Below, piece after piece: positions 1 to 64,000 of a stretch of DNA of 64,000 nucleotides (the stretch's first letter is position 1; every line of letters starts with the position of its first letter). Where the stretch lies: positions 1 through 64,000 of the IMG/VR virus record IMGVR_UViG_3300007517_000005. The stretch is one strand, 5' to 3'. The notes beneath the pieces are model-generated. The model made no database searches. It was not told the origin of the DNA and saw nothing but the letters and a program-made list of their open reading frames with translations. A program made the translations under genes and the position numbers. The DNA comes from a virus.

Positions 1-588
1 ATTCCTCAAGTGCTGTAATAGGCGAGCCCTTAAAGCATTATCACTCTCCCTATCCACACCACCTTCTATAGCTCCTACTACACTGTCAATAGATGTATTC
101 CTATACCTACCTACAGTGAATGTTATTGATGGGTAGAATGACGATGTCAGGCGTGTACCAGATGGTAGGTCACTACCTGTAGTACTAGTTGTGGCTTGCA
201 CGTACACTGGTATCTCTATCCCCACCCCTATGTATGCCCTCTGCTGCACCTCGTACTGGTACCTAGAAGTGGGGTCAGTTAATAATGCGCCCCCTAATAG
301 TAGTACTGCCTCACTAGACTTAACTAGTACCCATCCCTTAGCTCCCACCCCTGTTAATCTACTCAATCCATAATCACTAACCCTCTTATCTAAGTCAGTA
401 CCCGTTGCAGTACTTAAATGGAACCCAGATAATATACCCTCTATTAATGAGTCCTGCTCCGCTATTGCAATAGCTACAGCTCTATACAGTATGTATATGT
501 TTGAGTAAGGAGAGAAGTCATGTAAGGAGCCCCCTAATAAGGAGTCCCTCATTGATGTCAATATCTGTGCTACTGTACGTGCTGGCAT
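1..588 (-). CDS. Baseplate J-like protein (gp47 type), partial
   Basis: The minus strand is open from an ATG at 588 to the left edge, so only the first 196 residues are present. The translation shows the usual layout of phage baseplate J proteins: an early helical part, then a block beginning GTDLDKRVSDYGLSR (gp47/J proteins have a similar 'LD..A..YGL.R' block), then EGGVDRESDNALRARLL, close to the family's 'GG.D.ESDEALR.RL' segment. It should form the inner baseplate wedge with the gp25-like protein encoded at 1015-1428. Found by translating the minus strand; the C-terminal part lies outside the window. Confidence 0.85.
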   Translation of the reverse strand, partial: MPARTVAQILTSMRDSLLGGSLHDFSPYSNIYILYRAVAIAIAEQDSLIEGILSGFHLSTATGTDLDKRVSDYGLSRLTGVGAKGWVLVKSSEAVLLLGGALLTDPTSRYQYEVQQRAYIGVGIEIPVYVQATTSTTGSDLPSGTRLTSSFYPSITFTVGRYRNTSIDSVVGAIEGGVDRESDNALRARLLQHLRN

Positions 589-649
589 AGGTACTCTTAG
601 TTATTGGTATAGTAATAGATATACACGGCCTATTAAGGCACTAACTAGG

Positions 650-1018
650 ATGTCACACATGATTAGACCACAACCACCCATACAGAGTCTTGTATATGAT
701 GAAGAAGGAGTGCCTATGACTGTAGTGGGCATCAGTGCTGATGGTACATATACCCTGATGTATGAGGCGGGTAGTGATAGGGGATTCTATCGCCTTATGG
801 GGGGAGAGGAACTCTACCTATTTCTATGTAAACCATACCCTCTCGGTACTTATGATGTAGTGATAGAGATATTAGCTACTAAGACCGTGCGCGTTACCTC
901 TGATAGATTGGCAGACCTGAAGAGGGATATGGTGCCCGGTACTGACACACCCCCTATACCCTTGGGGGACTTCATGGTTATGTCTATGCGGCCTATACAT
1001 ATCGTACCTGTGAGTTAA
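650..1018 (+). CDS. Hypothetical plus-strand protein inside the baseplate block
   Basis: A 122-residue frame of ordinary composition, rich in beta-type segments (for example GTYDVVIEILATKTVRV). It is the only plus-strand gene between two minus-strand baseplate genes. It starts 61 bp from the divergent J-like gene and its stop overlaps the end of the gp25-like gene by 4 bp. No family is recognised. The alternative start MIRPQ lies three codons downstream. Tight fit between neighbours and lack of a minus-strand alternative support a real moron-like gene, but coding status is inferred. Confidence 0.6.
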   Translation: MSHMIRPQPPIQSLVYDEEGVPMTVVGISADGTYTLMYEAGSDRGFYRLMGGEELYLFLCKPYPLGTYDVVIEILATKTVRVTSDRLADLKRDMVPGTDTPPIPLGDFMVMSMRPIHIVPVS

Positions 1019-1428
1019 GGTAATGGTACCTCAAATACTAACTCCTCTGTATCACCTAAATGATTGTATATGATACGTATAGATACAGCATTCATAGGGC
1101 CCTCTGCTGCCGATAGTAATGATATACCTATATCCTCTATTACTACCCCTAATGGGGCATATGTGAGTGCTCGTTCTATATGCTTACGTGCACGGCTAAG
1201 GAAATCATAGGTGAACGGCTCCCCTAACTCCCTATAGATACCATCGCCATACTGTGCATCAACGTACCTACACTCTCCTTCTTCTAGTACAGGGCGAGAT
1301 AAGTACCCCAAGGGTGTAAGTATTGCCCTTCTAACGAGGTGCCTTATTATGTCCCCTGTACTAGTCAATATTGCTAAGTCTGATCCCTGTGTGAGAAGAT
1401 CCCCATCCCTTAACTGTAAGTCCGCCAT
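1015..1428 (-). CDS. gp25/W-like baseplate wedge protein
   Basis: A 137-residue protein matching the small gp25/GpW-like wedge family in length and layout. It has an N-terminal DLAILTSTGDIIRHLVRRAILTPLG-type region (read in parts: initial D.G dipeptides, helix, TP.G) and a C-terminal half with an E-R-A-L helix followed by IEDIGISL and a beta hairpin. gp25-type proteins nucleate sheath contraction at the baseplate. It sits just upstream (in transcription) of the J-like gene, the usual gene order. Confidence 0.8.
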   Translation of the reverse strand: MADLQLRDGDLLTQGSDLAILTSTGDIIRHLVRRAILTPLGYLSRPVLEEGECRYVDAQYGDGIYRELGEPFTYDFLSRARKHIERALTYAPLGVVIEDIGISLLSAAEGPMNAVSIRIIYNHLGDTEELVFEVPLP

Positions 1429-1516
1429 ACCTTATGTAATGCCCTAATGATTAATGTATATGTATTACCACTAAACCTATATAGGGTAAGGGTAATCTTA
1501 TATCATGCTCATGTAA

Positions 1517-1894
1517 CTACGATAACTCTATAGGCTCATATATTGAGTATGGTAAGCCTATGACTATCGGCCCCTCTTCAGCTATACCTACTACCATAGA
1601 CCCTCTCTTAGTGGCTGTGCCCCTCTCCGCTACTGCATCTATGTGTAAATAGCAGGGCCTCGGTATATCAATATCTAATATGATTAATGTAGATGGTACG
1701 ACTAACCTATACTCAAACCGTGCCTTCTTAGGCTTACACTCTATCCCTTCTACTACTGCCCTCATTGGATTAACTAACCCACACCCTAATGTTAAGCTTA
1801 AGGTTGCGCCACCCCACCCTTCAGGGGTCACTATCACAATACCTATACCCTCTATAGTTGTTGCATCTATAGGTTCTATTAGACTCTGTTCCAT
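1517..1894 (-). CDS. Hypothetical baseplate-region protein
   Basis: A 125-residue beta-rich protein with no recognised family. The frame also allows a GTG start at 1909; ATG at 1894 was preferred as the canonical codon, and either start overlaps the end of the preceding gene (1879). The position between hub-region genes and the gp25-like gene suggests a baseplate component; this is context only. Confidence 0.6.
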   Translation of the reverse strand: MEQSLIEPIDATTIEGIGIVIVTPEGWGGATLSLTLGCGLVNPMRAVVEGIECKPKKARFEYRLVVPSTLIILDIDIPRPCYLHIDAVAERGTATKRGSMVVGIAEEGPIVIGLPYSIYEPIELS

Positions 1895-2394
1895 ACCGTT
1901 AAGTAGCACTCCTCTATTACGGGCATTAACTTACTACCTATATCTGATAAGGGGAACTCGTACACTGAACCTGCCCTATCTTCAAGGTACAACATACCCC
2001 TGGGGCCATATATTAGTGCCTCATTGGGCGCGTATATTGACGCTATCCACACACATGGGCAGTACCTATCCTCAGTCTGGTACGGGGTTAATGCCTCCAT
2101 CCTCCCCCTGTCATATATACGGTTCCATTGTCTCACCACTATACTCATCACACCATTTAATACAGGCCCTTGTAAGTATGAATGGTGGAAGTACACAATA
2201 CCCCCCGGTAATATCCTATCCACTACTAAGTCGGCTTCCATTACCGTTAATGGTTTATCGCACCCCGTTAATGTAATAGGTGGTATACCCCTACTATCCT
2301 CGCATAAGGTAGAGGTATATGCTATCTGTAGTATCCGGGGGTAATACTCTACTACCCTCGCCGTGTGCACATTATTACTATCTACATCTGACAT
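1879..2394 (-). CDS. Hypothetical baseplate-region protein
   Basis: A 171-residue protein preceded by a good ribosome binding site (TAGGAGACAGAT-ATG). It is mostly predicted beta strand, contains several tyrosine-rich segments and CPCVW, and has no recognised domain. Its end overlaps the next gene. Inferred structural role from the run of baseplate genes. Confidence 0.65.
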   Translation of the reverse strand: MSDVDSNNVHTARVVEYYPRILQIAYTSTLCEDSRGIPPITLTGCDKPLTVMEADLVVDRILPGGIVYFHHSYLQGPVLNGVMSIVVRQWNRIYDRGRMEALTPYQTEDRYCPCVWIASIYAPNEALIYGPRGMLYLEDRAGSVYEFPLSDIGSKLMPVIEECYLTVWNRV

Positions 2395-2434
2395 ATCTGT
2401 CTCCTACTATTAAGCCGTACCCAATCGCTGCGCT

Positions 2435-5005
2435 CTAAGCGGTGGTAGCACCATCAGATAAGGTGCCTTTATAACCACCCTGTCCCTGCTCTACACCATC
2501 CCATAGTATAGGCCCCTTCTTCCCCTTACCACATAGTGACCAATCCTTGAGGAAGTCTAGGTCTAATCCCGGTAATACTATCTTCCCTATCTTACCAGTA
2601 ATAGAATCTAATGCTATATCAGGTAACTTCAATATAGCCTTTACATTAATCCACGACTTAGCACACGCTACTAAGTCATTCAAGAGGTTAGTTAGTGGCG
2701 TACCCATACCTATTACCTTCAATAACCTATCCACCTTCTTGATAGGGTCTAAGTCCCCTAAGAACGATGCCGCTTTATCTAAGGCCTTATCTAACGACTT
2801 ATCTACATCAATAGATACTACATCACCTTTAACAGTTAACATACCCTCCGGTAACTTTAACCCCACCTTATCCATAGCTATACCTAGTAGTTCTGCAGAC
2901 TCTAAGGTACCATCCTTACCTACTGCCTTCCCCAACCCTAGATCTTGCATGGCTTGCTGCAATGATATAGTCTCCCCTTTGACACCTGGTATCTGCCCTA
3001 GGACGGACTCAAGTACATCCCCTACCGCCATACTCTTCCCTCCACTGATAAGGGCTATGACATCCACTAGTGAGGATGGTGCACTAGTATTAGCTATACC
3101 ACCTACACCTAACTGCTCCGCCTTAGTAGAAGGAAGATTACTACTATCCATATACTGTGTAAGAGCTATACCCTTAGCAAACCCCAGTGAGGTCGCCTCT
3201 GCCTTCGATATATTACCACTAGCGTAATCCGCTAATGTAGCTATTACATCCTTAGATGCACCACCAGCTTTGAGGGCCGCATCCACCCACCCTTCACCTG
3301 TCGTAGCACCCTTACTTATAGGGCCGGTACTGCCAGGTTCGCTACGCTCGTTGCTAGCTGACACTGTGGATGTTGGCTTAGGTAATCCCTTGAGCTCAAG
3401 TGCGCGTGTCTTATATACCATGAGTGCGGCTCCGAATGTGGCAGTCAGAGCCGTTGATGATGTCTGTTTCTTATCCCCATCATTACCGTTTACACCCACC
3501 TGATCTACTGCAACCTTACCCGATATACCTACTATATTTAGGGCATCCTCTAACCATATAGGGTACTTCTCTGTGTGCACCCCCTCACTATGTGCATCAT
3601 CACTACCCTCACGCCCCCCCGCCTTCGGGGGCTTCTTCATAGAACTAGTATTCAGAGGGGCATCAGTTGGGGGCATGCAATTGATCTGTGGTACACGCGG
3701 TAATGCTATCGTCGGTAGTTTAGGTAGTTCGGGGAACTCCATACACCCTACAACCTCACTTATTACCTTATTGATTATCTCACCCATCCACCCCGTCATT
3801 GATAACGAGAACTTCTTAGTCAGCATTGTTAGTACACCACCAGCCACACCCTCTAACTTAATACCCTTCGATACATCCGCTAATAGCTTATTGGCTATAT
3901 TGATAGCCTCACCATGCACTACCATCCTCGCCATGCCTGTGACATTGGTAGTCTTACTACCTACTAATGTCGTAGAGGCTGGGGATACTAAGTTAGTACC
4001 ATCTGGTTTCAATGTGTATACGGTGCCGGGTGTAGGATTACCTACTAACCCACCTAATGCCCCTAATAAACCGCTACCACCACCTATCTTACTCAGGCCT
4101 ATACCTATTATCTTCTGCCCTAGTGAGGCCCCTAATGATGCACCTATACCTGCCATGAAGAATGATGGCGCCTCACCCTTAGCAGTGCCCTGCCCAGCAG
4201 TAAACGTTATACCTGTACCAGACGCCAATGTCTGCGTCTCTATGGCACGGGATGTGATATTCGTACCCTTCTCCTCAATGTCAGATGCCTGTATGGTGTG
4301 TAATTTAGTGGTAGTACTCACCTTATATGCGGCATCAGTACTCACCTCATTGAAGTACGTGCGGTTAGATATACCACTCTTCGAGTCCGTACCCACTAAT
4401 GTATTCCTTATCTCGTAGTTGTGGTGCACAAACTTCACATTCTCTGTAGATAGTTCGTGCCAGCTATGTGCACATTTACTAGTGTTACTTTGGCTATTGA
4501 ATGCTATCTGACTATGGGCCCCACCCATTGACACATTATCGCCCTGTATGCGCGTCAGTGGGGCCTCGAATAGAGCGTGTGAATCACTGACAAACCTTAA
4601 CCCATTAGGCTTATCATGGTGCTTCTTTGATGCCTTCATACTGTCACATAAGGCCTTCAACATCATCTCCACTTCCCCCAACATATCATCGGGTGCCTCA
4701 TGCTCATGATCGTGGAGGTGTGGCTTAGTCTTCTCTATCGTCTCCTTATGGCTAGCGAGTATTGTCTTAATAGTCTCCGCAGTAGTGGCAGCGGCCTGTA
4801 AGTATGAACCACTGCCCCCTGTAGCGGATGCTATCTCTGACATGGGCTGTAACGATACCTTTGGTGGTTCCGATATCGTATTGGGACTATCACCTTTCTT
4901 CGATGTACTAGCGGCATCCTTCGTAGATGACACCACCGCATCCTTCGCCCCATCCATTAGGGATGCTATTGCACCTGTTAACCATAAAGGACTATCTGCC
5001 ATCAT
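2435..5005 (-). CDS. Large baseplate/tail structural protein of unknown family
   Basis: An 856-residue protein starting ATGATG after an AGGAG site. The N-terminal ~120 residues are Ser/Thr/Lys-rich low complexity. Residues ~140-270 resemble a repetitive beta region with alternating S/T/N residues, as in gp5/VgrG-type beta-helices. A Gly-rich hydrophobic stretch follows around residue 285-320 (GIGASLGASLG and similar), then long amphipathic segments. A degenerate family-B repeat at 3339-3354 encodes part of the ASNERSEPG linker. No known fold is certain; tail-tip, secreted-effector-like or baseplate roles are all possible. Its start overlaps the end of the preceding gene by 14 bp. Confidence 0.7.
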   Translation of the reverse strand: MMADSPLWLTGAIASLMDGAKDAVVSSTKDAASTSKKGDSPNTISEPPKVSLQPMSEIASATGGSGSYLQAAATTAETIKTILASHKETIEKTKPHLHDHEHEAPDDMLGEVEMMLKALCDSMKASKKHHDKPNGLRFVSDSHALFEAPLTRIQGDNVSMGGAHSQIAFNSQSNTSKCAHSWHELSTENVKFVHHNYEIRNTLVGTDSKSGISNRTYFNEVSTDAAYKVSTTTKLHTIQASDIEEKGTNITSRAIETQTLASGTGITFTAGQGTAKGEAPSFFMAGIGASLGASLGQKIIGIGLSKIGGGSGLLGALGGLVGNPTPGTVYTLKPDGTNLVSPASTTLVGSKTTNVTGMARMVVHGEAINIANKLLADVSKGIKLEGVAGGVLTMLTKKFSLSMTGWMGEIINKVISEVVGCMEFPELPKLPTIALPRVPQINCMPPTDAPLNTSSMKKPPKAGGREGSDDAHSEGVHTEKYPIWLEDALNIVGISGKVAVDQVGVNGNDGDKKQTSSTALTATFGAALMVYKTRALELKGLPKPTSTVSASNERSEPGSTGPISKGATTGEGWVDAALKAGGASKDVIATLADYASGNISKAEATSLGFAKGIALTQYMDSSNLPSTKAEQLGVGGIANTSAPSSLVDVIALISGGKSMAVGDVLESVLGQIPGVKGETISLQQAMQDLGLGKAVGKDGTLESAELLGIAMDKVGLKLPEGMLTVKGDVVSIDVDKSLDKALDKAASFLGDLDPIKKVDRLLKVIGMGTPLTNLLNDLVACAKSWINVKAILKLPDIALDSITGKIGKIVLPGLDLDFLKDWSLCGKGKKGPILWDGVEQGQGGYKGTLSDGATTA

Positions 5006-5765
5006 TTAACTCCTGTACTATTGCCCCTAACCTCTGCAAGCATGGGGCGTGTGCATCTCTCAGGTACTCCGCTGCCTTACTTATATCTACAGATCTCTCA
5101 TATGGGTCACTGTACGCTCTGATGTACGCATCATTAAGTACCTGTGCTGCCTGCACTACTAACAATAAATCCCACCCCCCAGGTCTACAGATACCCAATA
5201 TGTATGACATGGCCATGCGTAACCCCTGTGGGTCAGATAATACAGAGATCGACATCAGTGGTAATAGTAACTTCTCTACCACTGTTCCCGTTGATGTAGA
5301 TGGTACCCATTCACTAGCTCGCCTTATATATATCAACTCCTCATATAGGGCCCGCCATTGTGGGGGTAGTGTCAGGTGCAGTACATCCTTACCCATTAGT
5401 GGGCATAGCCCTGACCGTAACCATGCAAGTGATAAGGCAGTGATAGTAGTGCATGCCTTCTCTTCCATATCCCCTACGGGGTTGTAACCCTCACCTCGCT
5501 CTAAGTACCAATCCACTGCCTTGGGGAACTCAGTCCCCATTACCTGTACGTTATTCAGTACTTGCTGTATGGGCTCTAAATAACTATCTAAGGTGTTATG
5601 TACCTTATAGTAATCACTACATACTCTGACCATACGCGAGGGGTGCATGTACGTCGTGGGGTGCATGTACATCCCATACCCTAGACTCCCATAAGGGAAG
5701 CCCCACACAGACTCGTGATTAGTTAGCCTATCCATTAGGTAGGTACTAGGTAACTCCTTTCTCAA
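4992..5765 (-). CDS. Hypothetical baseplate-region protein, start uncertain
   Basis: At least 257 residues, mainly helical, with no recognised domain. No ATG or GTG is available near the beginning: the first usable start is TTG at 5765, and the frame stays open upstream to about 5838, just after the preceding stop, without any canonical start. Either a TTG or a rarer start is used, or the original start was lost. The end overlaps the start of the 856-residue gene. Confidence 0.6.
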   Translation of the reverse strand: MRKELPSTYLMDRLTNHESVWGFPYGSLGYGMYMHPTTYMHPSRMVRVCSDYYKVHNTLDSYLEPIQQVLNNVQVMGTEFPKAVDWYLERGEGYNPVGDMEEKACTTITALSLAWLRSGLCPLMGKDVLHLTLPPQWRALYEELIYIRRASEWVPSTSTGTVVEKLLLPLMSISVLSDPQGLRMAMSYILGICRPGGWDLLLVVQAAQVLNDAYIRAYSDPYERSVDISKAAEYLRDAHAPCLQRLGAIVQELNDGR

Positions 5766-5840
5766 TCCATTGATCTGTACGTAGTATGAGTAGTGCTTAG
5801 TCCTCTCAGGGACATTGATTACTGATACCCCTAGTAATGT

Positions 5841-6032
5841 TCATAGTAAGGATAGCAAAGTACCATCCACACCACTCTCTATGGACATTAGGTCTACTAA
5901 CCTACCCTGACTGTGGATGGTATTATATACCGTAGCTAACTCCCTCTGGTACTTATCCATAGCACTAGGGGATTCATGGGATAGGGCCGCTGTATCACCA
6001 TCCATCACCATGTAATCATCCGCTCTATACAT
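5841..6032 (-). CDS. Small hypothetical protein
   Basis: A 63-residue acidic/helical protein. ATG at 6032 was chosen because GAGGTGGGGT stands directly before it; a TTG at 6044 would overlap the upstream stop. No family recognised. It lies in a tightly packed run of minus-strand genes. Confidence 0.55.
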   Translation of the reverse strand: MYRADDYMVMDGDTAALSHESPSAMDKYQRELATVYNTIHSQGRLVDLMSIESGVDGTLLSLL

Positions 6033-6040
6033 ACCCCACC

Positions 6041-6592
6041 TCAATTATAAGTATTCTCTATTACTACATTGTGCACTAATACCCCCGCCGTACTACTATA
6101 CCCTAGCTCCCTTGTGAGGTACTGTAAACACAATGACCTATCATCTGTATCCGCTACCTCCTTGTACGTTGACCACTCCTGTGTACCCATCAGAGAGTTG
6201 ATATCCAGTAACCTTACATCACGCTCCGTCACCCCCTGTGATACCAGTGACAGCATGTACGGGGATAGTTGCACCCCATCTACTGCATTCAACATTGATA
6301 CTATCTCAAAGGGTGGTAGTGGGTCATCTAATACCCCCGCGGTAGTTGTATACGACCTCTCCCATTGGTAACTATCCCATGCCCCCAGGATACGCATGAG
6401 AGGTGATGTTACTAATAGGAACATCTGCCCCGCTCTCCTATCGCGGTACTGTGGCCCGTACGTGTACCCCATTAAGTACGTGAATATAGCTTCATGTGTG
6501 GCATTACCCCCTTCCCCTGCTATCAATTGACGTAAGGTGAGTAATGCCTCATGCCCCTCATACGCACATGAATTGTCTGTGTAGTAACCCAT
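6041..6592 (-). CDS. Hypothetical baseplate-region protein
   Basis: A 183-residue protein, largely helical (LLTLRQLIAGEGG, LGAWDSYQWER), with no recognised domain. It begins one base after the M23 peptidase gene ends and its stop lies next to the following small gene, so it is co-transcribed with the cell-wall-hydrolase cluster. Function unknown. Confidence 0.6.
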   Translation of the reverse strand: MGYYTDNSCAYEGHEALLTLRQLIAGEGGNATHEAIFTYLMGYTYGPQYRDRRAGQMFLLVTSPLMRILGAWDSYQWERSYTTTAGVLDDPLPPFEIVSMLNAVDGVQLSPYMLSLVSQGVTERDVRLLDINSLMGTQEWSTYKEVADTDDRSLCLQYLTRELGYSSTAGVLVHNVVIENTYN

Positions 6593-7948
6593 CTAACACT
6601 CCATAACTGAACATGGATCTATACGCTGATTATTATTATCGTACACTTCCAAATGTAAGTGGGGGCCGGTACCTCTGCCAGTATTACCCGTATAACCAAT
6701 AAGTTGCCCTGCCTTTACAGAGGTGCCATCTGCTAAGCCTGCATACCTATCCATGTGTGCGTAGAATGTTTCCCCTATACTACTGCCTGGGTGTTTAACA
6801 GATAACCAATTACCATAACCCGCTTCTACCCCTTTCTCTCCTATCACACCATCTGCAGGCGCATATATTGGGGTACCAATTGGTGTACCGAAGTCTACTC
6901 CTTGGTGCATCCTACCCCAACGCATACCCATTGGTGATGTTAATGGGAATCCCTTGACTGGGTTATTCAGACTGCCTGCCTTTGGGGGTGTTGTATTGCC
7001 TCCCATACTCGGCTTAGAACTACCTGTGTTAGAACTACCTGTGACAGTCGCCACAGTGGTCTTCGTACTCATTGAGCCATACATAGGCGTAGTAGATTGA
7101 CCACCCTCTATTCCTAATGTAGTGACCTTTAATGTACACCCCCTATATATCTTACCCATCTGCATCGTCCAATCCCAGGGCGCAGTCTTCGTACAATCTC
7201 TTGTGTACGTCCCTATGATTACTGAGTTATTATTGGTACCGAGAGAGGCTGGAGCACTACCTCCACCAGGTGATGTACCACTCTTGTCTAGGGTAGTAAA
7301 CCCCTTATCGCCACCTATTGCTGGAGGTGGTAAACCTGATAGAGAACCATTAGTGGGTATACCTATCTTCTGCATAGCATTTACTATCTCATCCATCCTC
7401 CTCTTCTGATCTTCAGAGTGCTTCTCCATATTCGCCCATAACTCGGGGTGCGATACGCCTGTTGGATTAAATCCATCTACACCGACCCCTGCATCCCCTG
7501 CATATATTCGTGCTTGTAATAATGTATCTGGAGTTATACCATTCTTAGCTAAGTAAGGTAGGGTAGGAATAAACCCCTCCCTTGCCATCTTTGGTGATTG
7601 ATTCCATATATCTAGATAACTAGACATCAATAAGGTGTTAGTTGGGTCTAATCCAGCACTACGCATTAGAGGTGCCACCCTCTCCGCCTCCGCTTTTAAT
7701 ATAGGGTGGTACATGCGATCGGCCTCCTCTGGACTTGAACCTTTATAGTAAGCCCCATTGACTGAGTAATTACCTACATTCCAGGCACCATTGCCGGGGT
7801 CTCTATGCCCATCGTAGGGCCTAGTACCATCAGACAGTACTGTAAATCCCCCATCAGCAGTCCTATTACCTTCTGCCATACCAATAATCCTACCTATAGG
7901 ACTATTGATAGCTCCCCCTGCAAATAGTTTATCTATCCCTTCATCCAT
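6593..7948 (-). CDS. Two-domain cell-wall hydrolase: lysozyme-like domain plus M23 endopeptidase
   Basis: A 451-residue protein. Residues ~1-195 are a paralogue of the next gene upstream: IGRIIGMAEGNRTADGG, HRDPGNG..N.G.YS and SSPEEAD, a block I associate with a lysozyme-like domain frequent in cyanobacteria and their phages (the Glu in AEGNR is the likely catalytic acid). After a Gly/Ser/Thr-rich linker, residues ~330-450 form an M23 (LytM-like) zinc peptidase with HQGVDFG (H-x3-D) and HLHLEV. The two activities would cut glycan and peptide bonds of murein during entry. It follows its paralogue by a TAATG overlap. Confidence 0.85.
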   Translation of the reverse strand: MDEGIDKLFAGGAINSPIGRIIGMAEGNRTADGGFTVLSDGTRPYDGHRDPGNGAWNVGNYSVNGAYYKGSSPEEADRMYHPILKAEAERVAPLMRSAGLDPTNTLLMSSYLDIWNQSPKMAREGFIPTLPYLAKNGITPDTLLQARIYAGDAGVGVDGFNPTGVSHPELWANMEKHSEDQKRRMDEIVNAMQKIGIPTNGSLSGLPPPAIGGDKGFTTLDKSGTSPGGGSAPASLGTNNNSVIIGTYTRDCTKTAPWDWTMQMGKIYRGCTLKVTTLGIEGGQSTTPMYGSMSTKTTVATVTGSSNTGSSKPSMGGNTTPPKAGSLNNPVKGFPLTSPMGMRWGRMHQGVDFGTPIGTPIYAPADGVIGEKGVEAGYGNWLSVKHPGSSIGETFYAHMDRYAGLADGTSVKAGQLIGYTGNTGRGTGPHLHLEVYDNNNQRIDPCSVMEC

Positions 7949-8523
7949 TACATAGCCCTTATGTTGCGTATAGCTGTTGCAATAGCCTCTGCCCTACGTG
8001 TCTGGTCAGCTACATGACCTTTCATATCAGTCCATAGACTAGCGTGTGCATAGCCTGTAGGGTTGAAGCCGGGACCTACCCCCTCATCTCCTGCATATAC
8101 CCGTACCATTAAGACTGTCTCCTCCGTGATGCCATTATCTACTAGGTACGGCAATGCACATAAGAACCCATCAATTGCCATCAATGGTGATTGATTCCAC
8201 ACATCTAAATAGTTAGCCATTAATAGGGCATTAGAGCTATCCAACCCCATTGCTTCTATAACAGGGGCAACTCTTATTGCCTCCCCTTGGAGGATCTTAT
8301 GGTACATACTATCTGCATATTCTGGACTACTGCAGCTATAGTACTCACCATTGACTGAGTAATTACCTACATTCCAGGCACCGTTGCCTGGGTCTGTATG
8401 CCCATAATAACTATCAGTTACGCCCCCATCAGCGGTTCGATTACCTTCAGCTAATCCTATGATTAAACCTATGGTGCTATTGAGGGCACCACCCGTGAAT
8501 AATGATTCTACATTATGTGTCAT
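7948..8523 (-). CDS. Lysozyme-like tail hydrolase, single domain
   Basis: A 191-residue paralogue of the N-terminal half of the neighbouring M23 fusion. It shares IGLIIGLAEGNRTADGG, GHTDPGNGAWNVGNYSVNG, WNQSP and the ARVYAGD.G-type segment. The tandem arrangement shows a duplication in which one copy gained, or the other lost, the M23 domain. Likely murein-degrading, acting in the baseplate or as endolysin; the assignment of glycosidase activity is from family memory, not from a solved motif. Confidence 0.7.
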   Translation of the reverse strand: MTHNVESLFTGGALNSTIGLIIGLAEGNRTADGGVTDSYYGHTDPGNGAWNVGNYSVNGEYYSCSSPEYADSMYHKILQGEAIRVAPVIEAMGLDSSNALLMANYLDVWNQSPLMAIDGFLCALPYLVDNGITEETVLMVRVYAGDEGVGPGFNPTGYAHASLWTDMKGHVADQTRRAEAIATAIRNIRAM

Positions 8524-8544
8524 GTTTTACTACTAATAAACTTA

Positions 8545-9069
8545 CTACTGAACACCTACCCCAAAGTATATCTCTTTCTGTGGCTCCCACTTATTTACAT
8601 CCCTCCACAACCTATCCATATCTACTAAACATGGATCTCTCTCAGTAACTTCAGGGTCTAGTACCTCATCATGCAATACCACCTGTGCCCTCTCTATACC
8701 CATCTGAGATATCAAGTATGACAGCGAGTAATATATCTCTACTGTGTACGGCATAGGCCCTTCTAAACATATAGAGTATGCGAACGGGTCTACACTACCA
8801 TTAACTGATTCCCCTAAGTATGATGATGGGCCGCATGCTGACGCTTTAACGTACGCAGGTACTAGGTACACTATCTCCCCATCCCTACGTATTACGGTAT
8901 GGTAACTGGCCTTAAACCTATCATCTAATGACCATGATAAGGCACCCTCCGCAGGCCCATTAGAGTCATGTAATACTACTATCGGTACGCAAAGGCCCGT
9001 GGATATAGCACTCCCTGGCAGTCGCAGCCCTGCGGCACCTCCCCTAGGGTCGTGACCTACAGCACTCAT
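8545..9069 (-). CDS. N-acetylmuramoyl-L-alanine amidase (Amidase_2/PGRP fold)
   Basis: A 174-residue protein. VVLHDSNGP (His34), ASYHTVIRRDGEIVYLVP, a central SICLEG and VVLHDEVLDP (His133) followed by RDPCLVD (Cys147) reproduce the zinc-site order His-His-Cys of T7-lysozyme-type amidases. The start overlaps the spike gene stop (ATGA). The first ~25 residues, rich in Gly/Ala/Arg/Pro, are encoded by family-A repeats (9008-9066), so the N-terminus is repeat-derived. Expected to cut the amide between N-acetylmuramic acid and L-Ala. Confidence 0.85.
   Translation of the reverse strand: MSAVGHDPRGGAAGLRLPGSAISTGLCVPIVVLHDSNGPAEGALSWSLDDRFKASYHTVIRRDGEIVYLVPAYVKASACGPSSYLGESVNGSVDPFAYSICLEGPMPYTVEIYYSLSYLISQMGIERAQVVLHDEVLDPEVTERDPCLVDMDRLWRDVNKWEPQKEIYFGVGVQ
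9008..9066 (+). repeat. Family-A palindromic repeats, tandem, forming the amidase N-terminus
   Basis: Two adjoining family-A units, read on the plus strand as AGCACTCCCTGGCAGTCGC..., GCGGCACCTCCCCTAGGGTC... and a closing AGCACTC. They occupy the codons between the amidase start and its first conserved strand. Confidence 0.75.
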
Positions 9070-11057
9070 ATAGCTTTAACCTCTACATTCTGTAAGGTAG
9101 TAGGTAATGTTAACTCCTGCTCGGGTGTACTATTGCTAGGGCCGCCCATCTTACCTAGGTTACGTATCTGACTAATGGCCTCCCTTATAGAAGCATCTGA
9201 TACTGCATCCCCTTGCGGCTTGGTACCATCGACACCTCCCTTACCCGTAGTCACTATATACCTACTACCGTCTACCTTAATTACCGCACTATTGGAAGCA
9301 GATGTGGATGTACCTCCTACCTTATTATATTCAACTGACACACCATCTACAGTCCTATTACCATTGAAAGGGGTCTCTGACTTACCCAGTGACTCCCTGA
9401 TAACTATCTGCATAGGGCCCTTGTACTCTATCAAATTACCCATGGCCTTAGTCACATCATTGGTACTACTTCTATTACTCCCCTGGGCTGCCACATTAGG
9501 TGTGTTCAGGTAATTACTTAATGTTGTATTCTCATACCCACGTGCCTTTAACAAGTTACCTATAGCTGCATTTGGGGCGGTAGCGGTACCCTCTCCAGCC
9601 ATCGCCTTCACAAGGGCATTAGTTGCTGTATTATTACTATCCTTTAACATCATCCCCACTAATTGCTGCGGGGTGTATGACTTCCCTAGCATACCCTCTT
9701 CACCCTCCCCTATAGTATCCTTAGTCACTGTAATAGATGCTGGTAAGTCCTTAGATTGTGTCACTAGGTCGGCCACCTGTAACTTAATAGTAGAGGCCAT
9801 TGGTATCGGCTTATCACCACCCTCACTCCATGTATCCCCACCTACCTTACTAATGGTCATAGCATCGGGCGCCTTATCCCCTAGCTTCTCCATTAACTCA
9901 TCTACCTCTATAGCATTCCTGCTACTCTGTGGTGGTTTACCTGTAGTAGACTCCTTGGGTATTGACGTATTCATCTTCTTTTTATCCTTACCCTGATTAG
10001 GTGCCTTATCCTTACCAGGTGTAGTACTGAAAGGCTGTGTTACCTTCTTCTCAGTACTAGCTATACCTGCACTGAGGGCCGCAGATGATGAATTACATGC
10101 CGCACTAGCCTTCCTATAATCCTGTGCTAACTTATATAGTTCATCTAGGTGGTACTTCACACCCATGGGCTCACCCCAATCAAGGGATGTCCTATCTAAC
10201 TGTGATAAGTCTTTAGTGTACCCTACTGGTTTACCCGTATTCCAATTAGACATCACACCCTTATCATCTTTATCAGGGGCCGCTTGTAATGCCTCCTTCA
10301 ATGCCTCGTACCTACTTGCGTAATACTCTGCCTGTTGCGCTAGTGCAGTGCACTTGGTCTCATTCCCTGATAGCGCTAATAGTACTATCTGCCTATCCGC
10401 ATACACAGAGAAGGTATTCTTTGTGTAGTAGACTATATCCCCCCCTAGGGTTCGTATCTCTACAGACCCAGGCTGCGGCCTCTCCTTAGCCTTATCACTC
10501 AACTCCTGCTTATACTCGGAACGACCATACCCTGATATTAAGTTATCCATGGGCGTAATACGTACGTAGTCCTCGGGGCGGGCTACTACATAAGGGAAGC
10601 TAGGGCCTGGGTTACCTACCCTCTCCCCCTGGAACCCTTTATCTACATTGAAGGGCTTCGGTACTCTCCCCTTGAGCATGAAGTTATCATAATCCCCCGA
10701 TAACCTCACACACCCTATAATATACCCCTGATCGAATACACCATCCTTACATAGGACTAGTACTGGTGTACCATCCATTAATGGTTCACGTACACCTGAG
10801 TAATCTAAGCCTGCATTCGGTAGTACCTGGGAACAGTTATGGATTACTACCTCTCCGCCCCCCTCATCGTGCATATCCGTTAAGGATACATTGTATGTGG
10901 AGGTTATATGGTGTGACTCCATGTGTGGGTACCCTATTACCTTCCCCATTAAGAGGCGGGTATAACCACCCCCTACTACTCCCTGCCCATGCCCATACTC
11001 CTGTAACCCATTCATGTTAGGGGGTAGTTCACCGAAGTAGTCCGCTACATTAGCCAT
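9066..11057 (-). CDS. Baseplate spike protein: gp5-type OB fold fused to class-A beta-lactamase-like serine hydrolase
   Basis: About 663 residues; ATG at 11057 is 9 bp from GGGAG, with an alternative ATG at 11063. Residues ~85-125 (GTPVLVLCKDGVFDQGYIIG) look like the OB-fold of gp5/VgrG spikes. The middle (~200-390) is helical and low-complexity. The C-terminal ~270 residues carry the three signatures of penicillin-recognising serine hydrolases in order: SxxK (PMASTIKL, Ser~422), SxN (KDSNNTATNAL, Ser~474) and KxG (YNKVGGTS, Lys~579). Class-A-like enzymes act on beta-lactams or D-Ala-D-Ala peptides; on a spike, a murein peptide role is the natural inference. The stop overlaps the amidase start. 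Confidence 0.85.
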   Translation of the reverse strand: MANVADYFGELPPNMNGLQEYGHGQGVVGGGYTRLLMGKVIGYPHMESHHITSTYNVSLTDMHDEGGGEVVIHNCSQVLPNAGLDYSGVREPLMDGTPVLVLCKDGVFDQGYIIGCVRLSGDYDNFMLKGRVPKPFNVDKGFQGERVGNPGPSFPYVVARPEDYVRITPMDNLISGYGRSEYKQELSDKAKERPQPGSVEIRTLGGDIVYYTKNTFSVYADRQIVLLALSGNETKCTALAQQAEYYASRYEALKEALQAAPDKDDKGVMSNWNTGKPVGYTKDLSQLDRTSLDWGEPMGVKYHLDELYKLAQDYRKASAACNSSSAALSAGIASTEKKVTQPFSTTPGKDKAPNQGKDKKKMNTSIPKESTTGKPPQSSRNAIEVDELMEKLGDKAPDAMTISKVGGDTWSEGGDKPIPMASTIKLQVADLVTQSKDLPASITVTKDTIGEGEEGMLGKSYTPQQLVGMMLKDSNNTATNALVKAMAGEGTATAPNAAIGNLLKARGYENTTLSNYLNTPNVAAQGSNRSSTNDVTKAMGNLIEYKGPMQIVIRESLGKSETPFNGNRTVDGVSVEYNKVGGTSTSASNSAVIKVDGSRYIVTTGKGGVDGTKPQGDAVSDASIREAISQIRNLGKMGGPSNSTPEQELTLPTTLQNVEVKAI

Positions 11058-11079
11058 ATACATTTACTCCCTATAGTTA

Positions 11080-12948
11080 TTAGTAATCAGCTACCGCCCT
11101 TATGCGCGTGGTGAACCCTTCATCACCACCTTGCGTAGATAATATATGTTGTACTAATCGTACCTTATATACAGGTAATACCCACGCAGATGGGTCACTA
11201 CCCTTATTAGTTGTAGGGCCTCTACCTGCGTCTACCTTCACTAGATCCTGTACCTTAAAGGGCTTCTTACCCTTATTGAACTCCATGTCCTCACCATAGG
11301 ACTGTGCTTTTAGTTGCTCCTTCTCTAACTCCTTCAATGACTTAGGGGAGCCGTCCATTATAGATGTACCTTCATCATGTAATACAGTACCCCATACCTT
11401 GATAGCCTCTGATGGGTACAGTGTGGGGTCACCTAGTACTGTTATCTCCACACCTTCTATATCCCTACCCCATAACCTAGCCGCTGATAGGGCCGTCACT
11501 ATTGCACCACCCACAGGGTTACCGTATGTAGATAAGGCCGCATCCTCTATTATCTGTGTGCGGCACGGGGGTGATATCTTCCTCCCCTCAGACCCGAAGC
11601 TAGAGAACTCCATCGTCAATTGTACAGAGTCTAGGAATGATCTATTACCGCCATTAGCCTCTGGATTAATGACCACTAACCTATTGAAGGTGGCTACTGA
11701 ACTACTAGATGAGCGTAGTGATAGTATCATCTGATTGGGTAATGGCTTCTCTATACAGTCCGGTACCGTGCGGAAGAAGTAAGTCCTATACATCCTATGC
11801 TCATCATCAAACCCACTAGTATCCAGTACCCTGGGCCCGAATACATAATCACCATTGATGTGTGAGGCGTAGAAGTCAGTCACTCTCTCCTCATGCGATG
11901 CGAGGTACTGTAGTACTTCTAGTGGGGATCTCTTATATACCTGGAATGTGGCAGCCATGTGTGACTTCTGCAACGGTGGTCTCTGCACCCACACATTCAA
12001 TCTGGGGCTAGCATCGGGTCTCATTATTGAGTGCGTACACTTCCTCAACCATAGCGCTGGATCCTCTTCAGGGGATATATCAGGCCCATCATCTGCATTC
12101 TTATTCTTCCACTCAGGTGCCCTCTTCGTCACATCCCCCGCCCCTACATATGCTGTATATAATAACCCCCCATCTTCTTCCTTACCATTAGCCTTCCTCC
12201 CATCCGTATATGCACCATATACCTTCTTCCAGCAACTAGATGCACCCTTATCATCACCCCCTGTCACGTATAATTGACTCGTGGTGGCACGGTATATGTC
12301 ATATATAATCTCATCCCTCCTACCAGTGGCACCACCTTTACTCCTTGTGTCCTGCTTGGAACCTATTAGTGATGGTATCGATAGTATCTTCGTATCCGCT
12401 AATACCCTCATCCTATCCCTACATTGCAGTATTAATTGCACCCCACCCTCGGCAGTACCTACACAATGTATCGTATCTATGAACCCCCAGAATATAGGGC
12501 AGAGAGGCTTATCAGGGTCGTGCTTCCATCCAGGGCTATCCTTACCAGGTATGAGATCCATCGCCCTCTCATCTAACATCTCAACGCATAGGGGCGTACT
12601 GTGTGAATCAATGTACCCAGCGTAGATGCGTATCTCATCATCCTTTGATAGGTATGGATAATTACCACCCCTATACTTCTTCAGGTTAGGTAGGGGCGGC
12701 AATGTATCTGTACGTGAGGGTATTGATGTAGTCAATGTTATCTGCGCCTGCGATATGTTCCAGTCCCTAACTGTAGTCACTCTCAGACCACGTATTACCC
12801 ACTTCAAGGGCACATCCTCACGTACTGTCTTATTGGTATCACTATACCCATATTGCGTAGTGAATAACACCGGCTGTATATTATTAGCCATAGTTGCAGC
12901 CGTTATCATGGCCGCTGGCACAGGCTGTTGAGTACTGAATGTCTTCAT
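11080..12948 (-). CDS. Baseplate hub protein (gp27/gpD-like)
   Basis: A 622-residue protein just upstream of the spike gene. Features include an N-terminal beta region, a GYIDSHSTP segment, an LEVLQYLASHEERVTDFY-type segment and a late VLGDPTLYPSEAIKV block similar to hub proteins that form the gp27-like trimeric ring. Gene order hub, spike, lysins supports the call. The C-terminal 100 residues are Lys-rich and then beta-structured. It diverges from the macro-domain gene across a 22-bp gap. Confidence 0.75.
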   Translation of the reverse strand: MKTFSTQQPVPAAMITAATMANNIQPVLFTTQYGYSDTNKTVREDVPLKWVIRGLRVTTVRDWNISQAQITLTTSIPSRTDTLPPLPNLKKYRGGNYPYLSKDDEIRIYAGYIDSHSTPLCVEMLDERAMDLIPGKDSPGWKHDPDKPLCPIFWGFIDTIHCVGTAEGGVQLILQCRDRMRVLADTKILSIPSLIGSKQDTRSKGGATGRRDEIIYDIYRATTSQLYVTGGDDKGASSCWKKVYGAYTDGRKANGKEEDGGLLYTAYVGAGDVTKRAPEWKNKNADDGPDISPEEDPALWLRKCTHSIMRPDASPRLNVWVQRPPLQKSHMAATFQVYKRSPLEVLQYLASHEERVTDFYASHINGDYVFGPRVLDTSGFDDEHRMYRTYFFRTVPDCIEKPLPNQMILSLRSSSSSVATFNRLVVINPEANGGNRSFLDSVQLTMEFSSFGSEGRKISPPCRTQIIEDAALSTYGNPVGGAIVTALSAARLWGRDIEGVEITVLGDPTLYPSEAIKVWGTVLHDEGTSIMDGSPKSLKELEKEQLKAQSYGEDMEFNKGKKPFKVQDLVKVDAGRGPTTNKGSDPSAWVLPVYKVRLVQHILSTQGGDEGFTTRIRAVADY

Positions 12949-12970
12949 TTAATCACTATAGGAGTACAAC

Positions 12971-13468
12971 ATGAGAGTCATTACTGGTAACTTACTAGAT
13001 ATAACAGAAGGTACAATAGCACACCAGACTAATTGTATAGGCTTAGCCGGGCCCGTACTCGCTAGATCTATTGCTATTAAGTACCCGGAGTGGGAGGCAG
13101 TATATAAAGCTGTATGTCGTCGCTATACAGTAGATAAACTTATAGGGCAATTACATCTATACCATGCGGCACCTCCCCAAGGGTCGTGGCCCACGGCACT
13201 CCTTGGCAGTCGCAGCCATGCGGCACCTACACTAACCATAGCATCACTGTTCGCACAGAAGGTACCAGGCAGGGGTTTGATGACCGACTATAAAGCACTA
13301 GATTATGCCCTCACCCAACTCAATATGAAATCCTCCCCCACTAATCCCATATACCTACCATATGGGGTAGGGTGTGGGAATGCGGGAGGGGATTGGGGTA
13401 CGGTACAGCAACTCATAGAAGTTAACTGCCCCGATGCTATACTAGTTAAATTACCGTCTAGTACTTGA
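12971..13468 (+). CDS. Macro-domain protein (ADP-ribose binding/hydrolysing), moron-like
   Basis: A 165-residue protein with GNLLDITEGTIAHQTNCIG, an AxSIAxKYP helix, ASLFAQK, a DYKALDYAL helix and YGVGCGNAGGDW, matching the ADP-ribose-1''-phosphate/Poa1-like macro domains. Macro domains remove or bind ADP-ribose and in phages can reverse host ADP-ribosylation-based defence; that role here is inference. Residues ~66-86 (AAPPQGSWPTALLGSRSH) come from two tandem family-A repeats inserted in frame at the middle of the fold. SD AGGAG precedes the ATG. It is on the plus strand inside the minus-strand tail operon. Confidence 0.85.
   Translation: MRVITGNLLDITEGTIAHQTNCIGLAGPVLARSIAIKYPEWEAVYKAVCRRYTVDKLIGQLHLYHAAPPQGSWPTALLGSRSHAAPTLTIASLFAQKVPGRGLMTDYKALDYALTQLNMKSSPTNPIYLPYGVGCGNAGGDWGTVQQLIEVNCPDAILVKLPSST
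13166..13227 (+). repeat. Tandem family-A repeats inside the macro-domain gene
   Basis: Two family-A units with the shared GCGGCACCT / ACGGCACTCC / GCGGCACCT borders lie head to tail and add about 20 codons without breaking the frame. Confidence 0.8.
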
Positions 13469-13480
13469 TGAAAGAAGAGT

Positions 13481-13529
13481 GCCGTAGGCCACGACCCCTA
13501 GGGAGTGCTGTATGGCTACAACCCTTCTT
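13481..13529 (+). repeat. Two tandem family-A repeats between macro and tail-tube genes
   Basis: Units at 13481-13502 and 13507-13529 are separated and bordered by three GAGT copies (13477, 13503, 13530), as if a second element inserted into the target duplication of the first. They lie in the 66-bp convergent gap. Confidence 0.8.
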
Positions 13530-13534
13530 GAGTA

Positions 13535-14344
13535 CTATAGAAGTACATTGGTAGAGCGTTGTACTTGACCTGTACCACCATTAGTTACGAAACCACCACC
13601 AGTAGCGCCGTACTCTTCAAAGCGTCTAGTCTTAAAGTCTTGAATGGTCACATCACGGTAGCCTATACCTTCGGCCACACCTTCCCAGCGGTATGCGACA
13701 ACCCTTCTACCAGGCATGGCGCCCATAGACCAGTTATCCACCTTCGCACGGAAGATGGTCATCATACCTTTAGACTTAGGCCCAAAGTCCCCTGCACGTT
13801 GCGCGTACTGGTTCTTACCGAAGTTTGTGAACTCATCAGACCCATACCTGTAGAAGCTCTGCGACCCTACATTCTTAGCAGTCTGTTTAGCTAGATCTGG
13901 GGACCATGATGGGTCAGTCTGGTGGTTCCTATCAAACGTACCATCTCCTGTCTGCTTATTGGCGTACGTTAACTCAGGGGCATTGACATCATAACTGATC
14001 TGGAACCTAGGGCCCCTTGTTATGAACGAATCACGACGTAGCATGGCCACCCCGAAGGTACGCTCAATGACATTCCAGTCAACAGCTCCCTGTTCTAGTA
14101 CCCACGCTATCTGAATCTCTCCATCTAAGTGGATGGGGATACGTTGTCCTAACTCTAGATATGTCTCTGTAGCATTACGTACTGATACCGTCAATGATTG
14201 GAACTTACCGAACCATGCGACTAATCCCGTACATACATCCTGTACCCATAACTCTACATCGAAACCCTGTAGGGGGTCATAGCCTGTGTTATTGACTGGG
14301 CTACAGTACAGACTATTCTGTAAGTTATACGCGCTATCTGGCAT
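13535..14344 (-). CDS. Tail tube protein
   Basis: A 269-residue protein placed directly after the sheath gene, the standard sheath-tube pair of contractile tails. It starts after AAGGAGAGTATA-ATG. Beta-rich; residues ~40-110 (FQSLTVSVRNATETYLELGQ, then IPIHLDGEIQIAWVLEQG) resemble the core strands of tube proteins that bend into the tube barrel. The call rests mainly on position, size and strand pattern. Confidence 0.7.
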   Translation of the reverse strand: MPDSAYNLQNSLYCSPVNNTGYDPLQGFDVELWVQDVCTGLVAWFGKFQSLTVSVRNATETYLELGQRIPIHLDGEIQIAWVLEQGAVDWNVIERTFGVAMLRRDSFITRGPRFQISYDVNAPELTYANKQTGDGTFDRNHQTDPSWSPDLAKQTAKNVGSQSFYRYGSDEFTNFGKNQYAQRAGDFGPKSKGMMTIFRAKVDNWSMGAMPGRRVVAYRWEGVAEGIGYRDVTIQDFKTRRFEEYGATGGGFVTNGGTGQVQRSTNVLL

Positions 14345-14420
14345 ACATTATACTCTCCTTATAATAATCCCTTACCCATGCTGGAGCATAAGTAAGGGCG
14401 GTATGTGTACTATTCAGTAC

Positions 14421-14448
14421 ATCAGAGATGCTGGACATCTCTGATGCA
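14421..14448 (+). repeat. Family-D palindrome between sheath and tube genes
   Basis: A perfect 10-bp stem (ATCAGAGATG / CATCTCTGAT) around CTGGA, flanked by GTAC on both sides (14417 and 14449). It is the main feature of the 122-bp gap 14345-14466 and could act as an RNA hairpin tuning sheath versus tube expression. Two relatives lie at 45161 and 51281. Confidence 0.75.
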
Positions 14449-14466
14449 GTACGTTGTAGCCTATAA

Positions 14467-17289
14467 CTAAGAGGTAGGGCGCACTATCTGAAAGTTATCC
14501 ACCATGTACACGTCAATGTAATCGGCAGCACCAATAGGTAATACAGATATACGTATCTCTATCTGGAAGGGGCCAGGTGACATTACCTGTGGGGCGCTAT
14601 AGTTCTGGATGACACCCAACCTATTAAGGTCAGAGAAGTACGCCTCTAAAGCAGTAGATATCTGCCTCACTAACTTAGAGGTCAGGGGCTCACTCTTATA
14701 CCCCTGTAGCATCTGCCATACATCCATACGTACTGAGTCATATGTCCTCCGCTTCACTACTATATCCCCATCTAACGTCTGCCCCGTTAGGAAGAAGTAT
14801 GTATTAAAGCTCTTATCCATGTGTATGACCTCTAACTGTGCATCAGCTAATGGCTGTAACTGTTGCTTAGTAGATATGGGGCGGGTATCTACCTCAGTTA
14901 CACCTATGACGGGGCCACTGCTAGTACGTGCATGTGGTCCTACATAGAATGGGATAAGGGATAACTTACCTGCATAGAATGCGTCAGGTGAGGCGGAGAA
15001 CCTAGGAGCATTAGGTTGCCCTGCATAGGTACACCATCCAGCTACCATTACCCCACGCTTTGATCTATAGCCTTCCGTTACCGCTCGTGCAGCCTCTGGG
15101 CGCACCCTCGGTGGTGCATTCAAGATAGCAATACGTAACCCCTCATACTCAGTTGCTCTCTCTGCCTGCGCTAATAGAGCCATCTTAATGGCATCACTAT
15201 CCCAGATGCCAGGTGTCAGTGTAATGTGCACAGGCTCACCATCCGCTAAGGATATGGCGCGCGTGTAATCTTCTTCCTCTGGTATAGGGCCATCGTAGCC
15301 ATCTTCTAACGATACATTCTGTAAGTATTCAGGGCCCGCTGCTGTTGGGTTCCTGGGATCTTGTGTGCCAGAGTACCTCTCATCAGGTGGCGCTAACCTC
15401 ATAGGGGAACGGTACAAGAGGTTCACGTTGTAGCTATCAGGGTTGAATAGCTTAGGTAAGAATAACCCAGCCACGTGATTAGACCCTACTAGATCCAATA
15501 GATTACCACTAGCATCACTATTTATTAGTGATACATTGAATACCTCGTCCCTAAGAGGGGGGTTGTAGTTATCTTTATTGAGGTCACGCACTGTCACCCT
15601 AAACTTAGTTGTAGTAATTGGGTACACAGTTACACGGAGAGAATTACCCCACGCACCCTCAGACGTAGCATATAGCCTGAATAATGGTGTGCCTGATAGA
15701 TCGTAGAAGTCTCTGTACGCACGTCTAGGCCCATCATAACCACCTGTCATGTACGTCATGTTGTACCAAGTATTATTGGTGAATGACATACCCAATTGAT
15801 TAGCGAACCTAAATATACCTAGGGAATCAAATGTACTAGAGATAGGCTTATCTAACCATACCTCCGCCAGGTTACCCCATAAGGGTACCTCTACCTTCAC
15901 TACCTTTGTACCCGGTTGCAAGAATGTGGGGCTGGGCTCAGGGCCCGATGGATCTTGTGGGTTGGAGAAGTGTAACTGCCCATAGAGGCCACCGCCTTCT
16001 ATCTTCTCGACCCTAGACCCTATCTTAATGTATGTGGCATACTCTACAGGTACGTGGATATACTTCTCCCCTGCGTAGAAGGCTGCCTCCACTATCACCT
16101 CACCATCTGGGTCTACTGCCTCCATCCAGTACCCGAACCTATTACCTAGTGCTCCTTCTAACTCCTCATCCAGGTAGAACATGAAGCCATCATCAGTCTC
16201 TAATCTCTCTACCCTATTCAAGGGATTCTTACCTTGGAGGGCGGCCTCCATATAAGTCACTACTTGGTTGGGGGCTACTCCCTCGGGGACATCTATCTCA
16301 AAGCGTGAGGCATTCAATCTCACAGACCACGCATCACCCACCTCTAAGTTGATCTTCTGATTGGGGCCCAGTGCACCGAAGGTAATGAATACCCCTGCGT
16401 GTACACCAATGGGGCGACCCGCATCAGTGAAGATATTCACAATGAACTCTTCCTGCGCCGGTAACCTATACCATAAGTTAGTATCAATATACTCACCTAG
16501 AGGGTTCATGATCACCCCTAACTGATCAGATGCAGCACCAGATTGGAAGTAATTATACTGCCCCGGGGGTAGGTACCCTAGCGGATTGACATCTGGTAAT
16601 GGGTAAATAGGTACTGGTAATAGACGCGGGCAGATGCGTATCTTACCCGGTACTGCAGGGCCTGGGTAAGGGTCTAACTCTACCCCAGGAGTGGTTGTAT
16701 CTGGTACTGATAGATCATCGGGCACTACATCATACCCATCGGGTATAGTACCATTATCCTCAATCTCATAGCACTCTCCGTGCATCCAATTGATCTCATT
16801 GTAGACACCCTCGGGTACGAATAAGAACTTCACACGCGCGAACCCATCCTCATCTACATTCATTACACGGAACCATAGCCTACCTGAGCAATCACATGTA
16901 GGTACCCCTGAGAATGTAATAGCAGCCTGGCACTGTCTATCAGTTCTATTAACGAATACGCCTGTGTACCGTAAGTGGAGGATTAACTTATTGGGCTTGC
17001 TAGTGATACCATTGAAACGTATCTGCCCCCTCGCAGACTTACCATTACCTAATACCCGTATAAGAGCGAACTCTGATGCACCCTGGTTATAGGCTATTTG
17101 ATACGCCATACTACCGCGCTTGGTATTACTACCGTACGTGGTCGCGAAGTCATCAAACCCACCTATGTAGCGCAATGTGCGTGGCCCCCTGGAGAACTCA
17201 CCCACGATGAGGATGCGGTTCCTTACATTCTGCCCTATGGGTGTGAATGATTGGGTTATCTCTGTGATCTTGATCCGTGGTACTAACAT
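14467..17289 (-). CDS. Tail sheath protein
   Basis: A 940-residue protein with typical sheath ends: N-terminal PRIKITEITQSFTPIG, RILIVGEFSRGP and a YGSNTKRGSMAYQIA segment; C-terminal RSKRGVMVAGWCTY, VKRRTYDSVRMDVWQML and a final strand region around the last 40 residues. The middle (~120-480) is an expanded beta-rich insertion, making it longer than classic ~500-660 residue sheaths. It starts 6 bp after AAGGGA. Forms the contractile outer tube. Confidence 0.9.
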   Translation of the reverse strand: MLVPRIKITEITQSFTPIGQNVRNRILIVGEFSRGPRTLRYIGGFDDFATTYGSNTKRGSMAYQIAYNQGASEFALIRVLGNGKSARGQIRFNGITSKPNKLILHLRYTGVFVNRTDRQCQAAITFSGVPTCDCSGRLWFRVMNVDEDGFARVKFLFVPEGVYNEINWMHGECYEIEDNGTIPDGYDVVPDDLSVPDTTTPGVELDPYPGPAVPGKIRICPRLLPVPIYPLPDVNPLGYLPPGQYNYFQSGAASDQLGVIMNPLGEYIDTNLWYRLPAQEEFIVNIFTDAGRPIGVHAGVFITFGALGPNQKINLEVGDAWSVRLNASRFEIDVPEGVAPNQVVTYMEAALQGKNPLNRVERLETDDGFMFYLDEELEGALGNRFGYWMEAVDPDGEVIVEAAFYAGEKYIHVPVEYATYIKIGSRVEKIEGGGLYGQLHFSNPQDPSGPEPSPTFLQPGTKVVKVEVPLWGNLAEVWLDKPISSTFDSLGIFRFANQLGMSFTNNTWYNMTYMTGGYDGPRRAYRDFYDLSGTPLFRLYATSEGAWGNSLRVTVYPITTTKFRVTVRDLNKDNYNPPLRDEVFNVSLINSDASGNLLDLVGSNHVAGLFLPKLFNPDSYNVNLLYRSPMRLAPPDERYSGTQDPRNPTAAGPEYLQNVSLEDGYDGPIPEEEDYTRAISLADGEPVHITLTPGIWDSDAIKMALLAQAERATEYEGLRIAILNAPPRVRPEAARAVTEGYRSKRGVMVAGWCTYAGQPNAPRFSASPDAFYAGKLSLIPFYVGPHARTSSGPVIGVTEVDTRPISTKQQLQPLADAQLEVIHMDKSFNTYFFLTGQTLDGDIVVKRRTYDSVRMDVWQMLQGYKSEPLTSKLVRQISTALEAYFSDLNRLGVIQNYSAPQVMSPGPFQIEIRISVLPIGAADYIDVYMVDNFQIVRPTS

Positions 17290-17305
17290 CTACGATCCCT
17301 TACCC

Positions 17306-18061
17306 TTAGTTATCTTCTAACCATACCTTTATGGAGGAGGGCATACAGTTCCATCTATCCCTCCACCCTCTCGACACGTACGTAGTTATCTGTACTAACA
17401 TCTCTGACTCTTGGTACAGCATGTTAGTCTCCGCCTCCCATGGTTTATCCTTATGGTTCTCGTACATGACCTCTATATTGAATTCAGGCCCTGATACTGA
17501 ACCCTTTGCTATCGGGTCTAGTAAGGCTAATCGTATGAGGCCCATGTAATGACCTAGGAGATCCATAGAAGGGTTTGTCCATAACTCTACCTCACGGACT
17601 GCATCACTAGTGTGCAGCCATTCATTAGGGTGTAACGCTGCTTCCACGGGAACAGTCAGTAACTCCCTATTACTACTCTCATTGCCTAATACTAATTGCT
17701 TGTAATGTAACTTTATTGCCACTGAGTACGTCACTTCATCTGTATCTTCCCTACCCACACCATCCGGGACGTAGTACACACTGATAGATTGTGAGTCGGG
17801 TCTAGGCAATGCTTCTCTCTCATTGAGGTTCGCATGGCAGTATACTGAACACGTCAACCCCTCTCTCAACTCTATCCCGTTGTACATCCTCCACCTCGCT
17901 ATCTTCTCTAACCCACCGGGAGGACTAATTAGTAATGGGTGTCTCACTAGTAGTAAGAATATGTACCACTTGATGTACGTCATTGATGGGGCGGGGGGCC
18001 CTACATATCTGCCACCTGATGGCATACTGGGGTACTCAATACTACCAACCACATCTACCAC
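17306..18061 (-). CDS. Hypothetical neck/tail-completion protein
   Basis: A 251-residue protein with a GTG start (18061, or 18052, which lies 8 bp after AAGGGG). Mixed alpha/beta, with many tryptophans near its end. No family is recognised. Its position between head genes and the sheath suggests a tail terminator or neck role; context only. Confidence 0.6.
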   Translation of the reverse strand: MVDVVGSIEYPSMPSGGRYVGPPAPSMTYIKWYIFLLLVRHPLLISPPGGLEKIARWRMYNGIELREGLTCSVYCHANLNEREALPRPDSQSISVYYVPDGVGREDTDEVTYSVAIKLHYKQLVLGNESSNRELLTVPVEAALHPNEWLHTSDAVREVELWTNPSMDLLGHYMGLIRLALLDPIAKGSVSGPEFNIEVMYENHKDKPWEAETNMLYQESEMLVQITTYVSRGWRDRWNCMPSSIKVWLEDN

Positions 18062-19553
18062 CCCTTAACCTATTCAATCTATCTAATTGGTCATACACTG
18101 CCTGCATGCGAGGTGATGTCTGGAACTTCACACTGGCCGCTGCGTACACCCCCGTGGCCTCTTCCGCTAAGGTAGGCCTCCTTATTGACATATTACTGTT
18201 AGGGTTTATCGTCAGTGCTATAGGCCCATTCACATATGGGTATAGGGAGGCTAGTGATGTACCTACTGAACCAGTCACTCCCTGTGGTAATGAGGTAATC
18301 CCCACACCCACATTAGTACTCCCATTAGGTATTACCTGTATAGCATCCGGCCTTACTTGCGCTATCAGTGCATTACTACCTACTACACCTCTCAATGATT
18401 CAGCTACCTGCATACTAGTACTCCCACTCTCAGAGGATATCAGCACCTCACCAGTAACTGCCTGACCATTAATTGATACTGAGTACTCTATTAAACCATC
18501 AGCATCACCTTCTAAGTACAAGGTATCTACCACATCCTTCTTATCTGGTGCCTTGGCTATCACACCCTTCTCTACTTCCAATAATAGACTGTGGGGGCCA
18601 CTGGGATGTAACTCTTTATAATTACCTACTACCCCATATAGTAAGGAGGGGATACTAGTCTCTAGTACATGACCCCTCCAATTACTTATGGGTGCAGTAT
18701 CGGGTATTAAGTAGAAGTTGAGTATTGCTAGCTCCCTTGTTATTAGTGGGTCTAACCTACGTGGGGCTAATGTTACATAATCTAATCTAACTAAGGCACC
18801 ACCTGGTACACACTCTGGACTAGCTATAACATACCCCCCTCTATTAGGGGATGATAATATATTACCTCCTCCTTTTATTGATAGATTGTTTATAGCCTCA
18901 GATAGCACTAATACTAGTTCAGGTATTGTGTCAGGTACTTCCACAGCTACCTCTAAGGGTACTGGCTGGTACGTTGTCAGTGTATATACAGCCACGCCCC
19001 TGGTATCATTGGGTATGAATATATCATCACTAGATCTCCCATCTACTACTAATCCCGAGAAGTAGAATGTAGGGGTTGAAGGTATAGGTGTACTAGCCCC
19101 CTCAACTAGTAATGTATTTATGTGGTGTAATACTAATCCCCTCAATCTATCTAAATCCTCAATGGCCTGCTTCTCCATATGATCCCCTAGGGGGAGTAAT
19201 TGGATACTAGAGTTTAAGGGGGTGGACTTAATGAAGTAAGAGGCAGTAAGGGCAGCCGCTACACGGTGTATGTCATCCACGTATGGTTGACTTATAGCTA
19301 ACCTCTCCACCTCTTTGTACAACACCTCATACGTTATAGAGCCTGCAGGTATGATGCTATTACTATCCTTATCTACAGTCGTAGCTAGTATTAAAGCTAT
19401 GCGAGGGTAAGCTTGTGTTAGCGCCGCTCTCCTTATTACTTCATCTGTCAAGGATACATCCTTCAAGATGGTACAGGATAACCGCACTGCCTGCACAAAT
19501 GTCTGCCCTTGCACTACCTTCAATACTTCTGGGTGACTGGATAGGGACATCAT
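18042..19553 (-). CDS. Hypothetical virion protein (neck/head-tail region)
   Basis: A 503-residue protein after GGAGAGT-ATG. The N-terminal ~150 residues are helical, followed by beta-rich repeats with GSTNVGVG and SGSTSM stretches and a helical C-terminus. No family recognised. It is packed with head and tail genes, overlapping the next start by about 20 bp, so a structural role is likely. Confidence 0.6.
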   Translation of the reverse strand: MMSLSSHPEVLKVVQGQTFVQAVRLSCTILKDVSLTDEVIRRAALTQAYPRIALILATTVDKDSNSIIPAGSITYEVLYKEVERLAISQPYVDDIHRVAAALTASYFIKSTPLNSSIQLLPLGDHMEKQAIEDLDRLRGLVLHHINTLLVEGASTPIPSTPTFYFSGLVVDGRSSDDIFIPNDTRGVAVYTLTTYQPVPLEVAVEVPDTIPELVLVLSEAINNLSIKGGGNILSSPNRGGYVIASPECVPGGALVRLDYVTLAPRRLDPLITRELAILNFYLIPDTAPISNWRGHVLETSIPSLLYGVVGNYKELHPSGPHSLLLEVEKGVIAKAPDKKDVVDTLYLEGDADGLIEYSVSINGQAVTGEVLISSESGSTSMQVAESLRGVVGSNALIAQVRPDAIQVIPNGSTNVGVGITSLPQGVTGSVGTSLASLYPYVNGPIALTINPNSNMSIRRPTLAEEATGVYAAASVKFQTSPRMQAVYDQLDRLNRLRGGRCGW

Positions 19554-19560
19554 ACTCTCC

Positions 19561-20346
19561 TTACTCTACTTCCAATATTGACTTGATGGCACTATCCTTA
19601 TCCTTATACTCCAATCCCAAGGTAGTAGTTAATGCCTTTAAGGCTGCAACCTTCATAGACCTTAACTCATCCTCGCGCATCTCTTTAGGGGTTGGTGTAT
19701 ATAACACTGTAGGTTGGAGGCCCTCAATTATCGCTACATCAGATGAAGTAGTTGACTCAGCTACTTCCCTGCCGGGAGTGCTAACGACCTCCGCATATAC
19801 AGGGTACTCTTCAGGTCCTGTGGGCTCTACTAATACATCTACATAACTTACATCCTCCATAACAGCACTGGTGGTGGGGGCATTACTTAACCCCGCCCTC
19901 GCTAATGTCTCCAGTATGTGTGGGTTCTCTGTAGGGTCTTCAGGGGGTAGTAGTGCATTGCTCCTAATGGGGGGGGCGGGGTCAGCCACTAGATCCTGGT
20001 AACCACTTCCATACGCATACGCCTCACCTCTATCTTCAGCAGTACCTACCGCCTTATGCCCCTCCATGTACATGAACTCCCTATAGGGGTTAGAGGTTGA
20101 ATCTAAGTATAGTATCTCCTCCCTATCCCTTATAGGGTCTAGAGAGTACCACTCCCCTGTAGTTACCCAATACGATTTATCCTTGTAGTTGTACTGGAAT
20201 GGGGCACGTATTAGTATACGTACCATACCCTTATATACACTACTTACAGCTACTGGCTTTGTTATGGGCCTAGTAGAACCCATATTATTACCAGCAGGGT
20301 CTAACGTACTATGTTGCTGATTATGTCCCGTCAAAGAAGAACTCAT
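19561..20346 (-). CDS. Virion protein with C-terminal HeH/SAP-like motif
   Basis: 261 residues from ATG 20346, chosen because a purine-rich GAGGAAAGGT precedes it; longer starts would overlap the upstream gene more. The final ~35 residues (LRSMKVAALKALTTTLGL, then a DSAIKSIL helix) resemble the small helix-extended-helix/SAP modules often seen in phage head-tail proteins. A family-C repeat (19767-19786) encodes part of the EVVSTPGREVAE linker. Precise role unknown. Confidence 0.65.
   Translation of the reverse strand: MSSSLTGHNQQHSTLDPAGNNMGSTRPITKPVAVSSVYKGMVRILIRAPFQYNYKDKSYWVTTGEWYSLDPIRDREEILYLDSTSNPYREFMYMEGHKAVGTAEDRGEAYAYGSGYQDLVADPAPPIRSNALLPPEDPTENPHILETLARAGLSNAPTTSAVMEDVSYVDVLVEPTGPEEYPVYAEVVSTPGREVAESTTSSDVAIIEGLQPTVLYTPTPKEMREDELRSMKVAALKALTTTLGLEYKDKDSAIKSILEVE
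19767..19786 (-). repeat. Family-C repeat inside a virion gene
   Basis: A 20-bp unit (minus-strand core CACTCCCGGCAGGG) bordered by ACTT and ACCT on the plus strand, in frame with the host gene (24 bp with one border). Confidence 0.75.
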
Positions 20347-21517
20347 ACCTTTCCTCGATAGTTGCTGGTACACCTGCTGCCATCCCACACACTCTCGCGA
20401 GTAAAGTAGGGCACGCATAATATGTCAATCTACCACGTTGTGGCATAGGTAGACAAATACGGGCAGGGCTGAAGGCAGGGGCTAGGTAGATTGGATTCAC
20501 ACGGCCTAGTGATTGGACCTGATCCTTTGTATACCATGAGATGATCTTATCCTGCACTCCCCACTGCCCTGGTGCTAGGTTAGTAGTAATGTAATACTCC
20601 CAGTACCTACCGAACACAGTAGTCCACCCTAGACCAGTCACATCATCACAGTCCACACATGGATCCATTGGGAGTGCTGGTACTAATGGCCGTGTGACGT
20701 AAGCATACGCCTCTCTCAACGTCAATGCAGATGGGAAGTTTACTGCATACCCATTCGTCATTGCAGTAGCATCTGCAGCCGTTGGGTACAGTACTAATGT
20801 TTTCACCTTCTCAATGGGGATAGGTGGGGGGAATGTGCCAGGGGCTGCAATAGTCACCGTATTAGGGCGCAGTACTGCTGATGTCAGACCCTGGCTTGCC
20901 ATGAGGAGGGCAATCTCAGGGCCAGTCATACCCGCTAGTGCATCACTCTGTGGTCTATTATCTTGATCTACTGACTCTGCTATTACAAAGTCTACACCCA
21001 CAATAGGTAGGGGATTACCCATCAATTGAGGGTTCTGCATATCTTGTAAAGCAGTAGTGTACTGGTCATACACCGCTCTCTCTACGGGTGTAGCCACACC
21101 ATTAGCCATACGCTCCCATATCTCATTAATACCACCCGCTGCTGCAACTGCAGCCTCTACTGCCGATGGGAAGAAGTAATCTGCGTATGTATCTCCACCC
21201 GAGGTATACGTGAAGTAATTAGCACCCGCAGCCTCCGCAGCCGCCCTAGATGGGAACTCCGCATAGCGTGGTACAGCGTAGATGTTATAGCATGCACCAT
21301 CCCTTAACATCGCTGGGGGGATGCTGGCGAAGTTCAATGCGCCTCCTAATGGGAATGTGAATCCATCGAACTCTATCGCACCACCTGTGAATGTGACTGT
21401 ACTACCACCTAATGTGGCTACAGGGCGGCGCGTCACCCCTGCTAATACATATGGGACTGCTTGCCCCGGCCTACGCGCACCAGGCAGTACCTGATGTGAA
21501 TTCATTAATCCTGGCAT
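20321..21517 (-). CDS. Capsid-associated protein downstream of the major capsid gene
   Basis: A 398-residue Ala/Pro/Gly-rich protein starting after GGAGATAGATT-ATG, eleven bases after the capsid gene ends. It has a CVDCDD motif and a beta-rich C-terminus but no recognised family. Position suggests a decoration, vertex or head-completion protein. Its last codons overlap the next gene by 26 bp. Confidence 0.6.
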   Translation of the reverse strand: MPGLMNSHQVLPGARRPGQAVPYVLAGVTRRPVATLGGSTVTFTGGAIEFDGFTFPLGGALNFASIPPAMLRDGACYNIYAVPRYAEFPSRAAAEAAGANYFTYTSGGDTYADYFFPSAVEAAVAAAGGINEIWERMANGVATPVERAVYDQYTTALQDMQNPQLMGNPLPIVGVDFVIAESVDQDNRPQSDALAGMTGPEIALLMASQGLTSAVLRPNTVTIAAPGTFPPPIPIEKVKTLVLYPTAADATAMTNGYAVNFPSALTLREAYAYVTRPLVPALPMDPCVDCDDVTGLGWTTVFGRYWEYYITTNLAPGQWGVQDKIISWYTKDQVQSLGRVNPIYLAPAFSPARICLPMPQRGRLTYYACPTLLARVCGMAAGVPATIEERYEFFFDGT

Positions 21518-21527
21518 AATCTATCTC

Positions 21528-22814
21528 CTAGTAAGGCATGAAGTTTAAGTCACCTTGTAGCGAGAGGCGATTATTGATGTCCCCTATAGATGCTACTGTC
21601 ATGTGTACCACACGGTATGGATACGTCAAGTAAGGCATACCTGCATTACCCATTTGTAGGTACATGCCAGGGGCCGCAGGTATATGCGTCTCCATATTAG
21701 TCCTAGACCATATGCCCGGCTTACCATCTGGACTCTCACCAATACAGAACTGTGTACGACCAGGTGCTTGTGCCTCACCCGATGGACTCTTCTCACTAAT
21801 GAACACTACCTTGTTCTTAGGCCAGATACGCTTATTGATGCCATCTACAGGGTCAATGAACTGTGTATCTACTTCACGAATCTGCAACCCTGCAATGGCC
21901 GTAATCATACCATCAGGGCCGAATTGAATGAACTGACTGTACTGACTGGTACCACCTTGTTCAATATTCAATCCACTGCCATTCTGGTACATCATCATCT
22001 GCCCAGTAGACCATCGAGAGATGTTACTAGTTGATAACACAGACCTTAACTCTGGTGACATATACATTGCCGTCAAGTCTGACTTATGTGTCATCTTGAA
22101 CCAGTGCTTGATGGCTTGGATAGTGTATACGTAATCACTGTATGGGTCAGCCCACGAGATACCTACATTCTGGGGGTTGATGGAGTTGGTGTCCTCGAAT
22201 GACCTGAATACACGGGCCTCATTCCTCCCCCCTATACCAGTAGTCACGTTATAACTGAATAGGTTATACGCAGGTATATTACTCGCTACATCTGTAAACA
22301 CTCCAGTCCTAGGGTCTGTATAGCGTATACCACCCAGTAACATACGTGCCCTGAACACATCCCATGTAAGGTTATGCTCCGCTACCATCGTGGCAATCAT
22401 CTTCTGGATCTGCTCACCAGTAGGGTATGGGTCATTACAATTCCTTACCCTGTTATTGATCTCCCCATAACATAGCGATGTACTCTGCCTAATGAATAGA
22501 GGCTGTACATAGAACATCCTCTCCCTACCATAGTTTGGGCCTACTAATACGTCGGGCTTACATGGGAGTACAATTGGGAAGATAGTGTGATTGGGCTCCA
22601 TTGATTGACGCACCACTACAGTCTGTGCTTCAATTGTCTCTACCGGGAATAGCTCCGTCAATGGAGTCACACCTAGCATGGGGATGTATGATTCCGCTAA
22701 CTCTGTGAATACACGCCCCCATTGCGCTTCTGTAGTGCCTGTCGTAACCCATGGAGAGATGTATGGTCCAAAGTTATAAGGCCCGTTAGGTTGTGTCTGT
22801 AATCCTTGTGGCAT
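21528..22814 (-). CDS. Major capsid protein (HK97 fold, gpE-like)
   Basis: A 428-residue protein immediately following the protease/scaffold gene. Layout fits HK97-fold capsid proteins of the phage lambda E-like group: a flexible N-arm, VVVRQSMEPNHTIFPIVLP, a long spine helix around QIQKMIATMVAEHNLTWDVF, and a C-terminal PYRVVHMTVASIGDINNRL strand. There is no evidence for an internal protease-cleaved delta domain. Assembles the icosahedral head. Confidence 0.8.
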   Translation of the reverse strand: MPQGLQTQPNGPYNFGPYISPWVTTGTTEAQWGRVFTELAESYIPMLGVTPLTELFPVETIEAQTVVVRQSMEPNHTIFPIVLPCKPDVLVGPNYGRERMFYVQPLFIRQSTSLCYGEINNRVRNCNDPYPTGEQIQKMIATMVAEHNLTWDVFRARMLLGGIRYTDPRTGVFTDVASNIPAYNLFSYNVTTGIGGRNEARVFRSFEDTNSINPQNVGISWADPYSDYVYTIQAIKHWFKMTHKSDLTAMYMSPELRSVLSTSNISRWSTGQMMMYQNGSGLNIEQGGTSQYSQFIQFGPDGMITAIAGLQIREVDTQFIDPVDGINKRIWPKNKVVFISEKSPSGEAQAPGRTQFCIGESPDGKPGIWSRTNMETHIPAAPGMYLQMGNAGMPYLTYPYRVVHMTVASIGDINNRLSLQGDLNFMPY

Positions 22815-22846
22815 GTTTCCTTTACCTTATATATTGCGTATATTAG

Positions 22847-24088
22847 TTAGATAGATGTCCTAGTAGCCTTCTGGCGATTCTCAGCAGCTACCTTCTTCAA
22901 GTAACCCTCGACACCGCCTTCTTGCTCTGTGGGCATACCTGCTAGGCCTACCTGGTGTGTCACTACTGGTGTTTGTTGTAAGGCACCCACTAATAGGTCT
23001 CTGATACTATCCATTAACGATGTCTCTACTTCCACACCACCCTGAGATAACTTTACTACCTCACCCTTAGACTCCAATGCCTGCCTAATGGCTGCGTAAC
23101 GGTTCACAATTACAGCACTCGCACCCATACTCATTAATTGGTTGACCTCTGCCTCCTGCGCTGCACGTGACGCATGATTGCTATACATCGACGCATTGGT
23201 CTCCGCCTTAGCTAATCTGTCCCTCAACTCCACTAACTCCGCCTTAGCTAATGCACTAACCCTCTCTGTCTCTGCATCCACTACCGCCTTAGCACGAGCT
23301 TCTTCTTCTTTCACACGCTCCTGGTCAGCCTTTACCTTCGCTAAGATAGCTGTTGTGATGGCCTCTACATCCACACCAGGGTGTAAAGTAGATGCCGCTG
23401 ATGCTACTGCTTGGGGGATGTTTGTACTCGGTGTAATCGCATTAATCACTGGTGCTAATTCCACAGGGATTGCCACTTGGGGAATTGCCTCTGGGATACT
23501 TGTCGCTGCACCAGTTGTGGGTGATGCTTGCTCAGGGATAGATTGTCCTGTCATATTGATCTCTCCTTGTATATTCGTGGATAATCTCATCACACTAGTT
23601 ATAACCTCCACAGGGGCGTCACCTTGTGATAGTAACTGGACCTTCTCATCTACACCCCATGGGAGGTATGGTGTATTAGTTAAGGCCACACGACTAATCG
23701 CCATGCCCCTACGCTCACCATTACCCTTATCTAATAGGTTCCTGATGAACTCACCAGATGAGTACTCATACCCCCCTTCTGCCACTATATTGGCTGTGCC
23801 AGGGGCCACATTGAAGTAACCATCTAAGTTATCCCCATTTACCATCAAGTACTTCAAATCACCCCTCTTACGGGCTGAGTCTGTACTATTAGGCTCTTCA
23901 TCTAAATGACCGAAGGTTAAGTGAGTCTCAAATCCCAGCGCCCTTTCATTGAAGTTCGTTATCGCATCAGTGAAGTCCTGGGCAGTGAATGCTACCGTAC
24001 CGTACGTATCATGTTTCCACGATCCTACCTTCGCGATAGGTACCTTCAGTATGTTATGGGAGTTTAACTCCCCCATTGCTTCTACCAT
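22847..24088 (-). CDS. Capsid maturation protease fused to scaffold (Mu gpI-like)
   Basis: A 413-residue protein. The N-terminal ~165 residues (VGSWKHDTYGTVAFTAQDF, ETHLTFGHLDEE, ISRVALTNTPYLPW) match the Mu gpI-type head protease. A Pro/Ala-rich linker follows. Residues ~235-320 form a charged coiled coil (KADQERVKEEEARAKAVVDA) typical of internal scaffolds. The protease probably removes the scaffold before packaging. Start ATG follows GGAGAG by 5 bp. Confidence 0.8.
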   Translation of the reverse strand: MVEAMGELNSHNILKVPIAKVGSWKHDTYGTVAFTAQDFTDAITNFNERALGFETHLTFGHLDEEPNSTDSARKRGDLKYLMVNGDNLDGYFNVAPGTANIVAEGGYEYSSGEFIRNLLDKGNGERRGMAISRVALTNTPYLPWGVDEKVQLLSQGDAPVEVITSVMRLSTNIQGEINMTGQSIPEQASPTTGAATSIPEAIPQVAIPVELAPVINAITPSTNIPQAVASAASTLHPGVDVEAITTAILAKVKADQERVKEEEARAKAVVDAETERVSALAKAELVELRDRLAKAETNASMYSNHASRAAQEAEVNQLMSMGASAVIVNRYAAIRQALESKGEVVKLSQGGVEVETSLMDSIRDLLVGALQQTPVVTHQVGLAGMPTEQEGGVEGYLKKVAAENRQKATRTSI

Positions 24089-24110
24089 TGTACTCTCCGT
24101 ACATTACACT

Positions 24111-24133
24111 CCCCTAGGGTCGCAGCCATGCGG
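24111..24133 (+). repeat. Family-A repeat upstream of the protease gene
   Basis: A 23-bp unit between CACT at 24107 and CACT at 24134; a short CCTTTGCACGGCACT tail repeats part of it. It lies in the divergent gap 24089-24259. Confidence 0.8.
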
Positions 24134-24215
24134 CACTCCTTTGCACGGCACTACATTAGAGTATCACGTGCCCTCTATTTATCTCTCTTACCACACGCTA
24201 AATGCTCTATGTATG

Positions 24216-24221
24216 TATAAT
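24216..24221 (+). promoter_or_regulatory. Likely -10 box (TATAAT) for the SWIM gene
   Basis: A perfect TATAAT lies 38 bp before the ATG at 24260. Transcription from it would begin near 24228, which argues against the earlier GTG at 24224 as start. No clear -35 is seen. Confidence 0.5.
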
Positions 24222-24259
24222 GTGTGGATTGTGCACATATTTATAACTATCAAACAAAC

Positions 24260-24649
24260 ATGAGACAATTACATTGGTACGCTGTCCAATACCACATACT
24301 GCAGAAGGCTATGGCTGGTGTAGTAATAGATGTCCTTGTAGAGCATGCCCCCACCATTGCCTACCGCAAAGCTAAGGGTAAACAACAAATCATCTCACTA
24401 CCACCAGATGATGATATATACCTCTACGTATACAGCAGCATGATAATGGAAGGGTACATCTTAGTGCCCTCCCCAGATAATACAGTACATCTATGCAGTG
24501 GTGGTTCTGCTATATATAATGTCACTGACTCTACCTGCACGTGTCCCGCCTATACCTATAAGGGGATGGCCTGTAAACATATGCAGATGCTTAAAGGTTA
24601 TTCAGTTTATAGGCTTAGAGCTATGGCATTACGTTCTAAAGCTATGTAA
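24260..24649 (+). CDS. SWIM zinc-finger protein, moron-like
   Basis: 129 residues from ATG 24260. The C-terminal third has STCTCPAYTYKGMACKHMQM, the C-x-C...C-x-H pattern of SWIM zinc fingers, which bind DNA or proteins and occur in MuDR transposases, MEKK1 and Swi2/Snf2 proteins. No second domain is recognised. It is a lone plus-strand gene between protease and fibre-like genes, with its own TATAAT, and its end overlaps the minus-strand neighbour by 8 bp. Function unknown. Confidence 0.75.
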   Translation: MRQLHWYAVQYHILQKAMAGVVIDVLVEHAPTIAYRKAKGKQQIISLPPDDDIYLYVYSSMIMEGYILVPSPDNTVHLCSGGSAIYNVTDSTCTCPAYTYKGMACKHMQMLKGYSVYRLRAMALRSKAM

Positions 24650-25748
24650 TGCCCCTATATAATCTACAATCATACACAGAACTATTTAGTACCCTGACCT
24701 CTATACAGTTTAATCCAGGCACTACACCCTTACTCATACCCTGTGGGAACTTGTACTCTGGCGAGTAACTGATATCTACACCTAAGCCAGCCTGTAAGTA
24801 TAAGTAGAATATCATACCAGGGTCTGCACCAGTAATAGTCCCTAACTCACCATCACTCTGGTACGTGTGTAGCTGCATCGTACCATCGAAGGCTATAGGA
24901 TACCATACTGCTGTAGCCCCCGTATTCTTTACTTCATAGTCTACTAATTGTACCGATAACTTACTACTCAATGTTAAAGAGGTACCACTTACAGGGCCCG
25001 TGAATGTAGCACCACTTAATGCAGCTAAGCCCGGCGCTTCTAATAGTACTGTATCCCCTGTCGTCGATAACCTTAATGTGGGGCCGGTGGTAATAGTTCT
25101 ATACTGCAGGATCGTGCCTACCTTCCCATTATATATACCTACACCTACCCCTACATTCACACCACTATTACTCTCTCCAGGGGGTGTACTAGTAATGCCC
25201 ATCACCCTTCCTTTCGTATCAATGGATAGTGTAGGGTTTGTATACGTACCCGCTAACACTCCTGTGGGCTTTAGTAATGGGTTAGGGTATCCTCCTATTA
25301 AATCTCCACCAGCTAACCCTGAAGGGGGCATAGATGTTGGATAATCAGGTATAGATATACCAGGGGTGTGAGTGTGTGAGTCTGGTATTACTGATGGGGA
25401 AGGGTACTGCCCCGATAGATCACCACCTGCTGTACCACGTGGGGGTGCACTATCCCCTTCCATAGAGAACCTCACCCACGTTGGTGCTGTGTCTAGTAAT
25501 ACGAACACCTCGTCTGTGTCTACTTGTCTACACAATTTACCTACATCTGTATTGGTAGAGGTCACCGCCAATCTAGCTAACTTATTAGGGAACACCCACG
25601 CAAATGGGGCATGTACTTCCTTCGGTGGTAAATCCCTATGATTTAATACATCAACACCCTGCGGTAATTCATTAGTAGGGATAGATACCTGTACATCCCT
25701 TACCTCACCCGTAGGTAATGTTACCTTAATAGTTCCTTCTATGATCAT
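24642..25748 (-). CDS. Fibre-like virion protein with Gly-rich repeats
   Basis: A 368-residue protein. Residues ~100-180 contain repeated modules GTAGGDLSGQYPSPSV, GLAGGDLIGGYPNPLL and VLAGTYTNPTLSID, a motif common in tail-fibre and head-fibre proteins. The N-terminal ~90 residues form a beta domain and the C-terminus a compact beta domain. Located next to the portal, so head fibre or neck fibre is as likely as tail fibre. Confidence 0.65.
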   Translation of the reverse strand: MIIEGTIKVTLPTGEVRDVQVSIPTNELPQGVDVLNHRDLPPKEVHAPFAWVFPNKLARLAVTSTNTDVGKLCRQVDTDEVFVLLDTAPTWVRFSMEGDSAPPRGTAGGDLSGQYPSPSVIPDSHTHTPGISIPDYPTSMPPSGLAGGDLIGGYPNPLLKPTGVLAGTYTNPTLSIDTKGRVMGITSTPPGESNSGVNVGVGVGIYNGKVGTILQYRTITTGPTLRLSTTGDTVLLEAPGLAALSGATFTGPVSGTSLTLSSKLSVQLVDYEVKNTGATAVWYPIAFDGTMQLHTYQSDGELGTITGADPGMIFYLYLQAGLGVDISYSPEYKFPQGMSKGVVPGLNCIEVRVLNSSVYDCRLYRGIT

Positions 25749-25796
25749 TTGATAGCCCTCTTAATAGACTGTGTTTGACTTAGGTTTAGATCTCTT

Positions 25797-27221
25797 TTAT
25801 GAGCCTATACTAGGCTTTGTACTATCTACAGTCGGTACCGCTGCTGCTTGTTTACTACGCTTCTTACTCCTGGGGAATGAGAGTAGGTCACGTACATGAT
25901 TATTATCTATATCATCTGAAGAGTCTATGTACCCTTTATCGGTCATCATGGCTATTGCATCTACTAATACCTTAGTCTCACTCCACCTTATTGGTAACTG
26001 CGGTAAGTCCCCGTAATCGTACGCTGCAGGAACAACCCTAGGATCGAAGTTGTACTGTATTAACTGCGCTACTACTGATGATAGGAAGTCCTGCGTAACC
26101 CTCTGATATATGCTCGTTATGAAGTGGTGGTACATCTCCACCTGCCTCTCCGATGACTGCCCTGAACCTAACCCACTATTAGTATCTCTCATTATTAAGT
26201 TGGGTATGTTCAATCCCGTCATCATCTGCAGGTCGCACATATTGATGGCATCCGTAAAGGCAGATGCAAAGTTACTACCGGTAGTCAATGCCTCTAACTT
26301 CACGGGCTGGTCTACACTTAACTGTGTCAACACTAACCCCACTTCACTCCTCATCTCCGATAGTTCCCTCGCTACTACCTCATGGTAGAACATAGGCCTA
26401 TCCTCTGTAGGGTGCTGCTCATCTGATTGCTGTATTGGTACTATCGCATATACTATCGGGGTGCCATACCTATCCAATGCCACCATCATTAGATCTAATA
26501 TAGACCTCTTGAATAAGTGGTACTCAAATACTGCTGTCAACATGGACTCACCCTCTGGGTTATTGCCCATCCCCTCGTGCACTGTGTGGCAGAACTTGCC
26601 CTTATTTAATCTAACCCATCCCCCTACTGTAGATGTATCCATGGGCTTGGGTACCCATATACCTGTCTGATTGAAGTCCATACCTACTGATGTAGTATTA
26701 GGTACTTTCTCCCCATGCGTTAACATACCATTAGCATTTACTACATACCTGACTTCTGTCGGGTGGTACGTTACTACATCAGTTAACCAAGTCTGTGCCT
26801 CAGATCTAGGTCCTATTTTACCACACCATATGGCTTCCCCTAACCCATCCCCCGCCCATAGACTTTGATACGTTAGATCCTTCAACCACTTCTTCACACC
26901 CCCCTTTAAATTAGCTGCTACAAACTCCTCAATCATAGGGTGTGAGTGTGCGAAGGGGCCCGCCATTGCCGCTACAGAAGAAGCAATCATATTCAATGCC
27001 TCTTTAAAGACTGGCTCATTGATCCTAGCGTAATCGTATGCCGCTAATAAACCAGGGTCTCTGCGCCTCCTCGTCTGGAATGTCTCCCCTGTAGATATTA
27101 AAGGGGTCGCGCGCCCCAACATACCCATCTTTCTTGGTTGTCTCCTTATTAGAGCACTAGTCCCCACGGGGGGTAATGTACTCAACCCTGATTCCTTACC
27201 GCCCGTCGGGTGCTGATCCAT
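25797..27221 (-). CDS. Portal protein (Mu gp29-like)
   Basis: About 474 residues; ATG 27221 is 5 bp from GGAG (GTG 27227 is an alternative). The order fits Mu gp29/DUF935-type portals: LISTGETFQTRR, YDYARINEPVFKEAL, GDGLGEAIW, YHPTEVRYV, then GTPIVYAIVP and TGSNFASAFTDAIN in the crown-wing region, and a Ser/Lys-rich tail. Dodecameric portals form the DNA channel of the head. Confidence 0.85.
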   Translation of the reverse strand: MDQHPTGGKESGLSTLPPVGTSALIRRQPRKMGMLGRATPLISTGETFQTRRRRDPGLLAAYDYARINEPVFKEALNMIASSVAAMAGPFAHSHPMIEEFVAANLKGGVKKWLKDLTYQSLWAGDGLGEAIWCGKIGPRSEAQTWLTDVVTYHPTEVRYVVNANGMLTHGEKVPNTTSVGMDFNQTGIWVPKPMDTSTVGGWVRLNKGKFCHTVHEGMGNNPEGESMLTAVFEYHLFKRSILDLMMVALDRYGTPIVYAIVPIQQSDEQHPTEDRPMFYHEVVARELSEMRSEVGLVLTQLSVDQPVKLEALTTGSNFASAFTDAINMCDLQMMTGLNIPNLIMRDTNSGLGSGQSSERQVEMYHHFITSIYQRVTQDFLSSVVAQLIQYNFDPRVVPAAYDYGDLPQLPIRWSETKVLVDAIAMMTDKGYIDSSDDIDNNHVRDLLSFPRSKKRSKQAAAVPTVDSTKPSIGS

Positions 27222-27270
27222 TATCACTCCATATAAACGCCCCCTGTAAAGGCTAGGTTCGCTATGCTAC

Positions 27271-27293
27271 CCCCCAAGGGTCGTAGCCATACG
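27271..27293 (+). repeat. Family-A repeat beside a decayed family-B fragment
   Basis: A 23-bp family-A unit followed by CACT. Directly before it, 27259-27270 is a degenerate family-B fragment (TTCGCTATGCTA). They fill the gap between the portal gene and the chaperone fusion end. Confidence 0.65.
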
Positions 27294-27306
27294 GCACTCA
27301 GCCCTG

Positions 27307-28190
27307 CTACATCTTTGGTAATGCTATGTCGTGGAATAGACTCCTCTGTGGTGTCCTATCTTCCATAGCTTGCTTGATCTCATTAGTCTTCTCCTGCGTC
27401 TTCTTCTCACGCTCGGAGATAAACCCATTCACGGCCTTGACTACCGCCTTTCTATCGAAGAACCCTAACTCTAACCAACTTTTACCTAGTGGCAGTGATG
27501 TCGCATTGGCTATCGCTACCCAGTTATCTAACTCTAATCTCTTAACCGTATCCTCTACGGTGTAGATTATGTGAGCCTCCCATATATTGGGGATCTCTGG
27601 GTCGTACTCTGCTACTAGATTACAAAACCTACGCGGTATGAGTCTACTACGGGAAGCATACCCTGCCTGCGGATCCTTTAAGTGTAATGGTAATGCTACA
27701 CGGCCCTCACTATAACCTAGTGGGGCCGCTGCCCTTGCATACCATGCCGTAGCATCTCTTAAGGTGTGCCACCAGGGGCCTTCGCAGGAGACCTTCTCCC
27801 ACCAGATGCTGGGGGAGTGGCCATCGATGCCATGAGCTTTTTTGCCTGCTCTTGCGCCTGCGCCCTTAACTTATCGTCAATGAATGCAATCGTCATGAAT
27901 AACTCAAGGAAGTACTGTACCTCCTTCGGGTCCCACTCCATAAACAATTGGATTGGGTCTCTCCCAAACTCTACTTGCTGACCCATCTCATCTACTACAC
28001 GCTGCCCATCTACTTCTACAATAGATGCCGCTGCCATTAACTCCTCTAATGTATAACCCTGCTCCCTTGGATTATTACCCGCATACGATTGATACTGCTT
28101 TGCCAGATACACACGATCCTCGAATGTGAACTGCCGTACCTTGACCTCACGGCCCGATGGTAATACTACTGGGTATAATACTGAATCCAT
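27307..28190 (-). CDS. Tail-assembly chaperone, long product made by -1 frameshifting
   Basis: The -1 frame is open from the slippery site (27837) to a TAG at 27307, 177 codons including the stop, and has no start codon of its own. Fused to the first ~118 residues of the upstream frame it gives a ~294-residue protein. The -1 part reads AHGIDGHSPSIWWEK at its beginning, then WYARAAAPLGYSEGR and a Lys/Glu-rich end. This is the G/GT arrangement of tail-assembly chaperones (gp26/gp51 in T4-like phages). Ribosomes that do not slip make the short 143-residue form. Confidence 0.8.
27759..28190 (-). CDS. Tail-assembly chaperone, short product (gp26-like)
   Basis: A 143-residue protein beginning LYPVVLPSGREVKVRQFTF, which resembles the 'LPSG..V..R.FT' start of the T4 gp26/baseplate-hub-assembly family and of tail chaperones. 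The C-terminus after the slippery site is a Pro/Gly/Ser-rich tail, as in lambda gpG-type proteins. SD is weak (GGTAAGAGCAAA-ATG). It helps assemble tail or hub, not part of the mature virion in relatives. Confidence 0.75.
   Translation of the reverse strand: MDSVLYPVVLPSGREVKVRQFTFEDRVYLAKQYQSYAGNNPREQGYTLEELMAAASIVEVDGQRVVDEMGQQVEFGRDPIQLFMEWDPKEVQYFLELFMTIAFIDDKLRAQAQEQAKKLMASMATPPASGGRRSPAKAPGGTP
27837..27843 (-). promoter_or_regulatory. Programmed -1 frameshift site A-AAA-AAG
   Basis: On the minus strand the codons are GCA AAA AAG, giving the classical heptamer A AAA AAG. The -1 frame continues 177 codons with no stop, and the zero frame ends 76 bp later at 27759. The spacing and the lack of an internal start for the second frame make programmed slippage very likely. 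Confidence 0.85.
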
Positions 28191-28339
28191 TTTGCTCTTA
28201 CCTACTATTGGTTATTACTTACTACATCTATTCCTATACGCCGATATGTTACACATAGTGGGCATTTATAAGATGAGTACACGCACGGTGTGTGCCCCCT
28301 CTGATGTAAGTCGCTACGCTCCAGGTGTGCGATACTACC
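28191..28339. other. Gap between giant gene and chaperone
   Basis: A 149-bp stretch without a convincing gene. It contains half a family-B element at 28311-28321 (TCGCTACGCTC). Nothing else recognised. Confidence 0.5.
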
Positions 28340-31300
28340 TTATCCTACCACGTTTACTTCCCAATCATCCCCTTCTGAGTAATCACTCTCACCACTTGGG
28401 TATGCACTGAAGTCCGTAGTGGGATTATCCATCACATACGATACCTCTATAGCCGCTCTCATAGGGTCTCCATCATCATCCATTACCGTACCCTCACCCA
28501 CTTGCGCTAATCTCTCCCCTATCATATCCTGCCTCTTTGATTCTGTTTCTGACATACTCCTCACGAAGCTCTCTACAATGCCTAGTGATGGTATTAAGTT
28601 AGTGCCATGCACTGCTACCTCCCCCCCTATTACGGATGTGAGCATCCCTAGTACAGATGATAGTACTGCACCTCCTAATGTATTGGAGGCCGCCTTCCAC
28701 CCCTTGTACCTATCTACATCCATAGGTCTATCTACACGTAAGGGGCTAAACTTAGATAGTATCCTCTCCGCACCACCCATAATGGCAGGGGCTATTACCG
28801 CTGCACCCATAAAGAACCCTACCTCTCTACCAACCCATCTCCTTACCCACTCCCCCTCATCCTGTGAACCCTTAGACTCCGCATGTGCCATCCTCGCTCT
28901 AAATGATTGCCCTAGTACTGACGCCACACCTGGTCTACCCATTTGCGAGTACCCTAACATCGATACCGTCCCACCCACTACCTGCCCTATTGTATTCTCG
29001 TTGATAGAGCCGGTCGCCATTAGTGAACCTAAGAGTGTGAGCCCTGCACCCAATACCATGTCATTCATGTCGTGCATCCTACCTACGGCATCGTGCATCT
29101 CCTGACTATGCCTTGCATGACTAGCCGCCTGAGCTCCTGGATTCATGCCCGTTAGTACTGCCCTAGGGGGATTTGATGTTACTGCCTGTGCCCTCAAGGC
29201 AGCACTAATTATAGGCGTAGACGCATCGCCCATCTCTCTACCCCGTATCTCTCTGGTCTCCGCCTGGTGCAGTGGATCTCTTGCCTCTACTATGGCCTCT
29301 TGTGACGCCTGCTGCGCTGTCATACCCTTGGATACCTTCTGCTCGGATAGTCTCCGGATGGTCGCTGATAATACTTCAGCTTCTGGTAATGATGCCCCTA
29401 ACGCACTACTGATTGTGCCAGCCCATGATTGATCTGAGTGCATGGTCTGACTATTGAACGCATCCCCTATATTATCTAGTAATCGTCTCCTCTGTCCTGT
29501 TGATGTAGCCTCTAATGCTACATCCAAGAACCCCATGGGGGAGCTATGCTCACCTATCACCTCCCCCGCGCTATTCCTTACATTGAACTTCCTATAACTC
29601 TCCCCCTCCCCTAATGGGTCATCATGGTACCCTACACGTATACCCCCATCCTTCTTATTGATGACCCTTACGCCTACACCACTCACACTATTCAACTCAA
29701 GGAAGCTCCTACCACCTTGAGTCTGACCTAGTACCTGCTCCATACCTGTACTATCGCCCATGAAGTCCTTCATCACGGTCATGTAATGTGAGGCAGCCTC
29801 TGGGTCTATGCCATTCATACTACTATTCATTAGGGCTATCGTTATATCTGTATCCGCTAACTCCGTTGATATGCCTGACATTGTCTGAGACCTACCGCCC
29901 CCTAACTTCCCTGCCTTCTTCCTCAATGTCTCTAATGTGACGAACTGATTCAATCCCTCCCCTACACTACCGAAGATAGGGTCTGTCTGTTTCCTCCCTT
30001 CATCTACTAACGCCAGCATTAAGGCCTTGTTCTTGCTCGAAGCTTCATCCCACCACTCATTCGCATCCTTTGATAGGGCCGCCCCTATGTCAGCCTTCAA
30101 TGAGGGGTCGGATATGAACTTCCTATCCATAGCCTCATCCCGATCCACATCCTCCCCAACCCCTAAGAAGCCACGTATGCCACTCCATATTGTATCTAGG
30201 AATGGTTGATTGTCTTTTGACCCTAGTTCGTAGCGGAAGGCAGTAATCGTAGCTCTCATGTCCCTCGCTACTTTGTACCTGACTACATCCCCAATAGTCC
30301 CATCTGATACATCCACACCCCTATCGCGCATCTCACTACTCAAGCGCGTCATCTCCTCATTAGATGAGATCTTGTACTCCTTACTCAAAAATGCTATAGA
30401 ACTATCATCTATGCCTGTCAGGGGCTTACCATATACATTATTACTTGATGTCTCTATCAGGGTACTTAACTGCATGTATGACCGTAATCCAGGGCCAGGG
30501 CCTAACTTACCCGCCATCTCACTCAAGACTGCCCTCGCACTCGCATCATCCCCCTGGTCAATGTACTTCTGGTACTCCCCATGTGTCTTCTGTAAATCAC
30601 CTAATACATCCGTGTCCCCCTTGAATTTGATACTATCCCTTAGTAGCTGCTGTGCACTCTTCATGAATGCCTGCAATGACTCCGCTCTCTTCGCCTCTAT
30701 ATGTACCTGATTGAATGTCCCCTCTACATCATCTGCCATAGTGGTACCAGCATAGTACTCCTTCATACTATCCATCACGGTACTGCCACCCTCACCGCCT
30801 AGTACATGCGATAGAGCTATTAAGGGACTATCGCGGAATAAGGTACCCACTAGGGCATTGTATGACTTACCTAATATGTCACCGCCCGCTACCCCTAATG
30901 TCTTCGTTAACATGTCATATACTGTGGGGCTCATTGATGCACCACTACCCATACCCATATACTTACTGTAATTGGATACTGCTACCTCTGATGATGATAG
31001 TTGGGCCGCACCCTCCATTAGGCTACTACTTACATCCTGCTCAGGCTTAGCTAAGATAGACTCCATCATCTTAGTTATTACGTCTGCTCTCAATGATGGG
31101 TTGTTTGTTAATAGCTCCCTGAAGTGATTATCAGACACATCCTTCAACATCACTGACGTATCTATATTGGAGGTAGATAATGCCTCACTTATTGATGCAC
31201 CCTGCTTGAGTGATGATAATGCACTTCTGAAGTCCTCTGTTGCATGTATAGACTCCATCGTCGCATGTAACGCCATGATGTTATTATCGTGCGCTACCCC

Positions 31301-34300
31301 TTGTACCCCACCGAATAATCCCCTCGATTGCTGTAAGTACGTAGGCAGTACCTCCATTGATATGGGCTTCTCCTGGTACTCACTCATGAATGCTTGCGAT
31401 ACCCCTAAGTAAGATGACACCTCCTTCCTCAGTAAAGGGTCATATGTCTGCGCTAATGTATCCCTCACCGAGGACATCTCCGCATCTATAGCTTTGATCC
31501 TCATGCCTATCTCCTCATTAGCTATGCGGTACTCATCACTCGCTAACCAATACTCATCTAAGTACTCACCCCCATTACTACTCGCCTGCTTCCTCAGCAT
31601 CCCCTGCCTTAATGTATTACTCTTCACCCTATCCGTTAGCCTCTGCCTATCATTCATGGCAGTCCCTATCTTGGAGAAGATTACCGTGAAGTTATCACCA
31701 TCATAATCTAGTAACCCCAGTGCATGACCTGACATCACGGGCATTAACCCCAGGCTCTTATTGCGTCTCTCATCTAACTGTGACATCCCCTGACTCTCTA
31801 AATACACATTCAAGTTCTTCACTAACCCCACGGCTGTAAATTGCTGTCTCTGTAACTCCGTAGAACCGAATGGGGCTGACCTGAAGACTGTTGCCTGCAA
31901 TACATCAGATGTATTTAGAGATACCTGTAATGACTCCATACGCGCTAAGGGGGCCTCAATAGATGTCCACTCACCCCTACCCTTATGTAATGTATCTAAG
32001 GCGCTACTTAACTCCCTTAACTCTGTGCGGCTTGTCTCTATTAACTCCTTCTGGGAAGTGTCGTAACCATATGCACTATCTACTCTCTCAAGTGATACCA
32101 ATAGTTCATCTATAGATACCTTAGATCTATCCACAGAGTCCGCTAATAACTCCCTACTCTCACCCATCCCTAATCCCTGGAATAGACTCCTATCTATCCT
32201 ATACGTCTCTATACGCCCTCGTACACTACCCTGCCACTGCCCCATACTATCTGCATTGATAGCCCTCCCTAACTGTTCTATGAGGTTCTTATTAGGGACT
32301 ACCTTCTCACCCGCTGCCATTGCCTGCTCACGGTTAGCGTACTCCTCACCACCTACCATGAATGATGACATCGTCTCCGTACGTGAGAACAACCCCTCCC
32401 ACTCCTTCGTGGCGTTCTCTCTTCTTCTAGGGTCTGCTGCTATCTGCTGTCTCTCTACTATCTCTCTTAACCTCCCTGTCGGGAGTGCTAACGACCTTGT
32501 TACCTTATCCCTCTGCTTACCCGTCCACGATGACTCTACTGTCTCGTACTTCCTATAATAATTACCATCCCCTGACTCTGATACACGTAATTGACTATCG
32601 CCCCCTACACTGTATCTCTTGAACCAAGTACCGCCCTCTTCGTTATAACTACTGCTAGTGTTGAATGCTGTATCGAACTGCCTGCGTTGGTACTCAAGCT
32701 GCGATGTAACATTACCCTCCGCCTCCCTTAACCTAGTCAGTGTTCCCTTCTTTAATGTTATATCCCCGTACGTGCCAGTAAAGGCCACACTCTGCTCTAG
32801 AACGCGCGATAACCTCCCTAATGGTGGTAACTCATTAGCTGTTGTCTCTATTAATAAGGATGGTGTAATAGACGTATATGGGTCTATACGGTATGGCTTA
32901 TCTTTACTAGATACGTACTGGTCATCTAACGCTAACCTAGCACGCCTCTCACTACCCTCGTATACCTTCTTACTCCTTAACCATGACTCTAATGCTGGGG
33001 GGTTTACTGTCCTCTCGTAACTGTTCTCCCATACACCACTCGCACTACGCAAGACCTGCTCCCCTAGCTCTACTGCAAAGTAATTACCCTCATTACCCTC
33101 TCGTGCACCTACTATATCTCTATAACTCCTCACACCTGGTAAGTTCGGGATATCTTCTGTACCCACACGGGAACGGGTATAATCCTTTATCTCCTGCGTT
33201 ATACGGTCTGCTTGTACCTGGCTCACACCTATACCAGACCTTGTCTCCATTAGGGTAGATACATGGTTAGCATCTTGTATAGTCCATAACCGGGCCGCTA
33301 TATATTCCTTCTGTAGTAAAGGGTTCCTTGTTATGTACTCTACATCCCCTTGCACTGTACGCAATAACATTGAGCCCTTCTCCCCCATACCACCCATTAA
33401 GGCATCCCTCTCCGCTTTCAACAATCGCATGCTATCCCTTGATGCAGGATCGGATAAGGAGCGTGTTACCTCCTCTAATCTCTGACGGCGTAGAGAATCA
33501 CGTACATCCCCTGCACCACGCATACCTTCCTCGGGGGCTAAAAACATCCCCTGTGGTAATCCGAATGTGGCGGCGAATGTACCCACAAACCCACGTAATC
33601 TCGCCTCCATCTTCAAGCGTGTACCCGTTGATGCCTCCGCTATCCTCTCCACAATCCCATACGCGGTCACATAATAGTTCTGTAGTGCTTTCACCTCATC
33701 TGCTGTGAACTCTACAGACCCCGCCCCTGTTGCCTTTACCTTCGATAAGGTAGAGAATATATTACCTATTGCAGTTCCTGGACTGAATGCAGATGCTAGT
33801 GTTAGTGTACTCCTCACTAATTCATCTGTATACGATCCATACTGGATACCATATGTTCTTAAGTCCTCTGCACTGGGTAGGTAGAAACTAGTACCTGGTG
33901 ATACATCGTCGAACCTCGCAATGATGCGCCCTGACTCCGATGGCATACTATCGAATACCACCGCTGGTAAATGATATATACCTCTCTCATGCGACATCTC
34001 TCTGGCTATAGCTTCTGCCTCCCCCACACCAAATGCCTTAGTCGCTAGTAACTCATATCTCCTACCCACATCCTGTATGGCTGATAGGGATGTACTATAC
34101 TCACCCCTCCACATAGAACCTAACAATGATTGCGTGTGTATACTACTGGGATTACTAGCCTCGAATAATAATGTACTCAACTCACTCCCTAATGTGCGTA
34201 CATCCCCCACACCACTTGCTAGGGCAGTCACTCTCTCTTCAATAGCTATCTGTACCGCCCCACCATAATCTTTATATGACTTCTTCAGGGCCGTTATATC

Positions 34301-37300
34301 CTCCATCCCTGAACCATATATCCCTAAGTTCCTGGACATCGCTAACGGGGTGAATAACTGGGGGTCGAATACTGAACGTATCTCTACATCCTCTATGCCC
34401 TGTAACTTCAACATCATCATCGTGGCCGTCTCTGTAGTGGCGGTCGATACCAACATATTCGCTAACACTACACGTAACTTCGATAAGTCCCCACCCTCTG
34501 TGAACTCCTTCGCTATCTGCGTGAATGGACGCACTAAGTCAGCATTCTGTAAGGCACCAGTGCCTTTAGTACCTATGGGCTCCTTCGATGATGAATACGC
34601 TAAGTCCATCTTCAAGTACACTGATGCTACAGACTGTGATAACCCCCTCACCATAGCCTGTGCTAACTCTTCTTCAGGGGCCTTACTTAAACCCACAAGA
34701 CTCATTAACTGTTCTATTACATCGGGGCGGTAACTTACATCTCCAGGTGTCACCCTCTCATCCCTCATTAACTGCCGCGTTATATCTAAGGCTGTTAATA
34801 TAGTGGCCGCCTGCCTCTCTATTGCATTATCTACATTCAAGTACTTACTACTCTTCGTACCCTTAGACATCAACTCACTCAGCGTGGACTTGATACCTGT
34901 ACCCCCTGACTTATCTGGGGCACCACTCAAGGCTGATAACATCTGCTCGTTTGTTATATCCATTAACGAGTACATTGACGCAGGGTTCCATGCTTTATCT
35001 AATGATGATAGTAATTCCCTACTCCCTGCCTCGGGGCCCTGTCTCAGACCTATCTGCAGCGCGGTCTCCTTGTACACCCCAGGCATCTCACGAAGTGCTT
35101 CATATAAAGCTGATGATAATGCCCCTTTATCTGGTGTGTCTATGTAATTACTACCGAAGGCTAATAGCATCGCTACTGCAGCCTCTCTCTCACTCATGGC
35201 ATCTAATACAATATTCGCCTTACCCTCGCGTAGTAATGTACCGCCATGCTCTAGTGAGAATGACTTCAGGTTCGATGGGTTCACTAACCCGAATATATCC
35301 TTACTCTCTATCTCCCCTAATACATTATCTGATGGCTTCCCCTTCCTTAAGGCCGCTATATTCTCGAAGTACGCTGATGTTAAGAATACCGCCACACCTT
35401 TGAATAACGATGTACCCGAATCTACACGGCTACCACCACTCGGGGACTTAGCCTGCATGTACGTTAACTCATAGAATAACTGGTTCCCACCTCCGCCTGG
35501 TAAAGCCCTCATTGATAATAGGTACTCTTTACTATCCTCCCCAGGCCTTACCCAGCCCGTCGTAGTGATAGTAGATGCAGATGAACGACCTATCTCCCTA
35601 CCCTTATTCTCAATCATTGCCTCTAGCACAGATCTCTGACCCCTATCATCTATTACCTCTTTCGGGAGCGCTAATATGTCCCCTTCCGTTAGTGATGATA
35701 GTTCGTGGTTCGTCACTGCACCAGTTATATGGTTCACCACTATTACCTTTTGTAGTGACTCATCGAACATCACCACATCCCTGGCACTAGCTAATTCCTG
35801 ACCCCCAGCATCCGCCCTAGTCCACGCTACACCTAACATGGATGCCTTTACCTTCTTCGTGGTAGTACGTAAGTTCCCTTCCATAGGACTAGCATCGGGG
35901 TTAGCGTAGAAGTAATCTGAGTACATCCCCGCCATCTGTACCAATGCGAATGATGGGGAGGATGTGAACCCCTTCATACCCGTACTCATTACATCTGATG
36001 ATATCGCCCTCATACGCACTAACTCATGCCCTATACCACCCTCATTGAAGTCCTCGATATCTAATCCCAACTCCATTAGGGAAGACTCGTATGCCTCCAT
36101 TATTGCTACCTGCTCACCACTCATCATACCGCGCACACTCATGGCAAAGGATGCAGCTAATACTACATCTTGCTCAGGCATTATCCTATCTACATACTGC
36201 TCCACCTGACGGGGCGTCCATGTGGGGTTCTTGCGTACTAACTTCTCCCTTAATCTCTGCCCTATATCCCTACCATACTCTCTCGCACTAGCTAAGAAGT
36301 CCGGGCCCGTACCATCCATTGCTGTAGTTAAGGCCTGCGTTAACTTACCCATGCCCCTCTGACCTTGGGTGTTCTTTAATCTCTGTGGTATCTGCGCTAC
36401 CTTCCCCTTACCACCAAACATATATGTCAGTAACTCATCACTGCCTTGCTCATCAAATACTGCTAGGGCCCGCACCTTCGCCTTATCTGATAAGGTAGAT
36501 GATAATATATCCTCCCTTGTAGTAGAGAATCCCACACCCATTGAGGATGTCACCCTATGGTGCATTATCGTATCTACTGCTGTACCTCTCTGCCCGAATA
36601 GTGTGAGACCTGTATCTGTAGACGTACCTTCATTATTAGTCCCACCCGCTACATTACGGTGTAGTCCGGGCGTACCTATTGATGAATAAGGACTGATTGC
36701 TCTAGGTATTGCTATAGCCCTTGTTGCTAGTGAATGGAACGGTGTCCCTTCTAAGTTCTGTAGTACCTCTTGGTACTCATTCGTTGCACTATACATCGGT
36801 AGTCTGAACCACCCCTGAGCACCGCTATACTGTGACACCTGCGCCGATAATAAGAAGGGCTCCATCATCGCCCCTGACATCTTATTGATGCCCGATGATA
36901 GCATCTCCATATATGACGCATTAGATTGCGCTACAGTTGCTTGGACTACCGCTAACCTGAAGTCCGCACTGGTGTCTAGTAATGGTAATAACATATCAAC
37001 TATGTCACTACTATAACTGCCCGCCCTCTTTATCCTCGCCTTACTTAAGTCTCCATCTGATATAGGTACTGATGCCCTAGCTTCTACATCAGACTTATTC
37101 TCTAACTTGTACTGCTCATACTCGGATGCCGTGTACCCATATGACATTGATGATAGTAAGTGCTGTACATTATCTATTATTCCCCCTAGCTCATTAGATA
37201 CATCCTTACCTCTTACCTCCTGACCAGTCCATGCGCGTGCCTTCTGTAGGGCGCCATCTACATCCCCCCTCAATCTCCTCGCTAATGTATCCGATAGGTT

Positions 37301-40027
37301 GGTAATACTACTCCTATCACTCTCCCCAGCCTGCTGTATCAGATCCCCTGTAGGTGTGAAACTATCTAAATACTTCTGTACTAATGTCCTCTTCTCACCC
37401 TCTGATAAATGTGATAGGTACTGCTCTGGACCCCACACTAATAACCTATTCGTACTCTCCAATAATAATGTCGATACTAGTGATAGTGTTGTACCTATAG
37501 GGTTCATTACCGCTGCCTTATTTGGGGCTACAGTCACGAACTTCTTATTCAATGCCTCCGCTCTACCTAGTAATACATCCTGCCCTATACCACGGGATAT
37601 ATCCTCTACCCGTATATTCAATGAGGCTGCACTACTATTGTGGATAAGAGATCTCGATATCACGCGCCCCTTTGTTATATCTAATACGTACCCCTCATCA
37701 CCCCCCATACCCCCCGCAAGGGTCGTATAATCCCATCTGAATCTAGGTCCATTACCCTGTACCCTCTCAAACCCCTCACCAAACCCTGCTAACTGCCGGG
37801 CGTCCATGCTCAGTGATAAACCTATACGCTCTGTTCCAGACTTACCACCATATTTATATGACACCTCCCCCACACCTAATGTGGTAGTTAACTCTGTCAA
37901 CCGTGCATGTAACTCCCCTAACCTAACCTTATCTACCTTATCCTCGTACCACGCGGACGTGGGCCTCCCTTGTACATCCCCTAACTCTGTGCGTGTTAAT
38001 GTACCCCAATCTTTACTGAATGATTGACGGGCTAGCTCTAGCTCCGCATTCAACTCCTCCTGTGATAGTGAGTAAGGGCCCGTCCTTGCCTTACCCTGTA
38101 TCATGGCTAACCCCATCTCCCTATTAGTTCTCTCTATCTCCTGGGGGGATGTATTGAACTCTGGTGCGTGCATAGAGAAAGGCCCTAGGTTAGATGAGCC
38201 TGAGTAGAACGATCTCGCCTTATCTATATCCCCTACTGCTGCCTGGGTAGAACCATTAATGATTGACTCAGTTACTAAGTACTGTTTTGAGTGCTGCATT
38301 GGTACAGTAGTCAACCTTATGTTCCCAGAGGTCATCGCTAGTAATTGCCTTGCATAACTCTCATTGAACCCCTCCGCTAATGTACTTCCCGTGGCTGCTT
38401 CTACTCTCCGCATGAAGCTCTTCACGGGGTTACTTACATCGTACCCAACACGTGATACTAACTCTTCTAATGAGTTAATAGGTAATCCCGTACCCTTGAA
38501 TATAGCCTCTGTACGCTCGTACATCGGAGTAAGGACGTGCTCAGAGTAGTTCCTATTATCTATTGCTAGGAAGGCTCTATTACCTATTACTAAATCTAGT
38601 AGCTCTGTTTGTATACCCTTCATGATGGGGCCGCGGACTGTGCTAGGGCTATCAAACTTACCCATCTCCCCATGCAACATCTCATTGAACATAGTGTCCT
38701 CGTGGTACAACAAGAACACTTGATTCAATATCCCATAGAACTTCTTATCCGATGGGCTACGCATCATATCCAACGTCTCCCGTAAGTGCTCATACGTCTC
38801 CGCTGACCCTACTATCTGCCCCTGGTTTAGGCGTAACTGTTCTGTGGGATCTTTTCGTAAAGCATCACGATTACCCACAGATGTCTGTAACTGCTTGAAT
38901 AACTTATCAGAACTAGATATTAGTACCTCTTCCTCGCGTGTGGGTGTCATCCCCTGATTCCTGTACTGCTCCTCAGAGTACTCACGAGTCTGTAATCTAC
39001 GCACTACCTCATAGTTACTACCCGCCTGATTCACATCATTACCCACAGGGGCTGTTAAGTTGAGACTACCTATCACCCCAAACTTATCAGTCACCATTAC
39101 CTTCTGGTGACTCTTCCTATCCTGTACGAATAACTCTATATCACCTCTCTCCCCTAATGCTTCTTTAACCCTCCTCAACCTCTCTAGTGATAGTAGGTTA
39201 GGGCCTAATATATCGAACCCCTTCTGCCCCTGCATTCCCTCATCTGGTAACGATAGGCGCACTGATACCTTGATGCCAGGAGTATCCCTTACTTTCTGTT
39301 CTAGCGCATCTAGTACTGTTCTATTCTGTAATTGGTATAGGTCTATTACTATCTCACGCTCTGCCTGATCTATCACATCTACTATCAGACCCACACCGGG
39401 GCGCCTTATATATGGATCCCCTAATGTACCGAACGTACCCTTCTGCGATAATGTCCTCGTCTCTCTATTCAATCTACTCATGCGGGTCTGTAATTGCGTA
39501 GCAGGTAATGTGTCCTTACTCACTAACACATCTACTATTTCTGTCGTGCGCTGCCTCAATGAGTATGAGAATGCGTCCTCATCTTCACCCCATGCTTGTG
39601 ACCTGTTTAAGCCCGTGTATGTACCGCTGGGCATATCGTAGAATGTCTTGAATACAGAGCGTGATGCCTCTCCAGCCTCGTATCCCTTCTCACTAAAGAA
39701 GTCACCATGCAATGACTTCAATACATCCTTACCTTCTGATAGTAGTGACTGTATGTCAGACCCGAATGTTGATATAGCACCACGGCTTAACTGCTCTAAT
39801 GCTGACTCATTACTCAAGCGGGATAAGTCAAACTTCTCCCCTACCTGATTGAGCGGAGGTGTCCTTGTACCACTGCGGGCATTATATGGTTCTGATGTGT
39901 ACGGTCTCTTATTACCTACCGCACTCGCTGTGCGTATAGACTTACTCTTACCCCTGACTGCCTTCCTTGCAGCCCTCCTTGCTTTAGAGAACCACTTCCT
40001 TGATAGTGCCCGCACCTTCCTTAACAT
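28340..40027 (-). CDS. Giant virion protein: PLD domain, DYDGD two-barrel RNA polymerase motif
   Basis: 3895 residues from ATG 40027 (after TAGGAGAGTGAAG; GTG 40033 is possible). The N-terminus is very basic. Residues ~205-345 form a phospholipase-D-type domain with RKSHQKVMVTDKFGVIGSLN (His307, Lys309, Asp314), and a second, degenerate HKD at ~579-615 (MQHSKQYLVTE...SGSSNLG, Asp replaced). Around residue 2774, GHALGLLDYDGDNFTVIF carries the DbDGD signature of two-barrel RNA polymerases (cellular beta', YonO-like and crAss-like phage enzymes). The C-terminal ~250 residues hold Gly-rich hydrophobic segments that could contact membrane. A family-C repeat encodes SLALPTGR near residue 2515. Size, place and composition suggest an ejected virion RNA polymerase and/or tape measure; no other tape-measure candidate is in the window. 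Confidence 0.75.
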   Translation of the reverse strand: MLRKVRALSRKWFSKARRAARKAVRGKSKSIRTASAVGNKRPYTSEPYNARSGTRTPPLNQVGEKFDLSRLSNESALEQLSRGAISTFGSDIQSLLSEGKDVLKSLHGDFFSEKGYEAGEASRSVFKTFYDMPSGTYTGLNRSQAWGEDEDAFSYSLRQRTTEIVDVLVSKDTLPATQLQTRMSRLNRETRTLSQKGTFGTLGDPYIRRPGVGLIVDVIDQAEREIVIDLYQLQNRTVLDALEQKVRDTPGIKVSVRLSLPDEGMQGQKGFDILGPNLLSLERLRRVKEALGERGDIELFVQDRKSHQKVMVTDKFGVIGSLNLTAPVGNDVNQAGSNYEVVRRLQTREYSEEQYRNQGMTPTREEEVLISSSDKLFKQLQTSVGNRDALRKDPTEQLRLNQGQIVGSAETYEHLRETLDMMRSPSDKKFYGILNQVFLLYHEDTMFNEMLHGEMGKFDSPSTVRGPIMKGIQTELLDLVIGNRAFLAIDNRNYSEHVLTPMYERTEAIFKGTGLPINSLEELVSRVGYDVSNPVKSFMRRVEAATGSTLAEGFNESYARQLLAMTSGNIRLTTVPMQHSKQYLVTESIINGSTQAAVGDIDKARSFYSGSSNLGPFSMHAPEFNTSPQEIERTNREMGLAMIQGKARTGPYSLSQEELNAELELARQSFSKDWGTLTRTELGDVQGRPTSAWYEDKVDKVRLGELHARLTELTTTLGVGEVSYKYGGKSGTERIGLSLSMDARQLAGFGEGFERVQGNGPRFRWDYTTLAGGMGGDEGYVLDITKGRVISRSLIHNSSAASLNIRVEDISRGIGQDVLLGRAEALNKKFVTVAPNKAAVMNPIGTTLSLVSTLLLESTNRLLVWGPEQYLSHLSEGEKRTLVQKYLDSFTPTGDLIQQAGESDRSSITNLSDTLARRLRGDVDGALQKARAWTGQEVRGKDVSNELGGIIDNVQHLLSSMSYGYTASEYEQYKLENKSDVEARASVPISDGDLSKARIKRAGSYSSDIVDMLLPLLDTSADFRLAVVQATVAQSNASYMEMLSSGINKMSGAMMEPFLLSAQVSQYSGAQGWFRLPMYSATNEYQEVLQNLEGTPFHSLATRAIAIPRAISPYSSIGTPGLHRNVAGGTNNEGTSTDTGLTLFGQRGTAVDTIMHHRVTSSMGVGFSTTREDILSSTLSDKAKVRALAVFDEQGSDELLTYMFGGKGKVAQIPQRLKNTQGQRGMGKLTQALTTAMDGTGPDFLASAREYGRDIGQRLREKLVRKNPTWTPRQVEQYVDRIMPEQDVVLAASFAMSVRGMMSGEQVAIMEAYESSLMELGLDIEDFNEGGIGHELVRMRAISSDVMSTGMKGFTSSPSFALVQMAGMYSDYFYANPDASPMEGNLRTTTKKVKASMLGVAWTRADAGGQELASARDVVMFDESLQKVIVVNHITGAVTNHELSSLTEGDILALPKEVIDDRGQRSVLEAMIENKGREIGRSSASTITTTGWVRPGEDSKEYLLSMRALPGGGGNQLFYELTYMQAKSPSGGSRVDSGTSLFKGVAVFLTSAYFENIAALRKGKPSDNVLGEIESKDIFGLVNPSNLKSFSLEHGGTLLREGKANIVLDAMSEREAAVAMLLAFGSNYIDTPDKGALSSALYEALREMPGVYKETALQIGLRQGPEAGSRELLSSLDKAWNPASMYSLMDITNEQMLSALSGAPDKSGGTGIKSTLSELMSKGTKSSKYLNVDNAIERQAATILTALDITRQLMRDERVTPGDVSYRPDVIEQLMSLVGLSKAPEEELAQAMVRGLSQSVASVYLKMDLAYSSSKEPIGTKGTGALQNADLVRPFTQIAKEFTEGGDLSKLRVVLANMLVSTATTETATMMMLKLQGIEDVEIRSVFDPQLFTPLAMSRNLGIYGSGMEDITALKKSYKDYGGAVQIAIEERVTALASGVGDVRTLGSELSTLLFEASNPSSIHTQSLLGSMWRGEYSTSLSAIQDVGRRYELLATKAFGVGEAEAIAREMSHERGIYHLPAVVFDSMPSESGRIIARFDDVSPGTSFYLPSAEDLRTYGIQYGSYTDELVRSTLTLASAFSPGTAIGNIFSTLSKVKATGAGSVEFTADEVKALQNYYVTAYGIVERIAEASTGTRLKMEARLRGFVGTFAATFGLPQGMFLAPEEGMRGAGDVRDSLRRQRLEEVTRSLSDPASRDSMRLLKAERDALMGGMGEKGSMLLRTVQGDVEYITRNPLLQKEYIAARLWTIQDANHVSTLMETRSGIGVSQVQADRITQEIKDYTRSRVGTEDIPNLPGVRSYRDIVGAREGNEGNYFAVELGEQVLRSASGVWENSYERTVNPPALESWLRSKKVYEGSERRARLALDDQYVSSKDKPYRIDPYTSITPSLLIETTANELPPLGRLSRVLEQSVAFTGTYGDITLKKGTLTRLREAEGNVTSQLEYQRRQFDTAFNTSSSYNEEGGTWFKRYSVGGDSQLRVSESGDGNYYRKYETVESSWTGKQRDKVTRSLALPTGRLREIVERQQIAADPRRRENATKEWEGLFSRTETMSSFMVGGEEYANREQAMAAGEKVVPNKNLIEQLGRAINADSMGQWQGSVRGRIETYRIDRSLFQGLGMGESRELLADSVDRSKVSIDELLVSLERVDSAYGYDTSQKELIETSRTELRELSSALDTLHKGRGEWTSIEAPLARMESLQVSLNTSDVLQATVFRSAPFGSTELQRQQFTAVGLVKNLNVYLESQGMSQLDERRNKSLGLMPVMSGHALGLLDYDGDNFTVIFSKIGTAMNDRQRLTDRVKSNTLRQGMLRKQASSNGGEYLDEYWLASDEYRIANEEIGMRIKAIDAEMSSVRDTLAQTYDPLLRKEVSSYLGVSQAFMSEYQEKPISMEVLPTYLQQSRGLFGGVQGVAHDNNIMALHATMESIHATEDFRSALSSLKQGASISEALSTSNIDTSVMLKDVSDNHFRELLTNNPSLRADVITKMMESILAKPEQDVSSSLMEGAAQLSSSEVAVSNYSKYMGMGSGASMSPTVYDMLTKTLGVAGGDILGKSYNALVGTLFRDSPLIALSHVLGGEGGSTVMDSMKEYYAGTTMADDVEGTFNQVHIEAKRAESLQAFMKSAQQLLRDSIKFKGDTDVLGDLQKTHGEYQKYIDQGDDASARAVLSEMAGKLGPGPGLRSYMQLSTLIETSSNNVYGKPLTGIDDSSIAFLSKEYKISSNEEMTRLSSEMRDRGVDVSDGTIGDVVRYKVARDMRATITAFRYELGSKDNQPFLDTIWSGIRGFLGVGEDVDRDEAMDRKFISDPSLKADIGAALSKDANEWWDEASSKNKALMLALVDEGRKQTDPIFGSVGEGLNQFVTLETLRKKAGKLGGGRSQTMSGISTELADTDITIALMNSSMNGIDPEAASHYMTVMKDFMGDSTGMEQVLGQTQGGRSFLELNSVSGVGVRVINKKDGGIRVGYHDDPLGEGESYRKFNVRNSAGEVIGEHSSPMGFLDVALEATSTGQRRRLLDNIGDAFNSQTMHSDQSWAGTISSALGASLPEAEVLSATIRRLSEQKVSKGMTAQQASQEAIVEARDPLHQAETREIRGREMGDASTPIISAALRAQAVTSNPPRAVLTGMNPGAQAASHARHSQEMHDAVGRMHDMNDMVLGAGLTLLGSLMATGSINENTIGQVVGGTVSMLGYSQMGRPGVASVLGQSFRARMAHAESKGSQDEGEWVRRWVGREVGFFMGAAVIAPAIMGGAERILSKFSPLRVDRPMDVDRYKGWKAASNTLGGAVLSSVLGMLTSVIGGEVAVHGTNLIPSLGIVESFVRSMSETESKRQDMIGERLAQVGEGTVMDDDGDPMRAAIEVSYVMDNPTTDFSAYPSGESDYSEGDDWEVNVVG
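32474..32493 (+). repeat. Family-C repeat inside the giant gene
   Basis: A 20-bp unit CCCTGTCGGGAGTGCTAACG flanked by ACCT at 32470 and 32494. With one border it adds 24 bp, eight codons, in frame. Confidence 0.8.
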
Positions 40028-40065
40028 CTTCACTCTCCTACTACCTATACCATCGCAAGACTATT

Positions 40066-40437
40066 ATGTGCACTAATGAATTAGATAATCTGTTCCAAGA
40101 GGTGAACGCACTCGCTAGTGCCGTATGGCTACGACCCTTGGGGAGTACCATACCCTCCACTGATAGCCCAGCTATGCTAGAAGCTACCTACCTACTTGTA
40201 CACTACACTACTAGACTACATGCCTATCTACTACAAGAGGGCATAGCTTGTACTTATAAACCCTCTAGAGGCCCGCAGACAATTACTGTACACATAGATG
40301 GTTACTACCCCTTCACTGTGTCTGTATGGTTCCATCTCATATACGTTGAGCTATATGATTGTATTACTGTACAAGATGTACTCAGTGAAGTTAAGAAGGT
40401 GATCGAGCGGGATAAGAGCTTGCAAAGACTTACATAA
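40066..40437 (+). CDS. Hypothetical protein divergent from the giant gene
   Basis: 123 residues from ATG 40066. Residues ~18-28 (AVWLRPLGS) are encoded by a family-A repeat at 40120-40143. The remainder is a compact alpha/beta sequence with a C-terminal helix rich in Lys/Glu. No family recognised. It diverges from the giant gene over 38 bp. Confidence 0.6.
   Translation: MCTNELDNLFQEVNALASAVWLRPLGSTIPSTDSPAMLEATYLLVHYTTRLHAYLLQEGIACTYKPSRGPQTITVHIDGYYPFTVSVWFHLIYVELYDCITVQDVLSEVKKVIERDKSLQRLT
40120..40143 (+). repeat. Family-A repeat inside a plus-strand gene
   Basis: A 24-bp unit bordered by AGT at 40117 and 40144. With one 3-bp border the insertion is 27 bp and keeps the frame. Confidence 0.8.
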
Positions 40438-40448
40438 CTACTACTAGG

Positions 40449-40469
40449 TCGCTACACTCACAGCGTTGC
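40449..40469 (+). repeat. Family-B 21-bp repeat with TAGG direct repeats
   Basis: Inverse orientation of the family-B unit, with TAGG at 40445-40448 and 40470-40473. Its right end begins the 31-bp tandem duplication that follows. Confidence 0.85.
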
Positions 40470-40523
40470 TAGGTACACTCACCATGACTATAAGCGTTGC
40501 TAGGTACACTCACCATGACTATA
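40462..40523 (+). repeat. Exact 31-bp tandem duplication
   Basis: The unit beginning AGCGTTGCTAGGTACACTCA occurs twice without mismatch (40462-40492 and 40493-40523). It includes the right end of the family-B element, so the duplication happened after that insertion. Confidence 0.9.
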
Positions 40524-40678
40524 ATTCTCTCTAACAATACTTCCGCTACCCTTACATTTAAAGAGTCTAGGTCACAGTGAAGGGCTTCTAAACTAATAGT
40601 AGATGTAGCCTGCACTGCCTCGTACCCCACGCCGAACTTTAATATAGATGATGTAATGTTATTCCTTACAAGTACCAC
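40469..40678 (-). CDS. Doubtful small minus-strand gene
   Basis: A 69-codon frame with GTG start. Its body (ITSSILKFGVGYEAVQATST) looks protein-like, but its C-terminus is made from the 31-bp tandem duplication and no clear ribosome site is present. It may be a remnant. No family recognised. Confidence 0.3.
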   Translation of the reverse strand: MVLVRNNITSSILKFGVGYEAVQATSTISLEALHCDLDSLNVRVAEVLLERIIVMVSVPSNAYSHGECT

Positions 40679-40712
40679 CCATAAACCTTCTATTAAAGCC
40701 TATGGCGCAGGT

Positions 40713-40736
40713 GCCGCATGGCTGCGACCCTTGAGG
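40713..40736 (+). repeat. Family-A repeat just before a plus-strand gene
   Basis: A 24-bp unit between AGGT at 40709 and AGGT at 40737. The right border overlaps the region before the ATG at 40741, so the insertion may supply the ribosome binding site GGAGGT. Confidence 0.8.
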
Positions 40737-40740
40737 AGGT

Positions 40741-41046
40741 ATGTGCGGTGAAGTAACCGTGGACTCATTACTATGGGTGGGGCCACTTGATGAGGTCGTT
40801 AGCACTCCCGACAGCGAGGTAAATACCGGCACTCGATCTCTTAGAGAACTGTGGGTTAGTGAAGTCGATAAATATAACTCTCTCCTAGCGCATATAAAGT
40901 TACCGACCATACCTGTAGATACAGATAGGGGGATTATTTATACCTTATCTATACCTATTGATGATTATGATGGAGCTATATCCTTTGAGGTAAATGTACA
41001 AGTACTACATGACACAGTTTGTACATCATTTTGTTTATGGTGGTAG
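40741..41046 (+). CDS. Hypothetical protein with family-C insertion
   Basis: 101 residues; ATG follows GGAGGTATG, partly built by a family-A repeat. Residues ~18-26 (VVSTPDSEV) come from a family-C repeat (40797-40816). The last dozen residues (SFCLWW) look like out-of-frame sequence, and the next frame (41037) continues a similar beta-rich composition, so the original gene may have extended to 41225 before a frameshift. No family recognised. Confidence 0.5.
   Translation: MCGEVTVDSLLWVGPLDEVVSTPDSEVNTGTRSLRELWVSEVDKYNSLLAHIKLPTIPVDTDRGIIYTLSIPIDDYDGAISFEVNVQVLHDTVCTSFCLWW
40797..40816 (+). repeat. Family-C repeat
   Basis: A 20-bp unit CGTTAGCACTCCCGACAGCG flanked by AGGT at 40793 and 40817. 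Confidence 0.85.
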
Positions 41047-41225
41047 AAGTAGACGCGCACCTTAATGACGATGGCTTAGGTGTTGTAGGTAAGCTGGTAC
41101 TATATGACTATAGAGTAGAACTTGAAGGGGATCTTATTACACTACGAACTATTAAGGATACAATATCCCCTCATATCCATTACTTAGCTACATTAATGAA
41201 GGCTGCTAAGTCGCTACGCTCCTAG
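41037..41225 (+). CDS. Small hypothetical protein, possible 3' part of the previous gene
   Basis: About 62 residues from ATG 41037, overlapping the previous stop by 10 bp. VDAHLNDDGLGVVGKLVLYD and LITLRTIKDTISPHIHYL look coding. The end (AAKSLRS) is encoded by a family-B repeat, which supplies the stop. May be the second half of a frameshifted gene. Confidence 0.45.
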   Translation: MVVEVDAHLNDDGLGVVGKLVLYDYRVELEGDLITLRTIKDTISPHIHYLATLMKAAKSLRS

Positions 41226-41231
41226 CGTTGC
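41211..41231 (+). repeat. Family-B 21-bp repeat ending a gene
   Basis: Inverse-orientation unit after TAAG (41207); the right border TACT is an imperfect copy. Provides the TAG stop of the gene ending at 41225. Confidence 0.75.
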
Positions 41232-41264
41232 TACTACAACACTAACACTTACGTTAGATAGCTG

Positions 41265-41609
41265 TTAACGACTCTGTGCCTTACTAATAATGGGGGCTAG
41301 GTAATCCTCTAACATCTTATACGGTAATGTGTTTAATGATGCCTTTACTGTAGCAGGGTGTACTACCCTCCTTATTAAAGATAAACCTACACCGTCTGGA
41401 TCGTAATGTACTAGCACTAGCTCCACCTGCCTTATGTGCGGTGGTACTGTGAATGAGTTAAATACTAATCCCTCTCTAGCTGGTACTACCTCTGAATGTA
41501 ATACTGTATCCCCCGCTAGTACACAGTATGATAACTGGTGCCCCTCTAGTAAGTGGGGCGGCTCTTTATTAGCGACCGCCCCACACACTGCACATGCTTG
41601 TACTACCAT
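41265..41609 (-). CDS. Hypothetical protein with N-terminal CxxC
   Basis: 114 residues; begins VVQACAVCGAVA, with a single CxxC, then a beta region and a C-terminal helix. It is the last of six minus-strand genes that start at 43597 and include the PAAR tip. No family recognised. Confidence 0.55.
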   Translation of the reverse strand: MVVQACAVCGAVANKEPPHLLEGHQLSYCVLAGDTVLHSEVVPAREGLVFNSFTVPPHIRQVELVLVHYDPDGVGLSLIRRVVHPATVKASLNTLPYKMLEDYLAPIISKAQSR

Positions 41610-41875
41610 TGCACTACCCCCCCTTCCTTGCCCATGTAGTGTATAGAGAAACTATATATCTCCATACTCATACATAACATCGTGATGGCGCATGCCGCAT
41701 CCTGTACATCCACTACATCATCGTAATAGATACCTAGTAAGTACCTATCATCACATTCCTCCATGATTGATATATCTACTGTGGATATATCTTCTAGTAA
41801 GGCCTCTATTACACCCGGTAAGTACCCTGTATCATCTAAGTCCCTTACCTCTAAACTAGCCTGCTGCTTCAACAT
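41603..41875 (-). CDS. Hypothetical small acidic protein
   Basis: 90 residues, acidic N-terminal half (VIEALLEDISTVDISIMEE) and a Met/Cys-rich helix later. Overlaps the next start by 7 bp. No family recognised; part of the PAAR-containing minus-strand run. Confidence 0.55.
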   Translation of the reverse strand: MLKQQASLEVRDLDDTGYLPGVIEALLEDISTVDISIMEECDDRYLLGIYYDDVVDVQDAACAITMLCMSMEIYSFSIHYMGKEGGVVQW

Positions 41876-41893
41876 CTACTACTCCTATACCTA

Positions 41894-42142
41894 TCACGCT
41901 TCACCTACTCTACTCAATAATTGACCTAGTACATAGTACAGTACCTTGTACTCCCTCAACATCCCTCTATCTATACCACGACCCCACCTACTTACTAATC
42001 TCTCCCTTGTACTACGCACATGTTCCTCCTTCTCTAGGGTGTACATTCCTACTGAGTACTGCCCCGCCCTTAATAGACTTAGCCCCTCCTGTCGCTGTAC
42101 TAACTCTACTAACTCAGTACCCCTGCGTGGTATTACACCCAT
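41894..42142 (-). CDS. Hypothetical small helical protein
   Basis: 82 residues, Arg-rich and helical (RGTELVELVQRQEGLSLLRA). Overlaps the preceding gene's end by 10 bp. No family recognised. The minus-strand packing suggests a baseplate or assembly protein. Confidence 0.55.
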   Translation of the reverse strand: MGVIPRRGTELVELVQRQEGLSLLRAGQYSVGMYTLEKEEHVRSTRERLVSRWGRGIDRGMLREYKVLYYVLGQLLSRVGEA

Positions 42143-42879
42143 CCCTTACCTCTCCCTACTAATCCCTTCATCATTACCTTCTCCCGCGTGGGGTCATTGG
42201 GGAAGTCAGTAGGTACGTCATAACCGGGGGGCGTGCCTATACCCGTAGCCTGTATTAGTACATCATCATCTTCATCCTTACCTCGGGGGCCGGGGCTATG
42301 ACTTACCTCTAGCACCACCTCCCCATATAACCGCACCTCTAAACTCTCCCCATACCCTAATGTGAATGTTAACTCCCGCTCCTGTACTACTTCCCTATCA
42401 GGGCCCCATGCTATTGCACTACCAGTACTCAACTTATGACTACTACCTATATCTACTAATGCGGGGGGTTTGGGTAACTCAATACCCCCCTTATCGTATA
42501 ACGTAGGTGGGTCTATCTCCTCTCGCGTAGGCCTATATAACTTATAGGTAGATGACACCTCTTTACTTCTCAACTCCGTGACCCTCACGTAATCTCTACT
42601 ACGTGCCCACCTCGTCAGTGGGTCATATGAACATAGGTTAATCATAGGGATTAATGTACGTACCCGGTACACCTCCCCTAAGTGTGGGACATTAATCTCA
42701 TCTACCTCTGAATCCTCTGCCTCATCTAATTGGGGGATTGAGTACTTCCTCATGAAGACCTTAGTGCCCTGCAGTAATTGCTGCCCCACCTCCCATAACC
42801 CTAGGCATGGATACTCCTTCTGGATACTCCCATGCTCTATATCACTCATGTCTGGTATCACGCCTGCTATGCCTTCCAT
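42133..42879 (-). CDS. Hypothetical baseplate protein
   Basis: 248 residues with acidic linkers and beta segments (ELTFTLGYGESLEVRLYG). It follows the PAAR gene by 2 bp. No recognised domain; a baseplate role is inferred from neighbours. Confidence 0.6.
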   Translation of the reverse strand: MEGIAGVIPDMSDIEHGSIQKEYPCLGLWEVGQQLLQGTKVFMRKYSIPQLDEAEDSEVDEINVPHLGEVYRVRTLIPMINLCSYDPLTRWARSRDYVRVTELRSKEVSSTYKLYRPTREEIDPPTLYDKGGIELPKPPALVDIGSSHKLSTGSAIAWGPDREVVQERELTFTLGYGESLEVRLYGEVVLEVSHSPGPRGKDEDDDVLIQATGIGTPPGYDVPTDFPNDPTREKVMMKGLVGRGKGWV

Positions 42880-42881
42880 TA

Positions 42882-43139
42882 CTACTCCATTAAGTACTCC
42901 ATACTCGCTGTCACTATATTCCCGCCACAGCCTGTCTTATCCCCTAACCTAGCTATAGGCCGCCCATCTAACATATGTACTGGGGAACCTGATACTATCG
43001 GCCCGCATGTCGTCATATCCCCTATACGGGCTATAGGACGGCCATCTAATAAGTGGTCTAGACTACCCGTTAATATGACCCCTACCTTCTTGCATAGATG
43101 GCATGTGACCTTATCACCTACACGCGCTACACCCCTCAA
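42882..43139 (-). CDS. PAAR-type spike tip protein
   Basis: 85 residues with the repeated PAAR/DUF4150-like pattern: ARVGDKVTCHLCKK, LLDGRPIARIGDMTTCGP and MLDGRPIARLGDKTGCG. PAAR proteins cap the VgrG/gp5 spike with a sharp, metal-stabilised tip that pierces the outer membrane. Here Cys/His/Thr residues sit at the expected turns. It pairs logically with the spike encoded at 9066-11057. Confidence 0.85.
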   Translation of the reverse strand: MRGVARVGDKVTCHLCKKVGVILTGSLDHLLDGRPIARIGDMTTCGPIVSGSPVHMLDGRPIARLGDKTGCGGNIVTASMEYLME

Positions 43140-43597
43140 TACAGTACCGTTGGTGTCTCTACCAATGGCATAGGCTCGACCTCTGCAGGTACTTCTACTC
43201 CCGTATCCATAGCTCCCACTAACTTACCTTTCAAGTATCTCAGTGATAGATTCTGCCCTGGCATGGGCGTCACCTCAATCACTGTAGGTTGTACACTCAT
43301 CTTTGTATGGCCTACGCCTTCCTCTACCTTTGCCTTCAGTACATGGCCATTCTTCTTCTTACCACTGATGGAAGATGGTTCACAGTACAGGGTCAGTACC
43401 GGCATCGCTGACACATCCTTCTCCCCTATTAGATCTCTCGCCACACGCGGTGATAAGTACTTCATCACCTCAAACCTATCTATAGTACCTAGGGAGATAG
43501 TCACATCCTCACCCTCTACCACTACACCCAATGCCTTACCTAGTAACACATTACCCCTGTACATCGTGATGCCCATTGTCGTCGATCTCTTAATCAT
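43136..43597 (-). CDS. Hypothetical virion protein, first gene of the minus-strand block
   Basis: 153 residues, beta-rich with a basic KKKNGHVLKAKVEE loop. It overlaps the PAAR start by 4 bp. No family recognised. Being first after the divergent promoter region, it begins the visible late operon. Confidence 0.6.
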   Translation of the reverse strand: MIKRSTTMGITMYRGNVLLGKALGVVVEGEDVTISLGTIDRFEVMKYLSPRVARDLIGEKDVSAMPVLTLYCEPSSISGKKKNGHVLKAKVEEGVGHTKMSVQPTVIEVTPMPGQNLSLRYLKGKLVGAMDTGVEVPAEVEPMPLVETPTVLY

Positions 43598-43699
43598 CTA
43601 ATTACCCCTATACACTTGCTTCCATTAGTATAGCCCTTATATAGCTATCTTGTTATCATCACAGCATTCAACCCATAACCACATAAGAAGTAGGCACAC
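43598..43699. promoter_or_regulatory. Divergent control region between late and accessory blocks
   Basis: The 102-bp gap where gene direction switches. A TTGCTT followed after 18 bp by TATAGC is a possible plus-strand promoter for the nucleotidyltransferase gene, and A+T-rich segments could serve the minus strand. Not certain. Confidence 0.4.
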
Positions 43700-44087
43700 A
43701 TGAAAAGAGCACTCGTTGAGAGACATACTGTACTCCTCGCTACAGTCGGCAGTATCGCATATGGTCTGACATTATCTACCTCCGATAAGGATATCAAAGG
43801 CATCTGCATCGCACCCGCTGAATATTACTACGGTCTCAAACAGTTCGAGCAGAAGGATAAAGGCTGGGATGATACAACAGATCTCTCAAGTGGTCTATTC
43901 CCAGTCCTTGATGGTATTAAAGACTGCACTATATATGAGCTCAAGAAGTTCCTCCGCCTGGCCATGAATAATAACCCCATAGTACTGGAGATGTTATGGC
44001 TCAACGATTATGAGTACTTATCTACAATAGGGCGTGCACTTGTTCGTAGTAGACATCTATTCCTATCCAAGAAGGTCAAGCATACCT

Positions 44088-44110
44088 TCCCAAGGGTCGT
44101 AGCCTACGGC
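44088..44110 (+). repeat. Family-A repeat inside the nucleotidyltransferase
   Basis: A 23-bp unit flanked by ACCT at 44084 and 44111; the 27-bp gain adds nine codons between KKVKHT and YIGYAYAQ, which are adjacent in the family as I know it. Confidence 0.85.
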
Positions 44111-44229
44111 ACCTACATAGGCTACGCATACGCACAACTGAAGAAAGTATCTACACATAAGTCATGGTTACTCAACCCCCCTACTGCTAAGCCTCAAGCT
44201 AATGACTATGGCTTAGATGATGCACACCT

Positions 44230-44297
44230 CCCTGTCGGGAGTGCTAACGACCTCCCTGTCGGGAGTGCTAGCAACGCTGTGAGCGTAGCGACTAACG
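44230..44297 (+). repeat. Composite of two family-C repeats, the second split by a family-B insertion
   Basis: Family C at 44230-44249 is bordered by ACCT. A second copy runs 44254-44270 and 44295-44297, also bordered by ACCT. Between its halves lies a 21-bp family-B unit (44271-44291) flanked by CTA, the 24-bp gain preserving the frame. Confidence 0.9.
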
Positions 44298-44650
44298 ACC
44301 TCCCCTTAACTAAGAGTCAGATGGGCTCATTCCTAGAGTACATACTAGTGCTCACTAAAGATAGTATTGAATTCATGGAACCCGTGGCTGAACTCAAGAA
44401 GCTACTACTCGAAGATATAGACCTTACCGCTATCGTTAAACAGAGACCACTAACTACTGATGTTATACCCTATGTGCAGGCATTGACACGTGGTAGTACA
44501 AACTTCATGCAATTACTACAAGCTAGTCAGGCTTATAGGAAGGCTATCTCTGAGTGGGATAACTACCAACAATGGAAGACTAATAGGAACCCAAAGAGGG
44601 CCGCACTTGAAGCACATTGTGGGTTTGACTCTAAACATGCTGTGCATAGT

Positions 44651-44674
44651 GCCGCATGGCTGCGACTGCCAAGG
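44651..44674 (+). repeat. Family-A repeat inside the nucleotidyltransferase
   Basis: A 24-bp unit between AGT at 44648 and AGT at 44675, in frame, encoding SAAWLRLPRS-like residues. Confidence 0.8.
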
Positions 44675-44728
44675 AGTGTACGTCTATTACGTCAAGGTCT
44701 TGAGGTGTTACTACATGGTACCCTCACT

Positions 44729-44754
44729 GTTGATAGGCGTGGTTGATAGGCGTG
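44729..44754 (+). repeat. Exact 13-bp tandem duplication causing a frameshift
   Basis: GTTGATAGGCGTG occurs twice in a row. Removing one copy joins TVDRR to DAGDAPQLL in a single frame. Confidence 0.95.
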
Positions 44755-44956
44755 ACGCGGGTGATGCACCGCAGTTACTCGCTATACGTAATGGTGAGTA
44801 TACCTATGAGCAAGTCATTGAGATAACTGATGCCCTATTCCTAGAAGTAGATGAGGCTTATAAACTATCCACTCTACCTCATGGGGTGCATCAGGAACAT
44901 ATAGATATACTGTGCACACAGTGGGTGCGAGATAGTCTGAGTAATTAACACTACGT

Positions 44957-45151
44957 TTGACCTACCTTTCTGATGTAGAGCACATACCATTACATAATAG
45001 ATACAATGTCACATTGGCCGCAGACCCTAATATTGATTACGTTATGTGGAATGAGTGAGGCCCTGTAGAACATACATGCGGTGTCCCTATACAGATTAGA
45101 GTAGTAGGAGATGACGCACCTGTATTATTAACTGCCTCCACTCATCGTTAA
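44957..45151 (+). pseudogene. Small gene remnant with internal stop
   Basis: From a TTG at 44957 the frame reads YLSDVEHIPLHNRYNVTL...DYVMWNE, then TGA at 45056, then GPVEHTCGVPIQIRVVGDDA to a TAA at 45149. Both halves look coding, so a sense codon has probably become a stop. No family recognised. Confidence 0.45.
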
Positions 45152-45160
45152 ACCCAGTAC

Positions 45161-45188
45161 ATCATAGATGTCCAGCATCTTTGATGCA
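45161..45188 (+). repeat. Family-D palindrome
   Basis: ATCATAGATG-TCCAG-CATCTTTGAT with GTAC on the left (45157) and GTAG on the right (45189). The centre is inverted relative to the copy at 14421. Confidence 0.7.
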
Positions 45189-45311
45189 GTAGCTATTAAA
45201 GCATTAGCATACACTATCCATAGTTGTGGTAGTGATTCTGTACCACCACACCTCATTGAAGAGTTTAGAGGGGTGGTACATATTACAATCCCTGACCCGT
45301 CGGTTTTATGA
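45168..45311 (+). CDS. Small ORF starting within a family-D repeat
   Basis: 47 codons; its ATG and first seven residues (MSSIFDA) are supplied by the family-D repeat, followed by a protein-like body (KALAYTIHSCGSDSVPPHLI). It converges on the SNase gene with 29 bp overlap. Could be the 3' part of an older gene that gained a start from the repeat. Confidence 0.4.
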   Translation: MSSIFDAVAIKALAYTIHSCGSDSVPPHLIEEFRGVVHITIPDPSVL

Positions 45312-45768
45312 TAGCTGCCCCATTAACAGAGGCTAGTAATATAACCGTATCGGGTGCTGCATTGGGGTGTATTATAGTTGTACTAATCCCCCTACCAGCA
45401 GCCACATTACCCGCCTTAGTCAATGTCTCGCACACACTCACACCATCTATCATGGGCGTTATTAACCACCTACCATACTTATCCTTACCGTGTAATAAGA
45501 ACTTGATCTCTGTATCTATAGGGAGGGCCGCACTTAATCTACCCCTAGCCTCTACGCCAGCTACTGTCCCCATCTCCGCTGCATAGAACTTCCATAGTCT
45601 GCACCTTACCTTCTTCAAGGTTAGCATCCCATCCCCCTGAATGTAGTAATCAGGTGGTAAGATAGATATACAGGGCATCACTATGGGCGTTAGGTTTATA
45701 TCTAAGATTAATGTATCCCCGTCCACTATGCGCTTGACTATCCCTGCGTGAGCTACTATCTGTTTCAT
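45283..45768 (-). CDS. SNase-like (thermonuclease) nuclease
   Basis: 161 residues with the staphylococcal-nuclease order: RIVDGDTLILDI (Asp for calcium), KVRCRL (Arg), FYAAEMG (Glu) and DKYGRWL (Arg). It has no clear signal peptide. Such nucleases cut DNA or RNA; a phage role in host DNA breakdown is plausible. It is a minus-strand gene among plus-strand ones and diverges from the nuclease at 45788 over 19 bp. Confidence 0.8.
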   Translation of the reverse strand: MKQIVAHAGIVKRIVDGDTLILDINLTPIVMPCISILPPDYYIQGDGMLTLKKVRCRLWKFYAAEMGTVAGVEARGRLSAALPIDTEIKFLLHGKDKYGRWLITPMIDGVSVCETLTKAGNVAAGRGISTTIIHPNAAPDTVILLASVNGAAIIKPTGQGL

Positions 45769-45787
45769 ACCCTATACCCTTAAGAAC

Positions 45788-47185
45788 ATGACTGATCTGA
45801 TGACTATGACCGCACTGGCCTCGGACTGTACCCCACAACAGTTGGCACTAGATTTCATTACCTATAAGGGTTCGCAGTGGGTGCCCATTACTCGTATATA
45901 CCGCAACACAAACTATTACTACAATAATCAGAAGTACCTATCACAACATGGGCAATCCCTTACCCTCACAGGTGTTGAACTACTAGAGTATAAGAACTTA
46001 TACCATGCACAGGTAGGGTATAAGTTGAAAGGGCCTCAACTTACTATCGTAGATACCGCTAAGGCAACAGCTTACTTACATCTACTCAATCTTAAATCAC
46101 ACACCCCTTTAGGGACCGTGAACGACACTTGTGGGCAATCGTGGTTACATGACACTGCTACAGTAACTGATATCACCTCTACCTTAGAGGCATTATTAGA
46201 ACAGCCAGTAGACTCGCTACGCTACCCAGCGTTGCTAGGCTGTCACAATACTATCCTTGCTGACTTGATGCGTATTACACAGGATAAGGGATTGCATTGG
46301 ACTCCCTATGTTAATGGCATATACTTACCTATGGTCGAGGCATCACTCGCTAAAGGTATGGAGAAAGATGATTACTCTTCCAATAGCTGGGGCCCTAAAT
46401 TACCTGGCACCTCTTACCTACTCAAAGGGGATTACTTACGTACCTTCAAAGATAACTACATTCGTGAGCATGGGTCGTGGCCTTACCCGCGTACCCGCTC
46501 CCTCTGTATAGGGGATTGGGAGCATGCCTATGGTTACTTAGTGCAAGGGAAGAGTACCACTGCTAATGCCTTCCAATCAATGGGCGCTAATAGCATACAG
46601 CAAATAGTTACTATAGCCCCACCCTGTCCTGAGACGTGGGCCTCTGAAGAGACATTGGTGGATCGTGTGTTTAAGTTGATGGAACTATCCCCCATCAGTA
46701 TGCAGCGTGAGGCTTGCTTCAGTAACTCACTCGCTAATACACCCACTACTAGACGTGTAGATGCCATTGAACATGTGCACTCCCCTGATGGTATTAATCG
46801 TGTACATGTATATGAGTTCAAGAAGACTAGGATTACAGGGGCCGATGTCTACGATACCGTAGCTGGTAAAGGGTACCTACATCTAGTAAAGGAACAGTAC
46901 CCTACCTCTAAAGTGTGCCTATTCATGGTCGGTAATGCTATCGATCCCATGGCACAGCGATTACTTGAGTGCATGTCAGGTGTTGTCTACTTACCACTGA
47001 GTACACTACTCAATCGTATACTCGCCTCCATCATTAACTCCTGGCCGCAGGAAGGGCATTACCAATTACGTAAGCACTACCTCAGTCAGTTCAGTGACAT
47101 ACTCCCGCAGGAGATGCTATCCGGCCCAGTGCAACACCCACAGATAATAGCTACGTACATTAAACCTCGTACCATAACAACATGA
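45788..47185 (+). CDS. Putative PD-(D/E)XK nuclease
   Basis: A 465-residue protein. The C-terminal third has TRRVDAIEHVHSP...VHVYEFKK followed by DTVAGKGYLHLVKE, the D...ExK pattern and helix of PD-(D/E)XK nucleases. The N-terminal two thirds are unassigned. A family-B repeat (46214-46235) contributes SLRYPALLG in frame. The final ATGA overlaps the next gene. Target unknown. Confidence 0.6.
   Translation: MTDLMTMTALASDCTPQQLALDFITYKGSQWVPITRIYRNTNYYYNNQKYLSQHGQSLTLTGVELLEYKNLYHAQVGYKLKGPQLTIVDTAKATAYLHLLNLKSHTPLGTVNDTCGQSWLHDTATVTDITSTLEALLEQPVDSLRYPALLGCHNTILADLMRITQDKGLHWTPYVNGIYLPMVEASLAKGMEKDDYSSNSWGPKLPGTSYLLKGDYLRTFKDNYIREHGSWPYPRTRSLCIGDWEHAYGYLVQGKSTTANAFQSMGANSIQQIVTIAPPCPETWASEETLVDRVFKLMELSPISMQREACFSNSLANTPTTRRVDAIEHVHSPDGINRVHVYEFKKTRITGADVYDTVAGKGYLHLVKEQYPTSKVCLFMVGNAIDPMAQRLLECMSGVVYLPLSTLLNRILASIINSWPQEGHYQLRKHYLSQFSDILPQEMLSGPVQHPQIIATYIKPRTITT
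46214..46235 (+). repeat. Family-B repeat (22 bp) in the nuclease gene
   Basis: Inverse-orientation unit with one extra central base, bordered by TAGAC (46209) and TAGGC (46236). Confidence 0.75.
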
Positions 47186-47415
47186 CAGTTACACCTCACA
47201 ATAGAGAGATGATCCTGAAACTATGGCTTGTACAGCGTACAGATGGCGTAGAAGAAGATGAAATAGATTCTATGGTCATCGCTTCTCCCACTAGTGAAGA
47301 TGCTATACGACTGTTCTACAAGGCCTGTGCACATAATATATGGTCCCGTCAAAGGGATCTACTCACTACCTGTATTGGTACGAGTAACGATGATAAGCCC
47401 TGTATAATACTCTAA
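47182..47415 (+). CDS. Small protein, relative of the 55225 gene
   Basis: 77 residues starting ATGA over the preceding stop. LKLWLVQRTDGVEEDEIDSM resembles the start of the protein at 55225 (KLWLVGRTDTTRNEYLEMVV), with an early beta strand then a helix, so it belongs to a small paralogous family in this phage. Function unknown. Confidence 0.6.
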   Translation: MTVTPHNREMILKLWLVQRTDGVEEDEIDSMVIASPTSEDAIRLFYKACAHNIWSRQRDLLTTCIGTSNDDKPCIIL

Positions 47416-47418
47416 GGT

Positions 47419-48150
47419 ATGACAGATATGCAACATTGGCAGAAGGAACATCCACTATACGCATTGAGCGTACGTAACCCTAAACCTAATAGGAAGTTAC
47501 TATATGAAGGGGAAGACTTTGTAGTTAGATGGTCTAAGTATTATATAAAGACGTATGCACGCTGGGATGATGAATTACGTAATGGTAGTAATACCTTTCA
47601 TGTTCACACTGATGTCTATCATGCTAATTCTGATGATAAATCAGAATGTGTATTCCTATCTGATGTACCTGAGCAAGTGGCACGTATACCTCAACATGTA
47701 CGTGCCCTTCAGAAGTGGAATGGGTGCCATTCTATAGGCCCCTGGTACTACTTAGAGAATACCGTGTATCTAGCTGGTAATAGAGACTATAATGGATTAC
47801 TTGAAGGGGAAGTTAGACAGTTACGTAATGGGAAGACTGGTCAGCTAGTATGGCAACTCTCAGTCCTAGATGATAAGGGCAATGAGGTACCACGTCATAC
47901 CCTCCAATCTATTAACCCAGAAGGTGATACCTGCCCGACTACTGAATATAAACTAGTGTGGCGGCCATGGAATCAGATAGGTAAAGGTAAAGAGAGACAG
48001 TTAAATGCTGCTAGAGAGGTCGCTATATGGCCTGATGCTACTGATGAACAATTGATGTCTGATGACCTGAGACAATTGCTGATTGATAGACACCCTGCCC
48101 TAATACAAGAGTTCCATGGTGTGATAGTGGGGCTGGGGTTCACTTGGTAA
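47419..48150 (+). CDS. Conserved phage protein of unknown function
   Basis: 243 residues. VRALQKWNGCHSIGPWYYLEN, GNRDYNGLLEGE and PEATDEQL-like (WPDATDEQLMSDDL) blocks match, from memory, a family common in large phages and some bacteria whose function is not known. Start follows TAAGGT-ATG. Located in a plus-strand run of accessory genes. Confidence 0.7.
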   Translation: MTDMQHWQKEHPLYALSVRNPKPNRKLLYEGEDFVVRWSKYYIKTYARWDDELRNGSNTFHVHTDVYHANSDDKSECVFLSDVPEQVARIPQHVRALQKWNGCHSIGPWYYLENTVYLAGNRDYNGLLEGEVRQLRNGKTGQLVWQLSVLDDKGNEVPRHTLQSINPEGDTCPTTEYKLVWRPWNQIGKGKERQLNAAREVAIWPDATDEQLMSDDLRQLLIDRHPALIQEFHGVIVGLGFTW

Positions 48151-48195
48151 TATTACACGATACTAATTAGGGGCACTGCACCCTAGGAGAAAGCT

Positions 48196-50235
48196 ATGAC
48201 TACATATGACTTCAAAGCCTTTGCTACCGCTATCAATGATCACTTCAAGTTGATGGCTAACTATAACCTATATACCACTACTGCTTCTAAAGATGATCTA
48301 TACGACGCATACCTACAAGCATACCCTGATGGTACTAACCCTATATACGTGAATCGTACAGAGTATGATTGCTCTACCTGTAAGGAATTCATACGTAACA
48401 TTGGGGGTGCGGTTGCTATCGTAGATGGGGCAATAGTACCTGTGTGGGATGTGCCGGGGCTTGAGTACCCATACAATGTGGTTGCTGAGACTATGTCCGC
48501 TTACGTTACATCACACCCTATTAGCTCTGTCTTCTGCCTTAAAGAACTATCCTATGGTGCACCACATAGTAAACAGTTATTACAGGGTGGGGATATACGC
48601 ACCTGGTACCACTTCTATGCGCGTGTAGATGCTAAGTACCATTCCAATACCCCGGCACAAGTTATAGGGGACTCTATTACTGCTATGCAAGTCCTACGTA
48701 GAGGATTGAGTGAGTTAACCCTGGACTCTATCACTACTGTACTAGAACTCATAGATACTAACTCTATCTATAGAGGGGCTGAACATAGGGCCGCTCTCGT
48801 AGCCTTTAAGACACTTAAGGAGTCGTATGACACTACACCCGCAGAACAACAGGAACTACTGCTATGGCTTAATGTGACACACCATAATGCACGGTTCCGT
48901 AATACTGTCATCGGTACATTAGTACAAGACCTATCAGATGGTGTGGAACTAGAGAAGGCAGTACACTCCTTCGAGACTAAGGTTGCACCTACTAACTATA
49001 AGAGGACTAAGTCCCTTATTACACCCGGTATGCGCGATGGTGCCCTGAAGACCGTGCGGGAGTTGGGGCTTGAACCCTCCCTCAGTCGTAGACATGCACG
49101 TGTATCTGATGTCTCCATTAATGATGTCCTGTGGGTTGATAATGCAGTACGGGGGCTTATGAAGGAAGGCGGTATAGCTGCACTACTGCAGACACAAGTT
49201 AAGGTTAAACCCCCTAACTTAGATAGTGCTACCCCTATCAGTATTGAAGACTTCATGTCCTCTGTACTCCCACAGACTACTACGCTGCAGGTATTACTGG
49301 AGAGTAGATTACTAGGTAACCTAATGAGCCTCACTGCACCTTGTGATGTGAGCTCCCCGCGTATCTTTAAGTGGGGTAATAACTTCGGGTGGTCATACCG
49401 TGATAATGTGGCCGATAGTATTATCAAGCAGAGAGTTAAAGGGGCGGGGGGTAATGTTACCGCCCCCTTTAGGGTTAGCCTCGCATGGTTTAACTATGAT
49501 GACCTAGACATATACGTTTATGTACCTGGGGGCGGGTGGCCTATATGCTTCATGAATAGGACTGTGGGCACAGGTACATTGGATGTAGATGCAAATGCAG
49601 GTCGTCGTCGCAGTAGAACACCCGTCGAGAATGTATGTTGGACCGCTCCGATAAATGGCACCTATCAGGTACACGTTAAGAACTTCAGTAAGAGAGAGTC
49701 TATTGATGTAGGCTTTACCTTAGAAGTAGAATCCATGGGGATTATCTCTACATACCATTACGACCGCCCTGTAGGTGATCGCTGTATTGTACATTGCCTA
49801 ACCATTACCGTCAGGGGTGGACAGGTAACTGATATCACAGCCGCCCCCAATGTAGAAGGTAATTCATCTTCCACGACTGAGTGGGGCCTCATGACACAGA
49901 CACTCGTGAAGGTAGATACCGTAATCCTCAGCCCTAATTACTGGGGGGATAATCATAGTGGTAATAAGCACTGGTTCTTTATCCTACATGAGTGCCTCAA
50001 CCCTGAGCCTACTAGGGGTATCTATAATGAGTTCCTGCGCCATGAACTAGAATCACATAAAAAGGTGTTTGAGGTGCTCGGTGATCTTACTAAAGTACCG
50101 CCTGTGCCTGAACAACTATCAGGCCTAGGGTTTTCGTCTACACGTAACGATAAGCTTAAAGTCATAGCTACTGGCATCAAAGCTAACAGCGCCGTGAGCA
50201 TATCGACTAAAGCCTATGAGATTAACTTCTCGTAA
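48196..50235 (+). CDS. Large protein with C-terminal DUF2135/YfaP-like beta-sandwich
   Basis: 679 residues after CTAGGAGAAAGCT-ATG. The N-terminus has TEYDCSTCKEFIRNIGG (CxxC) and a predicted helical middle with HNARFRNTVIGTLVQDLS. The C-terminal ~270 residues contain VSLAWFNYDDLDIYVYVPG, LDVDANAG and NGTYQVHVKNF, resembling DUF2135/YfaP-type beta-sandwiches. Homologues occur in large phages and bacteria (from memory), but the activity is unknown. The C-terminus carries a degenerate family-B repeat (50187-50206, direct repeats CTAA). Confidence 0.7.
   Translation: MTTYDFKAFATAINDHFKLMANYNLYTTTASKDDLYDAYLQAYPDGTNPIYVNRTEYDCSTCKEFIRNIGGAVAIVDGAIVPVWDVPGLEYPYNVVAETMSAYVTSHPISSVFCLKELSYGAPHSKQLLQGGDIRTWYHFYARVDAKYHSNTPAQVIGDSITAMQVLRRGLSELTLDSITTVLELIDTNSIYRGAEHRAALVAFKTLKESYDTTPAEQQELLLWLNVTHHNARFRNTVIGTLVQDLSDGVELEKAVHSFETKVAPTNYKRTKSLITPGMRDGALKTVRELGLEPSLSRRHARVSDVSINDVLWVDNAVRGLMKEGGIAALLQTQVKVKPPNLDSATPISIEDFMSSVLPQTTTLQVLLESRLLGNLMSLTAPCDVSSPRIFKWGNNFGWSYRDNVADSIIKQRVKGAGGNVTAPFRVSLAWFNYDDLDIYVYVPGGGWPICFMNRTVGTGTLDVDANAGRRRSRTPVENVCWTAPINGTYQVHVKNFSKRESIDVGFTLEVESMGIISTYHYDRPVGDRCIVHCLTITVRGGQVTDITAAPNVEGNSSSTTEWGLMTQTLVKVDTVILSPNYWGDNHSGNKHWFFILHECLNPEPTRGIYNEFLRHELESHKKVFEVLGDLTKVPPVPEQLSGLGFSSTRNDKLKVIATGIKANSAVSISTKAYEINFS
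50187..50206 (+). repeat. Degenerate family-B repeat in a coding region
   Basis: A 20-bp unit CAGCGCCGTGAGCATATCGA between CTAA at 50183 and 50207. 24 bp in frame, encoding NSAVSIST. Confidence 0.7.
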
Positions 50236-50368
50236 GATTATACGTGGGGTATGTCTATCCCCACTACCACACACATAGCTATGGAGACACACAATGTCAG
50301 GAACTCAAGGCGAAAGCCACTGAGCTTGTAAGACGCAAGTTGAAGCAAGCTATTCTGACCAGCCTAAG

Positions 50369-50389
50369 TCGTTACGCTCTTAGCGTTGC
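50369..50389 (+). repeat. Family-B 21-bp repeat with TAAG direct repeats
   Basis: Unit flanked exactly by TAAG at 50365 and 50390. Confidence 0.85.
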
Positions 50390-50505
50390 TAAGTCTTAAC
50401 TGACTACGTTATTTGAGTCACGACACCCTGGGATCTTGCTAGTCCTCTGCCCTGTCGCTAGTGGTTAAACAGTTCTAAAGTCACTGGAACAGTGCTACTA
50501 GCCTA

Positions 50506-50526
50506 GCTACGCTCCCAGCGTAGCGA
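50506..50526 (+). repeat. Family-B 21-bp repeat with CCTA direct repeats
   Basis: GCTACGCT-CCC-AGCGTAGC-GA, an 8-bp perfect stem, flanked by CCTA at 50502 and 50527. Confidence 0.9.
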
Positions 50527-50648
50527 CCTAACAAACTCTTATAACATTGGCGAAGCAAACATTACCTAAGAAATTAGAGGCCCCACAAGGGCAACCGTTA
50601 TGCGTACAGGGTTGTGAGATTTGAGATGGTAATTGTCCCATCGAAAGT

Positions 50649-50671
50649 GCCGTAGGCTACGACCCTTGGGG
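50649..50671 (+). repeat. Family-A repeat
   Basis: A 23-bp unit flanked by AGT at 50646 and 50672. Confidence 0.8.
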
Positions 50672-50804
50672 AGTACACTACAAAAGTACACCTAGTCAAA
50701 CAGCCCCAAGGCGGTAATGGATAGATTCACGGTGGTTCAAACCACCCGCGTTGTTTCCCTCTCAGGGCTAAGGCCACTGAGTTTCCCACTTACCGAGGTT
50801 TTCT

Positions 50805-51236
50805 ATGACCACTACAGATATCAATGACATCTTCTTCTACGCCGCTGTTCATAAGTTACGTTACCCCTCCTGCACGGGTATGCTCACTACTGAGCAATTG
50901 CTAGACTTACCCCTTGTGTATAGTGGGTCGGGTGCACCACGCCCTAACTTAGATGATACCGCTAAGGCTATCAATATCGAACTCCGTGGCTATGCTGAAG
51001 AGTCCTTCGTGCGTAAGGGTGTCAATCGACAGGAAGCAGAACTGAGAGCAGCCCTTGAGATAGTTAAGTACATCATCGCTTACAAGCAGGATGAGGATAA
51101 GAAGAAGGCTGATAAGGTAAGTAAGGCTTCTAAGAGAGCTACATTATTGGAGGCCTTTGAAGCTAAACAGAAGGCTGAGTTAGGCGCTATGTCAACAGAG
51201 GATTTACTTAAGCAGTTGGCTGCCTTGGAGGATTAA
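50805..51236 (+). CDS. Conserved phage protein of unknown function
   Basis: 143 residues. FFYAAVHKLRYPSCTGMLTT, LLDLPLVY, ALEIVKYIIAYKQDED and TEDLLKQLAALE follow the pattern of a small, widely distributed phage protein ('RFPS.kG.l..edLWdLPL ... IVkyII..K') with no known activity. The C-terminal half is a Lys/Glu helix. Confidence 0.75.
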   Translation: MTTTDINDIFFYAAVHKLRYPSCTGMLTTEQLLDLPLVYSGSGAPRPNLDDTAKAINIELRGYAEESFVRKGVNRQEAELRAALEIVKYIIAYKQDEDKKKADKVSKASKRATLLEAFEAKQKAELGAMSTEDLLKQLAALED

Positions 51237-51472
51237 TGAAGTTCTATTACTGCGTAAGGTAGAACAAGAAGATTACTGTATCAGAGATGCTGGACATCTC
51301 TGATGTACTGGCTTAGCAGTCTCACGTTACCCTCAATAATGAGACATATGCTGGTGGCACATCGAACGCTTGGTATTTAAGCCTGACCACAAGCTAGTCC
51401 CTCAAACTGAGGACGGTGGAATTGATTGGGGTCGAGTGGCACGAGTTAGTATTTTCTGGATAGGAGATTATC
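51237..51472. other. Gap upstream of higA-like gene
   Basis: 236 bp with no convincing gene. It contains a family-D palindrome at 51281-51304 and, close to the higA start, a short open stretch ending in GDYHD-stop (reads ..WGRVARVSIF..), which could be the tail of a lost toxin or other gene preceding higA. That reading is speculative. Confidence 0.35.
51281..51304 (+). repeat. Family-D palindrome
   Basis: TCAGAGATG-CTGGA-CATCTCTGAT with TGTA on the left and GTAC on the right. Confidence 0.75.
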
Positions 51473-51778
51473 ATGACTGAAGTTTTACAGCCTTTTACCC
51501 CGGATTGGATCTCGCCGCCAGGGGAGACGATAGCTGATTTAATTGAAGAACGGGGCTGGAGTCAGGTTGATTTAGCAAAACGCCTGGGCTACACCTCGAA
51601 GCACATAAGCTTGTTGATCAATGGTAAAGCGTCGATCACAGAAGAAATAGCACTCAAATTAGAAGATGTATTGGGCAGTAGTACAAGCTTTTGGTTGAGC
51701 AGGGAAGCACAGTATCGCGCAAAGCTGGCTCAACAGGGAGCCGGCGCTCTTACGTACAAGGAGAACATTGGCTCATGA
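51473..51778 (+). CDS. higA: HigA-type antitoxin (XRE HTH), C-terminally truncated, recently acquired
   Basis: 101 residues. PFTPDWISPPGETIADLIEE, GWSQVDLAKRLGYTSKHISLL and NGKASITEEIALKLEDVLGS are very close to HigA/XRE proteins of cyanobacteria and gammaproteobacteria. Full-length relatives continue past SFWLSREAQYR, often into an ImmA/IrrE-type or longer region; here the frame ends after ~90 related residues and the final GALTYKENIGS is made from the next gene's ribosome-site region. Codon use (TTT, CCG, TCG, GAT, GTT) differs from neighbours. No toxin gene is adjacent. Binds DNA; may act as an antitoxin-like repressor. Confidence 0.85.
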   Translation: MTEVLQPFTPDWISPPGETIADLIEERGWSQVDLAKRLGYTSKHISLLINGKASITEEIALKLEDVLGSSTSFWLSREAQYRAKLAQQGAGALTYKENIGS

Positions 51779-52164
51779 TGACTGTTAATACTGCTGGCCC
51801 ATTATCGTGTCACGCACAACTAGCTGGTGGTAAACTACTGCACCTCCATAAGTGTACCGATGATACCTCCCTGCTGCGACAAGACTATTGGGTCTATGGT
51901 ATTACATTGCCTTCAATAGGTGAGACCTATACTGAGATGTGTGAAGAACATCGAGCATATTTAGAGTCTCCAGAAGTTATTAATTGGATACTCAACACCT
52001 ACCACCTGAAAGAAGATGTCTTCAATAAAGAGTATACTTACCATAACTTTACCTTTGAATGTTTGGATATTGACCATAGAGCTACATGGGTTTTCATTAA
52101 TGAGGCAGCCTATATTTATGAGTTCACACTTGATTGCGATACTCTCTACTTCTGCAGTCCCTGA
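51775..52164 (+). CDS. Hypothetical protein, parent of a truncated tandem copy
   Basis: 129 residues from ATG 51775, overlapping the higA stop (ATGA) with SD AAGGAG upstream. GPLSCHAQLAGGKLLHLHKC is repeated in the short ORF at 52231. Mixed alpha/beta, Tyr/Glu-rich; no recognised family. Confidence 0.65.
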   Translation: MMTVNTAGPLSCHAQLAGGKLLHLHKCTDDTSLLRQDYWVYGITLPSIGETYTEMCEEHRAYLESPEVINWILNTYHLKEDVFNKEYTYHNFTFECLDIDHRATWVFINEAAYIYEFTLDCDTLYFCSP

Positions 52165-52230
52165 AGTTTGATACACATAAGGGGGCAGTAATATACCCGC
52201 CCTCCCTACATACAAGGAGAACATTGACTC

Positions 52231-52329
52231 ATGACTAATAACTCACTACAGTATAACGTACGCTATGGCTTCTTAGATGGCGGTGAGCTACTACACCTCC
52301 ATAAGTGTGTGCGTACAATGAGGCGTTAA
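52231..52329 (+). pseudogene. Truncated tandem paralogue of the preceding gene
   Basis: 32 codons: VRYGFLDGGELLHLHKC matches the N-terminus of the protein at 51775, then the frame stops. Both starts share the leader TACAAGGAGAACATTG followed by RCTCATGA, showing a tandem duplication that later lost most of one copy. Confidence 0.7.
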
Positions 52330-52423
52330 GCATATAGTTATGGGCCGGCCTATTGTCACACAGAGAAGTAAGTTGATGTCAGTTATTTAATGAGGCAAGA
52401 GCTATAAAAGAGAGAGGATAACT

Positions 52424-52756
52424 ATGAGATGTATATACACTGTCCACACTGGCATATACGAGGAAAGAGACGATAATCTGTGGCCTACACCGAGACCCCC
52501 TATGTTAGATTACGTGTACAAGTGCACGGTGAACTACTCCTGCAAACTACCACCATCTATTAATGCCTCCGTGTGGGAATTGGTAAAGCCCCTTGGTATG
52601 CCAAGCATGTGGTGGGCTACTGATGTATTGACACCCCCTTCTATAGGCTGGGATGTGGATGTACCTGGTCATACCACAGAAGTCAGGATCATAGGTATGA
52701 AACAGTATAAGCATCATCTAGTAGCTTCTTGTAAGGTTCTACATGAACAGAGTTAG
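52424..52756 (+). CDS. Hypothetical protein
   Basis: 110 residues after AGAGAGGATAACT-ATG. Beta-rich (MRCIYTVHTGIYEERDD, TTEVRIIGMKQYKHHLVASC), no recognised family. Confidence 0.6.
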   Translation: MRCIYTVHTGIYEERDDNLWPTPRPPMLDYVYKCTVNYSCKLPPSINASVWELVKPLGMPSMWWATDVLTPPSIGWDVDVPGHTTEVRIIGMKQYKHHLVASCKVLHEQS

Positions 52757-52838
52757 ATATGCCCCCCTTGTAAAGGTGGAGTCAATGAAGGGAATTACCG
52801 GGTTCTAAGTTAACTTAGATAGTTTATTAAGCGTCACT

Positions 52839-53154
52839 ATGAACTACATAGACATTCACGATAAGATCATTGGTACCACGCACAGTCTAGAATTATTACC
52901 GCCTTCTATTTTGGAGGATGTACTGAATACCTAGCAACGCTGGGAGCGTAGCGACCTACTGTACATTCAATTATGTCAGAGATATGCAGCACCCGTCTAT
53001 CAAGGTAAATATACATGCTGCTATGGATACGGGTATGGGTACTTACCGCACTGTGTGCACTGTATTGATTGATAATCTACCTAGCATACTCTTCTTAGTG
53101 AATACTGATCGTGAAGAATATGAGTACTCCTATGAAGAGCTGCAACTTAGTTGA
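52839..53154 (+). pseudogene. Small gene interrupted by a family-B insertion
   Basis: ATG 52839 opens a 31-codon frame (NYIDIHDKIIGTTHSLELL) whose stop lies inside a family-B repeat (52934-52954, CCTA on both sides). Past the repeat, another frame continues protein-like sequence (HPSIKVNIHAAMDTGMG... to EYSYEELQLS, stop 53154), with an ATG at 52984. Removing the 25-bp insertion does not by itself prove continuity, but the pattern matches the gene broken at 60002. Confidence 0.45.
52934..52954 (+). repeat. Family-B 21-bp repeat with CCTA direct repeats
   Basis: GCAACGCT-GGG-AGCGTAGC-GA flanked by CCTA at 52930 and 52955. Confidence 0.9.
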
Positions 53155-53200
53155 CATATGAGTGTACAATGTCGTATTATACATGTAACGAGTTGAGGGC

Positions 53201-53523
53201 AGGATTATAAATTATGTTACCCCTGAAGAAGCAGCACAGCACTTAGGTGTTACTTAACCCATAACTATAAGGTTATACTTCTGCTTACCTTTGAGACTTC
53301 CAACATGGTGGCCAAGGTAAAGAGAAGGATTGGGTCTAAGACTGCCAGGGTCATGTTAACGAGGTTCAAGCAGACATTAAAGCATCAAGCTGAACTTTGC
53401 TCCCGTGAGGTAGTAGAAGTGTCTGAAGCCTACACCAGTAAGACTTGTACCAAGTGCGGACAAGTACATACAAAGCTAGGTCGCTACGCTCCCAGCGTTG
53501 CTAGGCAGTTCCAAGATCTTTAG
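53201..53523 (+). mobile_element. Decayed IS607-type element: TnpA start plus TnpB zinc-ribbon remnant
   Basis: 53204-53257 reads INYVTPEEAAQHLGVT before a stop, like the N-terminal HTH of IS607-type serine transposases (TnpA). From about 53260 another frame gives FETSNMVAKVKRRIGSKTAR..., VSEAYTSKTCTKCGQVHTKLG, the C-terminal zinc-ribbon part of TnpB/OrfB. Nearly all of TnpA and most of TnpB are missing. A family-B repeat (53481-53501) has inserted right after KLG. The remnant cannot be functional. Confidence 0.8.
53481..53501 (+). repeat. Family-B 21-bp repeat inside the tnpB remnant
   Basis: Unit flanked by TAGG at 53477 and 53502. Confidence 0.9.
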
Positions 53524-53650
53524 GTGCCCTTGGCATTATGCTAAGGGCTTTGAGGGATATCTCCACTACATTAAGTAGTGCTATCATTGACCCCTGAGTA
53601 GTGATATTCAGGAATGTTCAGTGTAAATATATCAGCTAGGTGGTACACGT

Positions 53651-53743
53651 ATGTTGTACGGTAAGGCATACATCTATGAGCGCAGAGTCAGTGGCTATGT
53701 CGAGAACACAGAAGGGTTAGGGGTTTTACTAGACCGTAGATAA
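53651..53743 (+). CDS. Very small hypothetical ORF
   Basis: 30 codons (MLYGKAYIYERRVSGYVEN and following) after AGGTGGTACACGT-ATG, followed by a strong terminator. Could be the end of a decayed gene. No family recognised. Confidence 0.35.
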   Translation: MLYGKAYIYERRVSGYVENTEGLGVLLDRR

Positions 53744-53762
53744 ACCCTACACACACAATAAA

Positions 53763-53797
53763 AAGGGGAGTGCTATCAGATAGACACTCCCCCGTTT
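53763..53797 (+). terminator. Rho-independent-type terminator
   Basis: GGGGAGTG...CACTCCCC stem (8 bp, 12-nt loop) preceded by AAAAA and followed by CGTTTG; A-rich left side means it could act in both directions. Confidence 0.7.
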
Positions 53798-53842
53798 GCG
53801 TGGTACACTATAAATATCAACCTAAATAGGGGACCCCGCAAT

Positions 53843-54604
53843 ATGTTTAATATATCACTGACCACCGCTACATACAACCCGACGGCAGCTACAGGCATCA
53901 AGAGAGCCATCTACACCTACTCTCAAGATAATAGGGTTATTAAGTCATCCTCCAAGAAGAGAGTCCTTAAGCTGCGTGGGAAGAGGGTTGCTAATGGCCC
54001 CCTATATAATAATGAATCCCTACGCGCACCATTAGATGAGATATCTACTTCTATACTCACGATAGTCGGTGTACTGTATATGGGTGCAGAGAGGAAGTCT
54101 ACAGTGCCTGTACAGTGGGTGCAAGATAGACGTGGTAACTGGAGACGGGCTATCACACAGAAGGCATTCAGAGCTCTTCCACAGTACATGCAGCAGATCG
54201 CTATAGATAAAGGCGTGGATGTTAGAGGGAGTGTTACCTTCTCACGCTGCGTAATGGCGTGGGCTGGTATTACTGTCAGTGGTCTCGATGTACACCACGT
54301 CAATATGGATACTACAGATGACCGTCTCGGGAACTTACAGGCATTAACTAAGGCTGAACATGCTGCCGCACATGCTGATAAGGATGACCTCCTATGGGAT
54401 GCTGATTGGTACGAGTACAACTCATACTGTGAAGGACTGCTGCGTATTAATCAGACCTTCTTATTGAGTGATGAGGATATCGCAGTAGCTATAGCGGCTG
54501 CATTAGAGCCTCCTACACACGAGATAGAAGAACTATCTGATGCTGATCGGTGGGACCTGGCATGGGCTGCAATGTGGGCTGACGAAGAGATAGAGATAAT
54601 GTAA
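53843..54604 (+). CDS. HNH endonuclease
   Basis: 253 residues. Residues ~130-175 have the HNH core: GLDVHHVNMDTTDDRLGNLQ, then LTKAEHAAAH, with the His-His, Asn and final His in the expected order. The N-terminus is basic (KSSSKKRVLKLRGKRV), and the C-terminal ~75 residues are acidic. A TATAAAT sits about 30 bp upstream. Free-standing HNH homing nuclease is the likely class. Confidence 0.85.
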   Translation: MFNISLTTATYNPTAATGIKRAIYTYSQDNRVIKSSSKKRVLKLRGKRVANGPLYNNESLRAPLDEISTSILTIVGVLYMGAERKSTVPVQWVQDRRGNWRRAITQKAFRALPQYMQQIAIDKGVDVRGSVTFSRCVMAWAGITVSGLDVHHVNMDTTDDRLGNLQALTKAEHAAAHADKDDLLWDADWYEYNSYCEGLLRINQTFLLSDEDIAVAIAAALEPPTHEIEELSDADRWDLAWAAMWADEEIEIM

Positions 54605-54621
54605 CTACTACAAAGAGAGAT

Positions 54622-55212
54622 ATGAATATAACTGGACGATGGGATGCTGTGAGCCTGACGGGAGAAGGGACCGGCCCTTACATTACTGTCACTGGTGAGA
54701 CACTCACGACTACTATTACCATAGATAATGATAGGCAAGTTAGTATTAATATCATTGATCTGTCCAGCCCATTAGGTGTTGGGGTAGATGTAGATACAGC
54801 GTATGAGGCAGTGATTGGCCTTGAGGCGCAGCTAACTCAAGTCTTCAGTGTATGGTCGATAGAGCAGTACCTCAAGGATAAACTACTATCACAAGTATCA
54901 TTGGTAGGCTGGGGTGGCCGTAACTGGCTACTACAGTGTAATGATGAAGGACTATATTGGCAGCTATTACTTAAACCTGGTAGACGAGCTAATATAACCG
55001 TCACAGTCTACCTAGACATAGATCTAGATGCTTACTTAAATCTTCATGAGCGTACTGTAACTAGACGATATATATGCCTTGAAGCTAGAGATATCCATGG
55101 GGTAGTGGCAGAGATACACGCAATAGATATCCCCAAAGATGTACTGATTATAGATGATCAATTAGTTAGGGACTACTTACCCCAGGATTATATAGCGGTT
55201 AAAGATGTCTGA
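54622..55212 (+). CDS. Hypothetical protein
   Basis: 196 residues after AGAGAGAT-ATG. Beta-rich N-terminal half (GRWDAVSLTGEGTGPYITV) and a C-terminal VPKDVLIID-like segment (IDIPKDVLIIDDQLVRDYL) that resembles the remnant at 57235. No recognised family. Confidence 0.6.
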   Translation: MNITGRWDAVSLTGEGTGPYITVTGETLTTTITIDNDRQVSINIIDLSSPLGVGVDVDTAYEAVIGLEAQLTQVFSVWSIEQYLKDKLLSQVSLVGWGGRNWLLQCNDEGLYWQLLLKPGRRANITVTVYLDIDLDAYLNLHERTVTRRYICLEARDIHGVVAEIHAIDIPKDVLIIDDQLVRDYLPQDYIAVKDV

Positions 55213-55224
55213 TAGGTAATAGAT

Positions 55225-55746
55225 ATGGCAAAGCTATGGTTGGTAGGGCGTACAGATACCACGAGGAATGAGTACCTTGAGATGGTTGTATCTGCAGGTA
55301 CGAGAGAGCAGGTACTGAGTATTAATCCCAACAATGGGAAGGTTATAGAGTTATATAAGGATGGTAGTGGTTACTACTGTGCGGGGTGGACTGATCCCGA
55401 ACACCTAACTATAGAATGTATTGGTGCCTCAGTACATACAAGTAACCGCCTCATACTAACATCATGGAATGAAGGGGAGAATGGCACACCCTCACCACCA
55501 TATACTAAGGGGGGAGTACAAGATACTATCACTAACTTATACCTAGTAGATAGGGGGTTCTGTATCTATTACTCCTTTAATAAGGTACTCATTGCTTGTG
55601 ATAGTTTAGAGAGTACAACTGCTACATCATTACTAAATGAGATGTTGGGTATCAACTGGTACCAGGAACGGTTCGCATATATAGAGTGCGTTGGTACGAC
55701 CAATATACACGGCATAGTATTAGCATCTTACGGGGCTGGCTCATGA
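55225..55746 (+). CDS. Hypothetical protein of the 'KLWLV' family
   Basis: 173 residues. KLWLVGRTDTTRNEYLEMVV relates it to the gene at 47182, and an internal NLYLVDRGFCIYYSF repeats the same strand, so it may hold two copies of the small domain. Overlaps the next start by ATGA. Function unknown. Confidence 0.6.
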   Translation: MAKLWLVGRTDTTRNEYLEMVVSAGTREQVLSINPNNGKVIELYKDGSGYYCAGWTDPEHLTIECIGASVHTSNRLILTSWNEGENGTPSPPYTKGGVQDTITNLYLVDRGFCIYYSFNKVLIACDSLESTTATSLLNEMLGINWYQERFAYIECVGTTNIHGIVLASYGAGS

Positions 55747-56126
55747 ACATAACTAAGCTCAAAGAGATAATCTACTGGAGTCTTGAGGGTGTACAGGTGC
55801 CGCGAGCCACGCCCCTTCTTGAGGTATTGACACACATCAAGTGCCATACTACAGCGCCCCTATTAAGGAGTCCTAGAAAGCCACGCCTACGTGAGCACTA
55901 CTCTGTAAATCCCACAGTATCTATATATATTAAGGGGGTTAATAATGCCATTGACTCAACCATCGTATACAAGAGTAATGGCTACGTAGATATAGAATCA
56001 TTAATGCCTGATATACAGTTATGGATAGAGGAGAACCATAGCATTAGTAATTGGGAGAGAGAGTCGCGGGAGTATGATAGGGTCACCAACTACCACCTAA
56101 ATGGTATCGATTACCCCAACATATAA
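55743..56126 (+). CDS. Hypothetical protein with family-A insertion
   Basis: 127 residues from ATG 55743 (ATGA overlap). Residues ~18-27 (VPRATPLLEV) are encoded by a family-A repeat (55799-55821, AGGT on both sides, 27-bp gain in frame). Rest is alpha/beta, no recognised family. Confidence 0.6.
   Translation: MNITKLKEIIYWSLEGVQVPRATPLLEVLTHIKCHTTAPLLRSPRKPRLREHYSVNPTVSIYIKGVNNAIDSTIVYKSNGYVDIESLMPDIQLWIEENHSISNWERESREYDRVTNYHLNGIDYPNI
55799..55821 (+). repeat. Family-A 23-bp repeat in frame
   Basis: Flanked by AGGT at 55795 and 55822. Confidence 0.85.
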
Positions 56127-56155
56127 CAACCCCTTACTTATCTCTCAAGGAGACT

Positions 56156-56353
56156 ACGGGGGTACCGATACGTAGTGAACTACCAGCAACAATAGTAGAT
56201 ATCAAGGTATGTAAGCTAGGGGGTAGTATCCATATATACTATGGGGATAATGAGTGGAACTATAACATAGAGTTCCCAATAACAGTGCAGCGGATACTGG
56301 AAGCCATCCACACTAACTATAAAGGGGCTAGAGACGTACCCTCTATATTCTAA
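56156..56353 (+). pseudogene. Coding-like frame without a usable start
   Basis: A 65-codon frame (VPIRSELPATIVDIKVCK, then GGSIHIYYGDNEWNYNIEF) ending at TAA 56351. AAGGAG stands at 56147-56152 but only ACG, GGG and GTA follow at usable distance, so the start codon seems lost or non-standard. No family recognised. Confidence 0.4.
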
Positions 56354-56372
56354 AGGTATAACAGGGAGAGAT

Positions 56373-57167
56373 ATGTCTGATTACTCTGGGGATGCCACAT
56401 TAGAGGATTGGTTGAGTAAGGAAGTATTCAATAGCCCGGTACCTAAAGAAGTAGTAGATAAGTTCAAGGGGTACCGCACGGGTATAGAGAATGATGTAGG
56501 GGCCTGGATAAGTCAATCATATGATGAATGGCACATAGGTTGGAGGAGTTGGGGTAGGGGGTACAATACAGTGGACGAGGAGTTTGAGGTAATAGTACAA
56601 TCATGTATCGCACAAGTAACTAAGTACAAACTATCACAGGTAGACATGGCTAGATATACAGGCAAGGCTACATTAGAGGATTGGTTATCTATAGAGGTAT
56701 TTAAATGCCCCATCCCTAAAGAAGTAGTAGATAGATTCGAGGTGTACCGCACACGTGTAGAGGATGATGTACAAGCTTGGATAGATCAGAGTACAACCCA
56801 CCGTCAAGGATGGAACTTATGGGGCAGGGGGCGCGATGACTTAGATCACTCGTTCTATGAGTTAGTAGAAGTATGCACCCCTTATGTTGAGGCGTATATA
56901 GAGTTCCATGGATTACCTAGACATGATTGTACTATGAGCCTGTACATAGTATTAGGTACACCAGGAGTAGTATCAGAAGCAATGCTTGTAATGGCAGATA
57001 CATTGGAGCAGGCATTAGATTATAGTTGCCACATGACAGGCAATGATAGGGCTAGTGCTAAGGGGTACTTAATGTGCGATGTCAATGGTGAGGCGCAGCA
57101 CCTATACGGTAATGTATCTAAGGCTTTGCAAGAGTATGTACAGATCCATAATGCAGGATTATTATGA
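56373..57167 (+). CDS. Protein with internal duplication of a ~95-residue unit
   Basis: 264 residues. Residues ~1-95 and ~96-190 repeat each other: ATLEDWLSKEVFNSPVPKEV versus ATLEDWLSIEVFKCPIPKEV, each followed by a GW..WGRG segment. The last ~75 residues begin MSLYIVLGTPGVVSEAMLVM, a 'strand then helix' start resembling the KLWLV proteins. No known function. SD GGGAGAGAT-ATG. Confidence 0.65.
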   Translation: MSDYSGDATLEDWLSKEVFNSPVPKEVVDKFKGYRTGIENDVGAWISQSYDEWHIGWRSWGRGYNTVDEEFEVIVQSCIAQVTKYKLSQVDMARYTGKATLEDWLSIEVFKCPIPKEVVDRFEVYRTRVEDDVQAWIDQSTTHRQGWNLWGRGRDDLDHSFYELVEVCTPYVEAYIEFHGLPRHDCTMSLYIVLGTPGVVSEAMLVMADTLEQALDYSCHMTGNDRASAKGYLMCDVNGEAQHLYGNVSKALQEYVQIHNAGLL

Positions 57168-57342
57168 TAGATAGTATACCGGGTACATTAGAAGTAGAGT
57201 GGTGTATCTCAATGTACATAGTAACAATACACACATGACTCTAGCCGGTATCAAGGTACCAGAAGGCGTGATATCCAATCAGACCATAAAGGACTTCATG
57301 ATATCAGATGAATACGTACAGTACATAGTAAATGACCAATGA
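57164..57342 (+). pseudogene. Fragmentary gene in two frames
   Basis: ATG 57164 gives MIDSIPGTLEVEWCISMYIV.. to TGA at 57236; an overlapping frame from ATG 57235 continues TLAGIKVPEGVISNQTIKDF to TGA 57342. The second part resembles the C-terminus of the protein at 54622. A frameshifted paralogue is likely. Confidence 0.4.
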
Positions 57343-57352
57343 GGTAATAGAC

Positions 57353-57631
57353 ATGCAGATAGTTGTAATGATAGCGATAGTAGCAGCGGTGTGGGCAGCC
57401 CTCGCCCCAGGTAAGGCCCCACGTAAGAAATCAGGTGTACCGTCTAGTATGGCAAGGATACGCAAGCTAGAAGGGTTAAGGAATAGGGGGGCCTTAGTTA
57501 TGAAACTAGGGCGAGGTACTAATAGTGTGGAGGTAATAACCAGAGATAGTAGGAAGATATTAGATGAGCTAATAGAACAGGAGAAGGATGGCCTGATTAA
57601 TATATTCAAGGGGGAGGAATACAATGATTAA
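57353..57631 (+). CDS. Small membrane-anchored hypothetical protein
   Basis: 92 residues from ATG 57353 (after GAGGTAATAGAC). The first ~18 residues (QIVVMIAIVAAVWAALAPG) form a single hydrophobic segment, followed by a Lys/Arg-rich region and an acidic helix. Probably one membrane pass. No family recognised. Confidence 0.6.
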   Translation: MQIVVMIAIVAAVWAALAPGKAPRKKSGVPSSMARIRKLEGLRNRGALVMKLGRGTNSVEVITRDSRKILDELIEQEKDGLINIFKGEEYND

Positions 57632-57935
57632 TGACATCAGGCAGTGGGTACAGGAGAATGACCACTTATCATTAATGTGGTGTAATGGAGATGAATTACA
57701 GTTCAAAGATGGCATACATTATTACCGCATCTTGCACGATGCAATAGATGTAGCAATAATAGAAGGATTCTGTAGATGGGGGCCCGATACCAAATACTAC
57801 ATGATGTACACGCCTTACTCTAAAGAAGAGCTAGTACGACTAACTAAAGTATGTAGGTACTTAACACAGCATGTAGTGAACACACAAAGTACTGAGATAG
57901 ACTTAGCAGATCTAATGGATATAATCAACCAATAA
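57624..57935 (+). CDS. Small hypothetical protein
   Basis: 103 residues, SD GGGGAGGAATACA-ATG, overlapping the previous gene by 8 bp. Trp/Tyr-rich alpha/beta sequence with acidic C-terminal helix. No family recognised. Confidence 0.6.
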   Translation: MINDIRQWVQENDHLSLMWCNGDELQFKDGIHYYRILHDAIDVAIIEGFCRWGPDTKYYMMYTPYSKEELVRLTKVCRYLTQHVVNTQSTEIDLADLMDIINQ

Positions 57936-57947
57936 AAAGAGAGAGCC

Positions 57948-58529
57948 ATGAGTAATCAACAGACCGGTACTACTACAGAACTACCAGTATATGCACCTTC
58001 ATCATGGAAGTTAAATGCAAGTACGTCATTAGAGAGTACACCTGCGCTATCACCAGGGCGGCAATTAATAGCCTTAGTGGGTAAGAAGAATACGGGTAAG
58101 CACACGTACTTAACGGACTACTACAAGAGTCTTAGTAATGGGGTGTACGAGTATTTAGCATATGAGAGATCTCTTGAGGAGAATGGCATACACCCCCATG
58201 AGCAAGTAGAGTACGTCAATCAATTAAGAGTGAGTGGGGAGTATACGCCAACGCACGATGTATTACCAGACCCTTACATGTTCGTGACGTACAGCCCTTA
58301 TATACTGGATGGCATAGGGTGGGATGAGGCACACAATGTAATCTTCTTCCACAGATGTGGGAAGGGTAGATTCTACCGTGGGTCATTACTATGTAACCCC
58401 ACATTCATGAGTAGCTTAACGAGGATGAGGAGTGTACTAACCCTCGGCCAGTTCTGGTACACACAGGGTGAGGCATGGTTAGAGGAGTGTGGCGAGGATG
58501 TAACAGACATAGGTTTAGTACTACCATAG
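57948..58529 (+). CDS. P-loop-like protein
   Basis: 193 residues. LIALVGKKNTGKHTYLTDYY has the GxxxxGK form of a Walker A motif, with His instead of the usual Ser/Thr, then VTYSPYILDGIGWDEAHNVI resembles the sensor/D-loop area of ABC- and OLD-like ATPases. Short for an ATPase and no clear Walker B, so ATP binding is uncertain. Its end overlaps the minus-strand gene by 9 bp. Confidence 0.55.
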   Translation: MSNQQTGTTTELPVYAPSSWKLNASTSLESTPALSPGRQLIALVGKKNTGKHTYLTDYYKSLSNGVYEYLAYERSLEENGIHPHEQVEYVNQLRVSGEYTPTHDVLPDPYMFVTYSPYILDGIGWDEAHNVIFFHRCGKGRFYRGSLLCNPTFMSSLTRMRSVLTLGQFWYTQGEAWLEECGEDVTDIGLVLP

Positions 58530-58811
58530 GACATTGTAAGACCAGTATGCCGCCTGTAGTTTATTCTTATAGGCGGGCTTACCATCTTTAGTCTTAATAG
58601 CCGCATGCCTAGAGCGATAATTAGCCCTACGTTTAGGGTCGCGGTGAAGGGTGTAATCACTCATCGTGCTATCGCCGAAGTGTAGTAATCGGCAGTTATC
58701 ACCTATGCAGGCAAATACTGCCTTCTTCTTACCAGTACGACAACTCTTGACGGGGGTATTGGGTGTCATGCGCCTCTTCGTACCAGGGATTAATGGTGGT
58801 GTACGTTTCAT
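58521..58811 (-). CDS. Small basic protein (DUF5754-like)
   Basis: 96 residues: PNTPVKSCRTGKKKAVFACI, RLLHFGDSTMSDYTLHRDPK, RANYRSRHA and a final KLQAAYWSYNVLW. From memory this matches a family of small basic proteins in phages and giant viruses (DUF5754-like) with unknown function. It is one of two such minus-strand genes in the accessory region. Confidence 0.65.
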   Translation of the reverse strand: MKRTPPLIPGTKRRMTPNTPVKSCRTGKKKAVFACIGDNCRLLHFGDSTMSDYTLHRDPKRRANYRSRHAAIKTKDGKPAYKNKLQAAYWSYNVLW

Positions 58812-58862
58812 GTAAACAATCTATATAGTAATACACAATGCAAGCAGTAATGGAGGGGTGAT

Positions 58863-59231
58863 ATGCAAGCAAGTAATAAAGGGGCCGGCCCCCATAATAT
58901 AAGAGATAACAATAGGTCGTTAGCACTCCCGACAGGGAGGTATAGCTGTAATAGCCAAGAAGTGCCGTGCCGCGACCTGGAGACGGTACCTATTGCGGAT
59001 AGTGATTACCTTGAGGATATATTAAAGGGTGCAGATGAAGAGACACTAGCAAGTATATTAGAATGTACTGTAGAGGAGTTATATGAGCTCCTAGCGGGTG
59101 ATAAGGAACTAACCATGGAACACATAGATAATCTATCTGATAGTTATGACAGTACGCTAGGGAGTGTATTCAGGGTGGCATGTCAGCTAGCTAATGCAAT
59201 CAATAATCATACGTCAGGAACCTCAGCCTAA
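58863..59231 (+). CDS. Degenerate XRE/HigA-like helix-turn-helix protein
   Basis: 122 residues after GGAGGGGTGAT-ATG. Residues ~45-110 (DYLEDILKGADEETLASILE, then CTVEELYELLAGDKELTMEH) follow the spacing of HigA-type XRE repressors, but the recognition helix is diverged. A family-C repeat (58918-58937) encodes SLALPTGR and a worn family-A piece follows. Possibly a repressor or antitoxin relative. Confidence 0.5.
   Translation: MQASNKGAGPHNIRDNNRSLALPTGRYSCNSQEVPCRDLETVPIADSDYLEDILKGADEETLASILECTVEELYELLAGDKELTMEHIDNLSDSYDSTLGSVFRVACQLANAINNHTSGTSA
58918..58937 (+). repeat. Family-C repeat in frame
   Basis: CGTTAGCACTCCCGACAGGG flanked by AGGT at 58914 and 58938. Confidence 0.85.
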
Positions 59232-59263
59232 AGGTATGAGGCTTGAAAGAGTAATCTAACAAG

Positions 59264-59285
59264 CCGTCCTATAAGGACGGGGTTT
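59264..59285 (+). terminator. Hairpin followed by GGTTTC, terminator-like
   Basis: CCGTCCT-ATA-AGGACGG stem, then GGTTTCTACCC. From memory it resembles the hairpin seen at the right ends of cyanobacterial tnpB-type elements, so it may be a transposon relic reused as a terminator. Confidence 0.55.
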
Positions 59286-59301
59286 CTACCCAATTAACAA
59301 T

Positions 59302-59646
59302 ATGACGTGGGGTCTATTCTGGCACATGAATAAGGGATATAAAGACATGAGAGATAGCCGCATAAGTAGAGATGATCTGCATAGGTTACATAATCTGAAT
59401 GTACTATTTAGCACGGTGCTAGATGTAATAGATGATTGGGATAGGGTAAACCCAGACGCTACTAAAGAAGATAGGGAGGCTTATAGAGATCATACGTTCA
59501 GTATAACGTGGGATCTATTCTGGCACATAAATAGTAGTATCACGGTATCTGTTGATTATTATGACCCAGACACCACCTGCGAAGAAGACATGAGAGCTAG
59601 GTTAGATACATACAATAGTGCAAGTCAATCACGGGCATATAATTAG
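59302..59646 (+). CDS. Hypothetical protein with internal sequence repeat
   Basis: 114 residues. The start MTWGLFWHMNKG recurs as ITWDLFWHINSS about 67 residues later, and the DNA matches over ~35 bp with few changes, so part of the gene arose by tandem duplication of ~201 bp. The central DDLHRLHNL and WDRVNPDATKEDREAY regions are helical. No family recognised. Confidence 0.5.
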   Translation: MTWGLFWHMNKGYKDMRDSRISRDDLHRLHNLNVLFSTVLDVIDDWDRVNPDATKEDREAYRDHTFSITWDLFWHINSSITVSVDYYDPDTTCEEDMRARLDTYNSASQSRAYN

Positions 59647-59705
59647 AACTTGCCCAGATAGTGTGCTATAGTCATCATTAGTATGATGTGTGGGAGTACT
59701 AGCTT

Positions 59706-59743
59706 GTAGTGTATATCCTTCTCCCTGGAGAGGGTGTACACTA
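59706..59743 (+). other. Hairpin upstream of tRNA-Asn
   Basis: TAGTGTATATCC and GGGTGTACACTA can pair around a 14-nt loop. Could be part of the tRNA leader or a terminator of the gene ending at 59646. Confidence 0.4.
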
Positions 59744-59765
59744 AGGCATGGGCTCAACCCACTAA

Positions 59766-59837
59766 TGCTGGGTAGCACAGTGGCAGTGCGCTTGATTGTT
59801 ACTCAAGATGTCGTAGGTTCAATCCCTACCCCAGCAG
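59766..59837 (+). tRNA. tRNA-Asn (anticodon GTT)
   Basis: A full cloverleaf: acceptor TGCTGGG/CCCAGCA, D-stem GCAC/GTGC, anticodon stem CTTGA/TCAAG with loop TTGTTAC (GTT), T-stem GTAGG/CCTAC with loop TTCAATC, discriminator G. CCA is not encoded. It is the only tRNA seen in the window, followed by a terminator. It may supplement host Asn decoding. Confidence 0.95.
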
Positions 59838-59843
59838 TTATAT

Positions 59844-59874
59844 AAAGCCGGCCTTTAATGTGGGGCCGGCTTTA
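59844..59874 (+). terminator. Rho-independent-type terminator after the tRNA
   Basis: AAAGCCGGCC and GGCCGGCTTT form a perfect 10-bp stem around an 11-nt loop, immediately downstream of the tRNA. Confidence 0.8.
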
Positions 59875-59878
59875 TAGT

Positions 59879-59900
59879 GCCGTGACTACGCCCCTTCAAG
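59879..59900 (+). repeat. Family-A repeat with ATAGT direct repeats
   Basis: A 22-bp unit flanked by ATAGT at 59874 and 59901. Confidence 0.8.
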
Positions 59901-59968
59901 ATAGTAATGGAGAACTCTGATGCAATTATCTGATGAAGAAGAGCAGTTAATATAAAGGTAATACAGCC

Positions 59969-60524
59969 ATGAGTAATAGATGGAAGACACCTATACATTT
60001 AGCAACGCTGTGAGTGTAGCGATTTAGAGTACTGGAATAACTTTATCCCATACGAGGATAAGGTAGCTGTACTCAATAGTAATACCAAGCAGGATCTAAT
60101 AAGAGCTATGGTAGATTACCAGTACAATACATTCTGCAGGGCCATGGAGAGGCAGATACCAGTGAGTCAACCCAGCGGTAAGGTAATACCCTACATAGGT
60201 TCATTCTGGAGGGATATAGAGTGGAGTAGTAGTCGTCAGACTGTGCGTGACGGTAGTAGCACTAATATACACATAGGAAGAATAGTAGAAGATGGTAATG
60301 AGCCTCCTGAACAAGGGTCGCCCTTCATAGGCTTCATGGCCAATAATAAGTGGGGGTACCCTGAACGTACACTCACTGCTGAGGAGAGGGCACATGTCAT
60401 CTCCCTATTATATACAGCCATGCTCTCTGATAATAAGGTTGTCAAGGCAGGTACACTACAACACTTATGGGAGTACATGCAGACGTTGAGTGTAGAGTAT
60501 GAGAAAGGGTACGGGCCCCAGTGA
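59969..60524 (+). pseudogene. Gene broken by a 21-bp family-B insertion
   Basis: ATG 59969 reads SNRWKTPIHL and hits TGA at 60011 within a family-B repeat (60002-60022, TTTA on both sides). After the repeat the protein continues in another frame, EYWNNFIPYEDKVAVLNSN, to TRAM.. and on to 60524 (…SVEYEKGYGPQ). Deleting the 21-bp unit plus one TTTA restores one frame of ~176 residues. The remaining frame from ATG 60108 (138 residues) could still be translated. No family recognised. Confidence 0.8.
60002..60022 (+). repeat. Family-B 21-bp repeat disrupting a gene
   Basis: GCAACGCT-GTG-AGTGTAGC-GA flanked by TTTA at 59998 and 60023, a 25-bp insertion that shifts the frame and adds a stop. Confidence 0.95.
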
Positions 60525-60527
60525 GAC

Positions 60528-60579
60528 GGCTAGGTTCTACTTCTTCTTCATACCCATGAGGACGAAGTAGAACCTAGCC
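60528..60579. terminator. 16-bp perfect inverted repeat between convergent genes
   Basis: GGCTAGGTTCTACTTC (60528) pairs with GAAGTAGAACCTAGCC (60564), loop 20 nt. It spans the end of the minus-strand gene, so it likely works as a bidirectional terminator. Confidence 0.65.
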
Positions 60580-60719
60580 TGCTGCCCCCTCAATCCTTTA
60601 TCCCCCCTATGTTTCTGTGCGTACTCTGCAACAGACATACCCGCTCCTTTAGCAGCCTTTGTGAGGGCACCGGGCCTCTTTACAGAATCCTTTATCGATA
60701 ACTTCTTCTTCTTAACCAT
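60537..60719 (-). CDS. Small basic protein (DUF5872-like)
   Basis: 60 residues from ATG 60719 (after GGGGATGTGATC): VKKKKLSIKDSVKRPGALTK, AAKGAGMSVAEYAQKHRGDK and QQARFYFVLMGMKKK. From memory this is a small conserved protein of phages and giant viruses (DUF5872-like), possibly nucleic-acid binding given its charge. Second of two minus-strand genes of this type. Confidence 0.7.
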   Translation of the reverse strand: MVKKKKLSIKDSVKRPGALTKAAKGAGMSVAEYAQKHRGDKGLRGQQARFYFVLMGMKKK

Positions 60720-60759
60720 GATCACATCCCCTATCACAAATGAGTACATACAGACTTAC

Positions 60760-61182
60760 ATGAGTGCCAACCCCTTATATGTACTAGAGACAGATTGCTG
60801 TCATGTAAGCACAGGCATTGGGGGCTGGCCCTCCGTTACCGCAACCAAAGAGAGGATATGTATACTACCACCTGAGCATACCTGGTTACTAGATATACAG
60901 GAAATGGGAATGTGCTGGGACTTCAAGGTACATATATTCCATTACGTTAATACAGCCGCAGGTGAGTCTATAACGGACTTACAGGTTCGTGATAACCCCC
61001 ATAGGTTCTACATCAATCACCACCATACCAGTCCCAATACACTCTATACAGTACTACCTATATTATTGTTTAATAGAGTAGAAGTGTTAAGTGCACACAA
61101 CCCTGCTGATATAATAATAATGAGCCGCACAAGTACATATAAACTACCACCCCTATTAGATATGAGTGACTCCCCATGGTAA
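60760..61182 (+). CDS. Hypothetical protein, tandem paralogue pair (copy 1)
   Basis: 140 residues from ATG 60760 (an earlier ATG at 60718 would overlap the divergent gene's start). LYVLETDCCHV, ILPPEHTWLLDIQ, FHYVNTAAGESITDLQ and HRFYI align with the next gene. No known family. Confidence 0.6.
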   Translation: MSANPLYVLETDCCHVSTGIGGWPSVTATKERICILPPEHTWLLDIQEMGMCWDFKVHIFHYVNTAAGESITDLQVRDNPHRFYINHHHTSPNTLYTVLPILLFNRVEVLSAHNPADIIIMSRTSTYKLPPLLDMSDSPW

Positions 61183-61196
61183 GTATAAGTAACACA

Positions 61197-61523
61197 ATGA
61201 ATAATACAGCGGCCCTACAGACCCCATCTGACCTATACGTAATAGATATCCAATATAAGTATGTGGGAGACGATAAGGTATACAGCGGTAAGATAGCAGT
61301 ACTACCACCTGCATATAGATGGTTACTAGATGCCGATACACGGGTACACCCCATACCAGAACAATGGTCTACCTTTGATAAGACCATATACCATTACGTG
61401 GATGTGGCATTGGGTGAGAACCTCATGCAATTAATACACATGAATAACGCACATGGATTCTACATCGTGGGTAATGCACGGGCCCATATCTTAACAACAT
61501 ACATAAAGGAGATGAGTATATGA
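61197..61523 (+). CDS. Hypothetical protein, tandem paralogue pair (copy 2)
   Basis: 108 residues from ATG 61197. LYVIDIQYKYV, VLPPAYRWLLDAD, YHYVDVALGENLMQLI and HGFYI match copy 1, about 30% identity over 85 residues by eye. Ends with ATGA overlap. Confidence 0.6.
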   Translation: MNNTAALQTPSDLYVIDIQYKYVGDDKVYSGKIAVLPPAYRWLLDADTRVHPIPEQWSTFDKTIYHYVDVALGENLMQLIHMNNAHGFYIVGNARAHILTTYIKEMSI

Positions 61524-61762
61524 GTACAGGTGCACGGCACGTCCCTGATGCAGGTAATGACATAGAGTATGCAGTACATAATGTACTAGGTAGGGTGCGG
61601 CATAAGGCACTTGAGCTAGTGCTACACAAACATGATAATAATCCAGAGATAACTATAGACGAGGTAGAACGAGAAGCTGAGGAGATAGTAGAGTTATGGG
61701 TAAGGGATAATATGGTGGTGAGGGTGAATCCCATCAACAATACACCTAAAGAGGTTACATGA
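61520..61762 (+). CDS. Small hypothetical protein
   Basis: 80 residues, ATGA-overlapped at both ends. The helix GRVRHKALELVLHKHDNN and following EEIVELWVRDN resemble the next gene's ARIRGKAYYTALLK and EATALIDKWERKG, so the two are probable paralogues. Function unknown. Confidence 0.6.
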   Translation: MSTGARHVPDAGNDIEYAVHNVLGRVRHKALELVLHKHDNNPEITIDEVEREAEEIVELWVRDNMVVRVNPINNTPKEVT

Positions 61763-62034
61763 GTGATTCAGAACATCTAAGAGATATATTCGCACGTATA
61801 CGGGGTAAGGCGTATTATACCGCTTTACTTAAGACGATGAACAGATACACCGGGCCGTTAACTCCTGAGTTAGGAGATATCATAGTAGAGGAAGCGACAG
61901 CCTTAATTGATAAGTGGGAGCGTAAGGGAGTGTTCAAGGATAACATTACGGTCAGTGTAAGTAAAGAGTCGGGCCCCAAACACATAGATATAAGCATAGG
62001 GATATCAAATATAACAATACCGACTGACCGTTAA
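61759..62034 (+). CDS. Small hypothetical protein, paralogue of the previous
   Basis: 91 residues, helical N-terminus and a C-terminal beta strand (ITVSVSKESGPKHIDISIGI). Starts in the ATGA of the preceding gene. Function unknown. Confidence 0.6.
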   Translation: MSDSEHLRDIFARIRGKAYYTALLKTMNRYTGPLTPELGDIIVEEATALIDKWERKGVFKDNITVSVSKESGPKHIDISIGISNITIPTDR

Positions 62035-62130
62035 ACGTAAGGTCAGTGGATAATATACAGGTACTCCCTGAGCTTAGCTAAATCGTGGTATATGCCACCT
62101 ACCTCTGAGGGATATATATACATGTAGGTA

Positions 62131-62143
62131 CCCCCCCCCCCCC
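62131..62143 (+). repeat. Homopolymer tract of 13 C
   Basis: Thirteen C in a row in the 155-bp gap 62035-62189. Apart from short palindromic bits (GGTATATGCCACC) nothing else is seen there. Confidence 0.95.
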
Positions 62144-62189
62144 TGCTGTATGTAGGCCACGCTGGTATATCATCCCACTGAGGTAGTAT

Positions 62190-62570
62190 ATGAATCTAGA
62201 CAGAGTAATCAGTACGTTGAAGAGGTTCATTGGTGATGCCAATGAGTCTACCTACACACAGGTAGGCAGCATATGGTTATCGCACCACGATCGTTGTCAC
62301 TTAGAAGTGGCCGCCCTCCCTGCCTTACCCATGGGCGGAGTGATGGTCACTGGTATTGCAGGTGTCTGCGTACCAGAGTTTGGTAATCAAGAGTGTACTC
62401 CCAAGTACAGTGGTCTGTACGATGAGTGCAGAGTGGCTATTCATCAGGCATTGGTGTATCCATCCCCATGTGGATACCTTCGACTATTTAAATGGTACCT
62501 CTGGATGATGTCCAGAGGTATCAATCCTATCAGTACTGTAATGGTACACAAAGGAATGTTATGTTCATAA
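62190..62570 (+). CDS. Hypothetical protein
   Basis: 126 residues after GAGGTAGTAT-ATG. LDRVISTLKRFIGDANESTY at the start, a Gly/Val/Cys-rich middle and a Trp-rich helix later. No family recognised; overlaps the next start by 10 bp. Confidence 0.6.
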   Translation: MNLDRVISTLKRFIGDANESTYTQVGSIWLSHHDRCHLEVAALPALPMGGVMVTGIAGVCVPEFGNQECTPKYSGLYDECRVAIHQALVYPSPCGYLRLFKWYLWMMSRGINPISTVMVHKGMLCS

Positions 62571-62752
62571 TCAAGAGTGTAGGCTTAGTTATAGGAGTAT
62601 GTGTTGGTTTGTACCTCACATACTCCTTGAAAGTATATCTGGGTATCAATCTAGATATAGCAGGGGATGAGCACTTCCCTTCAGTCATTGAGAGGAAGTC
62701 TCACGGAGTGATTAAATGTAGATGGTTCCCCAACCATCACCATTGTAAGTAG
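62561..62752 (+). CDS. Small membrane protein
   Basis: 63 residues from ATG 62561. VGLVIGVCVGLYLTYSL is a single transmembrane segment near the N-terminus, followed by a short polar domain ending CRWFPNHHHCK. Function unknown. Confidence 0.6.
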   Translation: MFIIKSVGLVIGVCVGLYLTYSLKVYLGINLDIAGDEHFPSVIERKSHGVIKCRWFPNHHHCK

Positions 62753-62760
62753 TAATATAG

Positions 62761-62787
62761 TAGGCCCTACCCATGGGCCTATTATTG
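62761..62787 (+). terminator. Terminator-like hairpin, copy 1
   Basis: TAGGCCC-TACCCAT-GGGCCTA followed by TTATTGT. The same ~30-bp block recurs at 63445. Confidence 0.65.
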
Positions 62788-62807
62788 TACTCTATCAATT
62801 TAGTCCC

Positions 62808-63422
62808 ATGTTAGTATTAGCTCTGTCTGTTGTCTCCGTGGTATGTGTGGTATCTATTGTATCAGTCGTGTATTTGTACCAACAAGTACAGTCGATGAAA
62901 GCTCAATTGGTGGCAGCACACACCAATACCTCGTTCGATTGTCTCACTCGCACTGGTGTGCGGGTCACGTGGAAGGGCGGTCGGCAGGGATTGATCTTTA
63001 TGGATCTAGATCACATGCACGGCTTGAATAGCCTCCTAGGTTATGCACAAGTAGATGCACTGATCCACCGCGCCCTTGCTACCTTGCGTAGCACCGATGC
63101 AGTATCATCGATCGGGCAATGGATGAGTGGTGATGAGTTCATCATCACCTGCTTTGCAGGTGAGGAAGTGGGTCTCGCCACGCGGCTGCGTGGTGTCATG
63201 AGTGATATCACTCAAGAGTTACGGATGGATTCATCCATCCAAGCTAAGCATGCAGAGTTACTGGCTACGGATGCTCGGTATGGCATGTCAGCACCTACGT
63301 TTGCAGCCACCTATGGCTGTGTCACCACAGTGACAGGTGCATCACTAGAAACAGAGGTGAACCGCGCCTCTTTTAAGGTACAGGCTGCAAAGGCCGCCAA
63401 TGATCGTGGAACTGTAAACTAG
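62808..63422 (+). CDS. Membrane-anchored GGDEF-domain protein
   Basis: 204 residues. Residues 1-25 are one hydrophobic segment (LVLALSVVSVVCVVSIVSVV). Residues ~43-200 form a GGDEF domain: FDCLTRTGVR, IFMDLDHMHGLNSLLGY (metal-binding Asp66/Asp68), GQWMSGDEFII (SGDEF in place of GGDEF) and a C-terminal RASFKVQAAKAANDR helix. Diguanylate cyclases with SGDEF can be active. c-di-GMP or another cyclic dinucleotide made by a phage could change host behaviour; that is inference. Base composition is a little richer in G+C than neighbours. Confidence 0.8.
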   Translation: MLVLALSVVSVVCVVSIVSVVYLYQQVQSMKAQLVAAHTNTSFDCLTRTGVRVTWKGGRQGLIFMDLDHMHGLNSLLGYAQVDALIHRALATLRSTDAVSSIGQWMSGDEFIITCFAGEEVGLATRLRGVMSDITQELRMDSSIQAKHAELLATDARYGMSAPTFAATYGCVTTVTGASLETEVNRASFKVQAAKAANDRGTVN

Positions 63423-63444
63423 GCTCTGTATATTTATCTAGTAG

Positions 63445-63470
63445 TAGGCCCTACCCATGGGCCTATTATT
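63445..63470 (+). terminator. Terminator-like hairpin, copy 2
   Basis: TAGGCCC-TACCCAT-GGGCCTA followed by TTATTGTAC, identical to copy 1 at 62761. It isolates the GGDEF gene from the next one. Confidence 0.65.
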
Positions 63471-63493
63471 GTACATACTCAAAGGATAAAGAT

Positions 63494-64000
63494 CATGACT
63501 AACTCTAACTTCGATTACGTAAACAACTACACTCCCGAAGTGGGTGTAGCAATGGACTACTACGCAGCGTCACTGGGTGAGATGTTTGCAGCAGAAGAAG
63601 CATTAAATGTCGCCAAAGAAGCAGAAGAAACAGCATTAGCAGAAGCTGATGCAGCCTCACTACTCAATCACACACAAGAAGAATATCAGTACTACCACCG
63701 TACAGTGGTAGCATTGTGTGCAGCAGAAGATGCAACCTCTGCCGCCCGTACAAACTACGATGCTGCGTGTGCAGCATGTCTAATTCAATTAGACAATCTC
63801 TTAGCCGCAGAGGCAGCAGTATTGTACAACTTATACTGGGACGCCCAGTTAACGGTGTACGCTGCTGAAGAAGCAGAAGAAGCTGCATTAGCAGAAGCTG
63901 ATGCAGCGTCCTTACTAGATCACACGCGCGAAGAGTATCAGTATTATCAACAGACAGTAGTAAAACTACGCACTGCGGAGGAGGCTGTGATAGCAGCCTG
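63494..64000 (+). CDS. Ala/Glu-rich repeat protein, partial
   Basis: 169 codons from ATG 63494 (AAGGATAAAGATC upstream), open at the right edge. Composed of ~84-residue repeats: ALAEADAASLLNHTQEEYQY and ALAEADAASLLDHTREEYQY are 252 bp apart. Predicted long coiled coil with hydrophobic Ala/Leu and charged Glu positions. Could be a fibre or scaffold-like protein; no family recognised. Confidence 0.75.

Follow-up and report, generated by a model that had tools for sequence, protein, structure and literature searches.

The closest described systems each share a part of the arrangement reported here. In T4 gp5 and VgrG proteins, a murein-active or effector domain, such as the tail lysozyme, lies C-terminal to an OB-fold hub, and the gene is found beside those for the tube and sheath. 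Mycobacteriophage Omega gp39, a virion tail protein, bears beta-lactamase-like DD-carboxypeptidase motifs, which are said to be common to many unrelated phages (PMC3706429). The cyanobacterial DD-peptidase PBP-A (TLL2115 of Thermosynechococcus elongatus) has no glutamate in its omega loop; it cleaves both DD-carboxy and DD-endo bonds, with a preference for stem peptides that are amidated (PMC11189452). Among phages, Ma-LMM01 (gp94) and the Microcoleus phage My-WqHQDG (WOL31302.1) encode a hub orthologous to the one described below, in the same gene order.

The stretch of DNA analyzed here, referred to as the window, comprises the first 64,000 nt of the 85.5-kb IMG/VR virus record IMGVR_UViG_3300007517_000005. 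Its spike gene follows the T4 gp5/VgrG layout of an OB hub with a murein-active or effector module, but it has a PBP-type module in place of the lysozyme, and no beta-helix was identified. By description, it also resembles Omega gp39, a virion tail protein that likewise carries a PBP/beta-lactamase-like domain; gp39, however, belongs to a siphovirus, in which it is an FN3-linked minor tail protein and not the OB hub of a contractile tail. An initial annotation of this DNA regarded a penicillin-binding-type domain on a phage spike as a non-standard arrangement. This was overstated: DD-carboxypeptidase/beta-lactamase-like motifs on siphophage tail proteins are known (PMC3706429), and the sister gene had already been deposited as a ‘beta-lactamase enzyme family protein’. 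Within the phage collection and literature searched, no PBP-type domain ending a contractile-tail OB hub was recorded outside the present lineage; PBP-type domains on phage tails being already known, what is new within that scope is the position of the domain as the terminal module of such a hub.

The spike is encoded by one uninterrupted frame (Table 1). The initial annotation had placed an OB-fold segment and a serine-hydrolase-type domain in the same chain, a claim that frame errors between the domains would have undone; the ORF contains zero interruptions, domain searches match both segments, and the fusion recurs in relatives. The coordinate 11057 given there corresponds to the second methionine of the ORF, and it is probably the true start, because the nearest homologue begins at the same methionine and AGGGAG lies 9 nt upstream. 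The three peptides singled out from the translation, PMASTIKL (S424-K427), KDSNNTATNAL (S476-N478), and NKVGGTS (K581-G583), are all present and stand in the canonical SxxK/SxN/KxG order, with 52 residues from serine to serine and 105 from serine to lysine (61 and 97 in PBP-A). Judging by the Pfam match to Beta-lactamase2 (PF13354) on residues 409-605, with an E of 3.5e-15 and 56.4 bits against a gathering cut-off of 22, this set of motifs is far beyond chance.

Table 1. Coordinates of the spike gene, its parts, and the neighboring tail and murein genes in the window.
Feature	Position	Strand	Basis or remark
GNRT domain + Peptidase_M23 murein endopeptidase	6593..7948	-	PF01551 1.3e-27
Stand-alone GNRT domain copy, putative enzyme or binding domain	7948..8523	-	60% identity to N-terminus of 6593-7948
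Amidase_2 N-acetylmuramoyl-L-alanine amidase	8545..9069	-	PF01510 3.4e-8; start overlaps spike stop (ATGA)
Spike/hub gene: OB hub, coiled region, linker, PBP-A/Beta-lactamase2 domain	9066..11063	-	Single ORF, 665 aa
PBP-A-type/Beta-lactamase2 domain, residues 388-640	9144..9902	-	PF13354, PBP-A profile, Foldseek
KxG motif K581-V-G583	9315..9323	-	Alignment; deleted in sister phage My-WqHQDG
Omega-loop Leu519, position of class A Glu166/PBP-A Leu158	9507..9509	-	Alignment; PMC11189452
SxN motif S476-N-N478	9630..9638	-	Aligned to PBP-A Ser122-Asn124
SxxK motif S424-T-I-K427	9783..9794	-	Aligned to PBP-A Ser61-Lys64
Low-complexity linker, residues 341-387, module junction	9903..10043	-	pLDDT <50; relatives diverge at equivalent point
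gp5/VgrG-like OB-fold hub of the baseplate with the coiled region after it, residues about 30-354	10002..10976	-	phrog_30576, AlphaFold2, Foldseek BFVD
Conserved tail/baseplate protein (LMM01 gp93 family), adjoins hub	11080..12948	-	phrog_34291 1.5e-96
Tail sheath (contractile tail)	14467..17289	-	phrog_30392 1.8e-128

Several lines of evidence bear on the N-terminal part of the protein. The PHROGs family phrog_30576 (‘baseplate protein’) matches spike residues 85-354 with an E of 1.3e-15, and in a Foldseek search of viral models (BFVD), this part matched proteins labeled ‘baseplate hub subunit and tail lysozyme’ as well as gp5/VgrG OB-fold proteins (2.6e-4 and 3.6e-4); matches to Pfam Phage_base_V were below threshold and were seen in hub orthologues. 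In the AlphaFold2 model (16 rows), residues 36-118 form OB-type strands, long helices extend to about residue 341, and a disordered linker comes next; the C-terminal triple beta-helix of hubs does not appear in this monomer model, which has helices and linker instead. Furthermore, the gene lies near the sheath gene, in the order found in Ma-LMM01. Family, fold, and gene order suggest that the product is the central hub of the contractile tail of a Fukuivirus-like cyanophage, seated under the tube, and the relatives point to a cyanobacterial host. Inside the same tail cluster, an opposite-strand ORF (12971-13468, +) appears macrodomain-like by eye and has no Pfam match; My-WqHQDG also carries an opposite-strand ORF at this place.

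The C-terminal domain falls closest to PBP-A. A profile built from five phage domains retrieved PBP-A first from the PDB (1e-12), with class A enzymes at 5e-9, and the top 50 Foldseek matches of the full-length model against the PDB were class A beta-lactamases and PBP-A only. The two AlphaFold models are of low to moderate confidence: the domain alone, predicted from five sequences, was weak (pLDDT 50) and fell in the same superfamily by Foldseek, and the full-length prediction from 16 rows reached block mean pLDDT values of 81-91 over residues 431-490, the PBP-type core, at modest overall confidence. For both models, the top matches were all serine beta-lactamases, PBPs, and DD-peptidases.

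The description of this domain as class-A beta-lactamase-like is not supported by comparison of the active-site residues. The S70xxK73 pair of class A enzymes is represented by STIK 424-427, and S130-D-N132 by SNN 476-478, with asparagine in place of the aspartate. However, the deacylating Glu166 is replaced by Leu519 in the window and by Leu or Ile in all eight aligned phage domains, K234-[T/S]-G reads KVG in the window and has V, I, W, or A, or is absent, in relatives, and the NCBIfam bla_class_A model scores 26.2 bits against a cut-off of 200. The nearest characterized protein, and best solved relative, is the DD-peptidase PBP-A, with which the spike domain shares SxxK, SxN, a leucine at the Glu166 position, and a cyanobacterial setting. 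It differs from PBP-A in its fusion to a phage hub, in having K-V-G for K-T-G (lysine and glycine of Lys219-Thr-Gly kept, threonine replaced by valine), and at Glu96, the residue of amidated-muropeptide discrimination, where the window has an acidic loop, GEGEEG, shifted in register by one; the exact glutamate is found in L014 only. The threonine or serine of KTG contacts the substrate carboxylate. Scans of genome contigs found no cellular source of the PBP-type domain, plasmids gave a chance-level match only, and PADLOC returned no match.

The closest database relative of the spike is WOL31302.1, at 73% identity by tblastn and 77% in the full alignment, over 97%, while its remoter orthologues include baseplate proteins from Microcystis phages, Ma-LMM01 among them. 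When IMG/VR was scanned directly at the protein level, neither the spike nor the domain pair retrieved relatives; scans anchored on the neighboring gp93-like gene retrieved about 40 contigs of the same lineage. Their hubs end in Amidase_2 (L007, L015, L016, L019, L020), Amidase_3 (L008/L009), VanY (L013 and L018, the latter cut by the contig end), VanY plus Beta-lactamase2 (L010/L011, L012, L014), Beta-lactamase2 alone (L057, as in the window and My-WqHQDG), or a GDSL hydrolase (L044), and L061-L070 have short hubs with no recognized enzyme. LMM01 gp94 ends in an Amidase_3-like domain (weak, E 0.043), as against the PBP-type domain of the window. All recognized replacements are peptidoglycan enzymes except GDSL. 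In the gp93 tree, closely related phages carry different modules, and relatives diverge at the point equivalent to the linker of the window. For instance, L018 and L019 share 5604 bp at 99.93% identity before they part at the hub end into VanY and amidase, respectively. The fused amidase of L019 is homologous to a separate amidase encoded downstream of the VanY-PBP-type spike of L014; the latter is homologous to the window amidase, which belongs to the family fused in L019. On these comparisons, the hub C-terminus is a swappable slot, occupied in relatives by murein enzymes.

A search for similar OB-serine hydrolase fusions found them to be recurrent: the PBP-type domain occurs in six lineages (window/My-WqHQDG, L008/L009, L010/L011, L012, L014, and L057) and is hub-fused in five of the six. 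In L008/L009, it is encoded by the ORF after the hub, flanked by half of a VanY domain and a polysaccharide deacetylase. There (L009:11141-15131, and also in L008), VanY is split over two ORFs, the hub ending in the first half and Amidase_3, and the next ORF carrying the second half, the PBP-type domain, and the deacetylase in that order; the amidase looks as if it had been inserted into VanY. Next to the gp93 gene, at the expected hub site, L013 has an HNH-family ORF (10877-11782, Pfam) and L017 an ORF that is homing-endonuclease-like by eye (5895-7103).

Downstream of the spike, the window encodes further candidate murein enzymes (Table 1). The ‘EGNRTADGG’ domain occurs there in tandem paralogues that are 60% identical, one standing alone and one fused to M23, and no Pfam family matched it.

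We lean moderately towards a reading in which the spike is a contractile-tail hub carrying a PBP-A-type murein DD-peptidase module, which sometimes drifts to a non-catalytic, probably stem-peptide-binding role. The OB-fold part would form the hub under the tail tube, and the C-terminal cassette would be brought to the murein as the tail penetrates. Since the catalytic motifs of the window are intact, Ser424 is most likely acylated by a stem peptide through its D-Ala4 carbonyl, and the adduct then slowly hydrolyzed; near the entry point, this would sever 4-3 crosslinks or remove terminal D-Ala, aided by the downstream-encoded amidase and M23 peptidase. This reading draws on the PF13354 match, the PBP-A-first profile, the Foldseek results, and the active-site residues aligned to PBP-A, together with the murein enzymes that fill the slot in relatives, the six-lineage recurrence, the neighboring murein enzymes, and the dN/dS given below. 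Against it stand the replacement of the KTG threonine or serine by V, I, W, or A in phage domains and the loss of catalytic motifs in two relatives.

In My-WqHQDG, 77% identical over the protein, a clean in-frame 15-nt deletion has removed KxG, lysine included, where the window has KVG. L057 reads SSIG and SSI and has no KxG lysine, and its PF13354 match is still 5.8e-12. Given these two losses, catalysis is, on sequence grounds, dispensable in some members. In L008, SxxK reads SAIQ as against SAIK in the near-identical L009; this is among a few A-to-C differences that may be sequencing errors, and it was set aside as proof of motif loss. Between the window and My-WqHQDG, dN/dS is 0.18 for the pair, with 0.176 (0.10-0.26) for the domain and 0.139 (0.10-0.20) for the hub, the intervals overlapping; these values indicate that the domain is under purifying selection similar to that on the hub. 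Because it persists in sister phages despite motif loss, stem-peptide binding is probably part of its role even where it is active, and the domain may go on binding such peptides where cutting has been lost.

The same observations feed a largely non-catalytic alternative, somewhat unlikely in our judgment, in which the domain, with its PBP fold and substrate cleft retained, mainly attaches the spike tip to stem peptides, perhaps through a stalled acyl-enzyme, while the amidase and M23 neighbors do the cutting. Two of the six lineages have lost motifs but retain the domain, which fits this alternative, as do the dN/dS of 0.18, the additional M23 gene that My-WqHQDG has in excess of the window and, sequencing error permitting, the L008 substitution. 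It sits poorly with the window, L009, L010/L011, L012, and L014, which keep all three motifs although the L009, L010, L012, and L014 domains are only 27-32% identical to that of the window, a pattern that points to selection for catalysis. A further possibility, still more tentative, is that the hub tip serves as a modular socket for recognizing murein, whose PBP-fold domains chiefly read stem peptides or anchor to them covalently and do less of the cutting, catalysis being dispensable and lost more than once; if so, it would constitute a pseudoenzyme-based grip of a contractile phage on the cell wall.

That the module has no role specific to murein, being a hitch-hiking tip ornament or what is left of a swapped cassette as it degenerates, is improbable: the slot is swappable and the short hubs of L061-L070 do without a recognized enzyme, but purifying selection on the domain is similar to that on the hub, and the replacements, GDSL excepted, are peptidoglycan enzymes. 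A true class A beta-lactamase conferring drug resistance on the infected host is hardly credible, for despite the annotation of the sister gene and a sub-threshold NCBIfam match (26 bits vs. 200), the domain has neither Glu166, without which beta-lactam resistance is not expected, nor K[ST]G, is closest to PBP-A, and is fused inside a tail gene cluster. Phage genes called ‘beta-lactamase’ on such criteria should not be counted as resistance genes.

If the murein DD-peptidase reading holds, the few enzymes known from contractile-tail spikes would be joined by a host-type PBP DD-peptidase. Moreover, the natural series of intact, KxG-deleted, motif-less, and amidase- or VanY-swapped hubs makes cutting versus binding by tail murein enzymes testable.

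Elsewhere in the window, a 3897-aa ORF (28340-40033, -) contains a PLD-like domain (PF13091, 5.6e-7) within its N-terminal 600 residues; LMM01 gp80 is a similarly giant gene, upstream of the head and tail genes. The ORF at 62808-63422 (+) combines an N-terminal hydrophobic segment and an SGDEF motif with a match to GGDEF that falls marginally short of the cut-off (7.8e-5), and that at 43700-44746 (+) is a phage-encoded RlaP-type nucleotidyltransferase (PF10127, 3.3e-14).

Follow-up and report, generated by a model that had tools for sequence, protein, structure and literature searches.

The largest ORF in the window (the 64,000-nucleotide stretch of DNA from a cyanophage-like virus analysed here, part of a virus record of 85,511 bases) raises the question of whether a single phage protein can combine a PLD-type domain with an RNA polymerase delivered from the virion. 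A previous sequence-only reading saw in this ORF a PLD domain joined to a two-barrel RNA polymerase motif, in a protein that might be injected, start early transcription and also serve as tape measure. The ORF proved real and lies on the minus strand, the strand being left unstated in that reading:

28340–40027, minus: giant ORF, 3895 aa, ATG at 40027, match to phrog_31006 (E=3.9e-92)

The minus-strand frame is uninterrupted between 28340 and 40033, where a GTG, in frame and two codons before the ATG, would give a protein of 3897 aa; the ATG at 40027 is favored as the start because it is fitted by an upstream AGGAG. Residue numbers used here count from the GTG and exceed those of the earlier reading by two.

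The giant protein and its family

The giant protein is a member of a conserved, functionally unannotated family of phage proteins of 3.5–5.4 kaa. The matched family, phrog_31006 (3562 positions, function-less annotation), groups gp080 of the Microcystis phage Ma-LMM01 (3562 aa) and its relatives; our literature search found no description of the family, which is present in PHROGs and GenBank without a function. Relatives occur in about 15 IMG/VR contigs, and no homologues outside phages were found in the bacterial and archaeal genome contigs scanned. Identity to the window protein is 64–67% for a truncated protein of the Microcoleus phage My-WqHQDG and mostly 20–30% for the 18 diverged members that we compared. 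Members of the Ma-LMM01 gp080 family are true orthologues, collinear with the window protein (for Ma-LMM01, 24% identity across ~2100 aa) and likewise endowed with a PLD domain and a DFDGD motif, although they are annotated only as hypothetical or of unknown function; the window protein differs from them by its DYDGD motif and its longer linker. Much of the length variation in the family resides in this linker, which precedes R2718 (residues about 2230–2600): it is ~170 residues longer in the window protein than in its closest relative, L005, and the corresponding region of L058 has up to 1400 residues.

Two relatives carry the giant gene as adjacent ORFs (8242–10188 and 10188–16223 in L021; 2582–6994 and 6998–13690 in L163), the first encoding the PLD domain and the second DFDGD, which could reflect a real separation or a sequencing error. 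Note also that the My-WqHQDG record (L003 1–150, OR578706) begins with a tandem repeat, STDVSGSGSTVLPIV, that falls in the truncated giant protein and may be an artefact of the assembly end.

The N-terminal PLD domain

A Pfam scan of the whole giant protein returned nothing significant; Pfam PLDc_2 matches residues 217–328 (E=6.5e-8, above the gathering cutoff) and is matched in 8/10 family members. The hallmark of the PLD superfamily is a pair of HxK(x)4D...GSxN motifs that make one active site, and two HxK...GSxN motifs are found here, the second lacking the Asp:

38174–39421, minus: PLD-superfamily domain, residues about 205–620, delimited by PLDc_2 and alignments
39059–39109, minus: first HKD motif, H309-x-K311-x4-D316, then GSLN325 (H, K and N invariant in the family)
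38189–38293, minus: second, degenerate HKD motif, H581-x-K583...GSSN615 (H, K and N invariant)

The Asp of the first motif varies among members (D, N or E). In the second, a Thr occupies the +7 position and GSSN lies ~30 residues further on. Judged by sequence, the N-terminal region is solidly assigned as a PLD-type domain of two halves, the second of them degenerate; this assignment bears out the PLD domain, the HKD site followed by GSLN and the weaker second HKD of the earlier reading. Searching PDB sequences with family profiles gave weak PLD matches only and no RNA polymerase.

The DbDGD site and other invariant residues

The region spanning residues 1200–3140 contains a series of conserved motifs, ordered as the K motif, RxPxG, DbDGD, LGKxYN and RDxIK:

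35393–35428, minus: R1536...LFK1545GV, candidate catalytic Lys (DPBB-B-like KGV); R1536, L1543, K1545 and V1547 invariant
34583–34594, minus: S1814-x-x-K1817, invariant
31865–31882, minus: R2718-x-x-P-x-G2723 (FRSAPFG); R2718 and G2723 invariant, P2721 in all members but one
31694–31708, minus: DYDGD, residues 2776–2780 (D2776, D2778, D2780); invariant D[FYW]DGD in 18 members
30857–30874, minus: LGKSYN (L3054–N3059), invariant, LGKxYN in the family
30620–30649, minus: QxxRDxIKxK (Q3129–K3138), invariant QxxRDxIK, trigger-helix-like only by eye

Residues D2776, D2778, G2779 and D2780 are invariant in 18/18 diverged members, the second position of the motif being F, Y or W, and composition predicts 0.025 chance occurrences of DbDGD. 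The DYDGD noticed in the sequence-only reading is thus present beyond chance, and D[FYW]DGD is probably, from its conservation, an invariant metal or catalytic site. The Tyr of the window protein is rare in the family; it is found in L060 and also in a proven RNA polymerase, P23-45 gp64. An EF-hand reading of DxDGD was rejected by eye, position 6 of the loop being devoid of Gly.

A conserved Lys upstream of DYDGD, named beforehand as a feature that would support a polymerase, exists as K1545 and also as K1817. The LFK1545GV stretch is lexically similar to WKGVIV in gp64, LKGTVIV in gp96 and NKGVIS in β, with a profile comparison that is not significant. Residues 1480–1600 were considered as a DPBB-B barrel and set aside: the likeness is lexical only, and the profile test is powerless even between most proven families. 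Further invariants comprise K1211/Q1214/Q1217/R1218 and K1590/H1596. The spread of invariant residues over 2000 residues suggests a large enzyme.

Comparison with two-barrel RNA polymerases

The FRxPxG motif upstream of DYDGD resembles FRNPVMG in gp96, YRIPxxG in crAss-like RNA polymerases, RSP in YonO and NRAP in β′. The spacing between its Arg and DbDGD is 58–70 residues in the family versus about 35–43 in the reference polymerases (counted from reference sequences), and by eye the intervening region looks helical rather than barrel-like.

Profile–profile alignment placed DbDGD in register on the DbDGD of gp96, the YonO family and RpoC, with scores of 27.6, 27.2 and 28.5, respectively, and of 18.6 for the crAss-like RNA polymerases. 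In a shuffle control in which all columns were permuted except the five motif columns, the corresponding mean scores were 25.7, 25.7, 28.0 and 16.3 (standard deviations 2.2–3.5). The observed scores match these means; therefore, no likeness beyond the five-letter motif is shown. Among pairs of proven families (YonO, crAss-like, Thermus phage and RpoC), 6/7 passed the control and the seventh was weak (6/60 shuffles as high). Likewise, hhalign against gp96, gp64, gp66, crAss RNA polymerases, the YonO family, RpoB and RpoC aligned the motif only. Since similarity in the motif flanks was looked for by this shuffle-controlled profile comparison and not found, the giant protein cannot at present be filed in the two-barrel family. 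AlphaFold models of L013 1690–2889 and L005 1450–2649, built from 13 and 16 aligned sequences, showed no barrel, but their confidence was so low (pLDDT 50.2 and 48.7, pTM 0.30 and 0.29) that they speak neither for nor against one.

Of the two-barrel proposal, the invariant DbDGD stands and a conserved upstream Lys exists as a candidate catalytic residue, whereas the expected profile match to gp96, YonO and β′ comes down to the motif. Active single-chain two-barrel RNA polymerases that share only a few residues with other RNA polymerases are known, namely YonO (PMC5467207) and gp96 (PMC10770324). On its invariant residues, the central region is plausibly a two-barrel RNA polymerase.

The C-terminal hydrophobic module

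28607–29059, minus: hydrophobic, Gly-rich segments 3659–3678, 3733–3759 and 3784–3809, candidate membrane module from hydropathy

These segments lie in the last 240 residues, near 225, 145 and 95 residues from the C-terminus, and recur at similar distances from the end in 12/12 members examined, not all three reaching the threshold in every one. By analogy, they recall ejected proteins and are a candidate membrane module.

Gene neighborhood

27759–28190, minus: gp081 orthologue (phrog_32670), neighbor gene; phrog match and synteny
25797–27227, minus: portal protein (phrog_113), Ma-LMM01 gp083 orthologue; phrog match and synteny
21528–22814, minus: major capsid protein (phrog_30785), gp086 orthologue; phrog match and synteny

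In relatives with a legible flank (L005, L007, L008, L009, L031, L033, L036, L042 and L046), the giant gene adjoins the gp081 orthologue, beyond which come the portal gene and, where the flank is long enough, the capsid gene. In the window, the genes for sheath, tube and baseplate are found at the opposite end from the giant gene. At the position of Ma-LMM01 gp098, the window has two minus-strand ORFs (1879–5005), and this locus is, by position only, the likeliest candidate for the tape-measure gene.

A baseplate-type protein (phrog_30576; 9066–11063, minus) contains a Beta-lactamase2 domain (PF13354, residues 409–605, E=3.5e-15), and the My-WqHQDG gene at the matching place in the gene order (L003 25351–27312) is annotated as beta-lactamase family; the window protein may be a tail-tip serine hydrolase that acts on peptidoglycan. 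The plus strand encodes an RlaP-like nucleotidyltransferase (43700–44746; PF10127, E=3.3e-14), a 679-aa protein with no Pfam family that matches the function-less phrog_1735 (48196–50235; E=1.9e-223) and the sole tRNA found in the window, tRNA-Asn(gtt) (59766–59837).

Discussion

Whether the giant protein is a virion-ejected PLD–RNA polymerase–membrane protein is, in our judgment, an evenly balanced matter. Beyond the observed domain, motif, family, gene order and hydropathy, we infer packaging, ejection, polymerase activity and a role in early transcription, as follows. The protein would be packaged near the portal and ejected with or before the DNA. Its N-terminal PLD-type nuclease or phosphotransferase, a domain identified by sequence, may act on nucleic acid or phosphodiesters; the D[FYW]DGD site would bind Mg, and the central region, with its upstream invariant Lys and Arg, would most likely make RNA as two-barrel RNA polymerases do. 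While the genome enters, the C-terminal hydrophobic helices could anchor the protein in the cell membrane, a position from which it would be able to transcribe the first phage genes.

Several features favor an ejected polymerase: the invariance of D[FYW]DGD in 18 members, together with invariant polar residues across 1200–3140 that form a polymerase-like set; the occurrence of DYDGD in the proven RNA polymerase P23-45 gp64; a giant size and a head-module location common to crAss-like RNA polymerases and N4 gp50 (PMC12633501); the hydrophobic module near the C-terminus, seen in all members examined; and the 85.5-kb record, in which no cellular-type RNA polymerase subunit was detected. The polymerase reading is weakened by DbDGD flanks devoid of the likeness to RNA polymerases that most proven pairs show, and by the Arg–DbDGD spacing. 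In addition, all three classes of Ma-LMM01 promoter have a σ70-like appearance, as reported from four examples for the early genes gp054–gp063 (PMC5780444), so that no virion RNA polymerase is obviously needed; the text of that transcription paper makes no mention of rifampicin (PMC5780444). Our literature search found no virion proteomics of the giant protein.

The motif-only likeness to RNA polymerases and the helical-looking RxPxG–DbDGD interval would suit an ejection or internal virion protein with a PLD nuclease that, for example, degrades host DNA or processes DNA ends; DxDGD would then be a metal site, structural or catalytic, with no relation to RNA polymerase. Such a protein would account for the certain PLD domain and the hydrophobic C-terminal module, but the sets of invariant Lys, Arg and Asp residues spread over 2000 residues at a distance from this domain point to another large active site, and RxPxG plus DbDGD is an RNA polymerase-like combination; we regard this explanation as possible but doubtful. 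That the protein is an enzyme, whether a polymerase or not, which the infected cell makes and the virion leaves out is improbable: Ma-LMM01 gp080 lies on the strand opposite to the structural genes and is not named in the main text of a paper reporting five late genes, which include the head proteins gp086/gp087 and the sheath gp091 (PMC5780444), but adjacency to the gp081, portal and capsid genes is constant wherever the flank is legible, and the hydrophobic module and the size are typical of ejected proteins.

The tape-measure role suggested by the sequence-only reading, i.e. a tail tape-measure protein with fused enzymatic domains, is very improbable. The ORF is indeed the largest in the window, and P23-45 gp96 offers a precedent for an RNA polymerase–tape measure fusion (PMC10770324). 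However, the giant gene abuts the portal/capsid module in most relatives checked, beyond the portal and opposite the tube and baseplate genes, rather than lying between these genes, while the gp098 locus occupies the expected tape-measure place. In general, tape-measure proteins account for 0.15 nm of tail length per residue. Ma-LMM01 gp080 would thus imply about 530 nm, versus the 260-nm tail reported for the relative MaMV-DH01 (PMC9927357), and the 3.5–5.4-kaa length range of the family, much of it in one linker, does not fit a ruler either.

As an ejected polymerase, the giant protein would have several partial counterparts. P23-45 gp96, the tail-tape-fused virion RNA polymerase of a Thermus phage, is also giant and has FRxPxxG before DFDGD, but its polymerase is N-terminal, in a true tape-measure gene, with no PLD domain reported, and the two share no profile similarity beyond the motif. 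The giant crAss-like virion RNA polymerase (phi14:2 gp66, PDB 6VR4; gp077 in KC821624) has YRxPxxG and DFDxD, but as DFDID or DFDVD, and gave the lowest of the four profile scores. In YonO of SPbeta, RSP...PIS...DNDGD resembles RSPP...PIS...DFDGD, although YonO is a stand-alone protein of 839 aa and the resemblance is not significant beyond the motif. Finally, N4 gp50 is an ejected virion RNA polymerase of about 3500 residues with a membrane segment, but its polymerase is single-subunit and T7-like, with an unrelated catalytic motif.

That Ma-LMM01-like and related phages inject a PLD–RNA polymerase–membrane fusion, of a two-barrel lineage recognisable by its catalytic residues only, is a tentative proposal whose chances we place a little under even. 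If the giant protein is a virion RNA polymerase, it would be a PLD-fused, portal-linked variant of the known giant virion RNA polymerases and a new deep branch of the two-barrel enzymes, and it would change the published view that Microcystis phages have no RNA polymerase and depend on host σ70 transcription (PMC5780444; PMC9927357). Because hosts are in culture (Microcystis, with Ma-LMM01 or MaMV phages), the polymerase reading can be tested directly. Even if it is not an RNA polymerase, this conserved, portal-tied PLD giant is an unexplained infection component of many aquatic phages.
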